From Ilumatobacter coccineus YM16-304 (lineage in GTDB: Bacteria > Actinomycetota > Acidimicrobiia > Acidimicrobiales > Ilumatobacteraceae), in assembly GCF_000348785.1 (NCBI RefSeq), contig NC_020520.1, positions 1,488,001 to 1,552,000 on the forward strand: a DNA stretch of 64,000 bases, read 5' to 3'. The notes under the pieces are model-generated. The model was not told where the DNA came from. It saw only the letters and a list, made by a program, of their open reading frames with translations, and ran no database searches. Position numbers and translations under genes: made by a program. Below, piece after piece: positions 1-64,000 of this stretch (position 1 is its first letter; each line of letters starts with the position of its first letter).

Positions 1-1
1 G

Positions 2-565
2 TCGGTCGTCTACTACCTGATCTCGCTGTACCAGGTGTGGTCGGTGGGCCGCGCCGATCAGCAGCAACCGGTCGACGCCATCGTGGTCATGGGGGCCGCG
101 CAGTACGACGGTCGTCCGTCGCCGCAGTTGGCGGCGCGACTCGATCACGTGGTCGAGCTGTGGCCCGAGGGGCTCGCCCCGCTCGTCGTGGTGACCGGGG
201 GCAACATTCCCGGCGACCGGTTCACCGAAGCGTCCGCGTCTGCGGCGTACCTGATCGAACGGGGCGTGCCCGACGCGTCGATCCTGCGTGAAGACGAGGG
301 TTCGAACTCCTTCGAGTCACTGGAGGCGACCGCAGCGATGCTGGCCGAGCGAGGCCTCGACGAAGTGTTGATCGTGACCGACCCGTACCACGCACTGCGC
401 AGCCGAGAGACCGCCGAGGAGCTGGGACTGACCGCACGGGTGTCGTCGACCGACACCTCGGTGGTGGGAGGCAGCGATGCGGTCGGACGGCATCTCGAGG
501 AAGCGGCGGGCGTGGCGATCGGCCGGATCATCGGCTTCGAACGGCTCGCCGATCTCGTCGACTGA
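2..565 (+). CDS. YdcF/DUF218-family protein, 5' end outside window
   Basis: The reading frame is open to the first base of the window, so this is the C-terminal part of a longer gene. The first residues (VVYYLISLYQ) look like the end of a membrane helix, which is usual for YdcF/ElyC/SanA-type proteins. The DUF218 core follows: a VVMGAAQYDGRPS segment, then VVTGGN, and later ILREDEGSNSFES and VTDPYHALRS, the conserved acidic/His-bearing patches of the family. Such proteins are linked to envelope or vancomycin-sensitivity phenotypes in enteric bacteria, but the reaction is unknown. A GTG at 35 exists inside the frame but lies within conserved sequence, so it is not the likely start. The gene ends 8 nt before a strong hairpin. 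Confidence 0.8.
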   Translation, partial: SVVYYLISLYQVWSVGRADQQQPVDAIVVMGAAQYDGRPSPQLAARLDHVVELWPEGLAPLVVVTGGNIPGDRFTEASASAAYLIERGVPDASILREDEGSNSFESLEATAAMLAERGLDEVLIVTDPYHALRSRETAEELGLTARVSSTDTSVVGGSDAVGRHLEEAAGVAIGRIIGFERLADLVD

Positions 566-572
566 AAACCCA

Positions 573-598
573 AACGGCCGACCCGGAGGTCGGCCGTT
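573..598. terminator. 11-bp perfect hairpin, probable bidirectional terminator
   Basis: AACGGCCGACC is followed by a 4-nt loop and then its exact complement. On the minus strand the hairpin is followed by a GGGTTTTC tract, which makes it a good intrinsic terminator for the tRNA-Gln gene. On the plus strand it closes the YdcF-type gene but lacks a T-run. Confidence 0.65.
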
Positions 599-601
599 CG
601 A

Positions 602-676
602 TGGTTGGGGTGAAGGGAATCGAACCCCTAATAACAGAACCAGAAACTGTCGTGTTGCCAATTACACCACACCCCA
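602..676 (-). tRNA. tRNA-Gln (anticodon CUG)
   Basis: Cloverleaf read on the minus strand: acceptor stem TGGGGTG/CACCCCA with a U1-A72 pair, D-arm GTG/CAC, anticodon loop TTCTGGT with CTG at 34-36, T-arm AGGGG/CCCTT around TTCGATT, discriminator A, and an encoded CCA at 604-602. The anticodon stem has a U-U mismatch at position 31:39, just below the loop. The body without CCA is 605-676. U1-A72 is a known GlnRS identity feature in E. coli, and this window also carries a GlnRS gene at 57104. Confidence 0.95.
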
Positions 677-817
677 AGGTGCTGTGGACGCTGGTTCGCT
701 CTCACGAACCGGTGACCGGTGCGACGCTCAATGTTACCGACCGCTGCTGCAGTAGCAACGTCGGATTCGGCGCGTGCGAACGTGTCGACCGGGCGATATC
801 GTCGTTCCCCGCAGCAG

Positions 818-893
818 GTCCCGTTCGTCTAGAGGCCTAGGACTCCACCCTCTCAAGGTGGCAGCACGGGTTCGAATCCCGTACGGGATGCCA
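818..893 (+). tRNA. tRNA-Glu (anticodon CUC)
   Basis: Acceptor stem GTCCCGT/ACGGGAT with a G1-U72 wobble, anticodon stem CCACC/GGTGG with loop CTCTCAA (anticodon CTC), T-arm ACGGG/CCCGT around TTCGAAT, discriminator G, and encoded CCA (891-893). A strong terminator hairpin follows at once. The 141 bp between this gene and the divergent tRNA-Gln hold no visible gene; they contain short repeats such as GGTTCG/CGAACC near 691-708. Confidence 0.96.
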
Positions 894-899
894 AGCAAT

Positions 900-940
900 C
901 AGAGCCACTCTTCCGCTGGAAGAGTGGCTCTGCTGGTTTT
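900..940 (+). terminator. Intrinsic terminator of tRNA-Glu
   Basis: A 15-bp perfect stem (900-914 with 918-932, loop GCT) is followed by CTGGTTTT. This is a textbook rho-independent terminator placed 7 nt after the tRNA CCA end. Confidence 0.9.
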
Positions 941-1004
941 CGGGCCCGGCCGGTCCGCTCCTTCCGGGCCGCCCGCTCGGATGGCGTTCTGTCAGGATGT
1001 GGAA

Positions 1005-2366
1005 ATGACAGACACCGACATCGACGCCCGTCCGGAGCAGGGGCATGTTCCGTGGTACGTCGACGGGAACTTCGGGCCCGTCTTCGACGAGGTCACCGAC
1101 CTCGACCTGCGAGTCACGGGTTCGATCCCGCCATCGTTGTCGGGGCGTTACCTGCGCACCGGGTCCAACCCGCCCTCGGGGATGTCGAGCCACTGGTTCG
1201 CCGGCGACGGCATGGTGCACGGCGTGCGTATCGAGGCCGGCAAGGCCGTCTGGTATCGCAACCGGTACGTGCAGACCACCAAGCTCCAGCGGGGGTTGGA
1301 TGCGAGCGATCCGGAGGTGATGCTCGACCCGACAGCGAGTTCGGCGAACACGAGCGTGCAGGCGCATGCCGGACGGATCTGGGCGCTCGAAGAACTGCAC
1401 CTTCCGTACGAGTTGAGCCCCGAACTCGACACGATCGGCAGCGACGACTTCGGCGGCAAGCTCACCACGGCGTTCACCGCCCACCCCAAACTGTGTCCCG
1501 AGACCGGCGAGCTGCACTTCTTCGGCTACTCCCCGCTGCCGCCCTTCCTGACCTATCACGTGCTCGATGCCAACGGAGCGCTCGTGCATTCCACCGAGAT
1601 CGAGGTGCCGAAGGGCACGATGATGCACGACTTCATGATCACGCGCGACCACGCCATCTTCATGGATCTGCCGATCGTGTTCGATCTCACGAACATGGAG
1701 TCGCCGATCGGCTGGGACGACACCTACGGCGCGCGCATCGGCATCATGCCGCGCATGGGCACCAACGCCGACATCCGTTGGTTCGAGATCGACCCGTGCT
1801 ACGTGTTCCACCCGCTCAACGCCTACGTGGAGGACGATGTGGTCGTCTGCGATGTGGGTCGCCACGCGTCGATGTCGATGCAACCGGAGGTCTACACCCC
1901 TCCGGCACACCTGCACCGTTGGACGTTCGACCTGACGACGGGTGCCGTCAACGAACAGCGGCTCGACGAGTTGACGCACGCCTTCTCGCGTGTCGATGAC
2001 CGAGTCGTCGGCCTGAAGCATCGGTACGGCTGGGGTGTGAGCCACCGCGACGGCAGCGAAACGACGCTTCGTGAACCCGGAGTCGTCGTGAGGTGGGATG
2101 TCGTCACCGGGACCCAAGCCAACTACGACCTCGGACCCGACGCGTTCCCGAGTGAGTTCGTCTTCGTGCAAGACGATGACGCTGCCGCCGAAGACGAGGG
2201 CTGGGCGATCGGGTTCGTGTACAACGCGTCCGATGACTCCTCCGATCTCGTCATCCTCGATGCGTCAGCTCCCGGCAGCGAGCCGGTCGCTCGAATCCAT
2301 CTCCCGCAGCGTGTGCCCTTCGGTTTCCACGGCACCTGGGTCGACGACTCAGCCCTCCACGCCTGA
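1005..2366 (+). CDS. Carotenoid cleavage oxygenase (RPE65/CCD family)
   Basis: A 453-aa Fe(II)-dependent dioxygenase of the carotenoid oxygenase family, which splits conjugated double bonds of apocarotenoids or stilbene-like substrates. The N-terminus has the family signature around GRYLRTGSNP. Four likely iron ligands are seen: H160 (TAHPK), H208 (MMHDF), H269 (VFHPLNAY) and H442 (GFHGTW). Length is slightly below the usual 470-500. The ATG at 1005 is chosen because AGGA lies 7 nt upstream and the preceding in-frame codons run through the tRNA-Glu gene. No carotenoid biosynthesis genes are near, so the substrate cannot be told from context. The stop lies 3 nt from the convergent gene at 2370. 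Confidence 0.92.
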   Translation: MTDTDIDARPEQGHVPWYVDGNFGPVFDEVTDLDLRVTGSIPPSLSGRYLRTGSNPPSGMSSHWFAGDGMVHGVRIEAGKAVWYRNRYVQTTKLQRGLDASDPEVMLDPTASSANTSVQAHAGRIWALEELHLPYELSPELDTIGSDDFGGKLTTAFTAHPKLCPETGELHFFGYSPLPPFLTYHVLDANGALVHSTEIEVPKGTMMHDFMITRDHAIFMDLPIVFDLTNMESPIGWDDTYGARIGIMPRMGTNADIRWFEIDPCYVFHPLNAYVEDDVVVCDVGRHASMSMQPEVYTPPAHLHRWTFDLTTGAVNEQRLDELTHAFSRVDDRVVGLKHRYGWGVSHRDGSETTLREPGVVVRWDVVTGTQANYDLGPDAFPSEFVFVQDDDAAAEDEGWAIGFVYNASDDSSDLVILDASAPGSEPVARIHLPQRVPFGFHGTWVDDSALHA

Positions 2367-2369
2367 CGA

Positions 2370-2660
2370 TCAGTTGTTGATGCACACTCCGACGCCACCA
2401 TTGCGATCGGAGACGTCGTAGTAGTTGCCACCTTCCTTGGCGCAGAATCGTTGGAGGCTCTCGCACACCACTCGACCAGAACAGACGAGTGTGTAGGCGG
2501 AGTAGCCGGGAGCTTCTTTGCCGGAGAAGTCGCCGATCGGGGTGACCCGCTCCGGCGGTGATGTGGGCGGGGTCGATGAGAACTCGGCTGCCGAAGCGCT
2601 CGCCCCGGTGGCGAGCACGGAGCCGACGAGTGCGGTTGCGAGAACGAACTTGTTGAACAT
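2370..2660 (-). CDS. Small secreted cysteine-containing protein, function unknown
   Basis: A 96-aa protein with a clear Sec signal peptide (MFNKFVLATALVGSVLATGASASA, cleavage near AxA about residue 25). A Ser/Thr/Pro-rich stretch follows, then a short C-terminal part with four cysteines (LVCSGRVVCESLQRFCAKEGG and GVCINN), which probably form two disulfides outside the cell. AGAGGA lies about 6 nt before the ATG. It resembles no family I can name. It sits downstream of the lipoprotein gene at 2768 on the same strand, about 107 nt apart, so cotranscription is possible. Confidence 0.7.
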   Translation of the reverse strand: MFNKFVLATALVGSVLATGASASAAEFSSTPPTSPPERVTPIGDFSGKEAPGYSAYTLVCSGRVVCESLQRFCAKEGGNYYDVSDRNGGVGVCINN

Positions 2661-2767
2661 GATGATCCTCTCAGTGCGAGGGAGCGGATTCCCCCGACAT
2701 CAGTCCAGAGGGTCCGCACGACACTGTCTTGCAGTTTTCGCCGTGCCAACGGCGTCGTGGCGAAGCG

Positions 2768-3280
2768 TCAGCTCGCGCAGCCCGGGACTTCGAGGGTGAC
2801 GCCGCTGCCGATGGTGGGCAACGTGATCGTGTAGGCGCTGACGGCCGGGTCGGCGTCCGACTGCATCCTGAAGGTGCCGTCGGGTTGCGCGACCGAGCGG
2901 AGTTCGTAGCTCAGTGGGGGTACGACCTCGGCGACGTAGTCGGCATCGCCGGTCAGGCCGCGTGCTCCGATGAGCATGAACGGGTCGCCGCCTTCGGGGC
3001 AGCTGAGCCCAGCTGCGACGAGCACGCCATCATCGGAGGTGGCCTCGACGACGTTGTCGAAGCTCTCACGAATGTTGGTGATGATGTCGCGGACCTCGTC
3101 GGCTTCCTGCTCGGCACCGCCGCTCTCCTCGGCAGGCTCCTCGGCAGGCTCGGCGGCAGGGGCCTCGGCGCCGATCGAGTCGTCGGATCCGGCGTCGTCG
3201 CTTCCCGCACAGGCGGCGATCGAGCCGGTCGATGCGAGGAGGGCGACGAGCGCGAGGGCGGGACGAGTTCGTGAGGTCAT
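2768..3280 (-). CDS. Putative lipoprotein with acidic linker
   Basis: A 170-aa protein. The N-terminus is Arg-rich, then hydrophobic, ending in a lipobox-like SIAAC (Cys about 24). An Asp/Glu/Ala-rich low-complexity linker follows (about 25-63), then a roughly 105-residue globular part with two Cys (LSCPEG and VPGCAS). No family is recognised. The start is well supported: TACGGT sits exactly 6 nt before the ATG (3287-3292), giving a leaderless-type start, and there is no Shine-Dalgarno sequence. The gene is divergent from the nitroreductase-like gene. Confidence 0.72.
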   Translation of the reverse strand: MTSRTRPALALVALLASTGSIAACAGSDDAGSDDSIGAEAPAAEPAEEPAEESGGAEQEADEVRDIITNIRESFDNVVEATSDDGVLVAAGLSCPEGGDPFMLIGARGLTGDADYVAEVVPPLSYELRSVAQPDGTFRMQSDADPAVSAYTITLPTIGSGVTLEVPGCAS

Positions 3281-3292
3281 GTGCGCACCGTA
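3281..3292 (-). promoter_or_regulatory. Leaderless-type -10 box (TACGGT)
   Basis: On the minus strand TACGGT (3292-3287) is followed by 6 nt and then the ATG at 3280. This TANNNT-N6/7-start spacing recurs at many genes of the window, as expected where transcription starts at the initiation codon. No clear -35 was seen. Confidence 0.5.
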
Positions 3293-3352
3293 GGAGACCG
3301 CCGCAGATCGTGCTCGGCAATATCACCCGGTCGAGCTGCAAGAATCCGGAGC

Positions 3353-3859
3353 ATGTCGGATCTTCGTCTCCAAGCGACACGAACGTTCTCGGCTGAATCG
3401 CCGTCGAGGAGTTTGGTGGCGGAGCTCCTCGACGAGGCTCGGTGGTGTGGGTCTGCTCGCAATCGCCAACCGTGGCAACTCTTCGTCGTCACGGCACCGG
3501 ACATGCGCTCGGCGCTCGCCTCCCACGCTCCGTATGGGGCGCATCTCGCCAACGCTCCCGTCGTGGTCGTGGTAGGCCTCGATCATCACCGCGGCGGCGC
3601 CGACACCGAACTCGACGGTGGACGACTCGTGCAGACACTGCTGCGGTCGTGCGCTGACCGGGGGCTCGGTTCTTGCCCGGTCACCTTCTTTCCGGCGACG
3701 GCCGAACAAGCCGTGCAACGGATCGTCGGCGCGCCCGACACCGTGAGTACTCGAACAGCGGTCGCGATCGGCTGGCCCGGCGACCCGCCACCCGGCGTCC
3801 CTGCGATTCCTGTCGGACGACGCCCGCCGGAACAGGTGATCCGCTGGCTGTCGGGCTGA
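3353..3859 (+). CDS. Nitroreductase-like FMN protein
   Basis: A 168-aa protein. The segment ELLDEARWCGSARNRQPW matches the N-terminal nitroreductase signature (helix, S-x-x-N-x-Q-PW) that contacts FMN phosphate. VVVVVGLDHH and the LVQTLLRSCADRGLGSC helix fit the family core. Nitroreductases reduce quinones, nitro groups or enones with NAD(P)H; the substrate here is unknown. The protein is shorter than the usual 190-220 aa. The ATG at 3353 is preceded by GGAG only 1 nt away, which is a poor spacing, and the in-frame extension to 3281 runs into the divergent promoter, so it is unlikely to be translated. Confidence 0.65.
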   Translation: MSDLRLQATRTFSAESPSRSLVAELLDEARWCGSARNRQPWQLFVVTAPDMRSALASHAPYGAHLANAPVVVVVGLDHHRGGADTELDGGRLVQTLLRSCADRGLGSCPVTFFPATAEQAVQRIVGAPDTVSTRTAVAIGWPGDPPPGVPAIPVGRRPPEQVIRWLSG

Positions 3860-3871
3860 AGCCATTCGCAG

Positions 3872-5461
3872 TCAGTCGGGGAGCGCCGCGTCGAAGGTGG
3901 CGATCGCTCGCTCGGCGATCACGAAGTCGGCGTCGTCGACCACTTGGATCTGGAGCAGGACCAGCGACCGTCCGTCGGGACGGGTCGCCGCGATGTTGAG
4001 CAGTTGGGTGGTGGTGCCACCGCACTCGCCGAGCGTCTCGGAACGGCCGATGAATGCGCCGTCGTCGGTAGCGAAGTCGACCCGGCCCAGCGACGAGCAC
4101 TGATCGCTCAGCAGGTCGTCGAGCGCGGTGTCGAGGTGGTCGATGCCGCGGTCGGGGTCGAGGTCGAGGATCAACCCGGGAACGTCCCACGTCGTCAGAA
4201 ATCCATCGAGGTCGGGGGAGACCGCGAGGTTCGGGCCGAGGCGTTGATTCGGGCTGCCGTCCCGCTCTTCCCAGCTGGCCGGGATCTCGACCCCGATCGA
4301 CTCCGAGTCGTCGGCGACGAACTCGTAGGCCTCGCCGCCAGCAGCATCGTCGCCTGTCGCCGTCGGATCGACGCTGAGCGCTTCGCCGCCGAGTGCACCG
4401 GTGAGCACCTCGCCGGTGGCGGTCCGCAGCACCTCGAGATCGAGTCCGTCGGCTGAACCGGCTGAACGCAGCACGTCGCAGTAGGTCTGCAGCGTCGGGT
4501 CGAGGCCCAGGGCCTCGCCGCCGAGCGACGTGATCAGATCGCCTGCCTGCACGCCCGCCGACTCGGCCGGCGTGCCTGGCCGCACACCGGAGACCCAGAC
4601 GCCACCGACCGTGTCGTCTGACGCCGCCTCGCCGTCGATGCCGATCGACTCGACATCACCGTCCATGAGTCGATCGACGATGTCGGCGGCCACCGACGCG
4701 GCGATCGCTGAGTTGATGTCGTTGTCGTCGTCGCCCGCGAAGTTGACGCCGACCACGTCACCCTGCTCGTCGACCAGCGGTCCACCCGAGCTTCCGCCTC
4801 GGATCCGTGCGTCGTGCTCGATCACGCCGTCGACGGCGACCCACACGTCGCTGGCCGTTCGCCCGGCGGTGTTCACGATGCCGGCCGTGAGCGTGTAGTC
4901 GGCGTCGAGCGGGTCGGTGTCGAGGTTGAGCGGGTAACCGGCTGCGAACACCTTCAGCCCAGGGTTGAACGGCTCAGTCCGCCAGTCGAGAGCCGAGTAC
5001 CCGTCCCCGGCGAGGTCGAGCAGCACGAGATCGTTGCATTCGGAGACGCCGACGACCGTGGCATCGATCGGCTCGTCGGAGTCGAGGAGGTAGGCGGTGA
5101 CGTTGTCGTACTGCGCCATGGAGTGCAGCGTGGCGACGACGAGACCGTCGGAGTGCACGATGAAACCCGAGCCGATCTTGCCAACCAGTTCGGCATCGGT
5201 CGAGAACGGTTCGAGGGGCGAGCCCTCCGTGATCAGCTTCACGGTCGCAGGAGCGACGTCGTCGACTGTTCCGACCGGTGGGGCTGTCGTCGTGGTGGTG
5301 GACTCGGCCGTGGTCGTCGTCGATTCGGGCTCAGTGGTGGTGTCGAGTGTTGCCGGATCGCCGCTGCCGCCACACGAGGCGGCGAGGAGCGCGACCGCCA
5401 GCGGGGCGGCATGGCGCAGCAACCGTCGGCCCGGCGCGTGTCGGCAGCGTCCGGTCCTCAT
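3872..5461 (-). CDS. Trypsin-like serine protease with PDZ domain, lipoprotein
   Basis: A 529-aa exported protease of the DegP/HtrA type. Signal peptide with lipobox LLAASC (C30), Thr-rich linker (about 40-60), then a trypsin-fold domain with likely catalytic H113 (ATLHSM), D144 (ECNDLVLL) and S225 (GSSGGPL). A PDZ domain follows at about 290-360 (VSGVRPGTPAESAGVQAGD), then about 150 residues of unassigned C-terminal domain. It probably acts on the outer face of the membrane on misfolded or specific substrates. The start at 5461 is preferred over an upstream TTG because TACTGT lies 8 nt upstream (5470-5475) and the signal peptide then has normal length. Confidence 0.85.
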   Translation of the reverse strand: MRTGRCRHAPGRRLLRHAAPLAVALLAASCGGSGDPATLDTTTEPESTTTTAESTTTTTAPPVGTVDDVAPATVKLITEGSPLEPFSTDAELVGKIGSGFIVHSDGLVVATLHSMAQYDNVTAYLLDSDEPIDATVVGVSECNDLVLLDLAGDGYSALDWRTEPFNPGLKVFAAGYPLNLDTDPLDADYTLTAGIVNTAGRTASDVWVAVDGVIEHDARIRGGSSGGPLVDEQGDVVGVNFAGDDDNDINSAIAASVAADIVDRLMDGDVESIGIDGEAASDDTVGGVWVSGVRPGTPAESAGVQAGDLITSLGGEALGLDPTLQTYCDVLRSAGSADGLDLEVLRTATGEVLTGALGGEALSVDPTATGDDAAGGEAYEFVADDSESIGVEIPASWEERDGSPNQRLGPNLAVSPDLDGFLTTWDVPGLILDLDPDRGIDHLDTALDDLLSDQCSSLGRVDFATDDGAFIGRSETLGECGGTTTQLLNIAATRPDGRSLVLLQIQVVDDADFVIAERAIATFDAALPD

Positions 5462-5562
5462 GGCCGCCGACAGTAGCGGTCGCTTAGAACCCGCTGTCGT
5501 GAGAAACCCGGACAACCGCTCCAGTGCCCGGCGAGAAGCTCATTGAATCCAGAGAGTAGAAC

Positions 5563-5591
5563 TTGTGATCGAACATATGTTCGAGTAGGAT
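5563..5591 (+). promoter_or_regulatory. Promoter with perfect LexA/SOS box inside the spacer
   Basis: TTGTGA (5563-5568), a 17-nt spacer and TAGGAT (5586-5591) form a good promoter, and the ATG is only 6 nt after the -10. The spacer holds the 16-nt perfect palindrome TCGAACATATGTTCGA (5569-5584). Its core CGAACATATGTTCG is identical to the Gram-positive LexA operator consensus CGAAC-N4-GTTCG. LexA bound here would block RNA polymerase, so the downstream gene should be DNA-damage induced. Confidence 0.85.
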
Positions 5592-5597
5592 GAAATC

Positions 5598-7052
5598 ATG
5601 TTCGACCACCGGATCGCGGAGCTCTTGGAGCTGGATGATTCGGGTTTGGATGCGCAGATTCGTGAACTCGAGTCGCAGCGCCGTCGCCTCGACGCGGAGA
5701 TGGCTGCGACGATTGCGGTCGCCGAACATCGCACGCTCAACGCTGTCGATGGTCACCGTTCGATGAGCGCCTATCTGCGAGCAACGTGCAACTGGTCGAA
5801 GGCACAGGCTGCCCGGTTCCGCTCGGCCGCACACCTCGTCAACACCCACTCGGTGGTCGGTGATGCGTGGATCCACGGGCGCATCGGTGAGATTCAGGTG
5901 AGCACGCTGTCGAAGCTCCACCGGAACCGACGTGTCAACGAACGACTCGGCGAGGCCATCGATCAACTGGTGGTGCATGCCGAGACGCTCCCGCTCGCCG
6001 ACTTCGAGGTCGTCGCCGCCAGGTTCGCCACTCTGGCCGACCAGGACGGAGCGTTCGACACCCGTCCAGACGTCGAGCAACGGAGTGCGACCGTCACCGA
6101 CGTCGCCGGATGCCTGCACGTGCGGGCGAACGGCGGCGACCCGCTCGAAGCCGCCGAGTTCATTGCCATCGTCGAGCGATTCGTCGAGGCCGAATTCCGC
6201 CACGACCAGCAGGTCCGTCACGACATGGAGGAGGCGGTCGCCAACGGCGACGTCGTGTTCCCGCCGCTTCGTTCACGCGCTCAGCGAACGCACGACGCCC
6301 TCCTCGCCATGGCTCGAGCCGGCGCGGCACACGAGGGCATGATCAACCCCGCCGAGCCGCTCGTGTCGGTCCTCGTCGATCAGCAGACCATGGCGTGGAT
6401 CATCGCCCACTCCGGTCTTGGTGCATCGACCTCGCTGAGCGGTGAGTCGATCGATCCGTTCACCGGCCTCGCTCGACCCTCCGAGTTCCTCGACGATCTG
6501 CTCGGCGATGTCGACACGCTGCTCGATCGGCGCTGCGAAACCGACACCGGCATCATGTTGAAGCCGGCCGATGTGCTCCGTGCCGTGATGTCCGGTCACA
6601 TGCGACGCATGGTGCTCGACGGTGATCGTGTTCCGGTCGATCTCGGTCGGTCGAGGCGGGTCTTCGCCGGGCCGGCCCGGGCGGCGGCGAAGCTGCTGGT
6701 GCCGTGGTGCGAACACCCTGGCTGCGACCTTCCGGCCGCGCTGTGTCAGGTCGATCACTCGGTCGAATGGCAGCTGCTCGGCTCGACCGATCAGGCGAAT
6801 GCCGGGCTCCGATGTGGTTTCCACAATCGGGAGAAGAGTCGTTCGAAACGAAGAACCCGACGCGACCGGCGCGGGCTCATGCACACCTCACGACCAGACG
6901 GCACCATCATCTTGCCCGTCGGATGCCGGCCGCCCACGTTTCCATCTGACGACGATCCCGACGACGCCGGTACGAGTTGCGACGCGGAAGAGACCCGAGT
7001 CATGGAAGAAGCCGCCCGCAACCGGCTCCGTCTGGTCGCCTCGGAGCGATAG
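5598..7052 (+). CDS. DUF222 / HNH endonuclease (13E12-repeat family), SOS-controlled
   Basis: A 484-aa protein. The N-terminal half is an alpha-helical DUF222 domain (about 15-330). The C-terminus is an HNH nuclease: C371-x4-C376, C383-x2-D386-H387, N401, C406 and H409-N410, giving a zinc-bound beta-beta-alpha-metal fold, followed by a basic stretch (KSRSKRRTRRDRR). Family members are common and multi-copy in actinobacteria; the DNA target is unknown. The ATG at 5598 is fixed by a -10 box 6 nt upstream, so the mRNA is probably leaderless. The perfect SOS box in its promoter matches what is known of some M. tuberculosis 13E12 genes. It ends 4 nt from the convergent synthase gene. Confidence 0.92.
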   Translation: MFDHRIAELLELDDSGLDAQIRELESQRRRLDAEMAATIAVAEHRTLNAVDGHRSMSAYLRATCNWSKAQAARFRSAAHLVNTHSVVGDAWIHGRIGEIQVSTLSKLHRNRRVNERLGEAIDQLVVHAETLPLADFEVVAARFATLADQDGAFDTRPDVEQRSATVTDVAGCLHVRANGGDPLEAAEFIAIVERFVEAEFRHDQQVRHDMEEAVANGDVVFPPLRSRAQRTHDALLAMARAGAAHEGMINPAEPLVSVLVDQQTMAWIIAHSGLGASTSLSGESIDPFTGLARPSEFLDDLLGDVDTLLDRRCETDTGIMLKPADVLRAVMSGHMRRMVLDGDRVPVDLGRSRRVFAGPARAAAKLLVPWCEHPGCDLPAALCQVDHSVEWQLLGSTDQANAGLRCGFHNREKSRSKRRTRRDRRGLMHTSRPDGTIILPVGCRPPTFPSDDDPDDAGTSCDAEETRVMEEAARNRLRLVASER

Positions 7053-7056
7053 CTCG

Positions 7057-10000
7057 CTATGCCGTCGGCGGGAGCTTGTGCGTTTCGACGCCTTCGAGCA
7101 GTGCGACAAGTGAGCCGGTTGCCGATCGGATCGAGATGTCGCAGGCGACCATGGTGGCGGTGGCACGCCGTCCGGTGACCGTGGCGGCGTACGGACCCCG
7201 GCCGGGGGCATCGAACACGCGGACGCTACCGATGGCAGTGGGGAGCGAAGGGCCACCGAGTTGCCGGTCGGTCCAGAGCAGGGCGAGTTGCAGCGCGCCG
7301 TCGAGGAGGGCCGGATCGGTCGCCCACGGCTCGTCGGGCCACCCGGCTTCGTGGAGTCCGGAGAGTTCGGCGTCGAGGCCGGTTGCCGAGACCGACGAGA
7401 CGTTCTCGATGACCTGGAAGGCCGGACCGTGGAACAGGATCTCGCCGCCATAGATCTCACCGGTCCAGGTCTCACCGGGCTCGGACTCCGCCGCCGGCTC
7501 GAACGCGGCATGGCGAGGCGGCTCGGGGGTGAGTTCGGCGTTGCACCGGTAGTGGACTCGGCCGGTCGCCGCGTCGGTGAGTTCGAGCGCGAGCGTGCGG
7601 CCGTCGGCGGTCTCGGTCGACGTTCGGACCGATGCCCCGAGGTCGAGGTGGCCGCCGGTGTCATACCCGTCGACGACGAGGCCGCTGAGGACTCGGAGGT
7701 CGGTCAACCGTGCGAGATGCAGCCCGCTGGCCTGTGCGTTCGCCAACCGGGTGAACCATTCGAGCACCAGCACCACCGGTACGACGGGCGTGCCGTCGAT
7801 CGCGTGGTCGACGAGCTGCGGGTACCGCTCACGGTCGACCGTGATCGCGAGCGGGATCTCGAGCGTGTCGGTGACCAGCCGCATGCCCATGTTCGACACC
7901 TCGTAGATGCGCAGGCCGTCGCACCACAGCGATCCGGCGCCGATCACGAACGGACCATGGTCGTCGACGCCGACCTCGGTGATCTCCATCACCGTGGTGA
8001 TCGCCGAGTTCTTCGGGGTGACCTGGCCGCGGTAGGTCCACGTCATCGGTGCGCCGAGCAGGATCGGCTCGAAACGGGCGTCGGTGAGGCCCGCGTCCAT
8101 GTCGGTGTCGAGCATGAAGAACTGCAGCAGCTGGAGCAGCGCTTCGATGCCGAGCGAGCCGGGCTGCACCGGATCCTGGAAGAAGTGGGCCTTGAAGAAC
8201 CACTCGGAGACGTCGACGTCCTTCTCGCCGACGACCACACCCAGACCATCTGCCCCAGCACCTCGGAGATGCGTGGCGCGATCGAGCATCAGCAGCATGT
8301 CGCCGGCGAGGCGAGCAGAACCCGAGCAGTACCGTTCCGGTCGCAACGTCAGATCGGTCGTGGTGCTGTCGCTGCCATCGGCCAGCGCGAGCGTGGCTCG
8401 GTGAGCGTCGGTGATCGGCAGGCCGACCTGGTCTTCGAACGCTGCAGGCGGGAAGAACCCGAACACCGTGGACATCGTGTAGACGACGCGATCGCCGAGC
8501 GAGCACTCCACCTCGAATCCTTCGACGATCATGCCGCCGGCGCGTGACACGCTGGTGAGTTCGACTCGGGTGGTGAGAGTGCCGGAGGTGCGGGTGAGTT
8601 CGCTCACGAGCGTGCCGGTGCCGTCGAGGTTGCGGAACAGCATGTCGTCGGTGCTGTCGGTGACCGACCCGACGGCCGACGCCACCCAGCCACACGGTTG
8701 CAACGCGGCTTCGAGCAGCACCGCGTACGGCATGACTTCCGCACCGTTCTCGTCGAAGTACCAGGCGTCGTCGGGGATGTCGTAGTCGCAGACGATCTTC
8801 ATGCCGGCTCTGCAGTCGTCGAGTTCGCCGTCGATGCTCGTCACGCGACTGATGAAGTGGTACGGCTCGCCCGGCAGGCGCGGCGAGCGCCTGGTCGGGT
8901 CGAAGTCGGCATACATCGACCCGAACGCGTCCGACGGCTTGCCCCACGCACACGAGATCATCGCCTTCCAGTCGAACGGGAAGCCGTGGGCGTCGGTGGC
9001 GACGACCACCTCGGTGGCGGGCGCGGCGACAGGTCGTTCGGCGACCTCGGGCATCGTGGTGAGCGGCCAGCCCGGAACGAGCTCGACGCCGATCCGATGC
9101 GCGTGGAACGCCGGCTTGCCATCGACGAAACCGAGCACGTCGCAGATGATCGTCGGATGCGGCCCGTCCCAGATCTCCTCGACGTACAGCTCGTACGCCA
9201 TCTGCTCGGTCTGCGGGTTGATCTCACCACGACACTTCAGCTCGAAGGGCTGCTCGGGCAACGGCTGGAAGCGCCACCCGTCGGCGCGGGCGGTGTGGCC
9301 GGTTGCTGCGAGATAGAACGACATCGCCTCGATGCACGCTTCGACCATGAAGTTGCCGGGCATGCACGGGTCGTTCTTGAAGTGTCCATCGAAGAACCAG
9401 GCGTCGTCGGCCACGGTGGTCTCGCAGCGCATGAACCCACGCCCCCACGGCCCGCCTCGCGGATCGAACTCGGTGACCTCGTCGATGAACAGTTGGTCGC
9501 CGGCCTGGATGGTGGGGGTGCGGGTGTGGGTGTGGGCCCATTCGAAACCCGGTCCGAAGCAGTCGACGACGCGGCCTTCGCTGAAGGCACGCACCTCGTC
9601 GCGCCCGAACGACCGCTTCGTGCCGTCGATGACCGGAGGATCGACGCGAGCATCGGCTCGAAGTGCTGACGCCCCGGACTCGGGAGTCCAGAGCGCGCCC
9701 TGGGCGTCTCGGAGTTCCTGGCCGGTGAAGAACCCGGCCTGCGCGTCGCGGACGGTCAGCCGTCGTGCCCCGTCGACGATGCAGTCGTACTCGAAGAAGA
9801 AGAGCCGGATGTCGCCGTGCTTCGCGTGCCCGGTGATGCGGATCTCGTACTCGAGCGTGTCGCCGGCCGTCGGCAGGTCGCCGTGGTACACGAGGGTGCA
9901 ACCGAGGAGTCGGTAGGCGCGCTCGCCCTGATTGAGCAAGTCGATGCCCATGTAGCTGATCAGCAGCAGGTCGGCTTGGCCCGATTCGATCATGAACCCG

Positions 10001-13000
10001 GCGGGCATGTAGCCGCCGTTGAGATACCAGGCATCGCGTTCGACGTCGGTCTCGGTCCAGATGGTGCCAGTGCCGAGCACGCCCGGCTCGGCATCGAGGC
10101 CGGTGACCCGGTCGGCGAGGAGCAGCGGCGGTTCCGGCATGCGGCACTGGATGGCGTACTGGTCCTGCGGCTCGAACATCGGTCCGAACAGCTCGGAGAT
10201 CCGGCCCGACGAGTGGATCTGCAGCTGGGTTTTGTCCCACTTCGGTCCGGGCAGCGTCGGCACGGCTGGCGGAGGTGGCGCGGCTGGTGGGGGCGGCTCG
10301 TCGACCGCGATCCTCAGGCCGTTGTGCGTGAGGAGGGCGAGCGAGTTGCCGCGGGTGGCCAGGAAGCGCTCGTGCATCGCCGCTTGCTGGGCCACGAACG
10401 CATCGTGCAGTTCGGTCATCGCCGTGATCTGCGCGAGGAGTGTCGCTGCCGCACCGGTCGGCTCGGCGGTCGGCGGCGGTGTGACCGTGGCGAAGACCGA
10501 CGGGAGCGTGGGCGCCGGTGGCATCGGCTGCAGCTGCTGCGCGGGTGGCGCCGGGAGGCGGGCCGGTTCGGGATGGGCCGGGAACGACATCACCGGGCCG
10601 TCGTGCGTGACCTCCGACGGCTCGGCGGGTCGAAGACGTTCGGTGAGCGCCTCGTGGTCGACAGCGATGCCGGCGGCGACGAGGGCGGCACACACTTCGA
10701 AGATCTGCTCGATGTCGCTGTCGCGTCGGTCGAGATGTACGGCCAGCACGTCGTGGCCGTCGAGGATCTCGTTGATGAAGTTGCTGCAGGCGCTCGACGG
10801 GCCGTGTTCGACGAAGACCCGGACTCCGTCGTCGTACGCGGCGCGAATGGTCGCAGGGAAGTCGACGGTGTTCTCCGCTTGTGCCGTGATCGCCTCGGCG
10901 CAGGCCTCGGTGCTCACGTCGTAGGCGCCGCCGACGCCGTTCGAGTAGAACCGGACGCCCTCGGCAGGCGTGACCTGCCGGGTGTGTACCGCGAGCCAGG
11001 GTTCGTGGAACGCGGCGCGCACCTCCGGAACGTGGCAGGCCAGGTTGTAGCCGACCGGTCGGCAGCGCTGCGTTCCGAACTCCTCGACGAGTCGTCGACA
11101 CAACCCGGCGTCGCCGCTGATCACGACGTCGCGTGCCGTGTTGATGAGCATCAGGTGCACGTGCGGCTCGTCGGCGATCGCGGCGCGCACGTCGTCGACC
11201 GGCGCGAGGATGTTCCACACCGCCCAGTCGACGTGGTCGACCTCCCACGCTCGGGCGACGGCCGCGAACTCGACACCGATCTCGCGGTCGAGCATGCCGG
11301 TGTCGACGATTTCGCGACGCATGGCGTCCATGTCGGTCCAGACACCGAATGCGTACAGCGAGTTGGTCTCGCCCGACGAGTAGCCGATGGCGGCCGTCGG
11401 ACGCAGCCCGAGCAGCCCGAGCGTCAGCTGAGCGTGCGCCTGGCTGAGCAGTGCGGTGCCCCACAGGTAGTCGGCGGGGAGCGGCTCGTGGGCGGGGTCG
11501 TGGACCCACCGCGACACGTCGCCGAGCGGGAAGTGCGTGGAGATCGGCGTGGCCAACTCGGGAAGCGCACGGAGCAGCTGTGTGCCCATGCCGTGATAGG
11601 CCGCTCCGCCGGCGGTGAACACGAACGCCATCTCGCCGTCGAGCGGAGTCGAGCGGTAGCTGATCCCCGAGCCGGCGGGACGGCCGTCGGCGATGTGCCG
11701 GCGGGCACGCTCGGCACGCTCGGCGAACTGCTCCTCGCTGTCGGCGACGATCACGAGTCGAGCGGGGCCCACATCGGATGCTCGGCCGCTGTCGAGTGCC
11801 GCCAGCACGGACGCAGCATCGGTTCCGGAGAACACGTGCAGCTTCGGTGGTGCGGTGCGGCTGGGCGCACGGTGGTCGCTCGCCTCGGCCAGCAGGATCG
11901 AGCGCGGCACGATCCCGTCGATGGCGGCGGTCTCGACCGACACGGTTCTCGGTCCGGCACCGTCGGGGAGCCCGCTGCCCGATTCCGGGTTCGAGGCGAG
12001 CAACGGTGCGCCTCCGACGGTGGTCCGATGTCGAAGCGCCACGGCAGCGGCAGCGACGTGTACCAGGCCCGACGCTGCGTGCGCGTGTCCGAACAGATCG
12101 GTCACGTGGGCGTCGAGGCGCAGGTCGCCGGTGGTGTCGACCTGGTCGTCGCAGATCACGGCATGGATCGTGTTGCCGTCGCGTTCGGCATCGTCGAGTC
12201 GTTTGACGACCAGCATCACGGCAGCGTCACCGGGAGGTCGGGACACGTCGTCGATCAGGTCGGTAGCGGCGCGATGGGCGGGGTCGCAGGAGAGGTCGAC
12301 TGCGCCGACGAGTGCCGCGTCGATGTCGCCGACTCGAAGGGACCGGACGGCGAGCCCGAGCGCGTCGAGTCCGCTGTGCTCCTCGGCGCTGACCGTGAAG
12401 CTGGGGCCGGCGACGTCGAACTGACTGTTGAGCCGGTTGGCCACGAGGTTCGGCATCGTGCCGAGCACGCCGGGAGCGCCGAGCGCGGGTCCGATCGCGT
12501 CGCGCGCCTCGGCGACCCAGTCGGCGTCGTGACCGAGCTTCCGAGCCAGCGTGGCGACACGCCAGCGGATTCCGAAGCGCGCCGCTTGCGGGTCGGTGCC
12601 CATGCCGACGTACACCCCGGTCCGGTCGCGGGGGAGCGTCCCCGACTCGTCGAGCGCCTCGTCGGCGACCTGGAGCATCGCGAGCTGCTGCGCGAGCGCA
12701 GCCTTCAGGTCGTTGGGCGGGAACTTCTGTGCGGCGAGGCGCAGTTCGATGTCGGGCATGCGGCCGAGCCCGTCGTCGTCGAGGCACGATGTGGCATCGA
12801 TGATCGCGTCGGTGAACGCCTCGCGTCCGACGGCCGATGCGGCAGTGATGCCGATGCCGACGATCGCGATCGGGCACGCAGCCCGGGGTTCGTCGGCGAC
12901 TCGTCCGACGAGCGCCGCCGCCGACGCGGGTTCTTCGATGACGAGGTGCGCGTTGTTGCCGCCGAAGCCGAACGCCGACACGCCGGCCCGCAACACGCCG

Positions 13001-14256
13001 TCGGGGCTGTCGTCGCGGTTCCAGGGCTCGGCGTCGCGGAGCACGCGGAACGGCGATCGGTCGAGCGCGTCGATGGTCTGCTCGACGTGCAGCGTCGGTG
13101 GCCGAACCTGGTGGCGCATCGCCTCGATCACCTTGATCACGCCGGCGACACCTGCGGCGGTGATGAGGTGTCCGGTGTTCGACTTCAGCGATCCGATCGG
13201 CACGTCGCGGCACTCGCCGTAGACCTGTGCGCTCGACTCGAGTTCGGTGGCGTCACCGATCGGGGTGCCTGTGGCGTGACATTCGAGCAGCGTCACATCG
13301 GTCGGGTCGAGGCCGGCCACCTCGAACGCTTCGCTCATCGCTCGGACCTGGCCGTCGCTCGACGGCACCAACATCCCGCGGCCTCGCCCGTCGTTCGACA
13401 AGCCGACACCGCGGATGATGCCGTGGATCGTGTCACCGTCGGCGACGGCGTCGTCGAGGCGGCGCAGCGTGACGAATCCGCAGCCTTCGGCGGGGACGAG
13501 CCCGTCGGCATCGGGATGGAACGGCCGCGACCGACCGGTGCGGCTCAACGCGTTGAGCGCCGTGAATCCCTCGTGGATGAACAGGTCGTCGGCGCAGTTG
13601 ACCGCTCCGGCGAGCATGAGATCAGCGGTGCCGTGGTGGAGGCGGTCACAGGCCAGCTTGATCGCGTACAGGCTGCTCGCACATGCCGCATCCAGGGCGA
13701 ACGCGCCTCGCCCCAATCCGAGGGCTCGTTCGAGCAACAGGGCGGGCAGGCCCGACGTGAAGCGATTCCGGGCACCGGCGAGGTCGATGGCGCCATCGCG
13801 CGATGCGACGCCGAGGTCGCGGAGCGTCACGGCTTCGACGAAGTCGGCCATGCCCGCCGACGGGAACGACAGGTTGCCGAAGATCGCGCCGAAGCGAGCC
13901 GGATCGAGCCCGTCGTGCCCCGCGTCGCGCAGCGCTTCGCGCGCTGTGTGGAACGTCCACTGGAACACGGGGTCGAGCGAGCGGATCTCGTCGGCCGGGA
14001 TCTCGAATCCGGTGGGATCGAAGACCGCGTCGAAGTCGTGGACGTAGCCGCCTCGATCCGACCAGGTCCGGTCGGTGCTGTCGGTACCGGTGGCGTCGCA
14101 CATGACGTCGGCGGGGTCCATTTTCCACCGGTCGGCGGGGACGCGTGAGATCAGATCGTCGCCGGCGGCCACACGATCCCAGAGCGCGGTCGGCGACAGC
14201 GCACCGGGCAGCACGCAGGCGCGACCGACAATTGCGATCGGCGCGAATCGGCTCAT
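7057..14256 (-). CDS. PUFA/secondary-lipid synthase subunit: KS-CLF-AT-DH-DH-PKS-type DH (PfaC-like)
   Basis: A 2399-aa multidomain synthase. Domains: ketosynthase 5-445 (C192 in DAACASS, H327, H363); chain-length-factor-like KS about 462-790, with Glu626 where the Cys should be; acyltransferase about 870-1190 (GYSSGE, S960; H1075); Ala/Pro linker to about 1335; two FabA-type double hot-dog dehydratases about 1380-1730 (H1625 in GHFKNDP) and about 1790-2125 (H2024 in AHFFQDP); C-terminal polyketide-type dehydratase about 2140-2397 (H2151 in HxxxGxxxxP, D2319 in DxxxQ). Marine PfaC is KS-CLF-DH-DH; the added AT recalls myxobacterial Pfa3, but no AGPAT is present. GAGGG precedes the ATG by about 8 nt. 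It starts 27 nt after the pfaA-like gene, so it is the third gene of one operon. Confidence 0.9.
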   Translation of the reverse strand: MSRFAPIAIVGRACVLPGALSPTALWDRVAAGDDLISRVPADRWKMDPADVMCDATGTDSTDRTWSDRGGYVHDFDAVFDPTGFEIPADEIRSLDPVFQWTFHTAREALRDAGHDGLDPARFGAIFGNLSFPSAGMADFVEAVTLRDLGVASRDGAIDLAGARNRFTSGLPALLLERALGLGRGAFALDAACASSLYAIKLACDRLHHGTADLMLAGAVNCADDLFIHEGFTALNALSRTGRSRPFHPDADGLVPAEGCGFVTLRRLDDAVADGDTIHGIIRGVGLSNDGRGRGMLVPSSDGQVRAMSEAFEVAGLDPTDVTLLECHATGTPIGDATELESSAQVYGECRDVPIGSLKSNTGHLITAAGVAGVIKVIEAMRHQVRPPTLHVEQTIDALDRSPFRVLRDAEPWNRDDSPDGVLRAGVSAFGFGGNNAHLVIEEPASAAALVGRVADEPRAACPIAIVGIGITAASAVGREAFTDAIIDATSCLDDDGLGRMPDIELRLAAQKFPPNDLKAALAQQLAMLQVADEALDESGTLPRDRTGVYVGMGTDPQAARFGIRWRVATLARKLGHDADWVAEARDAIGPALGAPGVLGTMPNLVANRLNSQFDVAGPSFTVSAEEHSGLDALGLAVRSLRVGDIDAALVGAVDLSCDPAHRAATDLIDDVSRPPGDAAVMLVVKRLDDAERDGNTIHAVICDDQVDTTGDLRLDAHVTDLFGHAHAASGLVHVAAAAVALRHRTTVGGAPLLASNPESGSGLPDGAGPRTVSVETAAIDGIVPRSILLAEASDHRAPSRTAPPKLHVFSGTDAASVLAALDSGRASDVGPARLVIVADSEEQFAERAERARRHIADGRPAGSGISYRSTPLDGEMAFVFTAGGAAYHGMGTQLLRALPELATPISTHFPLGDVSRWVHDPAHEPLPADYLWGTALLSQAHAQLTLGLLGLRPTAAIGYSSGETNSLYAFGVWTDMDAMRREIVDTGMLDREIGVEFAAVARAWEVDHVDWAVWNILAPVDDVRAAIADEPHVHLMLINTARDVVISGDAGLCRRLVEEFGTQRCRPVGYNLACHVPEVRAAFHEPWLAVHTRQVTPAEGVRFYSNGVGGAYDVSTEACAEAITAQAENTVDFPATIRAAYDDGVRVFVEHGPSSACSNFINEILDGHDVLAVHLDRRDSDIEQIFEVCAALVAAGIAVDHEALTERLRPAEPSEVTHDGPVMSFPAHPEPARLPAPPAQQLQPMPPAPTLPSVFATVTPPPTAEPTGAAATLLAQITAMTELHDAFVAQQAAMHERFLATRGNSLALLTHNGLRIAVDEPPPPAAPPPPAVPTLPGPKWDKTQLQIHSSGRISELFGPMFEPQDQYAIQCRMPEPPLLLADRVTGLDAEPGVLGTGTIWTETDVERDAWYLNGGYMPAGFMIESGQADLLLISYMGIDLLNQGERAYRLLGCTLVYHGDLPTAGDTLEYEIRITGHAKHGDIRLFFFEYDCIVDGARRLTVRDAQAGFFTGQELRDAQGALWTPESGASALRADARVDPPVIDGTKRSFGRDEVRAFSEGRVVDCFGPGFEWAHTHTRTPTIQAGDQLFIDEVTEFDPRGGPWGRGFMRCETTVADDAWFFDGHFKNDPCMPGNFMVEACIEAMSFYLAATGHTARADGWRFQPLPEQPFELKCRGEINPQTEQMAYELYVEEIWDGPHPTIICDVLGFVDGKPAFHAHRIGVELVPGWPLTTMPEVAERPVAAPATEVVVATDAHGFPFDWKAMISCAWGKPSDAFGSMYADFDPTRRSPRLPGEPYHFISRVTSIDGELDDCRAGMKIVCDYDIPDDAWYFDENGAEVMPYAVLLEAALQPCGWVASAVGSVTDSTDDMLFRNLDGTGTLVSELTRTSGTLTTRVELTSVSRAGGMIVEGFEVECSLGDRVVYTMSTVFGFFPPAAFEDQVGLPITDAHRATLALADGSDSTTTDLTLRPERYCSGSARLAGDMLLMLDRATHLRGAGADGLGVVVGEKDVDVSEWFFKAHFFQDPVQPGSLGIEALLQLLQFFMLDTDMDAGLTDARFEPILLGAPMTWTYRGQVTPKNSAITTVMEITEVGVDDHGPFVIGAGSLWCDGLRIYEVSNMGMRLVTDTLEIPLAITVDRERYPQLVDHAIDGTPVVPVVLVLEWFTRLANAQASGLHLARLTDLRVLSGLVVDGYDTGGHLDLGASVRTSTETADGRTLALELTDAATGRVHYRCNAELTPEPPRHAAFEPAAESEPGETWTGEIYGGEILFHGPAFQVIENVSSVSATGLDAELSGLHEAGWPDEPWATDPALLDGALQLALLWTDRQLGGPSLPTAIGSVRVFDAPGRGPYAATVTGRRATATMVACDISIRSATGSLVALLEGVETHKLPPTA

Positions 14257-14283
14257 CGGTGAGCCCTCACCGGCAGACCGAGG

Positions 14284-17200
14284 TCATGCACTGACCTGGG
14301 CGAGCGGCGCCGCAGTGGTCACCGAGGTGGTGAGCACCCCGCCACCGAGTACCACCTCGACCTGGTCGGACTGCGGGCTCGACAACTCGTCGACGAGCAT
14401 CTGCGCTCCGACCTGCAGGTCGATCAGTTCGACGCCCAGCGCCTCGAAGTGCCGCTTCAGTGTGGGCGTGACCATGCCTCCGGCCCAGGGGCCCCAGCCG
14501 AGCGACTTGACGAGGCATCGGTCGCCCCGTCGCGCTCGTTCGCTGATGGCGACCTTGTTGAGCACGTCGTTGGCCATCGCGTAGTCGGCCTGTCCGACGT
14601 TGCCGGTCCGCGCTGCGACCGACGAGAAGAGGCACAACACCTTCAGGTCGTCGGCAGCGGTCGCCGAGAGCAGGTTGCGGAGCCCGACCACCTTCGTGTC
14701 GAACACGCGGTCGAACTGGTCGGTCGTCTTCTCGACGATCAACTTGTCGGCGAGCACACCGGCACCGTGGACCACCGCGGTGATCGCCCCGATCTCGTTG
14801 CGGATCGCTGCCAGCGTCTGCTCCACGGCGGCGAGGTCGGTGATGTCGACGGCGCGGTAGTGCGCGGCGCCACCGGCGTGTTCGATCGCTGCGATCGTCG
14901 CTCGGATCTCACGGTTGGCCGTCACCTGGCCGACCACTCGGTCGAGTTCTGCAGGGGTCACGGTGTCGCCGGCAGCGGTCGCCGCGTCGAGCGCCGCCCG
15001 CTTGAGTTCGGCGTCGTCGATGGCGGCACGGAAGTGCTCGGGTTCGTCGCCGAGTCGTGAGCGGCCCAGCAGCACGAAGGTGGCCGAGGAACTCCGGGCC
15101 AGCTCGATCATGGTGGCCGCGGTGACGCCGCGCCCACCGCCCGACACGACCACCACGTCGGACGAGTCGAGCGGCAGCGTGCCGGGCTCGACGTCGATCG
15201 GTACTGCGCTGAGCACCGCTCGGCTGCCGTCGGCGGCGATGCCGACCTCGGGCGTGGGTCCGCCACCGAGGAGTTCGACGGCGATCGATGCGGCGATGGC
15301 TTCCGGGCTCCGCTGGCCGCGCTCGATGTCGATCGCTCGCACCGTCACGTCCGGCCACTCGAGGGCTGCGGTTCTGGCCAGCGCGGCGAGGCCGCTCGAC
15401 CAGACGTCGGTCGGGTGTGCGGCGGCGGACGTGCCGAAGGCGCCGTCCTGGCCGTCGACGAGGACGAGGAGTCCACCGTCGGCGGCGTTCGCTGCGAACG
15501 CCTGCGCGGTCTGGAACGCCTCGCGGTTGCGGGTGGCGGCTGCGGCGGCGTCGTCGACGGGCCGGAGATTGCCGAGGTGGATCACACCGCTGTGCGTGAG
15601 CGGGTCGTCGGTCGGGACGACGACGGTTCGCACGCCCTGGTCACCGAGCAGGGAGGCCAGCGCGGGTGCGACCCCGCCGCCGTCGTCGGTGATGGCGATC
15701 GTGCCGTCGGACAGGCCGGGTGTCGGGGCGTTGGCCATCGGGGCCGCCTCAGCGCGCACGACGAATCGCCCGAACGACGGTGTTGGCGCGGTGTCGAGTT
15801 GGTCGGTGAGGTAGTCGGTGATCTGGCCGAGGGTGGCGAGTCCGGCCATGACGCTGAGGTCGACGTCGGGGAGGTCGGGGACGAGGTCTTGCATGGCGCT
15901 GAGGATCTCGACGCGTTTGATGGAGTCGATGCCGAGGTCGGATTCGAGTTCCATGTCGCGGTCGAGCATGTCGGTGGGGTAGCCGGTGCGGTCGGAGACG
16001 ACGCCGAGGAGCAGTGCGGTCATGTCGGGCGCGTCGGCCGCTGCTGCCACCGGTGCCGGTGCCGGCGCGGTGTCGAGTTGGTCGGTGAGGTAGTCGGTGA
16101 TCTGGCCGAGGGTGGCGAGTCCGGCCATGACGCTGAGGTCGACGTCGGGGAGGTCGGGGATGAGGTCTTGCATGGCGCTGAGGATCTCGACGCGTTTGAT
16201 GGAGTCGATGCCGAGGTCGGATTCGAGTTCCATGTCGCGGTCGAGCATGTCGGTGGGGTAGCCGGTGCGGTCGGAGACGACGCCGAGGAGCAGTGCGGTC
16301 ATGTCGGGCGCGGCGGGCGCTGCTGCCACCGGTGCGGGTGCGGGTGCGGGTGCGGGTGCGGGGGCTGGTGCGGGTGTCGGTGCGGTGTCGAGTTGGTCGG
16401 TGAGGTAGTCGGTGATCTGGCCGAGGGTGGCGAGTCCGGCCATGACGCTGAGGTCGACGTCGGGGAGGTCGGGGACGAGGTCTTGCATGGCGCTGAGGAT
16501 CTCGACGCGTTTGATGGAGTCGATGCCGAGGTCGGATTCGAGTTCCATGTCGCGGTCGAGCATGTCGGTGGGGTAGCCGGTGCGGTCGGAGACGACGCCG
16601 AGGAGTAGTGCGGTCATGTCGGGTGCGTCGGCCGCTGCTGCCACCGGTGCCGGTGCCGGTGCCGGGGCTGGGGCTGGGGCTGGTGCGGGTGCCGGGGCTG
16701 GCGCGGGCGCTGGAGCTGGTGCGGCGACGCGTGGCGCCGGTACGGGTGCTGCGGGTGCTGGTGGCGCGATGTCGCTCACCTCGGCTCCCGCGAGTTGGCC
16801 GAGGACGGCGATGCCCTGTTGGGCGGCGTCGAGGAACGCGCTGTGGGCCTGCGCCATCGTGTTCAGGTACGCCGTGTGCGCGGCAGCGGTCTGTTGCTGC
16901 GCGTTCTGATACGCCGCGAGCACGGCGGCGTCGGGAGCCGCCGGTGCCGGTGCCGGTGCCGGTGCCGGGGCTGGTGCAGCCGTCGCTGGTGCCGGCGTGG
17001 CGGGTGCGGGTGTGGGTGGGACGGGAGCGGTCACGGGGTTGGCCTCGGCGAGTTCGGTGAGATCGTGGGGCGGATAGGGGCTGTCGTGGTTGGAACCGGC
17101 GATGGCGATGGCCAACTTCGGGGCCTCGGCGTCGTGCGGGTTCGGCAGGTCGCCGTACTCGTCCCACAGCGCACCGAAATCCATGTCGATGCCTGCCGCC

Positions 17201-19905
17201 GCGAGTCGGCCGAGGCCGTTGGAGAAGGCGGCGAGTCCGCCGCGACCCTTCTTGTCGAGCGGGATCGCCTGGTGCTCGCGTCCGTCGAGGATGTTGCCGA
17301 TGAGACCGGTCAGGATCGTCGACGGGCCCACCTCGACGAAGGTCCGGGCACCCCGCTCGTACATCGACTCGATCATCTCGACGAAGCGCACCGGGTTCGA
17401 CAACTGTCGGGCGAGCTGAGCTCTGATCTCACCCGTGTCGGCCGGATACGGCGCAGCGGTCTCGTTGGCGTGCACCGGCACGGTGGGCGCAGCGAAGTCG
17501 ACGCCGTCGAGGAACGACGCGAACGCATCGCTCGCACCGCTCACGACCGGCGAATGGAAGGCGGTGGCGACCGGAAGACGCTTGGCCGCCACACCGGCGG
17601 CAGCGAGTTCGGCCTCGATCTGTTCGATCGCGTCGGTCGGCCCCGACAACACCACCTGGCGGTGGCTGTTGTGGTTGGCCACGACGACCTCGGCACTCGA
17701 CTGGTCGACGATGGAGCGAACCGCGTCGATCGTGCCGGTCACGGCGGTCATCGACCCCGAGATCTGTGCGGCCTCGGCCATGAGCACGCCGCGTTGCTTG
17801 GCGACGCGGAGCATGTCGGCGGCCGTCAACGCACCCGACGCGTGCAGCGCGGTGATCTCACCGAAGCTGTGTCCGCCGACGTGATCGGCTCGAAGGCCGA
17901 TCGACTCGAGGACTCGGAGCATGGCGAGACTCGTCGCGCCGATCGCTGGTTGCGCCCAGTGTGTGGCGGTGAGCAACGACTGGTTTGCGGTGTCGGCACC
18001 CGACTCGAACGACGTGATCGGAAAAACCACCTCGTGCAGTGACCGGTCGTCCCAGTCCATGTCGGCGGCGAGGTCCCAGGCGCTGATCGCTGCCCCGGAG
18101 TTGATCGCGAGGCCGGACCCCATGTGCAGGTACTGGCTTCCCTGGCCGGGGAAGACGAACGCGACGTCGCCGGTCGCTTGCCCGGTGCCGTAGTGGATGC
18201 CGGCCGGGGTCGACATCGACTGCGCCGGGTCGCTCGCGATCCAGGCGATCGCCTGATCGAGCTTGGCGGCGAGGTCGGCCTCGTCGGTGGCGGTGATGGC
18301 GAGGCGGACGGCCGCCTCGGCGCGATACGCGCGTTGGCTGGTCTGCGCGAGATGAGCGAGGTAGCCGCCGAGGGTGGCGGCGTCGGCATGCTCGCGTGCC
18401 TGGTGCATCAGGTCGGCCGGGTCGTTTCCGCACAGCACGACGAGTTCGACGTCGGCCGTGCGCAGCCGCGGGGCGCGCGGCCCATCACCGGTGTACTCCG
18501 ACAGGGTGATGTGGAAGTTCGATCCGCCGAAGCCGAACGAGCTGACCGAGCCGCGTCGCTCGTGATCGGAGCTGCGCACCCACGGACGGGTGGTGGTGTT
18601 GAGGTGGAACGGGGAGTTCTCGAGGTCGAGAATCGGGTTCGGAGCATCGATCTTGGCGGTCTGCGGCAGGACCTTGTGGTGCAGCGCCATGACGACCTTG
18701 AACAACCCGGCGGCGCCTGCAGCGGCTTTGGTGTGACCGATCTGGCTCTTCACCGAGCCGAGCGCGCACCACTGACGATCGGTGCGACCGCTCGCGTCGA
18801 ACGCGAGCTCGAGGCCGCCGAACTCGGCGGCATCGCCGGCGACGGTGCCGGTGCCGTGCGCTTCGACCAGTTCGACGGTGTCGGGCCCGTAGTCCGCTTT
18901 GGAGTAGGCGTTGGTGAGCGCTCGGGCCTGACCCGACGACACGGGGGCGTACACGCTCTTCGACTTGCCGTCGGAGCTCGCGCCCACGCCGTTGACCACG
19001 CAGTAGATGTCGTTGCCGTCGCGTTCGGCGTCGTCGAGGCGCTTCAGTGCGACCATCCCGATGCCCTCGCCGAGCATGGTGCCGTCGGCCTGGTCGGAGA
19101 ACGGACGGATGTCTTCGGACTTCGACAGCGCCGGTGTCTTCGAGAAGCACATGTACATGAAGATGTCGTTCATGGTGTCGACGCCGCCGGCGATGACGAG
19201 GTCGCTGTCGCCGAGGTACAGCTCGTTGACGCCCATCGAGATCGCCGAGAACGACGATGCGCACGCGGCGTCGGTGACGCAGTTGGTGCCGCCGAAGTCG
19301 AGCCGGTTGGCGATCCGGCCGGCGACCACGTTGCCGAGCAGCCCGGGGAACGTGCTCTCGGTCCACTCGGGGTGCAGCGCCAGGATCTGATCGCACGCCG
19401 CCTGCGCGGCGTTTTCGGGGATGCCGGCTCGGCGCATGCCCTGGAGCCACATGGGGCGGTTCATCCGGCTGGCCATCGCACCGAACAACTCTTGACCCGA
19501 GGTGACACCGAGGATCACCGACGCGCGGCTGCGGTCGAGTTCGCTGAACTGGCCGCGGGTTGCGTCATCGAGCACGCGCTGGGCGACGATGAGCGCCAGC
19601 AACTGCGCCGTGTCGGTGGACGGCATGACGCTCGGCGGCACACCGAATCCCAGCGCGTCGAAGTCGATGGGGTCGAGGAAGCCGCCACGCCGACCGTAGG
19701 TCTTGTCGGGGACCGACGGGTCGGGATCGTAGTGATCGTCGATCAGCCAGTGCGTCGAGGGCACGTCGGTCATCCGGTCGGCACCCGAGAGGATGTCGTT
19801 CCAGAAGCCGGTGGAGTCGATCGAGCCGGGGAACAGCGCCGACACGCCGACCACCGCGATGGGCGGTCGAGTCGTTTGCGAGGTGACGGTCGAAGTGATG
19901 GTCAT
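14284..19905 (-). CDS. PUFA/secondary-lipid synthase subunit: KS-AT-3xACP-KR (PfaA-like)
   Basis: A 1873-aa synthase. Ketosynthase about 14-470 (C215 in DAACASS, H350 in EAHGTGT, H391); malonyl-type acyltransferase about 580-890 (FPGQGSQ, S680 in GHSFGE, H784 in AFHSP); Ala/Pro linkers (about 960-1000 and 1050-1092); three tandem acyl carrier domains with phosphopantetheine serines S1130, S1235 and S1328, each in LGIDSIKR; ketoreductase about 1400-1870 (GGGRGVT, S1761/S1762, Y1775). The chain ends right after the KR, without the C-terminal DH typical of PfaA. The ATG at 19905 has AAGGA 6 nt upstream; longer readings run through pfaD in another frame. The gap to pfaD is 22 nt. The ACPs need a phosphopantetheinyl transferase not seen in this window. 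Confidence 0.92.
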   Translation of the reverse strand: MTITSTVTSQTTRPPIAVVGVSALFPGSIDSTGFWNDILSGADRMTDVPSTHWLIDDHYDPDPSVPDKTYGRRGGFLDPIDFDALGFGVPPSVMPSTDTAQLLALIVAQRVLDDATRGQFSELDRSRASVILGVTSGQELFGAMASRMNRPMWLQGMRRAGIPENAAQAACDQILALHPEWTESTFPGLLGNVVAGRIANRLDFGGTNCVTDAACASSFSAISMGVNELYLGDSDLVIAGGVDTMNDIFMYMCFSKTPALSKSEDIRPFSDQADGTMLGEGIGMVALKRLDDAERDGNDIYCVVNGVGASSDGKSKSVYAPVSSGQARALTNAYSKADYGPDTVELVEAHGTGTVAGDAAEFGGLELAFDASGRTDRQWCALGSVKSQIGHTKAAAGAAGLFKVVMALHHKVLPQTAKIDAPNPILDLENSPFHLNTTTRPWVRSSDHERRGSVSSFGFGGSNFHITLSEYTGDGPRAPRLRTADVELVVLCGNDPADLMHQAREHADAATLGGYLAHLAQTSQRAYRAEAAVRLAITATDEADLAAKLDQAIAWIASDPAQSMSTPAGIHYGTGQATGDVAFVFPGQGSQYLHMGSGLAINSGAAISAWDLAADMDWDDRSLHEVVFPITSFESGADTANQSLLTATHWAQPAIGATSLAMLRVLESIGLRADHVGGHSFGEITALHASGALTAADMLRVAKQRGVLMAEAAQISGSMTAVTGTIDAVRSIVDQSSAEVVVANHNSHRQVVLSGPTDAIEQIEAELAAAGVAAKRLPVATAFHSPVVSGASDAFASFLDGVDFAAPTVPVHANETAAPYPADTGEIRAQLARQLSNPVRFVEMIESMYERGARTFVEVGPSTILTGLIGNILDGREHQAIPLDKKGRGGLAAFSNGLGRLAAAGIDMDFGALWDEYGDLPNPHDAEAPKLAIAIAGSNHDSPYPPHDLTELAEANPVTAPVPPTPAPATPAPATAAPAPAPAPAPAPAAPDAAVLAAYQNAQQQTAAAHTAYLNTMAQAHSAFLDAAQQGIAVLGQLAGAEVSDIAPPAPAAPVPAPRVAAPAPAPAPAPAPAPAPAPAPAPAPAPVAAAADAPDMTALLLGVVSDRTGYPTDMLDRDMELESDLGIDSIKRVEILSAMQDLVPDLPDVDLSVMAGLATLGQITDYLTDQLDTAPTPAPAPAPAPAPAPAPVAAAPAAPDMTALLLGVVSDRTGYPTDMLDRDMELESDLGIDSIKRVEILSAMQDLIPDLPDVDLSVMAGLATLGQITDYLTDQLDTAPAPAPVAAAADAPDMTALLLGVVSDRTGYPTDMLDRDMELESDLGIDSIKRVEILSAMQDLVPDLPDVDLSVMAGLATLGQITDYLTDQLDTAPTPSFGRFVVRAEAAPMANAPTPGLSDGTIAITDDGGGVAPALASLLGDQGVRTVVVPTDDPLTHSGVIHLGNLRPVDDAAAAATRNREAFQTAQAFAANAADGGLLVLVDGQDGAFGTSAAAHPTDVWSSGLAALARTAALEWPDVTVRAIDIERGQRSPEAIAASIAVELLGGGPTPEVGIAADGSRAVLSAVPIDVEPGTLPLDSSDVVVVSGGGRGVTAATMIELARSSSATFVLLGRSRLGDEPEHFRAAIDDAELKRAALDAATAAGDTVTPAELDRVVGQVTANREIRATIAAIEHAGGAAHYRAVDITDLAAVEQTLAAIRNEIGAITAVVHGAGVLADKLIVEKTTDQFDRVFDTKVVGLRNLLSATAADDLKVLCLFSSVAARTGNVGQADYAMANDVLNKVAISERARRGDRCLVKSLGWGPWAGGMVTPTLKRHFEALGVELIDLQVGAQMLVDELSSPQSDQVEVVLGGGVLTTSVTTAAPLAQVSA
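15784..16626 (-). repeat. Three near-identical ACP-coding DNA repeats
   Basis: Units at 16375-16626, 16063-16311 and 15784-16032 encode ACP1, ACP2 and ACP3 of the PfaA-like protein. Each spans about 250 bp and they are almost identical at the nucleotide level (ACP2 differs by Val to Ile in DLIPDL). The units are joined by Ala-Pro linkers built from GGTGCC/GGTGCGGGT-type short repeats. They are coding repeats, not CRISPR or mobile DNA. Confidence 0.95.
16630..16725 (-). repeat. Low-complexity Ala-Pro linker repeat
   Basis: On the plus strand this reads as a run of GGTGCC, GGGGCT and GGTGCG hexamers; on the minus strand it encodes (AP)n, residues about 1061-1092, between a helical spacer and ACP1. 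A second such run lies at 16936-16995. The linkers probably give the carrier domains freedom to move and may vary in length between strains. Confidence 0.85.
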
Positions 19906-19927
19906 CGGGTCCTTCGGAGGCGGTCGT

Positions 19928-21562
19928 TCAGTCGAGCGGGCGTGGGTGGTAGCGGAACGCCGGTGCGGGAACCGGCACGCCGTAGGTGCGGAACTGGTGG
20001 GCGCGGGTCGTGACGGCGGCCCCTTCGAGCAGGTTCTTCGCGACCTGGGCGACCGTCCGGTTGGCGGGGTCGTCGAGGAACGAGCCCGACACCCAGGCGT
20101 TGAACGCGCCCATCGCCGGGCCGCACCAGATCTGGAAGTCGAGGCGGCGCTCGGTCGCACCGTCGATCGACCATCGGCTCGACAGGCCCAGGTAGCTGCG
20201 GAACGTGAGCGCCATCTTGTGGCGCGGGTTTCGTTCGGCCTCGGCGACCTGCTCGGGGTCTCGCTCGTTCCAGAACTCGCGCGTGGTCCGCCACGACTCG
20301 TCGACCGAGGCACCGAGGATCTTCTGTTCGAGTTCGTCGAGTTCGTGGCGGGGGATCTCGTCGAGCGATGCGTAGGTGGTGTACAGGTCGTGCAGCCGGC
20401 GGGCTCTCGGTGCGAACATCGTGCCGCGCTTCAGGACCTGGAGGTCGACGCCGAGTTCGAACATGTCGGCCGCGGGCGCCATGGCGACGTCGGCGATGTC
20501 GGCGGCGGCGAGCATCTGCTTGCCCTCGGTCGAGAGGCCCGATTCGACGCACGCTTCGTTGACCGTGCCGGTGAGTACGTATGCCGCGCCGAGACCGAAC
20601 GCGGCGGCCGCCGCCTGTGGGGTCCCGATGCCGCCGGCGGCACCCAGGCGGATCGGGCGGGTGTAGCCGTGCGCGGCGACGGCTTCGTCACGGACGGCCT
20701 GGATCGACGAGAACAACGGTCCGAGGGGTCGGTTGTCGGTGTGGCCGCCGCTGTCGCTCTCGACGGTGATGTCTTCGGCGACCGGCAGGCGGGCGGCGAG
20801 TTGCGCCTCGTCGCGGGTCAGCAACCCCTCGGCGACGAGCGCGTCGAGCATGGCCGGCGGCGCCGGGTGCACGAAGTGGCGGGCCACCTCCGGCCGCGAG
20901 ATCTTCGCGAACACGGCGTTGGGGCGGCGGACGACGCCGGCGGCGTCGACGTGCACGCCGTGGTAGGCGTAGCGCACGATCGCAGGCGTGAGCGACATGT
21001 AGGCGGCCGCGGAGACGCGGCGCACACCGCGAGTGATGTAGAGGTCGGCGACCGCCGCCTCGAGTGCCGGTTCCTGTGGCGAGTGGATGAGGTTGCAGCC
21101 CCACGGGAGGTCGTCGTGGCCGAGCGCGGCGACGAGCTCGTCGATCGCTGTGCTCACCACGTCACGGCTCAGCCCGGCAGCACCGAAGAATCCGAGGCCG
21201 CCGGCGCGAGCGATCTCGATCACGAGTCGGGTGGTGGCGATGCCGTTGGCCATGGCCCCGGTGACGTACGGGAACCGGGCGCCGTGTGTCTCGTTGAAAC
21301 TCCGATCGCCGAGCCACTCGGGGTACATGGCGGGGAGCGCGGCGCTCACCGGCCACGCTCCTGGCGTGTCGGCGTCGACCAGAGAGCCGCCGGTGGCGAT
21401 GCCGCGCCGACCGGTCTGCGGATCGATCACCACGAACGACGGCGAACGAAACGCTTCGATCGCGCTGGTGATCTCGGCGTCGGCGAACGCGGGGGAGTCG
21501 ACGCCGCGCCAACCTCCGATGATGGTGGCGCCGCCGAGGATCGGTGGTGTCGTGGTCGGCAT
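19928..21562 (-). CDS. pfaD: PfaD-type enoylreductase of PUFA synthase (FMN TIM barrel)
   Basis: A 544-aa PfaD-family protein, the trans-acting enoylreductase of PUFA synthases; it uses NADPH and FMN in a nitronate-monooxygenase-like TIM barrel. Family marks are PYVTGAMANGIA, the glycine-rich AAGGIGTPQAAAAAF, VLTGTVNEACVESGLS and the DIADVAMAPAADMFELGV stretch that is characteristic of PfaD. It is first in the synthase operon. The ATG at 21562 (or GTG at 21565) has no Shine-Dalgarno sequence; instead the stop of a 15-codon leader ORF overlaps the ATG as TGATG, so translation is probably coupled to the leader. A separate ER gene beside the large subunits is normal for this enzyme class. Confidence 0.93.
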   Translation of the reverse strand: MPTTTPPILGGATIIGGWRGVDSPAFADAEITSAIEAFRSPSFVVIDPQTGRRGIATGGSLVDADTPGAWPVSAALPAMYPEWLGDRSFNETHGARFPYVTGAMANGIATTRLVIEIARAGGLGFFGAAGLSRDVVSTAIDELVAALGHDDLPWGCNLIHSPQEPALEAAVADLYITRGVRRVSAAAYMSLTPAIVRYAYHGVHVDAAGVVRRPNAVFAKISRPEVARHFVHPAPPAMLDALVAEGLLTRDEAQLAARLPVAEDITVESDSGGHTDNRPLGPLFSSIQAVRDEAVAAHGYTRPIRLGAAGGIGTPQAAAAAFGLGAAYVLTGTVNEACVESGLSTEGKQMLAAADIADVAMAPAADMFELGVDLQVLKRGTMFAPRARRLHDLYTTYASLDEIPRHELDELEQKILGASVDESWRTTREFWNERDPEQVAEAERNPRHKMALTFRSYLGLSSRWSIDGATERRLDFQIWCGPAMGAFNAWVSGSFLDDPANRTVAQVAKNLLEGAAVTTRAHQFRTYGVPVPAPAFRYHPRPLD

Positions 21563-21609
21563 CACGCCGGCACGAGCGCGACGTGAGCGGAACCGGACGA
21601 CTGGGGCAT
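21562..21609 (-). CDS. Putative 15-aa leader peptide coupled to pfaD
   Basis: The frame ATG...TGA encodes MPQSSGSAHVALVPA. Its TGA overlaps the pfaD ATG by one base (TGATG). Its ATG lies 7 nt after TATCCT, the same -10-to-start spacing seen at other genes here, so the operon mRNA would begin at or next to this ATG. GGAG also sits 2 nt before it. As pfaD has no ribosome binding site of its own, ribosomes ending on this ORF would be the natural source of pfaD initiation. Whether the peptide has a sensing role is unknown. This is inference from sequence layout. Confidence 0.5.
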   Translation of the reverse strand: MPQSSGSAHVALVPA

Positions 21610-21699
21610 GTCTCCGAGGATACGCCGCGACCGTTCCGACCCGAGCGGTCGAGTTGGCAACGCGTCGCCGATGCGCCGTTACGCCTGGTCACGTACTAT
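21610..21699. promoter_or_regulatory. Divergent promoter region of the lipid synthase operon and its SARP gene
   Basis: Minus strand: TATCCT (21622-21617) is the likely -10 of the leader/pfaD operon. No TTGAC-like -35 is found at 17-18 nt; in its place are GGTCG repeats (minus strand) at 21632-21628 and 21641-21637, 9 nt apart, plus an inverted CGACC copy forming CGACC-N5-GGTCG. SARP activators typically bind short direct repeats near the -35. Plus strand: TACTAT (21694-21699) lies 7 nt before the regulator's GTG. The region fits joint control by the adjacent regulator, but no binding is shown. Confidence 0.45.
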
Positions 21700-21706
21700 C
21701 GGCGGT

Positions 21707-24580
21707 GTGCGTATCCAGGTGCTCGGCGACGTTGCGGTCTCCCACGACACGGTGTCGCACGCACGCCCAGTCGGCGGCGGTCGACACCGGCTGATCCTGG
21801 CGCTGTTGGCGGCTCGTGCCGGGCGCACGATCGCCGAGGATGCGCTGATCGAGGCGATCTGGCCGAACGACCCACCCAAGTCGGCTCGTACCGCGCTGCA
21901 GACCTATGTGTCGGAGCTGCGCGACCTCTTCGAGCCCGATCGCCCGCGGCGATCGACGGGTTCGGTGATCGCCACCGAATCCACCGGGTACCGGTTGCGA
22001 GTCGGTGCCGGCTGGCGTCTCGACTCGCTCGATCTCGAACAGGCTGCGTCGGCGGCCGATGTCGGTGCGGCGACGCTCGATCGACTGCTCGACGGGTGGG
22101 GTGAACCGTTCGCCGAACTCGGTGACCATCCCGATCTCGTCGCCGCCTCGGTGCGCGTGCGCGAGGCGCACGCCCGTGTCGTCGAACGTCGGGCCGACAT
22201 CGAGTTGGCACAGGGCGGGGGAGCGCGACTCGTCGACCTGTTGCGTGACGCGGTGTCGACGCATCCGTATCGAGAGCGTCTCGTCGAGCAGCTCGTGATC
22301 GCGCTGTACCGGTCGGGCGACCAGCGCGGCGCACTGAGCGCGTGCCGCGAGTACACGACGCGCATGCGTGCCGACCTCGGACTCGAGCCCGGCCCGTCGA
22401 TCACGGCCCTCGAGCACGCGGTGCTCGAACACGCCGAGGACGAGATCGACGTGCTGGCGGGTGGGGCGCTGGCGGGTGGAGCGGCTGCTCCGTCGTCGGC
22501 GCCGGCTCGGGTTCGGCGATCCCGCGTCGACCTCGTCGGCCGGGCCGACGACCTCGCCCGACTCCGCGATGCCGTCGAGTCGAGCCCCGCCGTCACGATC
22601 GTGGGGCCGAGCGGTGTCGGCAAGACCGCGCTCGCGTTGGCGTTCGTCGACCAGGTCGGCGTCGACACGGTGGCCGCCGTCGACGTCGCCGAACTCGCAG
22701 TGGCCGACGAACCATCGATCTGGCGCGCGCTCGCCGACGAGCTCGGCGTCGGCGAGCAACCACACGTCGATCTGGCGGCGAGCGTCGTCGACAACGTTCG
22801 CCGCACCGATGCCACCGTCGTCATCGACACCGCCGAGGTGGCGATCGGTGCTGTCGGTGCCGTGGTCGGCCGGCTCGCCGCCGATCGGCGTGGCACGTGC
22901 CTCGTGACCTCACAGGTCGGACTCGACGTCGCGGAGGCGTCGGTGATGCGGCTCGGACCGTTGCAGGCAGCCGATGCCTCGGCGATGGTGACGTCGCAGC
23001 TCGAACAACCAGGTCGCCACGACCCCGAACAGCTCGAGCGTCTCGTCGACCGGCTCGACGGGATTCCGCTCGCGCTCGAGATCGCGGCGGCGCGAGTCGG
23101 CGATCTCGGCGTGACCGACACGCTCGCCTCGCTCGAACGACGCGGCGAGTTGCTCGCCCCCGACGACGGTCGACCGCTTCGCCACCGCAGTACGGCTGCC
23201 GCGGCTGCGTGGAGCATCGCGCAGCTCGATTCGACGACCCGCGTGCTGCTGCGACGGTTGGCGACGCATCGCGGTGCCTTCGATCTCGCCACGGCCTGCC
23301 ACATCTGGTCGTCTGCGCCACTCGACGACACCGCGGTGGAGCAGGGGCTCGCCGACCTCGTCAGCCGATCGCTCGTCGTACGCGTCGACCTCGACGATCG
23401 CAGCGAGTACCGCGTGCTCGACACCGTTCGTTCGGCGATACTCGGTGACGCGAGCGATCCGGGTGAGTCGGTCGCCGAGCACGAGATGTGGCTCGCCGAG
23501 GCGGTGCTCGAAACCGCGCAGGCCGAGATGTTCAACTCGCCGTCGGTACTCCGGGTGGGGCAGGTGGCGGGCGAACTGGCTCGGGCGCACGACATTCTTC
23601 ATGCAGCGGGCGACGGTCGCGAACTGGTGCTCGCCGGATGCGCCGCACTGTGGTGGCCCACACAGGGTCGCAACGTCGAAGGGCTCGAGTTGATCGAGCG
23701 AGCTCTGCGCACGCACAAGGCGACGGCGCCGCCCGTGCTGTATCGACTCGTCGCCGGCGTGGCATCGTTCGTCAGCTACGCGGCCGGTGACGTGCGCAAG
23801 ACCAGCGCACTGCTCGACGAGATGGGCAGCGAAGGCATGGCCGAGCTGGTGCCCAACGTCCGGCTCAACATCGAAGGCTCGGCCGCCTTCAACTCGGGCC
23901 GGTACGACGACGCGGTGGCGGCCTATCGCGAACTCATCACGCATCATCCCGAGCCGACCGGCCCGAAGCTGCTCGTCATGTGGCTCTTCGGAAATGCGCT
24001 CTGGTATGCCGGGCAGTTCGACGAGTCCATCGAGGCGTACCGCGATCTGCGTCGCACCGCCGAATCGGTCGGCAGCTCGAACAGCGTCGCGCTGTCGCTG
24101 CGCTTCGAGGCCATGGTGCACGCCGAGACGGGCGAGCTCGATCGTGCCTGGCGCCTGGTGGAGCGGGGGCTCGCGGCGGCGACTCGGTTGGGTGACCCGT
24201 CGAGTGTGTGCCAGGCGGAGGTCGCCGCTGCGGTCGTCGCCCATCGTTCCGACGCACTCGACCTCGCCGAGCAGTATGCCCTCGACGCCATCCGGTCGAC
24301 GCTTCGCCCCTTCGACCTGTTCACTCAGCGAGCGGCGCCGACGATCGTCGCCGCCATTGCACTCGAACGCGATGATCCGAAACGAGCGGCGCTCGCGCTG
24401 GGGTGGTACCTCGACTATCTCGACCGGACCGGCCAGCTGCCGGTGGTGGCGACTCGCGAGATGGCTGCGCGCGTCGAAGCGGAGACGCGCGAGCGGTTGG
24501 GCCCCGCCGAGTACGGACGACTCGCCGGACGCGGCGCCGCGCTGAGCCTCGCCGAGCTCTACGACGAACTCGCGGGCTAG
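21707..24580 (+). CDS. AfsR/SARP-type regulator with NB-ARC ATPase and TPR domains
   Basis: A 957-aa transcription factor. Winged-helix OmpR-like DNA-binding domain about 1-95 (begins RIQVLGDVAV, with LLAARAGRTIAEDALIEAIWP), bacterial transcriptional activation domain about 100-245, an NB-ARC/STAND ATPase from about 270 with P-loop GPSGVGKT (300-307) and DGIPLALEIAAARV, and a TPR-like C-terminus from about 640. The GTG at 21707 is chosen because the family begins at M-R-I-Q-V-L-G and TACTAT lies 7 nt upstream; ATGs further up fall before that -10. SARPs usually activate adjacent biosynthetic operons, and this gene is divergent from the lipid synthase operon. Its stop shares CTAG with the convergent pncC-like gene. 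Confidence 0.9.
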   Translation: MRIQVLGDVAVSHDTVSHARPVGGGRHRLILALLAARAGRTIAEDALIEAIWPNDPPKSARTALQTYVSELRDLFEPDRPRRSTGSVIATESTGYRLRVGAGWRLDSLDLEQAASAADVGAATLDRLLDGWGEPFAELGDHPDLVAASVRVREAHARVVERRADIELAQGGGARLVDLLRDAVSTHPYRERLVEQLVIALYRSGDQRGALSACREYTTRMRADLGLEPGPSITALEHAVLEHAEDEIDVLAGGALAGGAAAPSSAPARVRRSRVDLVGRADDLARLRDAVESSPAVTIVGPSGVGKTALALAFVDQVGVDTVAAVDVAELAVADEPSIWRALADELGVGEQPHVDLAASVVDNVRRTDATVVIDTAEVAIGAVGAVVGRLAADRRGTCLVTSQVGLDVAEASVMRLGPLQAADASAMVTSQLEQPGRHDPEQLERLVDRLDGIPLALEIAAARVGDLGVTDTLASLERRGELLAPDDGRPLRHRSTAAAAAWSIAQLDSTTRVLLRRLATHRGAFDLATACHIWSSAPLDDTAVEQGLADLVSRSLVVRVDLDDRSEYRVLDTVRSAILGDASDPGESVAEHEMWLAEAVLETAQAEMFNSPSVLRVGQVAGELARAHDILHAAGDGRELVLAGCAALWWPTQGRNVEGLELIERALRTHKATAPPVLYRLVAGVASFVSYAAGDVRKTSALLDEMGSEGMAELVPNVRLNIEGSAAFNSGRYDDAVAAYRELITHHPEPTGPKLLVMWLFGNALWYAGQFDESIEAYRDLRRTAESVGSSNSVALSLRFEAMVHAETGELDRAWRLVERGLAAATRLGDPSSVCQAEVAAAVVAHRSDALDLAEQYALDAIRSTLRPFDLFTQRAAPTIVAAIALERDDPKRAALALGWYLDYLDRTGQLPVVATREMAARVEAETRERLGPAEYGRLAGRGAALSLAELYDELAG

Positions 24581-25071
24581 CGAGCGAGTTCCTCGGCGAA
24601 CAGTTCGAGGGCCGCGGTCGCGAACGCCACCATGTTGGCGAGGCGGTCGTCGCTGCCGGTGAGCACGTGACGCGCCGCCTCGCTCGGGCCCGACACCGCG
24701 ACCCAGGCGTGGCCGGCCGGATCGCCGTACGGGTTGCCGGTCGGGCCGGTCGCGCCGCCTTCGCCGATGCCCCACGTCGCCCGCAGATGCGTCCGTGATG
24801 CCCGCGCCAGGTGTGTGGCCCACGGCTCGGACGCGCCGCGCAGCTTGCGCGGCCGCTCGACCGGGCCGGTGAGCATGCCGTCGAGCGCGTTGCGGGTGTA
24901 GACGACGCTGCCGCCGAGGTAGTACGCCGACGCACCGGGCACCGCGAGCAACGCGGTGGAGGCCAAGCCGCCACAGCTGCCTTCGCCGGTGGCGACGGTC
25001 TCGCCACGCGCTTTCAGGAGACGGCCGCACTCGGCGCCGATGTCGAGGAGTTCGCTCGGAAGCAAGCTCAT
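24577..25071 (-). CDS. CinA C-terminal domain protein (PncC-type NMN amidohydrolase)
   Basis: A 164-aa stand-alone CinA_C protein, the family of nicotinamide-nucleotide amidase PncC, which hydrolyses NMN to nicotinate mononucleotide in NAD recycling. The signature is GEGSCGGLASTALLAVPGAS followed by YYLGGSVVYTRNALDGML, and GIGEGGATGPTGNPYGDPAGHAWVAV later. The residue before SCGG is Gly-Glu-Gly rather than the usual A-E-S-x-T, a small departure from the family. The ATG at 25071 overlaps the stop of the upstream SDR (ATGA), so it is translationally coupled, last gene of a three-gene chain. The stop overlaps that of the convergent SARP gene. Confidence 0.85.
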   Translation of the reverse strand: MSLLPSELLDIGAECGRLLKARGETVATGEGSCGGLASTALLAVPGASAYYLGGSVVYTRNALDGMLTGPVERPRKLRGASEPWATHLARASRTHLRATWGIGEGGATGPTGNPYGDPAGHAWVAVSGPSEAARHVLTGSDDRLANMVAFATAALELFAEELAR

Positions 25072-25798
25072 GCCTTCATCGCCCCGTCGACGACGAACTC
25101 GTGGCCGGTGCAGTACGACGCCTCGTCGGAGGCGACGAACAGCACGACGTTGGCGACCTCGTCGGCGGTCGCGGTGCGCCCCATCGGGATGCCCGCGGTC
25201 ATCGCGTCGATGTCGGTGTCGGCCTCGTGCATCATGTCGGTCGCGATGATCCCCGGATGAACGGAGTTGACCCGGACTCCCGACCTGGCGAACTCGAGCG
25301 CCGCCGACTTGGTCATGCCCCGCACCGCCCACTTGGTCGCCGAGTAGGCGTGCGAGACGCCGACGCCGCCGAGACCGGCGACCGACGAGATGTTGACGAT
25401 GCTGCCGCTGCCCTGGGCCTTCATGATCCGCCCGGCTTCACGGATGCCGAGGAACACCCCGGTCTGGTTGATGGCGACCATGCGGTTCCAGTCGTCGAGT
25501 GAGGTGTCGAGCGAGCGGGCGATCTGGAAGATGCCGGCGTTGTTGACGAGCACGTCGATGCGGCCTTCCTGCTCGACGATGCTCGTGGTGACGGCGATCC
25601 AATCCGACTCGGAGGTGACGTCGTGGTGCATGAAGCGGACCTGTTCACCGAGTCGTTCGGCGGTCGCCTGGCCTTCGTCGTCGCGGACGTCGGTGATGTA
25701 GACGGTGGCGCCTTCCGCGGCGAAGCGTTCGGCTTCGGCAGCGCCCTGGCCACGGGCGCCGCCCGTGATGAGCGCGATCTTGTTCTCGAGGCGACCCA

Positions 25799-25799
<1 letters not shown>
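25068..25799 (-). CDS. Short-chain dehydrogenase/reductase
   Basis: A 243-aa classical SDR: Rossmann motif TGGARGQG near the N-terminus, NNAG, catalytic Ser in NISSVAG, and Y-x-x-x-K in AYSATKWAVRG. The D in ITDVRD after beta-2 suggests NAD(H) preference. C-terminal GHEFVVDGAMKA is the usual SDR end. The substrate is an unknown alcohol or ketone. The ATG at 25799 shares a base with the stop of the aldo/keto reductase upstream (TGATG), and the stop overlaps the pncC-like start, so three genes form one coupled operon on minus. Confidence 0.9.
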
Positions 25800-26776
<977 letters not shown>

Positions 26777-26931
26777 CGGCTCAGGTTCCCAGATTTTCGA
26801 CCACCTGCCGCGATCGAACGGGCGCTGTCGGCGGCCGGCGTCTGGGAGGACGATCCGAATGAGGAGTAGCGTGACCGTGCTATCCATCGTCTGGCGGTCG
26901 CCGTCCGGCACCCGATCCAACAGGAGTTCCC

Positions 26932-28104
26932 ATGCGCGAAGCAGTCTTCGTTTCCTACGCCCGTACCGGTCTCGCCAAAGCTGGCCGAGGCGGATTCAAC
27001 ATGACCCCGGCGATGTCGATGGCAGCGCATGCCATCAAGCACGCCGTGGCCAAGTCGGGCGTCGAGCCCGAAGCCGTCGAAGACGTCGCCCTCGGCAACG
27101 GTGCGCACGGTGCCGGCAACCTCGGTCGCCTCGCCGGTCTGCTCGCCGGCCTGCCCGTCACGACCGGTGGCAACACCATTCAGCGTCACTGCTCGTCGGG
27201 TCTCAACTCGATCGCTGTCGCCGCCAACCACATCAAGCTCGACGGCGTCGACGTCGCCGTGGCCGGTGGCGTCGAATCGATCACGATGCCGGGTGGCGGC
27301 ATCGACAGCCTCGGTGGCGTCGACCCGGCGCTGACCGACCAGTACCCGGCCATCTTCATGGCGATGATCGAGACCGCCGACATCGTGGCCGAGCGCTACA
27401 ACGTGTCGCGTGAGTACCAGGACGAGTACTCGCTCGAGTCACAGCAGCGCATGGCGCGTGCCCAGGAGAACGAACTGTTCGTCGACGAGATCGTCCCGAT
27501 GGAGACGAAGATGAAGCTCGTCGACCGCGAGACGAAGGAAGAGTCGATCGTCGACTACGTCGTCGACCGCGACGAGTGCAACCGCCCGCAGACCACCCTC
27601 GAAGGCCTCGCCAAGCTCGGCCCGGTCCGCGGTGAAGGCAACTACATCACCGCCGGCAACGCGTCGCAGCTCTCCGACGGTGCGGCCGCCGTGGTGATGA
27701 TGTCCGACGAAGAAGCGTCGCGGCGTGACATCGAGCCGATGGGCGCCTTCAAGGGCTGGGCCGTCGCCGGTTGCGAGCCCGACGAGATGGGCATCGGCCC
27801 GATCTACGCCGTGCCGAAGCTGCTCAAGCGCCACGGTCTCACCGTCGACGACATCGATCTGTGGGAGCTCAACGAGGCGTTCGCCAGCCAGTGCCTCTAC
27901 TCGCGCGACACGCTCGGCATCGACCCCGAGAAGTACAACGTCAACGGTGGCTCGATCGCCATCGGCCACCCCTTCGGCATGACCGGCACGCGTTGCGCCG
28001 GGCACATCCTGCAAGAGGGCAAGCGTCGCGGCGCCAAGTGGGGCGTCGTCACGATGTGCATCGGTGGCGGCCAGGGCGCTGCCGGCCTCATCGAGATCTA
28101 CTGA
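26932..28104 (+). CDS. Acetyl-CoA acyltransferase (thiolase)
   Basis: A 390-aa thiolase. The nucleophilic Cys is C87 (QRHCSSGLNS); the general-base pair is H346 (GHPFGMTG) and C376 (CIGGGQG). It catalyses thiolytic cleavage of 3-ketoacyl-CoA (FadA-like) or acetoacetyl-CoA formation; full length and motifs point to a beta-oxidation type. AGGAG lies 7 nt before the ATG. Codon use is especially C-rich and regular (GCC, GTC, CTC), suggesting high expression. A 17-bp hairpin follows the stop. No fadB partner is adjacent. Confidence 0.93.
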   Translation: MREAVFVSYARTGLAKAGRGGFNMTPAMSMAAHAIKHAVAKSGVEPEAVEDVALGNGAHGAGNLGRLAGLLAGLPVTTGGNTIQRHCSSGLNSIAVAANHIKLDGVDVAVAGGVESITMPGGGIDSLGGVDPALTDQYPAIFMAMIETADIVAERYNVSREYQDEYSLESQQRMARAQENELFVDEIVPMETKMKLVDRETKEESIVDYVVDRDECNRPQTTLEGLAKLGPVRGEGNYITAGNASQLSDGAAAVVMMSDEEASRRDIEPMGAFKGWAVAGCEPDEMGIGPIYAVPKLLKRHGLTVDDIDLWELNEAFASQCLYSRDTLGIDPEKYNVNGGSIAIGHPFGMTGTRCAGHILQEGKRRGAKWGVVTMCIGGGQGAAGLIEIY

Positions 28105-28112
28105 TCCGCACC

Positions 28113-28149
28113 AGCCGGACGCTTTGTCTCAGAGACAAAGCGTCCGGCT
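28113..28149 (+). terminator. 17-bp perfect hairpin after thiolase gene
   Basis: AGCCGGACGCTTTGTCT (28113-28129), a 3-nt loop CAG, then the exact complement (28133-28149). It begins 8 nt after the thiolase stop. There is no T-run behind it, so it is either a tail-less terminator, common in actinobacteria, or an mRNA 3'-stabilising stem. Confidence 0.7.
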
Positions 28150-28184
28150 CGTTCGCGTCCGGGGGTGGCTGACAGGCTCGGAGG

Positions 28185-28964
28185 ATGGCAGACAGCATCC
28201 TCGACCGATTCGCACTCACCGACGGCGTCGCCGTGGTCACCGGCGCCGGCCGTGGCATCGGAGAGGGGATCGCGATCGGACTCGCCGAGGCGGGATGTGA
28301 CGTCGTCCTCACCGCTCGACGCGAGAACGAGATCAACGCGGTCGCCGACAAGGTGCGGGCGCTCGGGCGCCGGGCGCTCGCGATTCCGGGCGACATCACC
28401 GACGGTGAGTTCGTCGAGTCGCTCGCCAAGCAGGCCAAGGATGAGATGGGGAAGGTCACGCTCTGGGTGAGCAACGCCGGCGGCGCCGACGACCGCACGC
28501 CGCGCCACCTGGCCGACATGCCCGACCGCCAGTGGGACTACCAGATGGATCTCAACCTGCGCGCCGTGTTCACCGGAGCGCGAGCCGCAGCAGCCGTGCT
28601 CGAAGAAGGCGGATCGATCATCAACATCTCGTCGGGTGCGGCGCTCAAGCCGTCGCCCAACAACGGTCCGTACGCCGTCGCGAAGGCGGGCGTCGACAGC
28701 CTGACCCGCACGATGTCGTCGGAGCTCGCGTCGCGTGGCATCCGGGTCAACGGCGTGGCCCCGGGCCCGGTGCCGACCGAGGTGTTCATGGAGTTCTTCG
28801 GTGCTTCCGAGGAAGACATCCCGGGCCTCGGCAAGAAGCTCGGGATTCCGCTCGGTCGCCTCGGCAGACCCGAAGACGTCGCCAACGCCGTCGTGTACCT
28901 CGCATCAGACGCGGCTTCGTGGGTCACCGGTCAGACGCTGCTGGTCAACGGCGGCAACCGCTGA
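28185..28964 (+). CDS. Short-chain dehydrogenase/reductase
   Basis: A 259-aa classical SDR with TGAGRGIGEGI, VSNAGG in place of the usual NNAG, catalytic Ser in NISSGAA and Y-x-x-x-K in GPYAVAKAG. TARRE after beta-2 suggests NADP(H). The end VTGQTLLVNGGNR is typical. GGAGG touches the ATG directly, too close for normal use, so initiation may be leaderless or the start slightly different. Separated from the thiolase gene by a hairpin, so probably its own transcription unit. Substrate unknown. Confidence 0.88.
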   Translation: MADSILDRFALTDGVAVVTGAGRGIGEGIAIGLAEAGCDVVLTARRENEINAVADKVRALGRRALAIPGDITDGEFVESLAKQAKDEMGKVTLWVSNAGGADDRTPRHLADMPDRQWDYQMDLNLRAVFTGARAAAAVLEEGGSIINISSGAALKPSPNNGPYAVAKAGVDSLTRTMSSELASRGIRVNGVAPGPVPTEVFMEFFGASEEDIPGLGKKLGIPLGRLGRPEDVANAVVYLASDAASWVTGQTLLVNGGNR

Positions 28965-29047
28965 CGCACCGGTTTGGGGCTGGCTTCTTTCGCTGATCCT
29001 GTGGCGGCCTGATCGGCGCCTTCACCTGCGGTCCGCAGCATCGGGCC

Positions 29048-29743
29048 ATGGTTCAACAACTCCTCGAACGTCCCGTTCTGCACCGCGCATCCGACGCACT
29101 ACGCGGAGCGATCCTGCTCTTCCCGATTCGCATCTTCCTCGGTTTCGGTTGGTTGCGAGCGGGTATCGAGAAGTTCATCGACGCCGACTGGTGGACCGGT
29201 GACAAGCTCCGACAGTTCCTCGACGTGCAGCGGGAGACGGCGCTGCCGTTCATGGGGCCGTTGATCGACGACCTGTTCGCTCCTCTCGCCGGGGTGATCG
29301 CGGTGGCGGTGATGATCGGCCAACTGGCGATCGGCGTCTGCTTCGTCACCACGCGATGGTTGCGGCCGGCGCTCTGGGCTGCGATCACGCTCAACGTGGT
29401 GTTCGTCGCGATGGGGGCGGTCGATCCGTCGGTGTTCTACCTCGTGATCGAACTGTCGCTGCTCGCAGCGCTGGCGCTCGGGGTGATCGGCGGTCGACCG
29501 CGTCGGCCGAACCCGTCCAGTGTCGGCGCCAAGGTCGGTGTGGCGATCGCGATGCTGCCGTTCGTCGACACCGTGCATCCCGCCGAGGTGATCCACGATC
29601 CTGCGATCATCCTCGTCACCGTTGCCATGCTCGGCGCAGCGACCGAAGCGCTCGGCTGGCTCCACCGCCCTTCCGTCACCTCGTCTGCGCCAGACTGGCG
29701 CGATGGCGACCATGACGATTCGGAACTGCGAGCTCGCGTATGA
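29048..29743 (+). CDS. DoxX-like membrane protein
   Basis: A 231-aa membrane protein with four predicted helices (about 21-40, 75-97, 103-125, 128-146) and a further hydrophobic stretch near 165-205. The opening FPIRIFLGFGWLRAGIEKF resembles the first helix of DoxX/DoxD-type proteins, which are associated with quinone or thiosulfate redox chemistry in a few cases but mostly uncharacterised. The last 41 nt overlap the following hydrolase gene in another frame, which suggests linked translation. No Shine-Dalgarno sequence is visible at the ATG. Confidence 0.75.
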   Translation: MVQQLLERPVLHRASDALRGAILLFPIRIFLGFGWLRAGIEKFIDADWWTGDKLRQFLDVQRETALPFMGPLIDDLFAPLAGVIAVAVMIGQLAIGVCFVTTRWLRPALWAAITLNVVFVAMGAVDPSVFYLVIELSLLAALALGVIGGRPRRPNPSSVGAKVGVAIAMLPFVDTVHPAEVIHDPAIILVTVAMLGAATEALGWLHRPSVTSSAPDWRDGDHDDSELRARV

Positions 29744-30506
29744 CGATGCGGGGCCCGACGGGCCGGTGCCGTTCGTGTGGGGGCACGGGCTGTCGTCGAG
29801 CATGGCCTCGGAAGACGAGTTCCCGCTGGTCGACACGAGCGTGCTGCGAAGCGCACGCCGGGTGGTCCGCTACGACGCTCGTGGCCACGGACGGTCGGGC
29901 GACCTCGAGTCGTCCGACGACGGGCGCTGGGATCGCCTCGCCCTCGACCAGGTCGAGTTGATCGATGCGCTCGGTCTCGACCGGGTGGCGGTCGGCGGGG
30001 CGTCGATGGGAACCGCCACGGCGTTGCACTCGGCGGCGCTGCTCGGTGACCGACTCGCCGGACTCGTCCTGGTGATTCCTCCCACCGCCTGGGAGACGCG
30101 CCAGGAACAGGCCCGGATGTACGAGACGATGGCGGCGATCGTCGAGACGAAGGGCGTCGAACCGTTGATCGCCGGGTCGGCGAGCATCGCGCCGCCCGAC
30201 CCGTTCGTCGCCGACACAGCCACGTTCAAGGCGCGGCGTGCCGAGTCGTTGCGAGCCACCGACCCGACTCGCCTCGCCGCCGTGTTCCGTGGAGCGACGG
30301 GCGCCGACTTTCCTCCCGAGGATGCGGTCGCGGCGATCGCGGTCCCGACGCTGATCCTCGCGTGGTCGGGCGACCCGGGTCACCCGGTGTCGACCGCCGA
30401 CCGGCTCGCCGACGTGATGCCGAACACCGAGGTCTCGATTGCGTCGACGATGGACGAACTCGCCACGTGGACGTCGCGCGTCGACGGGTTTCTCGCCGAC
30501 CTCTGA
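29703..30506 (+). CDS. Alpha/beta hydrolase
   Basis: A 267-aa alpha/beta-fold hydrolase. HG oxyanion motif in WGHGLSSS, DARGHGRSG, nucleophile elbow G-G-A-S-M-G (Ser about 101), and a late acidic/His region in WSGDPGHPVSTA. Related to 3-oxoadipate enol-lactonase-like and esterase enzymes; the substrate is not evident. Starts at ATG 29703 (another ATG at 29712) inside the end of the DoxX gene. Followed 20 nt later by an SDR on the same strand, so these likely share a transcript. Confidence 0.85.
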   Translation: MATMTIRNCELAYDDAGPDGPVPFVWGHGLSSSMASEDEFPLVDTSVLRSARRVVRYDARGHGRSGDLESSDDGRWDRLALDQVELIDALGLDRVAVGGASMGTATALHSAALLGDRLAGLVLVIPPTAWETRQEQARMYETMAAIVETKGVEPLIAGSASIAPPDPFVADTATFKARRAESLRATDPTRLAAVFRGATGADFPPEDAVAAIAVPTLILAWSGDPGHPVSTADRLADVMPNTEVSIASTMDELATWTSRVDGFLADL

Positions 30507-30526
30507 CGCACTGCCAGGATGGCGTG

Positions 30527-31381
30527 ATGGGACAACTCGACGGCACCGTCGCCGTGATCACCGGTGGAGCGAGCGGAATGGGGCTCGCCTCGGCGCAGCG
30601 CTTCGTCGCAGAGGACGCGCGCGTGGTGATCGCCGACCTCAATGTCGAGGCGGGGGAGCGAGCGGTCGCCGAACTCGGCTCGGCGGCCCGGTTCATCCGC
30701 TGCGACGTGTCGGTCGAAGCCGACGTCGCGTCCACGGTGTCGCTCGCGGTCGAGGCGTTCGGTCGTCTCGACGTGATGTTCAACAACGCCGGGATCGGGG
30801 GAGCGTTCGGTCCGATCACCGAGATCGACGTCGACGACTGGGACGCCACGTTCGGTGTGCTCGTCCGCAGTGTCTTCCTCGGCACGAAGTACGCCGCGCG
30901 GGTCATGATCGAACAGGGCGACGGCGGCTCGATCATCAACACGGCGTCGGTCGCCGGACAGAGTGGCGGCAACGGCCCGCAGGCCTACTCAGCGGCCAAG
31001 GCAGCCGTCATCAACCTCTCGCAGACCACGGCGCTCGAACTCGCTGCGCATCACATCCGGGTCAACGCGATCTGCCCGGGGCTGATCTTCACGCCGCTGA
31101 TGCATGCGGGCGACGAAGCGCACGCCGAAGGGCTGATGCGCGAGCTGCAGCCGTGGCCCGAGCGCGGCGAGGGGTCCGACATCGCCGGTGCGGCGTTGTG
31201 GCTGGCGGGACCCGACAGTCGGTTCGTCAGCGGCGAGTCGATCACCGTCGACGGAGCGATCACCGCCGCGGGCACCCGACTGTTCGGCAAGCTCAGCGGC
31301 ACACAGAACCTGCACCGCATGACCGGGATGGCACACGGCACGACCGGCCTCCCGGCAACGGTCAGGCGACTCGACGACTGA
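30527..31381 (+). CDS. Short-chain dehydrogenase/reductase
   Basis: A 284-aa classical SDR: TGGASGMG, IADLN (Asp after beta-2, NAD preference), NNAG, NTASVAGQ, and Y-x-x-x-K in AYSAAKAA. The C-terminus is extended by about 30 residues beyond the usual VDGAI end (KLSGTQNLHRMTGMAHGTT), unlike the other SDRs in the window. AGGA is 9 nt upstream of the ATG. It follows the hydrolase gene closely. Substrate unknown. Confidence 0.9.
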   Translation: MGQLDGTVAVITGGASGMGLASAQRFVAEDARVVIADLNVEAGERAVAELGSAARFIRCDVSVEADVASTVSLAVEAFGRLDVMFNNAGIGGAFGPITEIDVDDWDATFGVLVRSVFLGTKYAARVMIEQGDGGSIINTASVAGQSGGNGPQAYSAAKAAVINLSQTTALELAAHHIRVNAICPGLIFTPLMHAGDEAHAEGLMRELQPWPERGEGSDIAGAALWLAGPDSRFVSGESITVDGAITAAGTRLFGKLSGTQNLHRMTGMAHGTTGLPATVRRLDD

Positions 31382-31431
31382 TCGTCGCTGGCGAAGGCTC
31401 GGTGGTCGATGCTCGGTAGCCTCCCGACACT

Positions 31432-32472
31432 GTGTTGCTCGACATCGTCTTTCTGATCGCGGGACTCACCGCGCTCGTCTGGTCGGCCGACCAATTCGTG
31501 CTCGGTTCGTCGAGGCTCGGTCTGTTGCTGTCGCTCCCGCCGGTGGTGATCGGTGCGGTCGTGATGGGCTTCGGCACCTCGGCGCCCGAGCTGCTGGTGT
31601 CGTCGCTGGCCGCGGCGAGCGGAGATCGCGATCTCGGTGTCGGCAACATCGTCGGCTCCAACGTCGCCAACCTCACACTGGTGCTCGGCACGGCGGCGTT
31701 CGTCACCCGCATGCCGATTCAGCGAGCGGTGCTCCGGCGCGAGGCGCCGCTGGCCATCGGTGCCGCACTGGTGTTCTCGGCGTTCGTCGTCGATGGTCGC
31801 ATCGCCCGGTGGGAGGGTGCGGTCCTCGTCGGCTTGCTGATCGGTGTGATCCTGCTGCTGATCCGTTCGGGACGGGCCGAAGTGCTCGACGACATCATCG
31901 GCGACGAGGTCGAACCACTGTCGAAGGGCCGCGAGGCCGGTCGTACCATCATCGGCCTGATCGGCACCGTGCTCGGGGCGCAACTCGTCGTGTGGGGCGC
32001 GACCGACATCGCCGAAGAGCTCGGCGTGACCGGCGGGTTCATCGGCTTCTCGCTGGTGGCGCTCGGCACCTCGCTTCCCGAACTGGTCACCACGGTCGCT
32101 GCCGCGCGTCGAGGCGAGACCGGCCTGATCGTCGGCAACCTGTTCGGCTCGAACATCTTCAACGCCCTGGCGGTCGGCGGTGGCATGGGCCTGATCGGCC
32201 CGGGTCTCATCGGCGACGATTCGCTCACCACGTACGGCCTGGCGGCGATGCTGGCGGTGGCGGCGGTGTCGTTCCTGCTCTCGATCGGTGGTTCGATCGA
32301 CCGGCCGCGCGGTGTGGTGCTCCTCGCCCTCTACGTCGGAGCGATGGTGCTGCTGGCGGTGCAGGAGGAAGAGCTGATCGACGAGGAGCCGGCAGCGGAG
32401 GTGACCGTGGAGGCCGTGTCAGTGCCGAACGGCTTCGGTGAGCACGGGCCACGGTACGAACCCCAGTCGTAG
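31432..32472 (+). CDS. Calcium/sodium:proton antiporter, CaCA family
   Basis: A 346-aa inner-membrane exchanger with about ten helices. Both alpha-repeats are clear: GFGTSAPELLVSS...GNIVGSN and ALGTSLPELVTTV...GNLFGSN, whose acidic and Asn residues bind the cations. The acidic cytosolic loop (EVLDDIIGDEVEPL) is short. It exports Ca2+ in exchange for Na+ or H+. The start is GTG at 31432, with TAGCCT (31417-31422) 9 nt before it. The last 54 nt overlap the convergent methyltransferase gene. Confidence 0.93.
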   Translation: MLLDIVFLIAGLTALVWSADQFVLGSSRLGLLLSLPPVVIGAVVMGFGTSAPELLVSSLAAASGDRDLGVGNIVGSNVANLTLVLGTAAFVTRMPIQRAVLRREAPLAIGAALVFSAFVVDGRIARWEGAVLVGLLIGVILLLIRSGRAEVLDDIIGDEVEPLSKGREAGRTIIGLIGTVLGAQLVVWGATDIAEELGVTGGFIGFSLVALGTSLPELVTTVAAARRGETGLIVGNLFGSNIFNALAVGGGMGLIGPGLIGDDSLTTYGLAAMLAVAAVSFLLSIGGSIDRPRGVVLLALYVGAMVLLAVQEEELIDEEPAAEVTVEAVSVPNGFGEHGPRYEPQS

Positions 32473-33060
32473 TATCCGACCCTGATCGGTGACCTCGAAG
32501 CCAGCGTCTTCGATCATCCGCTTCATCTTGCGTTTCGGCACCGCTCTGATGGGTCGCCCGGCGAGCGACGAGGTCTGGCGGAGTGCGTCCTCGCCGAGCC
32601 CGGTGAGCGCTGCCACCGACGCGATCAGGAGTCGGCCACCCGGGCGGATGATGCGGTGGAGGCCTGCGAGCGCCGCGGGCTGGTCGTCGTACCAGTGAAA
32701 CGACTCGGTGCAGACCACGATGTCTGCCGATGCTTCGGCGAGCGGAAGCCGTTCGGCGTTCGCGCGGGTGTAGTTGGCGACGAGGGGCTGGCCGGCGTCG
32801 GTCTCGGCTGCCAGTGCCCGTTCGAGCATCCCGGCCGACAGGTCGGCACCGACGATGGTGGCCGACGGGAACGCGTCGACCAGACGTCGGGTGAGTTGGC
32901 CGGTGCCGCATCCGAGGTCGACGACGACCGCCGGGTCGAGCCCCGAGATGCGTTCGAGGATTGCGTCGTGGACCGGCCGGTACGTGGTCTGTTGCAGGCC
33001 GGGGCGGTCGTACGACGCCGACCAGAGGTCGAACATGATCGAGTCGGCCGAGATCGACAT
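32419..33060 (-). CDS. SAM-dependent class I methyltransferase
   Basis: A 213-aa methyltransferase: motif I VVDLGCGTGQLTR, acidic loop VGADLSAGML, motif IV VVCTESFHWYDD and RIIRPGGRLLIAS. The SFHWYDD signature is typical of the UbiE/YafE-like methyltransferase_11 group acting on small molecules or lipids; the substrate is not known. The ATG at 33060 has AGGA 7 nt upstream. It is the last gene in a minus-strand run VOC-SRPBCC-DoxX-methyltransferase (52 nt behind the DoxX gene) and its 3' end overlaps the CaCA gene. Confidence 0.88.
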   Translation of the reverse strand: MSISADSIMFDLWSASYDRPGLQQTTYRPVHDAILERISGLDPAVVVDLGCGTGQLTRRLVDAFPSATIVGADLSAGMLERALAAETDAGQPLVANYTRANAERLPLAEASADIVVCTESFHWYDDQPAALAGLHRIIRPGGRLLIASVAALTGLGEDALRQTSSLAGRPIRAVPKRKMKRMIEDAGFEVTDQGRILRLGFVPWPVLTEAVRH

Positions 33061-33112
33061 GTGTCCATCCTGCCACGTTCCGCGGCAGGACGTGTCAAGC
33101 GTCACATCACTG

Positions 33113-33604
33113 TCATGAGGGTGGCCGGAAGAACACGGCCAGCAAGGCGCCCGCGGCGGCCAGGCCTCCGCCCGCGGAGATGGCGAGGCCGACGTAGCCG
33201 TCGAGGTCGGTGGCGATGCCGATCGCCTCGTCGACCGACCAGTCGCCCGGCCCGAGCATGGCGATGGTGACGGCGACGACGCCGAGGACCATCACGTACT
33301 CCCAGCCCTCCTTGATGATGAAGAAGCCGCTGTCACGATGCGACGTGTACCAGGCGACGGTCATCAGCCCGACGAAACCGAGGGCCGCGAACGACGTGAG
33401 CAGACCGGCTGCGAGGAAGAGTCCGGCAAGCATCTCGCCGCCCGACGCGAAGCGAGCGTGCAGCTTGCCCGGCTTCATGCCGATGCTGTCGAACCAGCCC
33501 GCGGTGCCGGCGAGGTTCTTCGCCTTGTTGTAGCCGTGGGCCGCCATCGTGAGTCCGATCACGACTCGGAGGAACAGCAGCGCGAGGTTCGCTTCGTCGG
33601 CCAT
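33113..33604 (-). CDS. DoxX family membrane protein
   Basis: A 163-aa, four-helix DoxX protein: LLFLRVVIGLTMAAHGYNKAKN at the N-terminus, FASGGEMLAGLFLAAGLLT in helix 2, then a third and fourth helix. This is a better DoxX match than the gene at 29048. Possible roles are quinone-linked redox or detoxification; unproven. It starts 3 nt after the stop of the SRPBCC gene, so the two are in one operon. Confidence 0.88.
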   Translation of the reverse strand: MADEANLALLFLRVVIGLTMAAHGYNKAKNLAGTAGWFDSIGMKPGKLHARFASGGEMLAGLFLAAGLLTSFAALGFVGLMTVAWYTSHRDSGFFIIKEGWEYVMVLGVVAVTIAMLGPGDWSVDEAIGIATDLDGYVGLAISAGGGLAAAGALLAVFFRPPS

Positions 33605-33607
33605 CGC

Positions 33608-34081
33608 TCAGGCCTCGACGAGTCGCTTCAGGTTCTGCAGGGCGTCGCCCGTCTGCCCCTGCAGTTGCGCCGCGATCCGCTTGGCCAGCCAGCCGAACCC
33701 GGTGCGACCGGCGACTCCTTGTCGGTAGGTGACGGTGCAGCCGGCCTCGGTCTCCTCGATGCGTACCGACTCGACCAGTGCGGTCAGCACCGGCACCGGT
33801 GTCTTGGTGACGGCGAACGCGAAGTGCTCGTTCTCGGTCCAGGCCGTGAACTCCTCGTCGATGGTGATGAGCGCGATGCCGACCTTGCGGCCGCTGCCGA
33901 CACCCACGCCGGTGCCGACCCGTTCGACCTTTTTGAGATCGGTGAACCACTCGGGCCACGACTCGTGGTCGGCGATGCGCGCCCAGACCGCCGCGGGAGG
34001 AGCATCGATGGCGACGCTCGACTCGGCCACGGCGGGCGCGGAATCGATCCATTCGGGCGGGTGAACGGTGAGCTTCGGCAT
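33608..34081 (-). CDS. SRPBCC-fold (polyketide cyclase/START-like) protein
   Basis: A 157-aa single-domain SRPBCC protein: VAIDAPPAAVWARIADHESWPEWF is the typical first strand and helix of Polyketide_cyc2 proteins, ending in a long C-terminal helix (QLQGQTGDALQNLKRLVEA). The hydrophobic cavity binds an unknown lipid or aromatic ligand. TACCGT lies 7 nt before the ATG (34089-34094), so this gene may have its own leaderless transcript although the VOC gene ends only 21 nt upstream. Confidence 0.85.
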   Translation of the reverse strand: MPKLTVHPPEWIDSAPAVAESSVAIDAPPAAVWARIADHESWPEWFTDLKKVERVGTGVGVGSGRKVGIALITIDEEFTAWTENEHFAFAVTKTPVPVLTALVESVRIEETEAGCTVTYRQGVAGRTGFGWLAKRIAAQLQGQTGDALQNLKRLVEA

Positions 34082-34102
34082 GGTGCCGACGGTAGCCGCC
34101 CG

Positions 34103-34615
34103 TCAGCTCCGATCGCGGAGCGTGGGTCCGGCCAGTTCGGTCTGCTCGAGCGAGAAGGGGATCGACGGGTCGAGCACCTCTTGCAGTTCGATGATGTTGC
34201 CGTCGGGATCGCGTCCGTAGATCGCCCGGAGCGGGCTCGCCGACCCGAGTTCTTCGCTCGTCGGCGGTGCCCGGTGGAAGGTCATGCCGAGTCCGGTGAG
34301 TCGTTCGTACTCGGCGTCGATGTCGACGATGTCGAAGCAGAAGTGAGTGATGCCGTGATTGCTCGGCGGGTACGCCGGGTCCTGCGGCACCGGCGTCGGC
34401 GCGCTGTACTCGAACAGTTCGATGTAGCAGTTGGCGGCGCGCAGCATGAGTTGGCGAGCCGCCGAACCAGGCACGTTGATGAGCTGGTCGATCATCGGAC
34501 GGTCGGCCCAACTCGTCGACATGACCTCCTCGAACCCGAGCCCGTCGCGGTAGAAGGCGGCGAGCCGATCGATGTCGGGAGTGGAGATCGCGACGTGGTG
34601 GATGCCGCGGATCAT
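34103..34615 (-). CDS. VOC (glyoxalase/bleomycin resistance/dioxygenase) protein
   Basis: A 170-aa protein with two beta-alpha-beta-beta-beta modules: IHHVAISTPDIDRLAAFYRDGLGF and GITHFCFDIVDIDAEYERL. Likely metal ligands are H6 or H7, E in YIELFEY, H in ITHFCF and E in NIIELQE, consistent with a methylmalonyl-CoA epimerase or lactoylglutathione-lyase-like fold. Function unassigned. First gene of the minus run, divergent from the Rieske oxygenase gene, which hints at a link to that pathway. Confidence 0.85.
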   Translation of the reverse strand: MIRGIHHVAISTPDIDRLAAFYRDGLGFEEVMSTSWADRPMIDQLINVPGSAARQLMLRAANCYIELFEYSAPTPVPQDPAYPPSNHGITHFCFDIVDIDAEYERLTGLGMTFHRAPPTSEELGSASPLRAIYGRDPDGNIIELQEVLDPSIPFSLEQTELAGPTLRDRS

Positions 34616-34740
34616 GTGGCGCTCGGCCCGCTCGTGATGAACCGTGCTCGCTGGCCGATGTGCGACATGTTGCCCCCTGGTCGAATCGATGAATCTGGAC
34701 GGTGGGCCGGTCCGGCACGACCGACTTACTGAACGCGGAT

Positions 34741-34746
34741 TATGTT
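34741..34746 (+). promoter_or_regulatory. Leaderless-type -10 box of the Rieske operon (TATGTT)
   Basis: TATGTT ends 6 nt before the ATG at 34753 and no Shine-Dalgarno sequence is present, so the transcript probably starts at the ATG. No convincing -35 at 16-18 nt, which leaves room for an activator. Confidence 0.45.
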
Positions 34747-34752
34747 AGGCAC

Positions 34753-36117
34753 ATGACGACGATCGAGACGACCCGAGTCAACGTTGCCGGAACGCCGCGA
34801 GACAAGGCTCCCGAGCCCGAGTTCTCGAGCACCCGGAACAACGGTGACCGCTATTGGACCCCCGAGTTCGCTCGCCAGGAGTGGGAGGCGCTCTTCCCGC
34901 GCGTGTGGCAGGTGGCCGGACGCGTCGAGCAGATTCCCGAGCCCGGCGACTACGTCACCTACGACATCGGCCGCGATTCGGTGCTCGCGGTGCGCGGCGA
35001 AGACGAGAAGATCCGCGTCTTCTACAACGTGTGTCAGCACCGCGGCAACCGATTGGTGACCGCCGAGGTCGGGTCGCTGGCCGGCGGCGAATTCGCCTGC
35101 GCCTACCACGGGTGGCGCTTCGGCGACGACGGCCGCCTCAACTGGGTCCCCGACGAAGACGACTTCCATGCCGACTTCCAGGGCGACTCGCCGTGCGGCA
35201 AGCGCAACCTCATCGAGATCAAGAGCGACACGTGGGCCGGGTTCATCTGGTTCAACATGGACGACAACGCGGCACCGCTGCGCGAGTGGTTGTCGCCGGT
35301 CGCCGAGCACCTCGACGTGTACCAGATGGAGAACATGCGGCGCACCCACTGGGTCACCATCGTCGGTGACTGGAACTGGAAGTGCGTGCAAGACAACTTC
35401 AACGAGAGCTACCACCTCCCGTTCGTGCACCCGCAGACCCTGCCGGCGATGAACGAGCACCACTCCGGTTCCCAGTTCGACATGTACGACTCGGGGCACG
35501 CTCGCATGATCATGCCGGGCGGCGGCCCGGGGCCGCACTACTCCGGCCGTCCGGAGCGCGCCTTCCAGTCGCTCAAGCCCGACCTCGAGTTCTGGAAGGT
35601 CGACCCGGAGCCGTACGCCGACGATCCGAGCCAACTGCGGATCGCGTTGCAGCAGGCGAAGCGCAAACTCGGCGAGTCGAAGGGATTCGACTTCTCGGCC
35701 TACTCCGACGAGCAACTCACCGACAACTACCACTACACGGTGTTCCCGAGCATCTCGTTCTCGATGAAGCCCGACGGCTGCATCTGGCTGCGCGGCACGC
35801 CGCACCCGACCGATCCGCAGAAGTGCATCTTCGACATGTGGTACCTCACGCTGTTCCCGAAGGGTTCGAAGGAGTACTGGTCGAACTCGATGCGTGACTG
35901 GGTGTCGATCGACCATCAGGCCGAGCACCAGACCGGCGTCGCCGGCGAAGTGTCGTGTGGTCCCGGCATCGATCAAGACGTCTCGATCTGGTCGACGCAG
36001 CAGCAAGGGCTGCGATCGCGCGGCTTCCGCGGCGAGTACATGCCGTGGCAGGAGCGTCGTATCAAGTTCTTCCACGATCAGATCGACCGCCACCTCGCCA
36101 TGGGTCCGCTCACATGA
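34753..36117 (+). CDS. Rieske non-heme iron oxygenase, alpha subunit
   Basis: A 454-aa ring-hydroxylating-type oxygenase. Rieske [2Fe-2S] cluster: C94-x-H96 (VCQHRGN) and C116-x2-H119 (CAYHGW). Mononuclear iron: H221 and H226 in NFNESYHLPFVH, with D214/N215 upstream as the electron bridge. It adds oxygen to an aromatic, alicyclic or quaternary-amine substrate; sequence alone does not say which. The ATGA overlap with the following Rieske ferredoxin gene gives a plausible electron donor. No beta subunit and no reductase are adjacent, so the reductase must come from elsewhere. Confidence 0.92.
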   Translation: MTTIETTRVNVAGTPRDKAPEPEFSSTRNNGDRYWTPEFARQEWEALFPRVWQVAGRVEQIPEPGDYVTYDIGRDSVLAVRGEDEKIRVFYNVCQHRGNRLVTAEVGSLAGGEFACAYHGWRFGDDGRLNWVPDEDDFHADFQGDSPCGKRNLIEIKSDTWAGFIWFNMDDNAAPLREWLSPVAEHLDVYQMENMRRTHWVTIVGDWNWKCVQDNFNESYHLPFVHPQTLPAMNEHHSGSQFDMYDSGHARMIMPGGGPGPHYSGRPERAFQSLKPDLEFWKVDPEPYADDPSQLRIALQQAKRKLGESKGFDFSAYSDEQLTDNYHYTVFPSISFSMKPDGCIWLRGTPHPTDPQKCIFDMWYLTLFPKGSKEYWSNSMRDWVSIDHQAEHQTGVAGEVSCGPGIDQDVSIWSTQQQGLRSRGFRGEYMPWQERRIKFFHDQIDRHLAMGPLT

Positions 36118-36494
36118 GCGACGCCGTCGAAACGGCCGACCTGGGTGACCTGAGCGATCTCTCCGATGGTGAGATGCGCTGCTTCGAAGACGTCGGCAAG
36201 TACGGCATCGTCGTGTGTCGCGTTGCCGGGCAACTGCATGCGCTCGAAGACAACTGCAGTCACGCCGACACGCCGCTGAGCGAGGGACGGTTTCGGGGCA
36301 CGAAGATCACGTGTCCGCTCCACGGCGCGCAGTTCGACGTCACCGACGGCTCGCACTCGGGACCACCAGCGTGGGAAGGCGTGCCGCACTACGAGGTCGA
36401 CGAGTCCGAAACCGGCGTCAGCGTTCGCTTGGCGAGCACCACGGTCGACGATCGAGACGACCTCGGTGGCGGCGGCATGCTCCGCACCCGCTGA
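36114..36494 (+). CDS. Rieske-type ferredoxin
   Basis: A 126-aa soluble [2Fe-2S] Rieske protein: C48-x-H50 (NCSHAD) and C67-x2-H70 (CPLHGAQFD), the spacing of dioxygenase ferredoxins (BphF/NdoA type). It passes electrons from a reductase to the oxygenase. Its ATG overlaps the oxygenase stop by 4 nt, giving fixed stoichiometry. It has a 20-residue acidic N-terminal and a Gly-rich C-terminal extension (DDLGGGGMLRTR). Confidence 0.92.
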   Translation: MSDAVETADLGDLSDLSDGEMRCFEDVGKYGIVVCRVAGQLHALEDNCSHADTPLSEGRFRGTKITCPLHGAQFDVTDGSHSGPPAWEGVPHYEVDESETGVSVRLASTTVDDRDDLGGGGMLRTR

Positions 36495-36557
36495 CCCGTC
36501 GGCCCTGGTCGAGCTCCGGTTCGTGCCGCCGACCACCGCATTCGTACGGTTCTCGTC

Positions 36558-37676
36558 ATGACAGACCGATTGCCCACCACCACATCGGAGATCACCAGCG
36601 AGTGGCTCACCGAAGCGCTTCGTGAGTCGTCGACCATCGGTCCGGACGTCACGGTCGCGAGTGTCTCGGTCGACCCGCAGGCCGGCGGCGTCGGGTTCAT
36701 GGGCGAGGTCGGCGAGTTGACCCTCACGTACGAGGGCGAGGCCGGCTCGGCGCCCACGTCGATGGTCGCGAAGTTCGCCACGCAGTCGCCCGAGATCAAG
36801 GCGATGATGCATCCGACGCGTGTGTTCGAACGTGAGCACCGCTTCTACGCGAACATCAGCAGCGACTCCCCGGTGCGGACACCCGACATCTATCACGTCA
36901 CGTGCGACGTGGCCGCTGAGCCGAATGACGAGTGCTACATGCTCCTCATGGAAGACCTCGGCGAGCTCACACTCGGCGACCAGCTTGCCGGGGTGTCACC
37001 CGAGCAGGCCGAGGCGGCGCTCGTGGGGTTGGCGGCGCACCACGCTCGCTTCTGGAACGGGGCGGGTCTCGAAAACGCTCCGTACATCCCGGTGATCAAC
37101 GGTCCGCTCAACAAGGCGGGTCAGTCGATCTACGACGCCTCGCTCCCGGGCTTCAAGGAGGTGTTCGGCAGCGTCCTGCGACCCGAGATGGTGCCCGTTG
37201 CCGACGCGTATGGCCGCAACCATCCGAAGATGCTCGATCGGTTCGCGGCGATGCCGCACACGCTCGTCCACTTCGACTTCCGCGCCGACAACCTGTTCTT
37301 CGAGACCGCTGCCGACGGCTCGACCGGCGACGTCGTCGTCATCGACTGGCAGTCGATCTCGGTCGGCGGAGGCGCCGCCGATGTCGGGTACTTCCTCGGG
37401 CAGAACCTCTCGACCGACGACCGGCGAGCACACGAAGCCGACCTGCTCCATCGCTACCACGAGACGCTCGTCGCCAATGGCGTCACCGGCTACGAGTACG
37501 ACCAGTTCTTCGACGACTACCGACTCGCGGTGGTCTACGGCTGGGTCATCCCGGTGTTCGCCGTCGGCTCGCTCGACTCGTCGAGCGAGCGTGCGATGGC
37601 ACTCTGGAACACGGTCATCGACCGAATCCAGGACGCGATCTTCGACCACGACGCCCAGCAGTTCATCGAGGTGTGA
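36558..37676 (+). CDS. APH/EcKinase-like phosphotransferase
   Basis: A 372-aa protein kinase-fold phosphotransferase of the ecdysteroid-kinase-like/DUF1679 APH group. N-lobe VAKFATQSPE (Lys about 73), hinge LLMEDLGEL, catalytic loop HFDFRADNLFF (HxDxxxxN variant) and metal-binding VIDWQ. Such proteins occur in actinobacterial sterol and aromatic catabolic clusters and may phosphorylate a hydroxylated intermediate; the substrate is unknown. TACGGT (36545-36550) lies 7 nt before the ATG, so it may have its own leaderless promoter in addition to read-through from the ferredoxin gene. Confidence 0.85.
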   Translation: MTDRLPTTTSEITSEWLTEALRESSTIGPDVTVASVSVDPQAGGVGFMGEVGELTLTYEGEAGSAPTSMVAKFATQSPEIKAMMHPTRVFEREHRFYANISSDSPVRTPDIYHVTCDVAAEPNDECYMLLMEDLGELTLGDQLAGVSPEQAEAALVGLAAHHARFWNGAGLENAPYIPVINGPLNKAGQSIYDASLPGFKEVFGSVLRPEMVPVADAYGRNHPKMLDRFAAMPHTLVHFDFRADNLFFETAADGSTGDVVVIDWQSISVGGGAADVGYFLGQNLSTDDRRAHEADLLHRYHETLVANGVTGYEYDQFFDDYRLAVVYGWVIPVFAVGSLDSSSERAMALWNTVIDRIQDAIFDHDAQQFIEV

Positions 37677-37681
37677 CCAGC

Positions 37682-38494
37682 ATGACCAACACTCCCGCCA
37701 TCCACCCGACGCAGTTGCTCGACCTGACCGGCAAGACCGCGGTCGTCACCGGCGCCGCCACCGGCATCGGTGAAGGCATCGCTCGCACGCTGGCTGCGGC
37801 CGGCGCACACGTCGTCGTCGGCGACATCGACGTCGAGGGCGCCGAACGGGTCGCGGCCGACATCGGCGGCGAGGCGGTGCATCTCGATGTCACCAATCCC
37901 GCGCTGTGCCACGACGTGCTCTCGTCGATCGGCGATCGCCTCGACATCCTCGTCAACAACGCCGGTTCGTACCACGATGCCGGCAGCATTCTCGACCAGT
38001 CGGTCGAGTCGTGGCAGCGGTCGATCGACATCAACCTGGCGAGCGTCTTCAACTGTTCGAAGCCGGCCGCGACGCGCATGGTCGCCCAGGGCGACGGGGG
38101 AGCGATCGTCAACATCGCATCGGTCGACGGGATGCTGCCCTGCCTCGGCACCGGCTACGACACGGCGAAGGCCGGAGTCATCCACTTCACCAAGAGCCTG
38201 GCGCTCGACGTCGGACCGCACGAGATCCGGGTCAACTCGGTGAGCCCCGGCGTGGTGCCGGTTCCGACGCTGGCCCGCATGGCGGCGGGGGAGATCGAGC
38301 ACTTCTGGCCGAAGGACGCATCGACGAGTGGGCTCATGGGCCCGATCACCACGCAGCGTTCCGACAACGTCCCACTCGGCCGCAAGGGCACGCCCGACGA
38401 GATCGCCAACGTCGTGCTCTTCCTCGCCAGCTCGGCGGCGAGCTACGTGACCGGCCAGAACATCGCCGTCGACGGCGGCTGGACCGTCGTCTGA
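37682..38494 (+). CDS. Short-chain dehydrogenase/reductase
   Basis: A 270-aa classical SDR: TGAATGIGEGI, VGDIDVEG (NAD type), NNAG, NIASVDG, and Y-x-x-x-K in GYDTAKAG. Residues about 200-235 (ARMAAGEIEHFWPKDASTSG) form a larger than usual substrate loop. It starts 5 nt after the kinase-like gene, clearly within the Rieske cluster, and could oxidise an alcohol made by the oxygenase step. Confidence 0.9.
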   Translation: MTNTPAIHPTQLLDLTGKTAVVTGAATGIGEGIARTLAAAGAHVVVGDIDVEGAERVAADIGGEAVHLDVTNPALCHDVLSSIGDRLDILVNNAGSYHDAGSILDQSVESWQRSIDINLASVFNCSKPAATRMVAQGDGGAIVNIASVDGMLPCLGTGYDTAKAGVIHFTKSLALDVGPHEIRVNSVSPGVVPVPTLARMAAGEIEHFWPKDASTSGLMGPITTQRSDNVPLGRKGTPDEIANVVLFLASSAASYVTGQNIAVDGGWTVV

Positions 38495-38510
38495 TCGTCG
38501 TGCTCGGTCG

Positions 38511-39314
38511 ATGAGTCGACTCCTGTCGATCGCCGCGGGAGTGAGCCCCGACGTGGGGCCGGCCGACTTCGTCACGTCTGCTGCGGCGGCCGGTTGGCCC
38601 GCGTGCGGCATCTGGTTCGACCCCGACACCTGGAGCGACGCGGTCGCTGCCGACGTGCGTCGGCGCCTCGACGACACCGGCCTCGTCGCGCTCGACATCG
38701 AGCCGGTGTTCGTCTCCGTCGGCGACGACGGGAGCACTGTCGACGTGGGCGACCGAGTCATCGACGCGGCCGCCGAGATCGGAGCGCGTAACGTGCTCGT
38801 GGTCGCCAGAGGTGCCGAGCCGGGTCCGTTCGCCGAACGACTCGCGCAGCTGTGCGACCGGGCGGCGCCGGCGGGCATCAACTGCGTGATCGAGTTCATG
38901 GCCTTCATGTCGACCACCGATCTCGCCTCGGCCGTGGACGTCGTGGGATCGATCGACCGGCCCAACGCGGGCATCCTCGTCGACAATCTGCATCTTGCTC
39001 GGACCGGTTCGGCCCCCGACGAGTTGCGGGCGCTCGACCCGGCGTGGTTGCCCTATGCGCAGCTGTGTGATGCGCCTGCTGACCTCGCGGCCGACTCGAT
39101 CGCCGACGTGGTGACCGAAGCGCTCGACGGCCGGCTCGCCCCTGGCGAGGGTGGGCTCCCGGTCGCCGAGGTGCTCGACGCGCTGCCCGACGACACGCCG
39201 CTGTCGATGGAAGTGCGATCGAAGGCGCTGCGAGACGATCACCCCGATCCCACGGAGCGCGCACGGACGCTGTTCGCGGCGACGCTCCGGTTCATGAAGG
39301 AGTACGAAGCATGA
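38511..39314 (+). CDS. Xylose isomerase-like TIM-barrel protein (AP endonuclease 2 superfamily)
   Basis: A 267-aa protein of the sugar phosphate isomerase/epimerase fold. Strand ends carry likely metal ligands: E in ALDIEPVF, E in CVIEFMAF, D and H in ILVDNLHLA, D in QLCDAPAD, and E in LSMEVRS. Related enzymes isomerise or epimerise sugars or hydroxypyruvate-like acids, or act as dehydratases. The substrate is unknown. It lies 16 nt after the SDR and overlaps the next gene by ATGA. Confidence 0.8.
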   Translation: MSRLLSIAAGVSPDVGPADFVTSAAAAGWPACGIWFDPDTWSDAVAADVRRRLDDTGLVALDIEPVFVSVGDDGSTVDVGDRVIDAAAEIGARNVLVVARGAEPGPFAERLAQLCDRAAPAGINCVIEFMAFMSTTDLASAVDVVGSIDRPNAGILVDNLHLARTGSAPDELRALDPAWLPYAQLCDAPADLAADSIADVVTEALDGRLAPGEGGLPVAEVLDALPDDTPLSMEVRSKALRDDHPDPTERARTLFAATLRFMKEYEA

Positions 39315-39778
39315 CGATCCAACCCGACCGCCTCCACGACGTGATCGACCAGCAGGCGATCTCCGACGTGGCCATCCGGTACTGCTGGGCACTCGACGAG
39401 AACGACTGGGGTCGTCTCGACGAGGTGTTCCTCCCCGACGCGACCGCGCGCCTCGGCAACCCCGATCTGCTCGAGGGGCGCGAGGCGATCGTCGCACGCG
39501 TCACCTCGGCGTTGACGCCGCTCGACGACAGTCAGCACATCGTGTCGAACCATCAGGTCACCATCGACGGTGACTCGGCGACGCACCGGTGCTATCTGCA
39601 CGCTCAGCACATTCGTCGCGCTGCTCAGGGTGGCCCGCACTACGTGGTCGCCGGCCGCTACGTCGATCGTCTGGTTCGAACCGACGACGGCTGGCGCATC
39701 TCGCATCGAGACCTCGAGGTGATGTGGACCGAGGGTAACGTCGGGGTCGTGCGCAACGACGGAGAGAACGATGTCTGA
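39311..39778 (+). CDS. SnoaL-like / NTF2-fold protein
   Basis: A 155-aa SnoaL_4-type protein: DQQAISDVAIRYCWALDENDWGRLDEVFLPDA is the usual alpha helix and start of the cone-shaped barrel. Y24 and D30 with H in SNHQV and H in CYLHAQH are candidate active-site residues. Similar proteins are found in steroid and aromatic degradation as isomerases, dehydratases or small dioxygenase beta-like subunits; since the oxygenase here has no beta subunit, that idea is possible but unproven. Starts by ATGA overlap and overlaps the next SDR by 8 nt. Confidence 0.82.
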   Translation: MTIQPDRLHDVIDQQAISDVAIRYCWALDENDWGRLDEVFLPDATARLGNPDLLEGREAIVARVTSALTPLDDSQHIVSNHQVTIDGDSATHRCYLHAQHIRRAAQGGPHYVVAGRYVDRLVRTDDGWRISHRDLEVMWTEGNVGVVRNDGENDV

Positions 39779-40550
39779 CGAGCGACCGCTGCCCAACGTC
39801 TCCCACGACCTGACGGGGCAGGTCGCACTGGTCACCGGAGCCACCTCCGGTCTGGGGCGACGGTTCGCCCGTGTCCTCGCCGCGGCCGGTGCCAAGGTCA
39901 TCGGGACCGGGCGTCGAAAGGAACGTCTCGACGAGATGGTCGCCGAGATCACCGCCGACGGCGGCACGGCGATCGGCGTCGTGATGGACATGACCGATAC
40001 CGCCAGCATCCTGAGCGGCTTCGACGAGGCCGAGGCGGCGTTCGGCACGATCACGATCCTGGTCAACAACGCCGGCATCCCCGACGCAGAGCGAGCCCAC
40101 AAGATGTCGATCGAGTTGATCGACAACGTGTTCGACACCAACCTGCGCGGGCCCTACGTGCTGTCGGTCGAGATGGCGCGCCGACTCATCGAGCAGAAGC
40201 TGCCCGGTCGCCAGGTCAACATCGCCTCGATCTCGGCGACGCACTACGACGGTCACGGTGCGGCGCTCTACTCGATCACCAAGGCGGGCATCATCCGCAT
40301 GACCGAGGTGCTCGCCGTCGAGTGGTCACGCAACCACATCAACGTCACCGGCATCGCCCCCGGCGGATTCCACTCCGAGATGATGGACGGCATGCTCGAA
40401 CGGATGGGTGACTTCTCGGGCGCGATGCCACGCAAGCGGTTGGGTCGCCCCGACCAGCTCGACTCGACGCTGCTCTATCTCTGCTCACCGGCCTCCGATG
40501 CGGTCACGGGCACGGTGATCAAGGTCGACGACGGGCAGAGCCCGCGCTGA
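39771..40550 (+). CDS. Short-chain dehydrogenase/reductase
   Basis: A 259-aa classical SDR: TGATSGLGRR, TGRRKER (basic after beta-2, NADP preference), NNAG, NIASISA, Y-x-x-x-K in LYSITKAG. Ends VTGTVIKVDDGQSPR. The ATG lies 8 nt inside the SnoaL-like gene, so it is translationally coupled and is the last gene of the plus-strand catabolic operon; the convergent enoyl-CoA hydratase gene ends 12 nt away. Confidence 0.9.
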   Translation: MSDERPLPNVSHDLTGQVALVTGATSGLGRRFARVLAAAGAKVIGTGRRKERLDEMVAEITADGGTAIGVVMDMTDTASILSGFDEAEAAFGTITILVNNAGIPDAERAHKMSIELIDNVFDTNLRGPYVLSVEMARRLIEQKLPGRQVNIASISATHYDGHGAALYSITKAGIIRMTEVLAVEWSRNHINVTGIAPGGFHSEMMDGMLERMGDFSGAMPRKRLGRPDQLDSTLLYLCSPASDAVTGTVIKVDDGQSPR

Positions 40551-40562
40551 GCGGCGCTGCGG

Positions 40563-41294
40563 TCACGACCCCATTCGCTCCCGCATGTCTTCGGGCATGC
40601 CGAACGGCAGCTCGCGTTCGTGGACGAGCGCCATGGTGCGCGTCATGTCGTCGTGCGCGGCGATCAGCTTCTTCACACGGCGGTTGGTGCCCGCCGAGTT
40701 CTGGCAGATCTCGTTCGCGAGGTCGGTGACCGCTTGTCCGAGTTCGTCGTCGGCGACGACTCGGTCGACGAGTCCGATCTCGGCGGCTTCCGTCCCGGTG
40801 ATCCGGCGGCTGGTGTACATGAGTTCTTTTGCCGTCGATCGTCCGACACGTTCGGGGAGCCGGACCGACATGCCCCAGATCGGGACGAGCCCCCACTGCC
40901 CGTGGGTGTCGCCGAGCTTCGTGGATTCGGCGGCGACCAGGAGATCGCACGCCAACGCGAGTTCGAGGCCACCGGTGAAGCAGTGGCCGTGCAGCCGAGC
41001 GATCGTCGGCTGCGGAAGGCGCTCGAGCGCATCGACCGTCTCGGGTTCGTAGTGCTTGCTGGGGGCGTGCTCACCGGTGGCGATCGCCTGGAGATCGTGC
41101 CCGGCGCAGAACGACCGCCCCGCCCCGGCGAGCACGACACACTTGACATTGGTGTCGTCGGCCAACGCATCGAGGTGGGCGCGCAGCGCGACGAACGAGC
41201 CCGGCGTGAGCGCGTTGAGCTTGTCGGGACGATTGAGCGTCAGCGTGGCAACTCCGTCGGCATCGGATCTCAGGACCAGGTCAACGTCGCTCAT
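40563..41294 (-). CDS. Enoyl-CoA hydratase/isomerase family protein
   Basis: A 243-aa crotonase. Oxyanion-hole segments: SFCAGHDLQAI and GHCFTGGLELALACDLLVAA. Position of the first catalytic Glu holds L-E-L-A and the second region reads KLGDTHGQWGLVP, so the usual Glu pair is only partly kept; it may be a hydratase, isomerase or hydrolase. GTAGGA precedes the ATG. It faces the catabolic operon and could act on its CoA intermediates. Confidence 0.88.
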   Translation of the reverse strand: MSDVDLVLRSDADGVATLTLNRPDKLNALTPGSFVALRAHLDALADDTNVKCVVLAGAGRSFCAGHDLQAIATGEHAPSKHYEPETVDALERLPQPTIARLHGHCFTGGLELALACDLLVAAESTKLGDTHGQWGLVPIWGMSVRLPERVGRSTAKELMYTSRRITGTEAAEIGLVDRVVADDELGQAVTDLANEICQNSAGTNRRVKKLIAAHDDMTRTMALVHERELPFGMPEDMRERMGS

Positions 41295-41334
41295 GGTCCT
41301 ACTCTCGCATTCCGAGTCGCTGCGACGAGAACCC

Positions 41335-42225
41335 TCAGCCGGCGAGATCGTGCGGGCCGGACGACAGGTACCCCTTGCCGGCCCGGACCGTGGCGCCCCA
41401 CGGGGTGAGCAACTCGATCAGCTCGTCGAGGTCGTCGCCGAGGCGTGCCATCACCGGGGCCGTCATCGCGTCGGTGTCGACTTCGATCTGTTCGCGGAAC
41501 GCTCGGCCGTCGGGCGTGAAGCCGCCATCGGCGTCGACGAGTCCGCGGCTGCGCAGCGACTCGGCGGCGCGATCGAAGTCGTCGTCGGACCAGGCTCGCG
41601 TGCGTGCATAAGTTCGTGGTGCGAGGCCCCAGTACTGCTCGGTCAGCAGGCTGATCTCGACCGCGTCGAGCCCGGCGCCGATCCATGCCGCCGTGTGGTT
41701 GTCGCCTCGGTACTCGCGCAGGATCTCGCCGCGGCGGAAGATCGTGCCGAGCGGTGCGTCGGGGTCGGGCAGCCCGGCCACGCCGGCGGCGAGGGGTCGC
41801 CCTTCGACCGAGAGATCGTCGGTCGCACGGACGAGCAGTTCGGCGACCCGCTCGTGACCGGTGGGTGTCGGGCCGAGCAACCGTTCGAGTTGTCCGAGCG
41901 CGCCGGCATCGCGGGCCGCGCAGATCGTGGGGGCGTCGGTGATCGACCAGCCGTAGTCGACCGAGGGGATCACCGCGGTGGGGTTGAACACGGCGAAGGC
42001 GGAGGCGACCACCGAACCGCGGACCTGGCCCATCAACGACCCTCGGCTCGTGAAGTACGCCGGACCGTCGGGGAGCGCGACGCCGTTGGCCTCGTGCGCC
42101 GATGGCTGGAAGCCGAGGTCGGCATACGCCGCGTGCGCCTCCGGGGAGAAGAAGACCTGACCGATCACCGGTTCGAGGGCTCCGCCCAGACGGCGTTCGG
42201 GTGTCGGGGCGTCGGTGCGATCCAT
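41335..42225 (-). CDS. SalK/SCO6745-like helix-turn-helix family protein
   Basis: A 296-aa protein of the actinobacterial SCO6745/SalK type: N-terminal FFSPEAHAAYADLGF and YFTSRGSLMG, then VVASAFAVFNP. The C-terminal half resembles a winged helix (WSDDDFDRAAESLRSRGLVDADGGFTPDGRAFREQIE). The family has been linked to MarR-like regulation or enzymatic roles, but no function is settled. The ATG at 42225 is chosen by the conserved N-terminus. It lies 37 nt downstream of the L,D-transpeptidase gene on the same strand. Confidence 0.72.
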   Translation of the reverse strand: MDRTDAPTPERRLGGALEPVIGQVFFSPEAHAAYADLGFQPSAHEANGVALPDGPAYFTSRGSLMGQVRGSVVASAFAVFNPTAVIPSVDYGWSITDAPTICAARDAGALGQLERLLGPTPTGHERVAELLVRATDDLSVEGRPLAAGVAGLPDPDAPLGTIFRRGEILREYRGDNHTAAWIGAGLDAVEISLLTEQYWGLAPRTYARTRAWSDDDFDRAAESLRSRGLVDADGGFTPDGRAFREQIEVDTDAMTAPVMARLGDDLDELIELLTPWGATVRAGKGYLSSGPHDLAG

Positions 42226-42262
42226 CGCTCCGTTGTACCCGACGTCGGTCGCGTGCGGCGTG

Positions 42263-43489
42263 TCAGGCGTCGTCGGCCGGGGCCGCGTCTGGGGTCGCGT
42301 ACGAACCCTGCACGTTGACGGTGACGTTGATGAGGCGCTCGTTGTAGGTGGCGCCGCCCAGTTCGTCGAGACCGAGCCACGCGATGAGTGTCTCCTGGTC
42401 GTCGACGCGGAGCCGAGCGCAGCCCTTGCTCTGCGGCGTGGTCGGCACGTTGTTGGCACCGTGGATCGCCTGACCGCCGTCGAAGTACAACGGCTTGTAC
42501 ATGTTGCCGTTGAGCGGGTTGTCTTCGGGGACGGGGTAGTCGGTGCTGTTGTGCCAGCCGCCGTTGTCGAGTGCCGGGTCGAACCGGAAGGCCCGGCTGC
42601 GATCCTGGTCGCGGGTCTCGTACCCTTCCGATCCGGTCGAGGTGGAGAAGATGTTGGTGATGCCGTTGTCGCCCTCGCCGGTGAACATGACCTGACAGGT
42701 GCGGTCGATCAGGATCCATCGCTCGGAGAGGAGCGCCGTGGTGAAGGGCTGGCGGAGTTCGTCGGTCTCCATCAGCAGTTGTTCCTCCTCGCTGCCGGCC
42801 TCCATGTCGGCGCGGGTGACGTCGAGGCCGAGGGCGAGGCGTGCCGCACACAGCCGCTGCTGGGTGACCGGCCCCGAGATCCCGTCGACGAGGAGTTCCC
42901 GCATGCCGGACCCGTCGAACAGCTCGTTGAGCTTCTCCTGCTGCCGTTTCACGGCGTCGGTGCGGGCGGCTTCGACGAGCGCCTGGTTCGGTGCTCGCTC
43001 CGACCCGGTGATGTCGTCGAGACCGTTGTCGACGCACACGTCGAGGACCTGGCCGGCGTAGATGACGTCGGTCTCGATCTCGTTCTCGGCCTTGATGGTG
43101 GCGATGGTGACCGTGGGGTCGTCGAAGGCGTCGGCGATGAGGCCGAGCGAATCGCCGGATTGCACTTCGACCACGCAGTCGGGGTCGTAGACGTCGAGGC
43201 CGGGCACCGTCGTGGTGGTCGTCGTGCTGGTGGTGGCGGGCGCGCTGGTCGACGTGGTCGTTGCGTCGTCGTCGGTGCTCGTGGTGTCGTCGTCGGTGGT
43301 CGTGGACGGCGTGGTGCTCGGGGCCGTCACGGCGGTGCCGGTGCCGGGACGCGTGCTGGTGTCGGGTTCGACCTGCGCGGTGGCGTCGCCGGGCACGGGG
43401 AGGGCAGCATTGTTCGTCTGCGACGACGCGCACGCGGTCGCGGTGATCGTGAGGCCCGCGAGCACCGCGGCCGTCCGCTGCAACAACAT
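42263..43489 (-). CDS. LysM + L,D-transpeptidase (YkuD) lipoprotein
   Basis: A 408-aa cell-wall enzyme. Signal with lipobox TATAC (C20), Thr/Ser/Asp-rich linker to about 98, a LysM-like peptidoglycan-binding motif (VEVQSGDSLGLIADAFDD...YAGQVLDVC), a peptidoglycan-binding-like helical part (VDGISGPVTQQRLCAARLALG), and a YkuD domain with H343 and C357 in HG-x10-SKGC. It makes 3-3 cross-links in peptidoglycan, using the Cys as nucleophile. The start is supported by TACGTT 7 nt upstream (43497-43502). It follows the GGDEF-EAL gene by 77 nt on minus. Confidence 0.88.
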   Translation of the reverse strand: MLLQRTAAVLAGLTITATACASSQTNNAALPVPGDATAQVEPDTSTRPGTGTAVTAPSTTPSTTTDDDTTSTDDDATTTSTSAPATTSTTTTTTVPGLDVYDPDCVVEVQSGDSLGLIADAFDDPTVTIATIKAENEIETDVIYAGQVLDVCVDNGLDDITGSERAPNQALVEAARTDAVKRQQEKLNELFDGSGMRELLVDGISGPVTQQRLCAARLALGLDVTRADMEAGSEEEQLLMETDELRQPFTTALLSERWILIDRTCQVMFTGEGDNGITNIFSTSTGSEGYETRDQDRSRAFRFDPALDNGGWHNSTDYPVPEDNPLNGNMYKPLYFDGGQAIHGANNVPTTPQSKGCARLRVDDQETLIAWLGLDELGGATYNERLINVTVNVQGSYATPDAAPADDA

Positions 43490-43566
43490 GGACCAGAACG
43501 TATCGACGTCGTACCTCGGCGTCGTTTCAGGTCGACCTGAATCTCGGGAATGTTTCGATCGACGGA

Positions 43567-45255
43567 TCAGCGGTCGAGGAGCGCACTGAAGTCGTCGGGC
43601 ACGAGCGGACGTGAGAAGTGGAAGCCCTGATAGCGATGAGCGTTGCGGACGAGGGCGAGCTGGGCGGCGTCTTCGACACCTTCGGCGGTGATCTGTTTGC
43701 CGAGCATCGTCGCGAACTGGATCAGCGCCTGCAGCAGTTCCTCGTTGCTCGTGGTCGCGCCCTCGCCGCTGACGAACGATCGGTCGATCTTGATCGCGTC
43801 GACCGGGAACTGCCGGAGGTAGCTCAGCGGCGAGTACCCGGTGCCGAAGTCGTCGAGTGCGATCTCGCAGCCGAGGTCGGCGAGTTCTCTGAGCGTTTCG
43901 CCCGCCGCCTTGGGCTCGTGGATCAGGGCGGTCTCGGTGACCTCGATGCACAGCCGGTCGGGTGCGAGCCCGGCTTCGGTGAGCGCGGCGCGCACGGTGT
44001 CGGCGAAGCCCGCTTCGACCAACTGCTGGGCGGCTACGTTGACGCTGACGGTGTCTGGCGCGGTCTCGGGAAACGCTTCGATCCAACGGACGAGTTGCCG
44101 GGTGGCTGCTCCCAGCGCCCACACGCCGATCGGACGGATCAGGCCGGTGACTTCGGCGATCGGCAGGAACTCGCCGGGGTTCACGAGGCCGCGTTCGGGA
44201 TGCTGCCATCGAATGAGTGCCTCGGCGCCGACGACGTCGCCGCTCTCGCAGCTCACGATCGGCTGGTACACGAGTCGCAGTTCGTCGTTGTCGATCGCGT
44301 GGTGCAGATCGGCTTCGAGTGCGATCCGGCTGGCGCAGTCGGCGTGCTCCGACCGGCAGGCGTAGGCGATGCGATCACCGCCGAGCACCTTGGCGCCGTA
44401 CATCGCCCGGTCGGCGGTGGCGATCAGGTCCGACGCGACGACGTCGGGGGTGTCGGCGCGAGCCACGCCGATCGTGGCCGAGGCGAAGACCTCTCGATCG
44501 AGGACTCGGTACGGGGCGCGGCACGCTTCGAGAACGCGCTCGATCACGCTGCCGTCGGCGTCGATCTCGCCGTCGCCCAGCAGCACGACGAACTCGTCGC
44601 CGCTCAGCCGGGCGATCGAGTCGGCGGGACGGAGCACGGAGCGCAGACGCTCGGCGAACTGCACGAGCAGGGCGTCGCCGGCTGCGTGCCCCAGACCGTC
44701 GTTGATCAGCTTGAACCGGTCGATGTCGATGAACAGCACCGTGACGGTCGAGGGTTCGGCTGCCAGTTCGATCAGCGCGTCGGCGATCCGCTGCTCGATC
44801 AGGATGCGGTTGGGGAGCGACGTGAGTTGGTCGTGCATCGCCTGGTGTTCGAGCGAGCGCTGGAGTCGTCGTTGCTCGGTGATGTCGCGGAACGTGACCG
44901 CGAGCCCGTCGCCGAGGCTCACCGACGTCTGGAGGAACCAGTGGTCGTCACCCTGCTTCTCGACGTGGTACTCGATGGTCGCCGGCTCGCCCGACTCGAC
45001 CACGTCGACGTAGCGCTCGAACACCTCCTCGGTGCACGGCATCTCCTCGCGTACCCGTCGACCGATCACGTCGATCGCGGTGCGCTCGATGATCTGCGCT
45101 GCTGCAGGATTGAGAACGCTCCATCGGAAGTCGACGATCTGGTCGCGATCGTCGCGGACGGTTTCGAAGGCCATGATCCCGTCGTGTGAACTGTTGAGTA
45201 CGCCGGTCAACAGCCCTCCCTCATAGTGGTGCTGCGTCACGGTTCGTGAACTCAT
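43567..45255 (-). CDS. PAS-GGDEF-EAL cyclic-di-GMP protein
   Basis: A 562-aa cytosolic signalling protein. PAS-like sensor about 15-128 (LNSSHDGIMAF...FRDITEQRRLQ), GGDEF domain about 135-300 with the active-site loop written SGDEF (218-222), and EAL domain about 310-560 with E345-A-L-I-R349 and DDFGTGYSPL, VDAIKIDRSFV. The EAL residues look intact, so phosphodiesterase activity is likely; SGDEF can still be active. ATG 45255 has AGAAGG close upstream; another ATG at 45273 is possible. It follows the capA-like gene by 115 nt and precedes a cell-wall enzyme, suggesting c-di-GMP input to surface polymer making. Confidence 0.9.
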   Translation of the reverse strand: MSSRTVTQHHYEGGLLTGVLNSSHDGIMAFETVRDDRDQIVDFRWSVLNPAAAQIIERTAIDVIGRRVREEMPCTEEVFERYVDVVESGEPATIEYHVEKQGDDHWFLQTSVSLGDGLAVTFRDITEQRRLQRSLEHQAMHDQLTSLPNRILIEQRIADALIELAAEPSTVTVLFIDIDRFKLINDGLGHAAGDALLVQFAERLRSVLRPADSIARLSGDEFVVLLGDGEIDADGSVIERVLEACRAPYRVLDREVFASATIGVARADTPDVVASDLIATADRAMYGAKVLGGDRIAYACRSEHADCASRIALEADLHHAIDNDELRLVYQPIVSCESGDVVGAEALIRWQHPERGLVNPGEFLPIAEVTGLIRPIGVWALGAATRQLVRWIEAFPETAPDTVSVNVAAQQLVEAGFADTVRAALTEAGLAPDRLCIEVTETALIHEPKAAGETLRELADLGCEIALDDFGTGYSPLSYLRQFPVDAIKIDRSFVSGEGATTSNEELLQALIQFATMLGKQITAEGVEDAAQLALVRNAHRYQGFHFSRPLVPDDFSALLDR

Positions 45256-45370
45256 GGTCCTTCTTCGACTCATGTGGCAGACAACTTGACCGCTCTCGCG
45301 AGAAAACCTGTCGCGTTCGGTCGAACGATGGGCACCGGGACCGGCGGAACCGGGGGGGGAGAGAGAGGGG

Positions 45371-47830
45371 TCAGCAGCCCGACGTGACGATGTCGAACGC
45401 TCCGGGCGACTCGGACCGGGCGAGATCGCCTTCGACCCACACCGCTGACTCCGACGGCGTGGGGCCGCGCCATTCGACGACCTGGACGTTGTCGATGGTG
45501 AGTGCACCACGAAGTGCGGCGGGCACGTCGACGAGCAGTGTCGCCGAGTTCGGTGTGGTGCCGTCGGGGCCGGGTGCGAAGAGTTCGTCGGGCACCTGGA
45601 TGGTGACGTGGTGCCATTCGTCGTCGGCGGGCGCATCGATCGGGAGCGAGACCTCGTTGAGCCGAGCCGATTCGGGGTCAGCCGTCGGGTTGGTGTCGTC
45701 GAAGTGGAACGAGACGAGGCGGATGCTGGGAATCTCGCCGCGATTCCGTTTGACGTCGAGGATGATCTCGTACAGGGCCTCGGTGTCGAGCGGCTTCGCA
45801 TCGGCGTCGAAGAGGCGGTGGCTGCGCACGTCGAAACGAGCGGCGATCTGCGTCGAGGTCTGCGCGTTCGGGTCGGTGAAGAGCGAGAACGCGTCGTCGT
45901 AGTCCTCGCCACTCGCTCCGCTGACGAGATCCCAGCGTTCGCGCACGGTCGAGACCTTCCAGTGCATCGGACGACGCCGCAGACCGTCGGCCGACGCATT
46001 GTCGAAGTGCCCCCAGTCGAAGAGATCGGTACCGATCTGGGTCCCGGCCGGGAGCAGGTCGCTGCGGACGAGCGTGCACGGGGGGAGCGCGGTCGGGCCG
46101 ATTCCGCTGTCGATGATGCGCACGTTCGAGCTCACCCGCGACGTGGTGATGAGCCCGGAGTTGTGTTCGACGATGAATGCTGCTTCCTGCGTGCGGTTGT
46201 TGCCCAGATCGACGTTGCCGTTGCCGTCGGCGTCGGGGTCGGCGGGTTCGAACACACTGCCGACGCGGAGGCCGTCGACACGCTTGCTGGTCGCGTCGAT
46301 CGCCGAGCGGTGGTCGATCATGCGGATGATCTGCTGTGCGACGCGACCGCCGACGGGAACCGGGCGATACCGGTCGAGCATCACGGGCAGGATGCGCGCC
46401 TCGAGCACGCTGGTGCCATCGCTGATGATGCGGAGCATGGCGCTCGGGAAGGTGGCGAGGAAGTCCTGGTCGAAGACGAGGTTGCCGAGGCTGTACGCGA
46501 TGAGCTTGCCGTCGTACCACTCGACGCCCTGCAGGACGTGTGGATGATGGGCGATGACGATGTCGGCGCCGGCGTCGATCGCTCGGTGGGCGATGGTGCG
46601 CACGAACGAGCTGGGGACGTCGGCGAACTGGTAGCCACCGTGCACCTGGACGGTGACGGTGTCGGCGCCGTCGGCGCGGAGTCGAGCGATCTCCGACTCC
46701 ATCTCCGAGCGTGAGTAGGGGGCTGCGCCACCGTGGTCGCGTCGGGCGACCCAGTCCTGCAGCTCCGGATAGACGCCGATGACGGCGCTCCAGAAGTCGC
46801 CGAGGACGGCCTCGCCGAGCTCGTCCTCCCACTCGTCGTAGATCGTCCACACGTCGCCGATGCGCCGTTCGTCGACCTTGACGACGAGGGGGTCGCCGTC
46901 GTCGTTCTCGAGCGCGGTCTCGGTGTAGCCGAAACTGCGCAGCTCGTACTGCCAGGCTTCCGATTCGGGCAGATCGATCGGGATCTCGTCGTCGCCGTCG
47001 GGGAGCTGGTCGTTGACGAAGCTGCCGTTGACGGTGGTGAACGAGATGGTTCCGACGGTGTGCTCGCCGACGCGACTCAGTGTGCCGCGGACGGCTTCTT
47101 CGCGGGTGTGGCCTGCTCCGACATGGGCCATCCCGGCGTCGTCGAGAATCGAGAGCGTGCTCTCGGTGCCGACGTCGCCCCAGTCGTAGGCGTGGTTGTT
47201 GCCGAGCGTGACGAGGTCGACCCCCATCTCGTCGAGCGCCTCGGTGATGTACGGCGTCGACTGGAGGAGGAATCGTTTCGCGACGAGGGCTTGCTCGTCG
47301 GGCAGTTCGCCGACGACGGTCTCGAGGTTGACGACGGTCCAGTCGGCCGCGCTCGACAGCGGGCCGAGGTCGTCGACGACGGCTCGCGCGGAGTCGGCGT
47401 CGGTCACGAGCGGGCCGCTCGCTTCGGGGTCGAGGTAGCGACGACCGAGCATGACGTCGCCGCCGAAGTGCATCGACACTCGCTCGGTTCCGTCGTCGGC
47501 GAGCCGGTCCCAGAGGTGCACCGTCGTCACGCCGTCGGAGGGGTCGAGCACCACCGGTTCGACCAGGGTGTCTCGAGTCGACACGCGCGCGACGACCGGC
47601 GCGGTGATGCTGATCTCGGCTCGACCGTTCGCGTCGGTGGTGATCACGTCGTCGGCGATCGCGATCTGCGCATCGGCGACCGGGGCGCCTTGTTCGTTGC
47701 GGACCACCATGGGGATCACGGCGGGTTCCTCGACGTCGCGAGGTTCGGCCTGCGGGCCGTAAGCGCAGGCGGCGGTGAGCACGGCGAGGCTCGTGACGCA
47801 GCCGAGCAGGCGCGTGATCCGGTGATGCAT
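45371..47830 (-). CDS. capA: CapA/PgsA-type poly-gamma-glutamate protein, giant lipoprotein form
   Basis: An 819-aa exported protein, about twice the usual 380-410 aa. Lipobox LTAAC (C22), an Ig-like/carboxypeptidase-regulatory-like domain about 35-108, then the PGA_cap metallophosphatase-like domain about 113-480 (FGGDVMLGR, VNLETVVG, TLGNNHAYDWG, VQVHGGYQF, IAHHPHVLQGVEWYDGKLIAYSLGNLVFDQ). From about 540 a C-terminal part resembles a carbohydrate-binding jelly roll. CapA/PgsA is needed for polymer export or retention with PgsB and PgsC. It lies 50 nt after the pgsC-like gene. There is no clear ribosome binding site at the ATG. Confidence 0.88.
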   Translation of the reverse strand: MHHRITRLLGCVTSLAVLTAACAYGPQAEPRDVEEPAVIPMVVRNEQGAPVADAQIAIADDVITTDANGRAEISITAPVVARVSTRDTLVEPVVLDPSDGVTTVHLWDRLADDGTERVSMHFGGDVMLGRRYLDPEASGPLVTDADSARAVVDDLGPLSSAADWTVVNLETVVGELPDEQALVAKRFLLQSTPYITEALDEMGVDLVTLGNNHAYDWGDVGTESTLSILDDAGMAHVGAGHTREEAVRGTLSRVGEHTVGTISFTTVNGSFVNDQLPDGDDEIPIDLPESEAWQYELRSFGYTETALENDDGDPLVVKVDERRIGDVWTIYDEWEDELGEAVLGDFWSAVIGVYPELQDWVARRDHGGAAPYSRSEMESEIARLRADGADTVTVQVHGGYQFADVPSSFVRTIAHRAIDAGADIVIAHHPHVLQGVEWYDGKLIAYSLGNLVFDQDFLATFPSAMLRIISDGTSVLEARILPVMLDRYRPVPVGGRVAQQIIRMIDHRSAIDATSKRVDGLRVGSVFEPADPDADGNGNVDLGNNRTQEAAFIVEHNSGLITTSRVSSNVRIIDSGIGPTALPPCTLVRSDLLPAGTQIGTDLFDWGHFDNASADGLRRRPMHWKVSTVRERWDLVSGASGEDYDDAFSLFTDPNAQTSTQIAARFDVRSHRLFDADAKPLDTEALYEIILDVKRNRGEIPSIRLVSFHFDDTNPTADPESARLNEVSLPIDAPADDEWHHVTIQVPDELFAPGPDGTTPNSATLLVDVPAALRGALTIDNVQVVEWRGPTPSESAVWVEGDLARSESPGAFDIVTSGC

Positions 47831-47880
47831 ACGTGTGGTCAATCGGCAGGGCTTGCCGGGTTCTTGAATCGCGGTGGCGC

Positions 47881-49443
47881 TCAGAAGTCGATCAGTGGCT
47901 GCTCCAAGGGGGTGGTCGGGTCGGTTGCTCCAGAGACATCCGATGCAGCGGGTTGTGCCTCCCTGGTTGCTGCATCGGATGTCTCTGAGATCTGGTGGCG
48001 CTCGGCAGGCCGACGCGGGACGCGTCGCATGCCGCGCTGCTCTTCGAGCGCGGTCTCGAGCACGGAGGTGGTGACGTCGTCGATGTACCCGGTGGTCGAC
48101 GAGGCGGTGTCGCCCACGGGACGCTTCGAGAATCGGGCGATCTGTGCCGTGACCCACTCCTCGGCGTCGGCGGCGAAGGCCGGGTGGCGGCGAGCCCAGG
48201 CGTCCCAGGGCGTGTCCCACGCTCCGGCCTCGGTACCGGTGTCGGCGGTGGCATGGGCGAGGGCCAGTCCGGGCGCAGCCGGTGCCTGCGACGGGATCGA
48301 GCGAACGAAGGCGATGACGGTCTTGGGTGCGGCGAGCAGCCGCGAGCCGGTGAGGAGCACGATGCCGCTGAACTGCTTGGCGAACATGATGCAGAACGTC
48401 ACCGTGGCCACGAGCTTCCATCCCGGATGCAGCGGCTCGCCGATCACGCCCGACTGCACCCACCAGGTGGCGGTGACCGAGAACGATCCGGCGAGGACGA
48501 GGCCGATCATCACCCGCAAGGGTGAGGTCCGCTGCGCGTCGTTGGCGATCAGTCCGGGGAGGAGCAGCGGGGTGAGCGCGAGCGAACCGACGCCGAGATG
48601 CTCCTGCCAGTTGGCGTCGAGGAATCGGTCGCCGACCCACAGTCCCGACCAGGCGATCGCCGAGGACACGAGGAGCATCGACGAGAACTTGCGGCGTCCG
48701 AACAGGATCATGTGGTTCATCAGCACCTTGGCGACGATGAGCCAGGTGGCGAGGGCGATGGTGAGCGCCACGACGACCTGCCACGGATCGGCCATGAACA
48801 TGCCGGTGAACGCGGCGCCGACGAACCCGCCGCTGCGCAGGTTGTAGTTGTGCGCAACGGCCCACGAGGCGCCGACCGACAGGGCGACGGCGAAGGGCAA
48901 CCACTCGAGGCTGATCGCGATGTTGCCGAAGCCGCTCACCGGCGACAGATCGTTGACGCCGGGGAGGTCGAGGATGAGGGCCGCGGCGATCGGCGTGGCG
49001 ACGATGCAACCGGCCATGAGGACCGACTTGGTCGTCTTCCACACGCCTTGGCGCGCCATGTCGTGGGCGATCAGCGCCGGGACGATGTACCCGACGCCGA
49101 TGAAGAGCGGAATGTCCCGCTCCCACAGCCATTGGCCCGACGGGGTGATGCGCAGCATGCCGAACTGGATGGTGGTGGAGGTGACGGCGAGGATCGTGAA
49201 CTTCGTCCGGCCGTACAGCAGGAAGTAGCGCCGGAGGAACAGGTTGACGAACGCGTAGGTGATGAACGCGTTGATGAAGGTCGCGAGGATGACCAGTGGG
49301 TGGATGATGAAGACGGCGATGTAGCCGGGCACGACGATCGAGCCGGTCGTGAGGTGTCGCTTCTCGTACATGACCATCGACACGGCGACGCCCAGCACGA
49401 ACGCGAAGCGGATCCACTCGGCCGAGAGCAGATAGTCATGCAT
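47881..49443 (-). CDS. pgsC: PgsC/CapC-type membrane protein with duplicated CapC domain
   Basis: A 520-aa membrane protein; normal PgsC is about 150 aa. Two CapC units are visible: about 10-160 (VVPGYIAVF...RYFLLYGRTKFTILAV...GYIVPALIAHDMARQG) and about 190-345 (FVGAAFTGMF...HMILFGRRKFSSMLLV...LLLPGLIANDAQR). A hydrophilic tail of about 130 residues follows. PgsC pairs with the ligase PgsB in the poly-gamma-glutamate synthase. The gene follows pgsB by 16 nt. The tail-coding DNA contains a 19-bp perfect inverted repeat. Tandem CapC fusion makes two subunits' worth in one chain. Confidence 0.88.
   Translation of the reverse strand: MHDYLLSAEWIRFAFVLGVAVSMVMYEKRHLTTGSIVVPGYIAVFIIHPLVILATFINAFITYAFVNLFLRRYFLLYGRTKFTILAVTSTTIQFGMLRITPSGQWLWERDIPLFIGVGYIVPALIAHDMARQGVWKTTKSVLMAGCIVATPIAAALILDLPGVNDLSPVSGFGNIAISLEWLPFAVALSVGASWAVAHNYNLRSGGFVGAAFTGMFMADPWQVVVALTIALATWLIVAKVLMNHMILFGRRKFSSMLLVSSAIAWSGLWVGDRFLDANWQEHLGVGSLALTPLLLPGLIANDAQRTSPLRVMIGLVLAGSFSVTATWWVQSGVIGEPLHPGWKLVATVTFCIMFAKQFSGIVLLTGSRLLAAPKTVIAFVRSIPSQAPAAPGLALAHATADTGTEAGAWDTPWDAWARRHPAFAADAEEWVTAQIARFSKRPVGDTASSTTGYIDDVTTSVLETALEEQRGMRRVPRRPAERHQISETSDAATREAQPAASDVSGATDPTTPLEQPLIDF
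47931..47987. repeat. 19-bp perfect inverted repeat within the end of pgsC
   Basis: CAGAGACATCCGATGCAGC (47931-47949) and its exact complement (47969-47987) flank a 19-nt loop. Both arms are coding (SETSDAA and AASDVSG in the PgsC tail). It sits about 100-157 nt upstream of the capA start, so the mRNA could fold into a strong stem between the two genes' coding regions. Confidence 0.9.
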
Positions 49444-49459
49444 GAGCAGGGTCCGGCGG

Positions 49460-50767
49460 TCAGGCCGGCTGCTCCGATCCGTTGGCGGCCGGGAGACCGG
49501 CGAGGACGGCGTCGAACTCGTCGTCGAAGTGGGGGAGCCACGGCTCGGCTTCTTCCTCGAAGTACTCGAGCATCTCCTCGGCTTGGTGCGTGTGGATGTT
49601 GACGAACCCCACGACCAGCACGTGGGCGGTCGGTTGCTGGCTGATCATCTGATCGATGATCTCGGTCTGCGTGAACGAGTGCTCGTCGCCAAGGTTGAGG
49701 ATGTTCGCGGGGTCGTAGCCGTTCTGCTTCAGGCGGTCGGTGACGAGTCCCTCGTAGGCGCCGAACGTGACGAGGCGGTCGAAGTCGAGGTCGTTCACGC
49801 CGACGTCGGCGAACTGCACCGCCCGGCGTTCGCGATCGTCGCGGTTGTTCAAGATGCCGACGACGGTGGTGTCGGCGGTCATGAACGGGTCGAGCTTCTG
49901 CATGGCGGCGATCATCGACTCGCGGTCGTTGACCGCGAACAGGTTCGCCCACGTGACCTTCTTGGTGCCGCCGGGCTCACGAGCGATCGGACCCGTGCCG
50001 ATCCGGAGTTCTTTCATGCGCAGCACCCCGGGATCCGGCTCGGCCTTGGCCATGCCGCGCACGGCCACGTCGCGAGGGATGCCGATGATGTCGGCGATGG
50101 CGAGCGCGATCGTGACGTTCTCCTTGAAGGAGATGAAGTCGAACGCGCTGTTCTCCTCGTCGGTCACCTCGTCGGGGTCGGCGACGACGAGCTTGGTGCC
50201 TTTGCTCTCGGCGACCTCGCGCATGATCTCGACGATCTCGGGGTTCTGCTCGGAGGTGACGAGGATGCCGTCGCGTGGGCAGGTGCTGAGCAGTGAGCGG
50301 GCGATCTCGGGAAGCGTCTCGCCCATGACGTCCTGGTGGTCTTCGCGGACGTTGGTGAGCACGCCGATGTTCGACCGGACGATCATCCGTTCCGACACTT
50401 CCTGGTACTCGGGCTTGAGTGCCATGCACTCGATCACCAGGGCGTCGACGTCCTCGGTCACGTAGGCGCGTGCAATCTCGATCTGCTCGAGGATGGTCGG
50501 AGGACCTTTTCGGTTGATGGGTTCGTCGATTCCGTCACGGTTGATCACCGCAGCGAAGGTCCCCGTCGACTTGGCGACGGTGACGAGACCGTGTTCACGG
50601 AGCATCCCCGCGATGATGCGGGCGACGGTCGACTTGCCACGGATCCCGTTGACGTGGATACGCCAGTCGAGTCCGTCGACGAGTCGACGATGCGCGAGTG
50701 TTTCGAGTCTCCAACGGAGAATCAGCGTGACACTGACGAGAACGCCAGCGATCACTATGAGAGGCAC
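49460..50767 (-). CDS. pgsB: PgsB/CapB-type poly-gamma-glutamate synthase ligase
   Basis: A 435-aa Mur-ligase-like amide ligase with one N-terminal membrane anchor (about 3-18). P-loop GIRGKST (41-47), STGTFAAVI, VIECMALKPEYQ, and LTNVREDHQDVMG, the Mur-ligase magnesium and acid-activating regions. It activates gamma-carboxyls with ATP to polymerise glutamate. The start is GTG with AAGGG 3 nt upstream. First gene of a minus-strand pgsB-pgsC-capA operon and divergent from the lamin-tail protein gene, 146 bp away. Confidence 0.92.
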   Translation of the reverse strand: MPLIVIAGVLVSVTLILRWRLETLAHRRLVDGLDWRIHVNGIRGKSTVARIIAGMLREHGLVTVAKSTGTFAAVINRDGIDEPINRKGPPTILEQIEIARAYVTEDVDALVIECMALKPEYQEVSERMIVRSNIGVLTNVREDHQDVMGETLPEIARSLLSTCPRDGILVTSEQNPEIVEIMREVAESKGTKLVVADPDEVTDEENSAFDFISFKENVTIALAIADIIGIPRDVAVRGMAKAEPDPGVLRMKELRIGTGPIAREPGGTKKVTWANLFAVNDRESMIAAMQKLDPFMTADTTVVGILNNRDDRERRAVQFADVGVNDLDFDRLVTFGAYEGLVTDRLKQNGYDPANILNLGDEHSFTQTEIIDQMISQQPTAHVLVVGFVNIHTHQAEEMLEYFEEEAEPWLPHFDDEFDAVLAGLPAANGSEQPA

Positions 50768-50776
50768 ATCCCTTCT

Positions 50777-50788
50777 TCGACATGTCGA
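50777..50788. promoter_or_regulatory. 12-bp palindrome TCGACATGTCGA upstream of pgsB
   Basis: The palindrome lies 9 nt upstream of the pgsB GTG and beside its Shine-Dalgarno sequence, in the divergent pgsB/lamin-tail intergenic region. It may be an operator or a chance short palindrome; no factor is suggested by the sequence. Confidence 0.25.
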
Positions 50789-50913
50789 GAGGCAATCTTG
50801 AGGCGCGCCGACGAAATCGGCGGTCCGGACGCTTCGTTTCTCAATGCTTGGTCAAGGTTGAGAAATTCGGTTTAGCCCCTGCTCAGCGCGACCGAAGACA
50901 GAAACGATCTCTC

Positions 50914-53900
50914 ATGCATCGTGCTGCCCGACTTCCTCTCTCCGTGCTGACCTCGACCGCGGTCGTCATGGCCCTCGCGACCACCGCACTCGGCGCGCCG
51001 AGCGACGATCCGTCACCGGACGACGAGGTGTCGACCGAGAAGCCGGCGGAGCCGGCACCCGAGCCCGACCCAGACACCGAGTCGCCGACCGCCGATCGTG
51101 GCGCCACCGATGTCGAGACCGCTCCACCGCTGCTGTTCCCGCGGCCGACCGAGATCGTGACCGCCGGGCAGATCAGCGATGTGCCGTTCACGCCGCCGGC
51201 TGCTCCGCCGGCCGATGACGACGACATGGCTCAGGCTCGCCGCGTGTCGACGACCCCGGCGCCCGACTTCCTGCCGACGCTGCCGGTCGGCTCGCTGTTC
51301 GACGTCGTCATCACCGAGGTCCACTACAACCCGTCGGCGGTCTACGACTCGCGCGGCGAGTTCTTCGAGATCTACAACGACGGTCTGCTCCCGCTCGACC
51401 TGTCGGGGTGGACCTTCGGCGACGAGATCTACGACAAGCACACGATCAGCTCGCTGACGATCGCCCCGGGCGACTACGCCGTGTTGGCTCGCTTCGGCGA
51501 GTTCGACCGCAACGGCGGCGTGGCTGCCGACTACGTGTACGGCGACTCGGTGCTGCTCTTCAACGTCGGCGACCAGATCGTGCTGCGTGACTCGCTCGGC
51601 TTCGTCGTCGACGTGGTCGACTACAGCCTCGACGAGTTCCCCGACCCCGTCGGCAGCTCGATCTCGCTGGTCGACATCTCGGCCGACAACGCCGACGGTG
51701 ACAACTGGTGCGTATCGACCACGCCGCTCGTCAACGGCGACCACGCGTCGCCCGGTGCTGCCAACCAGTGCGGCCAGTCGCGCGCCTCGCTCGAGATCAC
51801 CGAGATCCTCAACAACCCGGGTCGCACCTCCGACTTCACCGGCGAGTGGTTCGAGATCCACAACACCGGAAACACCACCGTCGACCTGAACGGGTTCGGC
51901 ATCAAGGACGACGATCGCGACTGGTTCACCGTCGACCACTCGGTCGTGGTCGAGCCGGGCGAGCGCGCCATCGCCGGCGTGCTCGACGACCCGGCCCGCA
52001 ACGGCGGCGTCGACGTCGACATCGCCTACGGCGACGCGATGCGCCTGCACAACTCGTTCGACGAACTCGTCATCGTCGACACGCTCGGCATCGAGGTCGA
52101 CGCCGTCCGCTGGGACGACGGCCGCACCTTCCCCGACCCGAACGGTGCATCGATGCACCTCCAGAGCGGTGCGAGCGACAACTCGAACGGCGAGAACTGG
52201 TGCACCTCGGCGCGGCGCTGGGCGACCGGCGACTTCGGCTCGCCTGGTGTGGCGGGCAACTGCACGCCGACCGAGTACCCCGACATCGTCATCACCGAGG
52301 TGATGTTCGATCCGGAGCGCACCTCGCCCGAACGTGCCGGTGAATGGTTCGAGCTCATGAACAACGGGTCCGAGACGGCGGTGCTCGACGGCTTCGTGCT
52401 GCGCACCTACTCGACCCAGCACACCATCGGTGATCTGACGATCGAGCCTGGTGCTCGTGTCGTCGTCGCCTCCGACGGCGATGTCGCCGAGAACGGCGGG
52501 GTTTCGGCCGATTACGTCGTCGGAGGCGATCTTCCGCTCTACAACACGACCTCGACGCTCGAAGTGGTGGCTCCCGACGGGACGCTGCTCGACCGGGTTC
52601 GCTGGACGGCGAGCCTCGGCTTCCCGTTCGGCAAGGGCCACTCGATGGAGGTGCGCGGCGCTGATGTCGACAACCTCCTCGGCCCCAACTGGTGCGCTGC
52701 CACCGACCGGTACGGCGACGGCGACTTCGGTACGCCCGGCACCGCCGGCTCGTGTGACGAGCCGGCGCCGGCTCCGTCGCTGGTCATCAGCGAGATCATG
52801 CGCAACCCGGCAGCGGTGAGCGACATCGTCGGCGAATGGCTCGAGATCCACAACCCGACCGCCGACGCCGTCGACCTCCTCAACTGGAGCATCGGTGACG
52901 AGAGCTCGGAGTATCACGTCATCACCGAGTCGATCGAGATCGAGCCCGGTGGCTACGCCGTGATCGCCCGCAACGCCGACCCGGCCGTGAACGGTGGCGT
53001 CGCCGCCGACTACGCCACCGGTTCGGCCATGGTGCTGCTCAACTCCGGCGACACCGTGGTGATCAACGACCGGTATGGGCAGTTCGTCGACTCGTTCAGC
53101 TGGACCAACAGCGACCTGTTCCCCCGCCCGAACGGCGGAAGCATCGCTCGCACCGACGCCTCGCTGTCGGCGCTCGCACCGGGTGACGACGCCAGCGGCT
53201 GGTGTGCGACCAGCACCCAGTACGGCGACGGCGATCGCGGTACGCCGGGCGCCGCCAACGACTGTGTGGTCGCTCCGAACCACGCGATCGTGATCAACGA
53301 GATCCACCGTGACCCGAAGGCGACGCCTGATGCCCAGGGTGAGTGGATCGAACTGCACAACTCCGGCGATGTCGACATCGACATCAGCGGCTGGACGTTG
53401 CGTGACGACGACGTCGACACGTTCGTGTTCGACACCGACAACCCGGTCGTCGTGCCGGCGGGCGGTTACCTCGTCGCCGGTCGCAACACCGAAGAACTCA
53501 ACGGTGGCATCGAGATCGACGTGCAGTACGGCGTCGAGTTCATCCACTTCAACACGGCCGACGAGGTCGTGCTGCTCGACGACGACCTCGCGGTGATCGA
53601 TCGGGTCGCCTGGACGGCGACCAACGGTTTCCCGAAGGTGTCGGGTGCGACGATGTCGCTGCGCTCCGCCGACCTCAACAACGCCGTGGGCGCCAACTGG
53701 TGCGCTGCCGTGACCGACCAGGGCAACGGCGACCTCGGCACGCCCGGCTCGCAGAACCTGTGTGAACTGCCCGATCCCGGACCGAGCCCGGTGGACCTGT
53801 CGTACTCGATGTTCGCGATCGCCGACGACAGCTGCAGGGGAGAGGTGACGCTCAACGGCTCCGAGATCGTGGTCGGCACCAGGATTCGCTCGAACGACGA

Positions 53901-54492
53901 CTTCTCCGTCAACGGTGGCCTCATGACCTTCCTCGGAGCGGTGTCGTACGCCGACTCCGCCCAGATCGGCTGGGGCGCCCAGATGCTCGGCGGCGTCGAG
54001 CAGGAAGCCGGCGTCCAGGCCGACCCGTTCGGCTGGTCGCTCGCCGACTTCGCTCCGGGTGGGGCGATGGCGCTCGCAGCCGGCGACGACTACACGTCAC
54101 ACTCCGGCACTTGGCGGGTGACCGGCAACGCGGCCGACATCCCGGCCGGGCTGCACTACGTCGATGGCGACGTGCACTTCGCCACGGGCACGACGCACCT
54201 CAACGGCGTGACGATCGTGGCGACCGGCAGCATCAAGATCAACTCGAACTCGGTCAGCCTGTCGCCGTACTCGCCCGACATGCCGACACTGTTCGCCGGT
54301 GAGGACCGGTGCAACAAGTCCGGCATCCAGTTCAGTGCGAGCCTCATCAACGTGTCGGGTGCGCTGTACTCGCCCGAAGCTCGTATCAAGATGAATTCCT
54401 CGATGCTCACGGCGACCGACGCGTCGCTCGTCGGCGCTGCGGTGCAGATCGACGGCTCCAACATCCTCGTCAACCTGCTCCCGTCGCTCTGA
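50914..54492 (+). CDS. Secreted protein with five lamin-tail domains
   Basis: A 1192-aa exported protein: Sec signal peptide about 1-27, acidic Pro-rich region to about 120, then five lamin-tail (LTD) repeats beginning near residues 126, 289, 454, 617 and 788. Each starts I-x-E-(I/V)-x-x-(N/D)-P, continues GE(W/F)(F/L)E(I/L) and contains NGG or N-G-G-V, ending in GDxGTPGxxNxC with paired Cys. The C-terminal 235 residues (from 959) are Gly/Asn-rich with short strands, probably a beta-solenoid, with two Cys. Bacterial LTD proteins are often associated with exported nucleases or adhesins; no catalytic domain is seen. Probably a surface or matrix protein. Confidence 0.85.
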   Translation: MHRAARLPLSVLTSTAVVMALATTALGAPSDDPSPDDEVSTEKPAEPAPEPDPDTESPTADRGATDVETAPPLLFPRPTEIVTAGQISDVPFTPPAAPPADDDDMAQARRVSTTPAPDFLPTLPVGSLFDVVITEVHYNPSAVYDSRGEFFEIYNDGLLPLDLSGWTFGDEIYDKHTISSLTIAPGDYAVLARFGEFDRNGGVAADYVYGDSVLLFNVGDQIVLRDSLGFVVDVVDYSLDEFPDPVGSSISLVDISADNADGDNWCVSTTPLVNGDHASPGAANQCGQSRASLEITEILNNPGRTSDFTGEWFEIHNTGNTTVDLNGFGIKDDDRDWFTVDHSVVVEPGERAIAGVLDDPARNGGVDVDIAYGDAMRLHNSFDELVIVDTLGIEVDAVRWDDGRTFPDPNGASMHLQSGASDNSNGENWCTSARRWATGDFGSPGVAGNCTPTEYPDIVITEVMFDPERTSPERAGEWFELMNNGSETAVLDGFVLRTYSTQHTIGDLTIEPGARVVVASDGDVAENGGVSADYVVGGDLPLYNTTSTLEVVAPDGTLLDRVRWTASLGFPFGKGHSMEVRGADVDNLLGPNWCAATDRYGDGDFGTPGTAGSCDEPAPAPSLVISEIMRNPAAVSDIVGEWLEIHNPTADAVDLLNWSIGDESSEYHVITESIEIEPGGYAVIARNADPAVNGGVAADYATGSAMVLLNSGDTVVINDRYGQFVDSFSWTNSDLFPRPNGGSIARTDASLSALAPGDDASGWCATSTQYGDGDRGTPGAANDCVVAPNHAIVINEIHRDPKATPDAQGEWIELHNSGDVDIDISGWTLRDDDVDTFVFDTDNPVVVPAGGYLVAGRNTEELNGGIEIDVQYGVEFIHFNTADEVVLLDDDLAVIDRVAWTATNGFPKVSGATMSLRSADLNNAVGANWCAAVTDQGNGDLGTPGSQNLCELPDPGPSPVDLSYSMFAIADDSCRGEVTLNGSEIVVGTRIRSNDDFSVNGGLMTFLGAVSYADSAQIGWGAQMLGGVEQEAGVQADPFGWSLADFAPGGAMALAAGDDYTSHSGTWRVTGNAADIPAGLHYVDGDVHFATGTTHLNGVTIVATGSIKINSNSVSLSPYSPDMPTLFAGEDRCNKSGIQFSASLINVSGALYSPEARIKMNSSMLTATDASLVGAAVQIDGSNILVNLLPSL

Positions 54493-54493
54493 T

Positions 54494-54898
54494 CTACTCC
54501 GGTCCTCGAAGGACCTCGGTCGCACAGCTGATGGTCGGCGCGCTCGCCAGTCGCCGATCGGCCGTGACGAGTGTGCAGTCCAGGGCCTCGGCGAGCGCGA
54601 CGTAGCACGCGTCGTAGGCGGTGACGTTCGCTCGGAGTTCGAACGCTCTCGGCATGAACACCGCCGTGGGGAAACGAGTGATCGGCAGTGCCAGCAGATC
54701 GTCGACGGCACTGCGAAATCGTTCGTCCGTGAGATCGCCCTTCAGCCAGCGTCGGCGTAGTACCGACACCGTCTCGACATCGACGAGATCGGGGGCCGAT
54801 GCGGCGCCGGCGATCTGGAGCCGGCGACGAGCGAGGGTGCCGGCCGACTCGTCGTCACCGACGACGTTGGCCAGCACCGAAGCGTCCACGACGATCAC
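54494..54898 (-). CDS. vapC: PIN-domain toxin of a VapBC module
   Basis: A 134-aa PIN RNase. Acidic metal ligands: D5 (VVDASVLAN), E42 (VDVETVSVLRR), D about 95 (TAYDACYVALAE) and D about 113 (LVTADRRLA). It cleaves RNA, in known VapCs mostly tRNA or rRNA loops, and is held inactive by the cognate antitoxin. Its ATG overlaps the antitoxin stop by 4 nt, the usual VapBC arrangement. The stop is 1 nt from the end of the convergent lamin-tail gene. Confidence 0.92.
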   Translation of the reverse strand: MIVVDASVLANVVGDDESAGTLARRRLQIAGAASAPDLVDVETVSVLRRRWLKGDLTDERFRSAVDDLLALPITRFPTAVFMPRAFELRANVTAYDACYVALAEALDCTLVTADRRLASAPTISCATEVLRGPE

Positions 54899-55125
54899 CG
54901 CGTCGCGCGTTCCTCAGCGAGGTCGTCGACGGCGTCGTCGAAGCCGACTCGACCGCCTGAGCGCTGTTCGATTCGTGCGAGCACGTCGGGGAGCGTCGGC
55001 GTGTGCGCGATTCGTGAGAGTTCGCCGGTGAGGTATTGCTGGAGCGATTGCCCTGCTGCTTCGGCGCGTTGTTGCAGGCGTGCATGAACATCGGCCGGAA
55101 GATCTCGAATCAACACATTCGGCAT
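54895..55125 (-). CDS. vapB: Antitoxin of VapBC module (FitA/RHH type)
   Basis: A 76-aa antitoxin: MPNVLIRDLPADVHARLQQRAEAAG is a ribbon-helix-helix DNA-binding unit of the FitA/VapB type, followed by a C-terminal toxin-binding tail (VLARIEQRSGGRVGFDDAVDDLAEE). It represses its own promoter with the toxin. CATACT lies 6 nt before the ATG, so the transcript is probably leaderless, and palindromic TGCATGCA overlaps this region. Confidence 0.9.
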   Translation of the reverse strand: MPNVLIRDLPADVHARLQQRAEAAGQSLQQYLTGELSRIAHTPTLPDVLARIEQRSGGRVGFDDAVDDLAEERATR

Positions 55126-55145
55126 GCTTGCAGTATGCATGCAGT
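55122..55145 (-). promoter_or_regulatory. vapBC promoter with palindromic operator candidate
   Basis: On the minus strand CATACT (55137-55132) sits 6 nt before the vapB ATG. Palindromes GCATGC (55122-55127) and TGCATGCA (55136-55143) bracket it, and TGCAGT appears twice. This fits a ribbon-helix-helix operator over the -10. Confidence 0.45.
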
Positions 55146-55190
55146 CCGTCTGCGAGGCAAGCGCGGGTCGAAGCAGCTGACGAATTGCTC

Positions 55191-55219
55191 TTGCGTCTTG
55201 GATCGAACAAGTGTACGAT
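55191..55219 (+). promoter_or_regulatory. Promoter with near-consensus SOS box
   Basis: TTGCGT (55191-55196), a 17-nt spacer and TACGAT (55214-55219), which lies 6 nt before the ATG at 55226. CGAACAAGTGTACG (55204-55217) matches the LexA operator CGAAC-N4-GTTCG with one mismatch and overlaps the -10. The layout mirrors the promoter of the other DUF222 gene at 5563. Confidence 0.65.
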
Positions 55220-55225
55220 AAAGCT

Positions 55226-56480
55226 ATGTCAGCCAGGGATGACGCCAAGGAAGGGTTCGGTGGGTTGGCTGACGTGCGGGCTGCGGTCAACGAGATCGCT
55301 GGGTTTCGCAATGCGCTCGATGGGCGGATCGTCGACGTGGCGGTTTGGTTGCTCACGCACGACGAGTGGCGTGGTACCGGGTTGCACAAGCCCGAGCAGT
55401 TCCTGGCGTTCCGGTTCGGTATCGGCGTGGCTGCTGGTCGCCGCTATGTCGACGTGGCGCGGCGTGCCGACGAACTCCCGGCATCGGTCGACGCGCTCAG
55501 GTCGGGGGAGTTGTCGCTCGATCAGTTGATGCCGATCGTGCGGCGTGTGCCCGCGTGGGCAGACGACCAGGTGCTGTCGTTGTCGAAGCGGCTCACGGTC
55601 GGCCAGATCAACGCGGTCATCAACAAGTACAACTTTGAACGGTCGGGACTGCCCGACGACTCGATCATCTCGGAAGACCTGATCATCTCCGATGCCGAGC
55701 GCAACGAGACGCAACCGACCGAGACGCCATCGCCACGGCCGGTCGAGGTGCCCGATCGGTGCTGGATGGGGGTCGGCGACGATGGCCGGTGGCGGCTGCG
55801 CCTCGAGACCACCCCCGAGGTCGGTCTCACCATCCAGAACGCGGTCGACGAGGCTCGGGACCGCATCTTCCGTGACACCGCGAACTTCGTGTCCGAGGCT
55901 GAACACCGACGGGCGCGCGACCGATCATCTCGGCGCGCCACTGCCGGCGGCGATCGTCGAGCACATCACCTGCGACGGCATGCTCACGCCGGTGTTCCAC
56001 CGCAACGGGGTGCCGATCTCGGTCGGGCGTACTCAGCACATCGTTCCGGCCCGTACCCGCAAGGCGGTGCTGCTGCGTGACGGTGGTTGTGCGGTTCCCG
56101 GCTGCGGGGCGACTCGCCATCTCGACGTGCATCACATCGTGCACTGGTCAGACGGTGGCCCGTCCGACACCTGGAACCTGGTGGCGTTGTGCACGCACCA
56201 CCACCGATCACATCATCGAGGGCGACTCGAGATCAGCGGAAACGCCGACCTCGGCACCATCGTGTTCCGCAATCAGCACGGGGTGAACATGGCGAACGAC
56301 GGGCCGAGACCCGAGCCCCCGGAGGGCCCGCCACCTGCGCCGACGAGCGAGTACCACCCTCCGCTCTGCGAGCGGCTCGACATGAACTACGTGAGCTTCG
56401 TACATCCCGCACGCCTCGCCCCCTTCACCCGCCAGGCGAAGGCGTGGGCTGCCCGGCACGCCGCCACCCCGACCTCTTGA
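55226..56480 (+). pseudogene. DUF222 / HNH endonuclease gene, broken by internal deletion and frameshift
   Basis: The 5' part (55226 to about 55895) encodes a normal DUF222 domain (ARDDAKEGFGGLADVR... to EARDRIFRDTANFVSEA). The 3' part, in the +1 frame from about 55895, encodes DGRATDHLGAPLPAAIVEHITCDG, SVGRTQHIVPARTRK and an HNH motif (C-x-VPGC, DVHHIVHW, N, C-x-HHH). The segment that normally separates these two blocks in the family, about 40-50 residues, is missing, so a deletion rather than a simple base slip is likely. The first frame runs on only to 56080 without the nuclease. The promoter with its SOS-like box is intact. The ATG at 55226 is set by the -10 box 6 nt upstream. Confidence 0.8.
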
Positions 56481-56491
56481 GCGCTGGAGGG

Positions 56492-57001
56492 TCAGCGCAC
56501 CTCGAAAGCGGCGGGGCCCAAGGCCTCGATGAAGCGGTGGGCGAGGTTGGCTTTGGGCGTCCGGCCCAGGATCTTGATCCCGGTCCGGTCGCCGCGCCAC
56601 GCGCCGTCGGCGAACACGAACACGAAGTGTCGAAACTGATTGCCGGCTTCGGCCCGGCCGTCGTACCAGTGAACGGTGAGCCCCTCGCGTGGCCCGGCAT
56701 GAAGGAGTTCTTTGGGGCGTGGGCGCAGACCTCCGGTGGTAGCGATGCACAGTCGGCGATCGGTGAGCGCGTAGACGGTGTGCGTGACCATGAAGCCGAC
56801 CTGCTTGTCGGGGTCGAGCTCGAGTGACTCGATGAACGCGGCTCGGCCGCTGTCACCGAAGTCGCCCGAGGAGATCGTGTGACTCCCCGGAGCGGAGTAC
56901 TGCGGCGAGTTCAGGCTGGCGTTGAGATGGGTCTCGAAGGTGTCGCCCGGGAACTCGCTTGCCACCCATTCTCTGACGCGTTCAGGCTTCATCGCAAACA
57001 T
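56492..57001 (-). CDS. Protein of unknown function
   Basis: A 169-aa soluble protein (166 aa if the ATG at 56992 is used). It begins MFAMKPERVREWVASEFPGDTFETHLNASLN and contains VGFMVTHTVYALTDRRLCIATTGGLRPRPKELL, a pattern that recalls PH-like domains which hold 'T-(D/N)-R-R' after a strand, and later a FVFVFADG strand. I do not recognise a family with confidence. No good Shine-Dalgarno sequence is seen. It is convergent with the broken DUF222 gene and divergent from glnS. Confidence 0.65.
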   Translation of the reverse strand: MFAMKPERVREWVASEFPGDTFETHLNASLNSPQYSAPGSHTISSGDFGDSGRAAFIESLELDPDKQVGFMVTHTVYALTDRRLCIATTGGLRPRPKELLHAGPREGLTVHWYDGRAEAGNQFRHFVFVFADGAWRGDRTGIKILGRTPKANLAHRFIEALGPAAFEVR

Positions 57002-57103
57002 GGCATCACATTCTGTCGGCTCGCGGCGGCTCGAGCGAACATCGCTCGCGTGTCGGCGTGTCCACGTGGTGTGGGCAGTCTGCCGCCATACTTGACGGCG
57101 ACT

Positions 57104-58810
57104 ATGAGCGGCAACGACGACCATCCGGCAGCGGCGAACTTCGTTCGCGAACTCGTGATTGCTGATGGTGAGCAGCAGACGTTCGGCGGACGTGTGCAGA
57201 CCCGCTTCCCGCCCGAGCCCAACGGCTACTTGCACATCGGGCACGGCAAGGCGATCACGATCGACTTCGAGCTGGCTCGCGAATTCGACGGCGTGTGCAA
57301 CCTGCGCTTCGACGACACCAACCCCGAATCGGAAGACACGACGTACGTCGACGCGATCATCGACGACCTCGCCTGGCTCGGCTACCCGGTCGACAAGGCG
57401 CTCTACGCCAGCGACTACTTCGAGCAGCTCTACACCTGGGCGGTCATGTTCATCGAGAACGACCTGGCCTACGTCGACGAACAAGACGGCGACACCATCT
57501 CGGAGCAGCGCGGCGGCTACGGCAACCCCGGCATCGAGAGCCCGTTCCGTAACCGCCCGGTCGCCGAGAGCCTCGACCTGTTCCGCCGCATGCGAGCCGG
57601 CGACTTCGACGACGGCGGCCCGGTGCTCCGAGCGAAGATCGACATGCAGCACGAGAACATGCAGCTGCGCGACCCGATCATGTACCGGATCCGCAACGCC
57701 GAGCACCACCGCACCGGTGACGCGTGGAAGATCTACCCGACCTACGACTGGGCCCACGGCCAGAGCGACGCGATCGAAGGGGTCACCCACTCGCTGTGCA
57801 CGCTCGAGTTCGACAGCCACCGCGCGCTCTACGACTGGTACCTCGATCGCATTCGCGAGCTCGACGGCCTGCCGTACGAACAGCCTCGCCAGACCGAGTT
57901 CGCCCGTTTGGAGCTGACCCACACGGTCACGTCGAAGCGCAAGCTCAAGCAGCTGATCGACGACGGCATCGTCGACGGTTGGGACGACCCGAGACTGCCG
58001 ACCCTGCGCGGCCTGCGCAAGCGTGGCTACCCGGCCGAGTCGATCCGTGAGTTCTTCGAGTTCATCGGCGTGTCGCGCACCAACAGCCGCAACGAGATCG
58101 AGCTGCTCGAATCGTTCGTGCGCCGCCGCCTCAACGCCATCACGCAACGACGGATGGCGGTGCTGCGCCCGCTCAAGGTCGTCATCACCAACTGGCCCAG
58201 CAACGACGACGGGAGCATGCATGTCGAGCACATGGAGCTGGTGAACAACCCGGAGAACGCCGACGACGGCACGCGCCAGGTGCCGTTCTCCGGCGAGTTC
58301 TGGATCGAGCAGGACGACTTCAACGCCGACCCGCCGCCGAAGTACTACCGCCTCACCCCGGGCCGTGAGGTCCGCCTGCGCGGCGCGTACTTCGTCACCT
58401 GCGAGAGCTTCGACACCGACGCCGACGGCAACGTCACCCAGGTCAACGTCACCTACGACCCCGAGACCAAGGGTGGCAACTCGCCCGACGGACGCAAGGT
58501 GAAGTCGACCATGCACTGGGTGTCGACCGCACACGCCGTCGATGCGTCGGTCGCGCTCTACGAGCGCCTGTTCAGCGCCGAAGTGCCTGGCGAGGCGACC
58601 GGCGACGTCATGGACGACCTCGACGCGAACTCACGTGAACTGCTCACCGGCTGCAAGGTCGAACCGGCACTCGCCGACACCGCCCCCGGCGACGTCGTCC
58701 AGTTCGAACGGCTCGGCTACTTCGCGCACGACCCGGAACAGTCGATGCTGTTCCATCGCACCGTCGGCCTGCGCGACGAGTGGGCGAACATCCAGAAACG
58801 CAAGGGCTGA
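57104..58810 (+). CDS. glnS: Glutaminyl-tRNA synthetase
   Basis: A 568-aa class Ib aminoacyl-tRNA synthetase of full GlnRS length. The HIGH region is PEPNGYLHIGH (37-47), the KMSKS-like loop is VTSKRKL (275-281), with GlnRS-specific DDTNPESED and YDWAHGQSDAIEGVTHSLCTLEF. The two-barrel anticodon-binding C-terminus is complete (TKGGNSPDGRKVKSTMHWVS). It charges tRNA-Gln directly. Most actinobacteria instead use a non-discriminating GluRS with GatCAB, so a GlnRS is notable. The ATG at 57104 is preferred since conserved sequence starts soon after. Confidence 0.95.
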   Translation: MSGNDDHPAAANFVRELVIADGEQQTFGGRVQTRFPPEPNGYLHIGHGKAITIDFELAREFDGVCNLRFDDTNPESEDTTYVDAIIDDLAWLGYPVDKALYASDYFEQLYTWAVMFIENDLAYVDEQDGDTISEQRGGYGNPGIESPFRNRPVAESLDLFRRMRAGDFDDGGPVLRAKIDMQHENMQLRDPIMYRIRNAEHHRTGDAWKIYPTYDWAHGQSDAIEGVTHSLCTLEFDSHRALYDWYLDRIRELDGLPYEQPRQTEFARLELTHTVTSKRKLKQLIDDGIVDGWDDPRLPTLRGLRKRGYPAESIREFFEFIGVSRTNSRNEIELLESFVRRRLNAITQRRMAVLRPLKVVITNWPSNDDGSMHVEHMELVNNPENADDGTRQVPFSGEFWIEQDDFNADPPPKYYRLTPGREVRLRGAYFVTCESFDTDADGNVTQVNVTYDPETKGGNSPDGRKVKSTMHWVSTAHAVDASVALYERLFSAEVPGEATGDVMDDLDANSRELLTGCKVEPALADTAPGDVVQFERLGYFAHDPEQSMLFHRTVGLRDEWANIQKRKG

Positions 58811-58812
58811 TC

Positions 58813-59787
58813 GTGCGGCTGGTCGTGGCGCTGCTGTTGGTCGTCGGTGCGGCATGCGGCACCGACGACGACGGCGCGAGTGGGCCGGTCATCACGCAAC
58901 TCCCCGACGTCACGACGACCGTGACCGCCGACGCGGCAGTCGCGCCCGACGAGCCGCTGACCGGGTCGGCCGACGTCCGCGCCGCCGAACCCGCGAGCCA
59001 GTCCGGCGCCGAGACCGCGACCGAGCCCGAGACCGACGCGATCGAACCCGCGGTGACGCTGCCCGCCACCACGACCAGCAGCACCACCTCGACCAGCACC
59101 AGCACGACCACCAGCACCACCACGACCACGACCACGACCACGACGACCGAGCCGGTGGTCGAGCCGGTCGTCGTGGCGGCGCCGACACCTGGCGCTCAGT
59201 CGACCGCCTGCACGTCGGTGGCCGTGATCGGCGACTCGACCGCAGTCGGCATCGACGGGTCGACCGGGGCCATCTCGTCCGATGCCGGCATCGTGAACAC
59301 ACTCGCCGCGATCGGCGTCTCGGACGTCCGACTCGACATCAGCGGCGGCCGCTCGATCGTCGAGACCCTGCCCGGGCAGACCAACGGCGCCGAGGCGATC
59401 ACCGCGCTCCGCTCGACCGGCTTCGACGGATGCTGGATCATCGCGCTCGGCACCAACGACGCGGCCAACATCGCGGCCGGATCGAACGCGAGTGCGGCCA
59501 ATCGAGTCGACCGCATCGTCGACGCAACCGGCGGCGGTCGCACGCTCTGGATCAACGCGTCGACGATCACCACCAGCGGACACTGGGCGCGCAACAACAC
59601 CGTGCAGTGGAACAACGACCTCGCCGCGCTGCTCGCCGGTCGCGGCAACATCGGGCTCGCCGACTGGGACTCGCTGGCGAGCCAGAACGCCTGGTTCACC
59701 TCCGACGGCATCCACCCCAACAGCGCCGGGCTCGCCGCCCGCGCCCAGTTCTTCGCCGACAGCCTCCGCGCGTTCTTCCCGGCCTGA
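58813..59787 (+). CDS. SGNH-hydrolase lipoprotein
   Basis: A 324-aa exported esterase-like protein. Starts at GTG, 2 nt after the glnS stop; the signal has lipobox VVGAAC (C about 15). A long Thr/Ser-rich linker (about 80-115) follows, then an SGNH domain: block I VIGDSTAVG, a Gly in DISGGRS, block III LGTNDAAN and block V SDGIHPN with the catalytic Asp and His. Probably removes acyl groups from a cell-envelope polymer or peptidoglycan. Likely cotranscribed with glnS, though no functional link is evident. Confidence 0.85.
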   Translation: MRLVVALLLVVGAACGTDDDGASGPVITQLPDVTTTVTADAAVAPDEPLTGSADVRAAEPASQSGAETATEPETDAIEPAVTLPATTTSSTTSTSTSTTTSTTTTTTTTTTTEPVVEPVVVAAPTPGAQSTACTSVAVIGDSTAVGIDGSTGAISSDAGIVNTLAAIGVSDVRLDISGGRSIVETLPGQTNGAEAITALRSTGFDGCWIIALGTNDAANIAAGSNASAANRVDRIVDATGGGRTLWINASTITTSGHWARNNTVQWNNDLAALLAGRGNIGLADWDSLASQNAWFTSDGIHPNSAGLAARAQFFADSLRAFFPA

Positions 59788-59814
59788 ACCCGCGGGCACG
59801 GCCGAGACAACGAC

Positions 59815-60678
59815 TCAGCCGGGCTGGATCAACAGCGACTGCACGCTGCGCCCGAACCGGCCCGCTTCGTCGTGCAGCGACGACTCCGCGAAGCCCGCGC
59901 CGCTCGACTCGGTGGCGGTGCCGTACACCGAGTGGCTCGCCAGGCCGATCCACTCGCCGCGTGGCGGGCGAGCGATGTGCACGGTGAGATCGGGGTTGAT
60001 GTAGGTCGCCGTCTCGGGGGCGATCGCCGAACTCACGCCGTTGCCGAAGTCGGCCGCGGTGACGGCGCGTTGTACGCCGGTGGGAGATTCGCCGGGAACC
60101 AGGTCGACGAGCAGGCGGATCCACACCTTGCACGGACCGGTACTGTCCCAGCTCCCTTCGACGAAGCGGTGTTCGCACGACGACCGATGGAACGCGATCT
60201 CGCTGGTGTCGAGTGACCACGTCGACTCGATCACCTCGCCGTCGCCGGGCTCTCCGACGAAGTCGTCGGGCAGGCGAGCGTGATCGGGCAGGGGAATGCT
60301 CTGGTGGCGGATGCGGAGTGCGCGGGCACGGGCGACCTCGACGTCACCGTGCCGCAGTTCGGCCTCGACCAGCGACACCTTGCGCCCCGGGCGAACCACG
60401 CGGCTGATCACGTCGAGCGGTTGGCCGACCGGCACGGCGCGGGTCAACTCGACCGTGAGACGCGAGAGCTGCCACTCGACGGTCGGGTCGGATCGTTCGT
60501 CGGACACCCGCTCGCAGGCGCGGGCGAGCAGCGCCGACGGCGGTCCGCCGTGACAGTGGTCGGGGTTCCAGGGGCCGCGCGTGTGCTCGGTCGGCGTCCA
60601 GCGCTCGGCGTCGGCGACGGGTGAGTGGCCCGGGAGGAACAGGACCGGCGATGCGGATGGAGATGCGGATGATCCCAC
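59815..60678 (-). CDS. Acyl-CoA thioesterase-like double hot-dog protein
   Basis: A 287-aa protein of the 4HBT_3/TesB-like thioesterase family: GPWNPDHCHGGPPSALLARACE is the N-terminal hot-dog helix, SRLTVELTRAVPVG and RRVRPGRKVS-like strands follow, and the second hot-dog includes VWIRLLVDLVPGESPTGVQRAVTAADFGNG with the likely catalytic Asp. It hydrolyses acyl-CoA; chain length unknown. Starts 3 nt after the LLM gene stop in a hydrolase-LLM-thioesterase operon on minus. Confidence 0.85.
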   Translation of the reverse strand: MGSSASPSASPVLFLPGHSPVADAERWTPTEHTRGPWNPDHCHGGPPSALLARACERVSDERSDPTVEWQLSRLTVELTRAVPVGQPLDVISRVVRPGRKVSLVEAELRHGDVEVARARALRIRHQSIPLPDHARLPDDFVGEPGDGEVIESTWSLDTSEIAFHRSSCEHRFVEGSWDSTGPCKVWIRLLVDLVPGESPTGVQRAVTAADFGNGVSSAIAPETATYINPDLTVHIARPPRGEWIGLASHSVYGTATESSGAGFAESSLHDEAGRFGRSVQSLLIQPG

Positions 60679-60681
60679 GGC

Positions 60682-61584
60682 TCAGCCCACCTCGAGCGGC
60701 TTGAGTGCGTCGGCGGCCTCGGCCAGATGAGCGACCCACGCGTCGGCATCGCCGGGCTCGGCGATCGGCAGTGCGACGAACTTGGTCGTGCCGACGTCGA
60801 CGAAGCGCTGCACCATCTTCTGCAGTGCGTCCCACGAATCGGGCACGAGTTGCGTGACGTCGTCGAGGTCGGGGCGGCGCTTCTGCAGCAGCTTGGTGAG
60901 CACGTCGGGCACGGGCCCGAACGCGTACGGGATCAGCACGCCGTAGTGATCGTCCTCGATCTCGCGATCGTGTTCGGCGGCGACCTGCTCGATGACCGCT
61001 CGCCCGGCCTCGGCATCGCTCGGCAGCACGAATGACGGCAGCCAGCCGTCGGCGAGCCGGCCGATCCGCTTCAGCTCGGATGGTGCATAGCCGCCGAGCC
61101 ACACGTCCATGCGTTTCGGAGCCGGCTGCACCACGACCCCGTCGTAGGAGAACCTTTCGCCGGCATGACTGAACGGCTCGCCCGTCCAACACTTGCGCAT
61201 CACCGCGAGCGTCTCGTCGAAGATCGCCGCTCGTTCCTTGCGTTCGACGCCGAACGCCTGCTGTTCGACCGGGTCGACCGCGCCGAGACCGAACGCCGGC
61301 AGGAGGCGGCCGCCCGACATCGTTGCGAGCGTGGCGAGTTCTTTGGCGAGCACGACCGGGTTCCGGCCGGGCAGCACCATCACCGACATGCCGAACTTGA
61401 GCTTCGTCGTGCGGCCGGCGCCGTACGCCATTGCCACGAGCGGGTCGGGCGCCTCGCCGCTGATCTTCTCCGACAACCAGAGCGAGTCGAACTCGTGGGC
61501 TTCGAGAGCGTCGACGACCGCTCCGTAGGTCTCGTCGTGCAGTCGCGTTCGCGTGCCGAGCCCGAAGCCGATGCGTACCTTCAC
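60682..61584 (-). CDS. LLM-class F420-dependent oxidoreductase
   Basis: A 300-aa luciferase-like TIM-barrel protein of the F420 type: VRIGFGLGTRTRL, SLWLSEKISGEAPDPLVAMAYGAGRT, GRNPVVLAKELATLATMSGGRLLPAFGLG, and WLGGYAPSELKRIGRLADGWLPS, a well-known signature. It likely transfers hydride between F420 and an unknown substrate. Start is GTG at 61584, overlapping the hydrolase stop (GTGA), so translation is coupled. Confidence 0.9.
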   Translation of the reverse strand: MKVRIGFGLGTRTRLHDETYGAVVDALEAHEFDSLWLSEKISGEAPDPLVAMAYGAGRTTKLKFGMSVMVLPGRNPVVLAKELATLATMSGGRLLPAFGLGAVDPVEQQAFGVERKERAAIFDETLAVMRKCWTGEPFSHAGERFSYDGVVVQPAPKRMDVWLGGYAPSELKRIGRLADGWLPSFVLPSDAEAGRAVIEQVAAEHDREIEDDHYGVLIPYAFGPVPDVLTKLLQKRRPDLDDVTQLVPDSWDALQKMVQRFVDVGTTKFVALPIAEPGDADAWVAHLAEAADALKPLEVG

Positions 61585-62357
61585 GATTCGGCTGCCGTCA
61601 CGGCGAGCGGAGCGATGATGTCGGTGAGCTCGGTCACCGCGCTCACGAACGGCGAATGGTCGGTGTCGAGATCGACTCGATGGGTGCAGCGCTTCGCGAG
61701 TTCGGCCTGGTGGACCGGATGGATCGCACGGTCTCGAGCGCAGAACACGTAGGTCGACTCGATGTGATCGCGCGGGGAACCGGTGGCGTCTTCGAGCATC
61801 GACGACATCGACTGCGGGCTCAGGCGGGGGAGCGCTGCGGCGATCGCCTCGGGCGAGCACGACGCGTACAGCGCTCCGGCGGCGAGCTCGGGGTTCAACG
61901 TGCTCGACTGGCCATCGTCGGCGACGACCATCGCACCGGCGAGATCGACCTCGTGGCGTTCGAACGATCCGAGTGCTCCCATCACCGATTCGCCGGCGTC
62001 GAGCGCGAAAGCGGTCACGTAGACGAGGTGGGCGATGTCGGACCGGCCGGTGGCGGCTTCGGTGACGACCGCTCCGCCATAGCTGTGGCCCACCAGCACC
62101 ACGTCGCCGTGTCCGCTGTCGGCGAGCCGGTCGAGGACGTCGCCGACGAGGGCGGCGTCACCGTGCAGACCGGTCAGCGGCTGGGTCGACGCGCCGTGGC
62201 CGGGAAGGTCGATGGCCAGCGACGGTATGCCGCGCCGATCGAGTTCGGCTTGGAACGTGGCCCAGCACCAGGCGCCGTGCCAGGCACCGTGCACGAGAAC
62301 GACCGTGGCTGGTCGCGCGGCGTCGGCAGGGCGAGTGGAATCGCTGTTCGAGGTCAC
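61581..62357 (-). CDS. Alpha/beta hydrolase
   Basis: A 258-aa hydrolase of the EstA/methylesterase-like group: VLVHGAWHGAWCW oxyanion motif, nucleophile Ser in VGHSYGGAVV, late Asp in FCARDRAIHP and His in DTDHSPFVS. The HGAWHGAWCW and DHSPF signatures resemble plant hydroxynitrile-lyase/methylesterase relatives widely found in actinobacteria. Substrate unknown. First gene of the three-gene operon with the LLM enzyme and thioesterase. Confidence 0.88.
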   Translation of the reverse strand: MTSNSDSTRPADAARPATVVLVHGAWHGAWCWATFQAELDRRGIPSLAIDLPGHGASTQPLTGLHGDAALVGDVLDRLADSGHGDVVLVGHSYGGAVVTEAATGRSDIAHLVYVTAFALDAGESVMGALGSFERHEVDLAGAMVVADDGQSSTLNPELAAGALYASCSPEAIAAALPRLSPQSMSSMLEDATGSPRDHIESTYVFCARDRAIHPVHQAELAKRCTHRVDLDTDHSPFVSAVTELTDIIAPLAVTAAES

Positions 62358-62436
62358 CGGCCCATCGTGTCACGCCACGCGAACACCGCCGACATCGGCG
62401 GGGCCGGGTCGATGCCGGCCAGTCTGGCCAGCCGGG

Positions 62437-62673
62437 TCAGTGTGACGTCGGGATGGCGAGGAGGTCGTGGATGGCGGAGCGGCGCACTCGGCCGGTCTGG
62501 ATCCAACTGGTGACGAAGGCGACGACGATCACCGGCAGCACGATGGCGACCTGCGGTACGTCGGCGAGCGTGCTCGCAGCAACGGCGACCAACGCCGCGA
62601 CGACCGACAGCACGACGGCGAGCTTGAGAGCGGCGGTCCATGTGCGGCGGCTGATTTCCATGTTTTCGATCAT
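62437..62673 (-). CDS. Small two-helix membrane protein
   Basis: A 78-aa protein from the ATG at 62673 (GAAGGG just upstream); an upstream ATG at 62709 and a later one at 62661 are also possible. Two hydrophobic helices (about 15-33 and 40-57) are joined by a short loop, with basic residues on both ends. Function unknown. The 212 bp upstream to the SDR at 62886 hold no further gene that I can see. Confidence 0.6.
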   Translation of the reverse strand: MIENMEISRRTWTAALKLAVVLSVVAALVAVAASTLADVPQVAIVLPVIVVAFVTSWIQTGRVRRSAIHDLLAIPTSH

Positions 62674-62885
62674 GCCCTTCCAGAGGATTCCGAACCGTCG
62701 GAATTGCACTTTGCACGCGAACTGTCATGCATGCGTCACATTTGGCGCGGAATCGCGCGAAACCATGTCGTGTCGGTGTTGCGGACACATGACGGAACCC
62801 CGCCTGATTCGTGACCGTGTCATTTGGGCGGCCCGGGCGGCGTGGATTCCCGATCAGTGGTTCTCGCTTCGTAGTGTCTCGTTCC

Positions 62886-63686
62886 ATGCCTGACAACGAG
62901 CAGCCCACCGACGCCCAGACCGCTCTCGATCCGCTGTCGATGTTCCGCCTCGACGGGCGCGTCGCGATCGTCACCGGTGCCTCGTCGGGGCTCGGCGAGC
63001 GCTTCGCTCGCGTGCTGCACGCCGTCGGGGCGAAGGTCGTGCTCGTGGCCCGGCGTGCGGATCGGCTCGAAGCGCTGAGCGCCGAACTCGAGAACTCGTT
63101 GGTCGCTCCGGCCGACCTGTCGATCGAGGCCGACCGCGAGCGAGTGGTCGCAGCCACTCTCGAGCACTTCGGCGGCGTCGACATCTTGGTCAACAACGCC
63201 GGCATCGGTCAGAAGACCTCCGTCGAGGACGAGACGCTCGACCAGTTCCGCTTCGCCATGGAGGTCAACGTCACCGCCATCTGGCACCTGTCGAAGCTGT
63301 GCTCGCCGTCGATGATCGAACGCGGCAACGGGTCGATCGTCAACATCGCCTCGATGCTCGGGCACGTCGGTGCCACGCCCGTCAAGCAGGCGCACTACTG
63401 CGCCAGCAAAGGCGCGGTCATCAACCTCACACGTGAACTGGCGCTGCAGTGGAGCCGCAAGGGCCTGCGCGTCAACGCGCTCAGCCCCGGCTGGTTCCGC
63501 TCGGAGATGACGGGCAACATGGCGACCGACGAGGCGAGCCAGAACTTCGTCAAGGCCAACACGCCGCTCGCTCGCATGGGCCACGCTCACGAACTCGACG
63601 GGGCGCTGCTGCTGCTCGCGAGCGACTCGGGTGGCTTCATGACCGGCCATTCCCTCCTCGTCGACGGCGGCTGGACGGCTCGCTGA
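62886..63686 (+). CDS. Short-chain dehydrogenase/reductase
   Basis: A 266-aa classical SDR: TGASSGLGERFA, VARRADR (NADP type), NNAGIGQ, NIASMLG, Y-x-x-x-K in HYCASKGA. It closely resembles the SDR at 39771 in layout (SGLG-RFARVL near the N-terminus), so the two may be paralogues. TAGTGT (62872-62877) lies 8 nt before the ATG, compatible with leaderless initiation. Substrate unknown. Confidence 0.9.
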   Translation: MPDNEQPTDAQTALDPLSMFRLDGRVAIVTGASSGLGERFARVLHAVGAKVVLVARRADRLEALSAELENSLVAPADLSIEADRERVVAATLEHFGGVDILVNNAGIGQKTSVEDETLDQFRFAMEVNVTAIWHLSKLCSPSMIERGNGSIVNIASMLGHVGATPVKQAHYCASKGAVINLTRELALQWSRKGLRVNALSPGWFRSEMTGNMATDEASQNFVKANTPLARMGHAHELDGALLLLASDSGGFMTGHSLLVDGGWTAR

Positions 63687-63701
63687 GACGAACCGGCAGG
63701 G

Positions 63702-64000
63702 TCACGACGTGGCGTTGTCGTAGACCAGGTACGCGAGCGGCGGGATCACCACCACGGCCAACACCAGCAGCACGATGGCGATGACCGCGAAGTTGTACGA
63801 CTGGTCGCGCGGCGGGTCGCCAGCCGCTCCGATCGTGTCGTACAGCGCCTGGATCGGCTGATCGGTCGTCAGCCGGATTCGTCGCCTGGCGACCGCGGCC
63901 GCGTAGAGCGCTGCCCAGCTCAACGAGCCGAGCAACAGCACCACCACGACACCGGCGATCACGACGCCCAAGGTCGTGTCGAGTGCGGCGCTGATCAGGC
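63702..64000 (-). CDS. Membrane protein, 5' end outside window
   Basis: The frame is open to the window edge, so the N-terminus is missing. Visible are about 99 residues with two hydrophobic helices (VVIAGVVVVLLLGSLSWAALYAAAV and FAVIAIVLLVLAVVVIPPLAYLVY) joined by a polar loop of about 30 residues. No family recognised. A TTG at 63971 is inside the frame and is not a convincing start. The gene is convergent with the SDR. Confidence 0.55.
   Translation of the reverse strand, partial: LISAALDTTLGVVIAGVVVVLLLGSLSWAALYAAAVARRRIRLTTDQPIQALYDTIGAAGDPPRDQSYNFAVIAIVLLVLAVVVIPPLAYLVYDNATS

Follow-up and report, generated by a model that had tools for sequence, protein, structure and literature searches.

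A variant poly-gamma-glutamate synthase-like locus with a two-unit CapC and an enlarged, epimerase-like CapA in Ilumatobacter coccineus

Genes of the locus and the likely product

The window that we analyzed is a stretch of 64 000 nt from the genome of Ilumatobacter coccineus YM16-304; the genes capB, capC and capA occupy positions 45371-50767 of its reverse strand, with the coordinates and reading frames given correctly by the first-pass annotation.

49460..50767, reverse strand: capB/pgsB, Mur-ligase-type poly-gamma-glutamate (PGA) ligase, 435 aa, hydrophobic N-terminus (TIGR04012; Mur_ligase_M)
47881..49443, reverse strand: capC/pgsC, two CapC units, a further hydrophobic segment and a long tail, 520 aa (TIGR04011; PF14102 twice)
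47931..47987, reverse strand: 19-bp perfect inverted repeat with a 19-nt loop, inside the 3′-end of capC (repeat search; RNA fold)
45371..47830, reverse strand: capA/pgsA, 819-aa predicted lipoprotein (PF09587, 197.8 bits; five-row alignment with invariant C22)

The three genes look like PGA synthase machinery in a variant form, with fused unequal copies of CapC and an enlarged epimerase-like CapA lipoprotein. That this is a PGA operon had been proposed earlier, and both CapB (344.1 bits in TIGR04012, cut-off 222.7) and CapC (131.4 bits in TIGR04011, in two stretches, cut-off 96.45) scored above the NCBI equivalog cut-offs for PgsB and PgsC. CapB, which has a GTG start, is as normal a PgsB as had been claimed. 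The locus shares with the known PgsBCA/CapBCA PGA synthetases the B-C-A gene order, a ligase, a membrane partner and a CapA-family protein. It differs from them in the doubled CapC, which has a long tail in the family of this organism, and in the size of CapA: 819 aa with a new C-terminal domain, whereas the CapA open frames in the five single-CapC operons read have 394-589 aa.

In the CapsuleFinder model of PGA capsule or synthase loci, as described in PMC5542703, CapB and CapC are mandatory, CapA and CapE are accessory, CapD is located somewhere in the genome and the releasing hydrolase PgsS is lacking. Both mandatory proteins and the accessory CapA were found at the locus, while the gaps between the cap genes (16 and 50 bases) are too short for the small peptide CapE. 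CapD is a relative of gamma-glutamyltransferases; a search for the corresponding family, PF01019, gave one match in G000 and was positive in 16 of 17 genomes, but 8 of 14 control genomes had it as well. A terminator search found none. We also asked whether the operon ends in a conserved GGDEF-LDT pair and rejected this, as neither follows capA in the congener G592, where the frames were read.

The first-pass annotation also suggested that another polyamide might be made. We found no support for this, and consider a product other than PGA very unlikely: what speaks for it is only the divergence of CapC and CapA, with several PgsC motifs lost from the second CapC unit, while the PgsB and PgsC equivalog cut-offs were passed and in three relatives from one family (f24) the large frame adjoining capB is an NAD-glutamate dehydrogenase (assigned by Pfam in one of the three and by like sequence in the other two).

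The inverted repeat in capC has an RNA fold z of -7.58. The congener G592 has a 17-bp version of it, in which both arms have changed from A-T to C-G. A mobile element as its source was rejected, since the arm is absent elsewhere in the genome at up to two mismatches.

The two units of CapC

49033..49395, reverse strand: CapC unit 1, residues 17-137 (PF14102, 91.9 bits; motif table)
48514..48867, reverse strand: CapC unit 2, residues 193-310 (PF14102, 64.1 bits; motif table)
47884..48351, reverse strand: hydrophilic tail of CapC, residues 365-520 (hydropathy and charge pattern)

The 520-aa chain had been read as two CapC units with a long tail, with a CapC HMM match to only one unit named as the outcome that would speak against it. 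PF14102 matched twice within one open frame, both units being well above the cut-off of 27 bits; in controls the same search gave a match in one of 14 genomes, that of B. subtilis. A canonical PgsC, by comparison, has one unit of about 150 aa.

Two-unit CapC is typical for the lineage. It prevails among the genomes with CapC in both the class sample (six of seven) and the family sample (11 of 11), and is rare elsewhere in the phylum sample. Chance and assembly error are ruled out as its source by the 16 sampled class genomes that have a two-unit CapC, in 15 cases within a single frame. Sampling covered Actinomycetota only, with 200 genomes in the family sample (two surveys with agreeing handles were taken as the same set); absences are soft, because many of the sampled genomes are incomplete MAGs. 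A scan of genome contigs with CapC gave one locus, which lies on the same contig as G580 and was counted once. We found no relative of CapC by sequence search in PDB (the best E-value, 0.15, was to antibody chains) or in IMG/VR. No publication on a two-unit CapC was among the literature matches listed, a coverage that mostly leaves out subscription papers.

The two halves have diverged strongly, with only 21% identity in G000. The 17 single CapCs compared have 32 conserved columns; of these, nine are kept by unit 1 only, five by unit 2 only, six by both and 12 by neither (motif table and alignment averages were made without G322, G356, G496, G521 and G657, whose PF14102 matches are weak or partial, without d2_G620, which is cut short, and without s_G028). 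Unit 1 alone keeps P39, G40, A43, G118, Q132 and others, and unit 2 alone keeps G206, I246, R251 and G297. The ancestral motifs that survive differ between the halves, so that the chain probably represents an asymmetric fused pair. The same divergence counts against an ordinary PGA synthase in which fusion merely welds a CapC homodimer and the extra domains of CapA are spacers with no role of their own. This explanation, which we consider rather unlikely, has in its favor that the recognizable parts are those of PgsBCA and that many fusions are neutral.

In a tree of units, from which the same five weak or partial rows and d2_G620 were left out, all second units fell on one side of a branch with support 100/99, and the halves of G325, a genome from another class, each grouped with their own kind; first units grouped at only 85/79, together with one single-unit row. 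Given the second-unit branch and the placement of the G325 halves, one old duplication fits best as the origin of the two-unit form.

How the units sit in the membrane depends on the number of helices. In alignment averages we read six distinct hydrophobic zones each for single CapCs, unit 1 and unit 2 (an automatic counter gives seven to eight, splitting shoulders). K and R lie mostly in the loops that follow zones 1, 3 and 5, and the stretch between the units has no such zone. A single-threshold hydropathy scan gave only four to six segments per unit. The units probably have six helices each and are parallel, and with six helices per unit the tail would probably be cytosolic. Topology prediction by SOSUI assigned five helices to PgsC (PMC6029982), and a single CapC has five segments at a strict threshold; with five helices per unit, unit 2 would be flipped, and the single-unit form of CapC would have to be a homodimer of dual topology. 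Such an inverted arrangement appears unlikely, given that a sixth segment is seen at a lower threshold as well as in the alignment averages and that six helices place the positive loops of both units on one side. From an AlphaFold2 model of CapC built from two aligned sequences (pLDDT 35.2, unusable) only the helix order was read. Tails are also present in family relatives and are short in the f24 and f27 rows.

The enlarged CapA

47765..47830, reverse strand: signal peptide of CapA with the lipobox-like LTAAC, residues 18-22 (sequence and alignments)
47501..47713, reverse strand: N-terminal carboxypeptidase-regulatory/Ig-like segment, residues about 40-110 (sub-threshold PF13620/PF02369)
46466..47470, reverse strand: PGA_cap core, residues 121-455, with D125, E170, N212, H213, D216, H397 and H431 (PF09587; MslH profile match)
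45467..46033, reverse strand: C-terminal domain of no known family, residues about 600-788 (alignments)

An epimerase kinship of the core, missed in the first-pass annotation, was indicated by a profile match to the peptide epimerase MslH (chain 8gq9_A, E-value 1.3e-23). The catalytic dyads of MslH are His88/Asp91 and His295/Asp11, and its metal ligands are Glu44, Asn87, His259 and His261 (PMC10406935). Seven of these eight active-site residues have equivalents in the CapA core (Asp11, Glu44, Asn87, His88, Asp91, His259 and His295), the dyads being H213/D216 and H431/D125; the equivalent of Asp11, which the HMMER alignment does not reach, was assigned from the GD motif. All seven are kept in 19 of 19 CapA-type rows. 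The eighth, the metal ligand His261, is replaced by Gly in the same 19 rows, whereas the other three metal ligands are kept. CapA differs from MslH further in being lipid-anchored and in having two extra flanking segments and a long insert between the halves of the core. A neighboring CapA-like protein in G325 keeps only two of the seven residues; the proposal that G325 shares the three-part build of this CapA was weakened, as profile A7 missed its C-terminus (hhalign E-value 0.029, probability 1.7%).

PgsA reportedly epimerizes PGA as the chain grows (Ogasawara 2019, cited in PMC7168211), and in B. subtilis the D/L ratio was given as 5/95 with PgsBC and 75/25 with PgsBCA (PMC6029982). Together with the MslH kinship and the kept dyads, these reports point to epimerization as the likely primary task of CapA, to which the extra domains would be accessory. 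The calcineurin-like fold is common to metal-dependent phosphatases (PMC10406935), so that the core could be taken for a hydrolase or release factor; with the reported epimerization by PgsA and the D/L shift on the other side, we regard this as highly improbable.

CapA was predicted to be an 819-aa lipoprotein, which agrees with Cys 22 behind a hydrophobic stretch, a residue conserved in all 11 large CapAs with the N-terminus read, this one included (the row of G654, which begins within the gene, is outside the count). LTAAC departs from what we take to be the strict lipobox pattern in having T at -3. The fold labels given to the two ends of CapA come out weaker than had been claimed. For the Ig-like N-terminus, CarboxypepD_reg and Big_1 matched weakly (E-values 0.012 and 0.052), both below Pfam cut-offs (16.4 bits versus 32.3 and 14.1 versus 34.9). 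PF13620 was also weak in both large CapA relatives scanned and absent in P0004.

The supposedly jelly-roll-like C-terminal domain had no significant sequence match in Pfam or PDB. The structure check proposed earlier gave a poor single-sequence model (pLDDT 35.7, pTM 0.33), from which only an all-beta character was read, and a PDB fold search with it gave no match at E-value ≤0.001. The 50 look-alikes listed, all non-significant, include many jelly-rolls, from CBMs, viral capsids and TNF ligands, as well as other folds; the jelly-roll families CBM16, 22, 35 and 61 are among them, without a significant sequence match, and we claim no membership. The domain is bracketed by C585 and C819 and has 14 invariant columns over 13 rows, which argues against its being a mere spacer. 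A search of IMG/VR gave two core-only CapA relatives.

Of 16 genomes with two-unit CapC, 11 also encode the large CapA, mostly at a distant locus, and one more has it in part. In the class sample it was found in at least five of 198 genomes (up to five candidates were scored per genome), the five all with two-unit CapC. There are mismatches both ways: two-unit CapC without large CapA (G074, G630, G580 and G596) and the CapA C-terminal domain without detected CapC (G654 and G571). The partnership is therefore not strict.

A possible mechanism and its meaning

We consider it reasonably probable that the locus encodes a PGA synthase in which the fused CapC passes the chain out and CapA inverts its residues outside. 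CapB would polymerize glutamate at the inner face of the membrane, as is known for the family. The two-unit CapC, as an asymmetric fused pair, would hold CapB, possibly docked by the cytosolic tail, and let the chain out. Judging by the kept residues and the PgsA reports, the lipid-anchored CapA outside, with its MslH/PgsA-type metal site, would epimerize residues of the emerging chain to D. Holding the polymer or the wall is the probable role of the N-terminal stalk and of the beta domain at the C-terminus, the weakest step of the scheme. The earlier suggestion that the polymer is held or shaped at a specific envelope surface, here the outer face of the membrane, would suit a lipoprotein that carries additional beta domains.

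One could speculate further, and quite tentatively, that the fused CapC represents a naturally asymmetric dimer in which the ancestral jobs are divided between the halves (the PG of VPGY, G118 and Q132 in unit 1; G206, R251 and G297 in unit 2), and that the new domain of CapA would be a co-evolved PGA-holding module beside an extracellular polymer epimerase, even with its gene far from capBC. If the jobs are indeed split, a single-unit PgsC would work as a dimer with two unequal roles. A fused CapC pair with complementary motif loss offers a direct handle on stoichiometry and on the roles of the motifs. Large CapA, a probable PGA epimerase of unusual build, may help in learning how this polymer, both industrial and capsular, is attached and how its D/L composition is set.

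The capBCA operon and its two-unit CapC

The genes for poly-gamma-glutamate (PGA) synthesis follow one another in the order capB, capC, capA, with gaps of 16 bases (capB-capC) and 50 bases (capC-capA), in a genome of one contig (4,830,181 bases).

50767-49460, minus strand: capB (NCBI PgsB model, 344.1 bits, cut-off 222.7)
49443-47881, minus strand: capC (NCBI PgsC model, 131.4 bits in two stretches, cut-off 96.45)
47830-45371, minus strand: capA (PGA_cap, 197.8 bits, cut-off 27)
47931-47987, within the 3' end of capC: perfect inverted repeat of 19 bp

The first-pass annotation had proposed a fused double CapC, and the proposal was borne out: PF14102 matches twice in a single reading frame (91.9 and 64.1 bits). 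The two halves share 21% identity. Counts in three samples of Actinomycetota genomes establish the two-unit CapC as the normal form in this lineage, rare in the remainder of the phylum sample. In the class sample CapC was present in 7 of 198 genomes, six with two units in one frame and the seventh (G028) with a single weak, divergent unit. The family sample had 12 matching genomes among 200, 11 of them above the cut-off; each of these 11 carries two units, ten in one frame and one (G620) split over two contigs. For the phylum sample the figures were 23 of 396, with 20 above the cut-off; two units were seen in three of these 20, the I. coccineus genome, its relative G007 and G325 from another class, while the others comprise G364 with two separate single units, 15 genomes with one unit and one 27-column fragment.

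In a tree of 51 CapC units every second unit falls on one side of a branch (support 100/99), the first units group together with the long-branched single unit of G028 (85/79), and the halves of the G325 protein are each placed with their own kind, first or second. These placements fit one old CapC duplication, with long branches leaving the joins unsure. As reference we took the 32 columns that 90% or more of 17 single CapCs retain; counting a column as kept in a unit if at least 70% of rows have it, 9 columns are kept in unit 1 only, 5 in unit 2 only and 6 in both units; the other 12 are kept in neither. Such complementary motif loss would be the expected pattern of an asymmetric CapC pair, though it does not prove function.

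Scanning the hydropathy of eight two-unit CapCs at a single threshold gave four to six hydrophobic segments per unit, none between the units and a further one downstream of unit 2 in six of the eight (among the exceptions, locus L041 is truncated by a contig end and L046 is without the segment). Averages of hydropathy and charge over 17 single, 17 first and 16 second units, read by eye, resolve into six distinct hydrophobic zones for every group; an automatic counter, which splits shoulders, gives 7 or 8. Summed over the loops that follow zones 1, 3 and 5, K+R amount to ~10 in first units and ~6 in second units, versus 2.5 and 2, respectively, in the remaining loops. From this bias and the positive-inside rule we infer that both units have the same orientation, N-terminus out; the extra segment after unit 2 would bring the CapC tail to the inside. 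The PgsC topology in PMC6029982 has five helices predicted by SOSUI, whereas our reading has six zones per unit. The AlphaFold2 model of CapC (pLDDT 35.2) is too poor to settle topology. Open frames of capC span 408-605 aa in nine further family loci (one reaching a contig end, some starting upstream of the true start), while complete CapC rows from the related families f24 and f27 have 372-387 aa; the long tail is therefore a family trait.

The inverted repeat in capC occurs once in the genome, is highly stable as RNA (z -7.58) and has no terminator-like T run; the congener G592 keeps it, with A-T changed to C-G on both sides. It is possibly an RNA element setting capC and capA levels.

The large CapA

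A profile built from five large CapAs hits chain 8gq9_A of the peptide epimerase MslH (E 1.3e-23). Residues given as needed or important in MslH by PMC10406935 are Asp11, Glu44, Asn87, His88, Asp91, His259, His261 and His295. By alignment D125, E170, N212, H213, D216, H397 and H431 of CapA are equivalents of seven of them in 19 of 19 CapA-type rows (Asp11, outside the HMMER alignment, was placed by its GD motif), whereas His261 is replaced by Gly in all 19. PMC7168211, citing Ogasawara 2019, describes PgsA as an epimerase that acts on L-Glu while the PGA chain is growing, and PMC6029982 gives D/L ratios of 5/95 without pgsA and 75/25 with it. Because of the MslH match, the kept residues and these reports, the CapA core is best read as a putative epimerase. 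PMC6029982 also holds pgsBC sufficient for PGA synthesis, acknowledging disagreement of earlier work; PGA synthesis may be independent of the CapA core.

In G325 a 771-aa CapA-like protein (L046:3266-5581, minus strand), downstream of the two-unit CapC, keeps two of the seven metal-site residues and has a proline-rich insert.

Pfam matches to the N-terminal segment of CapA all lie below threshold. In the C-terminal domain 14 columns are invariant across 13 rows; none of these rows matches Pfam better than E 0.019, and against PDB sequences nothing fell below E 0.6. Nine family rows have both a Cys near the domain start and a Cys at or near the chain end, and four f24/f27 rows lack both, a paired pattern that would be expected of an extracellular disulfide. 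A jelly-roll is a plausible candidate fold for this domain.

The class and family samples together hold 16 two-unit genomes, and near-full-length CapA relatives (open frames of at least 766 aa) occur in 11 of them: G000 (the I. coccineus genome), G007, G058, G094 and G133 from the class sample, and G592, G609, G632, G690, G629 and G698 from the family sample; G620 has a partial one, and a search of the 16 found none in G074, G630, G580 and G596. All five class genomes with such a CapA, among 198, have two-unit CapC (Fisher p 2.5e-9, ignoring kinship and covering three families only). The C-terminal domain is strong in 9 of 200 family genomes, seven with two-unit CapC (Fisher 5.0e-9, uncorrected); no CapC was detected in the other two, G654 and G571, and a tenth match, G564, is weak (E 1.9e-4). 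Among the 396 phylum genomes the domain is confined to G000 and G007. The large capA adjoins capBC in G000 and G592, shares a stretch with capBC on the opposite strand in G094, and is on a different contig in G007, G058, G133, G609, G632, G690, G629 and G698. Such co-occurrence without linkage points to large CapA and two-unit CapC as putative working partners.

Gene neighbourhoods

42263-45273, minus strand: PAS-GGDEF-EAL protein and LysM-YkuD L,D-transpeptidase, downstream of capA
50782-54492, plus strand: Lamin-Tail-Domain protein (1236 aa, domain present five times), divergent from capB
54494-55389, minus strand: PIN-domain protein and FitA-like ribbon-helix-helix protein
L044:3121-7914, plus strand: NAD-glutamate dehydrogenase, divergent from capB

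A Lamin-Tail-Domain relative is likewise divergent from capB in G592; the PAS-GGDEF-EAL protein and the transpeptidase were not seen downstream of its capA. The PIN/FitA-like genes are a probable toxin-antitoxin pair. Elsewhere in the window two very long tandem open frames (2399 and 2009 aa) occupy 7057-20313 on the minus strand. Three f24 genomes have a frame of 1456-1597 residues divergent from capB (loci L042, L043 and L044); the one in G007 is an NAD-glutamate dehydrogenase by Pfam (PF05088, 776 bits), and the other two were assigned by like sequence. In other genera of the family capBC lies at the rpoC/rpsL/rpsG/fusA housekeeping genes, without capA there: it adjoins genes of this region in 7 of 10 further family genomes (L125-L128, L130-L132), with one example each of RpoC, S7, S12 and EF-G confirmed by Pfam and the rest assigned by similarity.

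Judged by its predicted proteins, capB-capC-capA is a genuine variant of the PGA synthase, typical of its lineage and of interest on two points: the fused, unequal CapC pair, and the large CapA of putative epimerase type with an undescribed domain.
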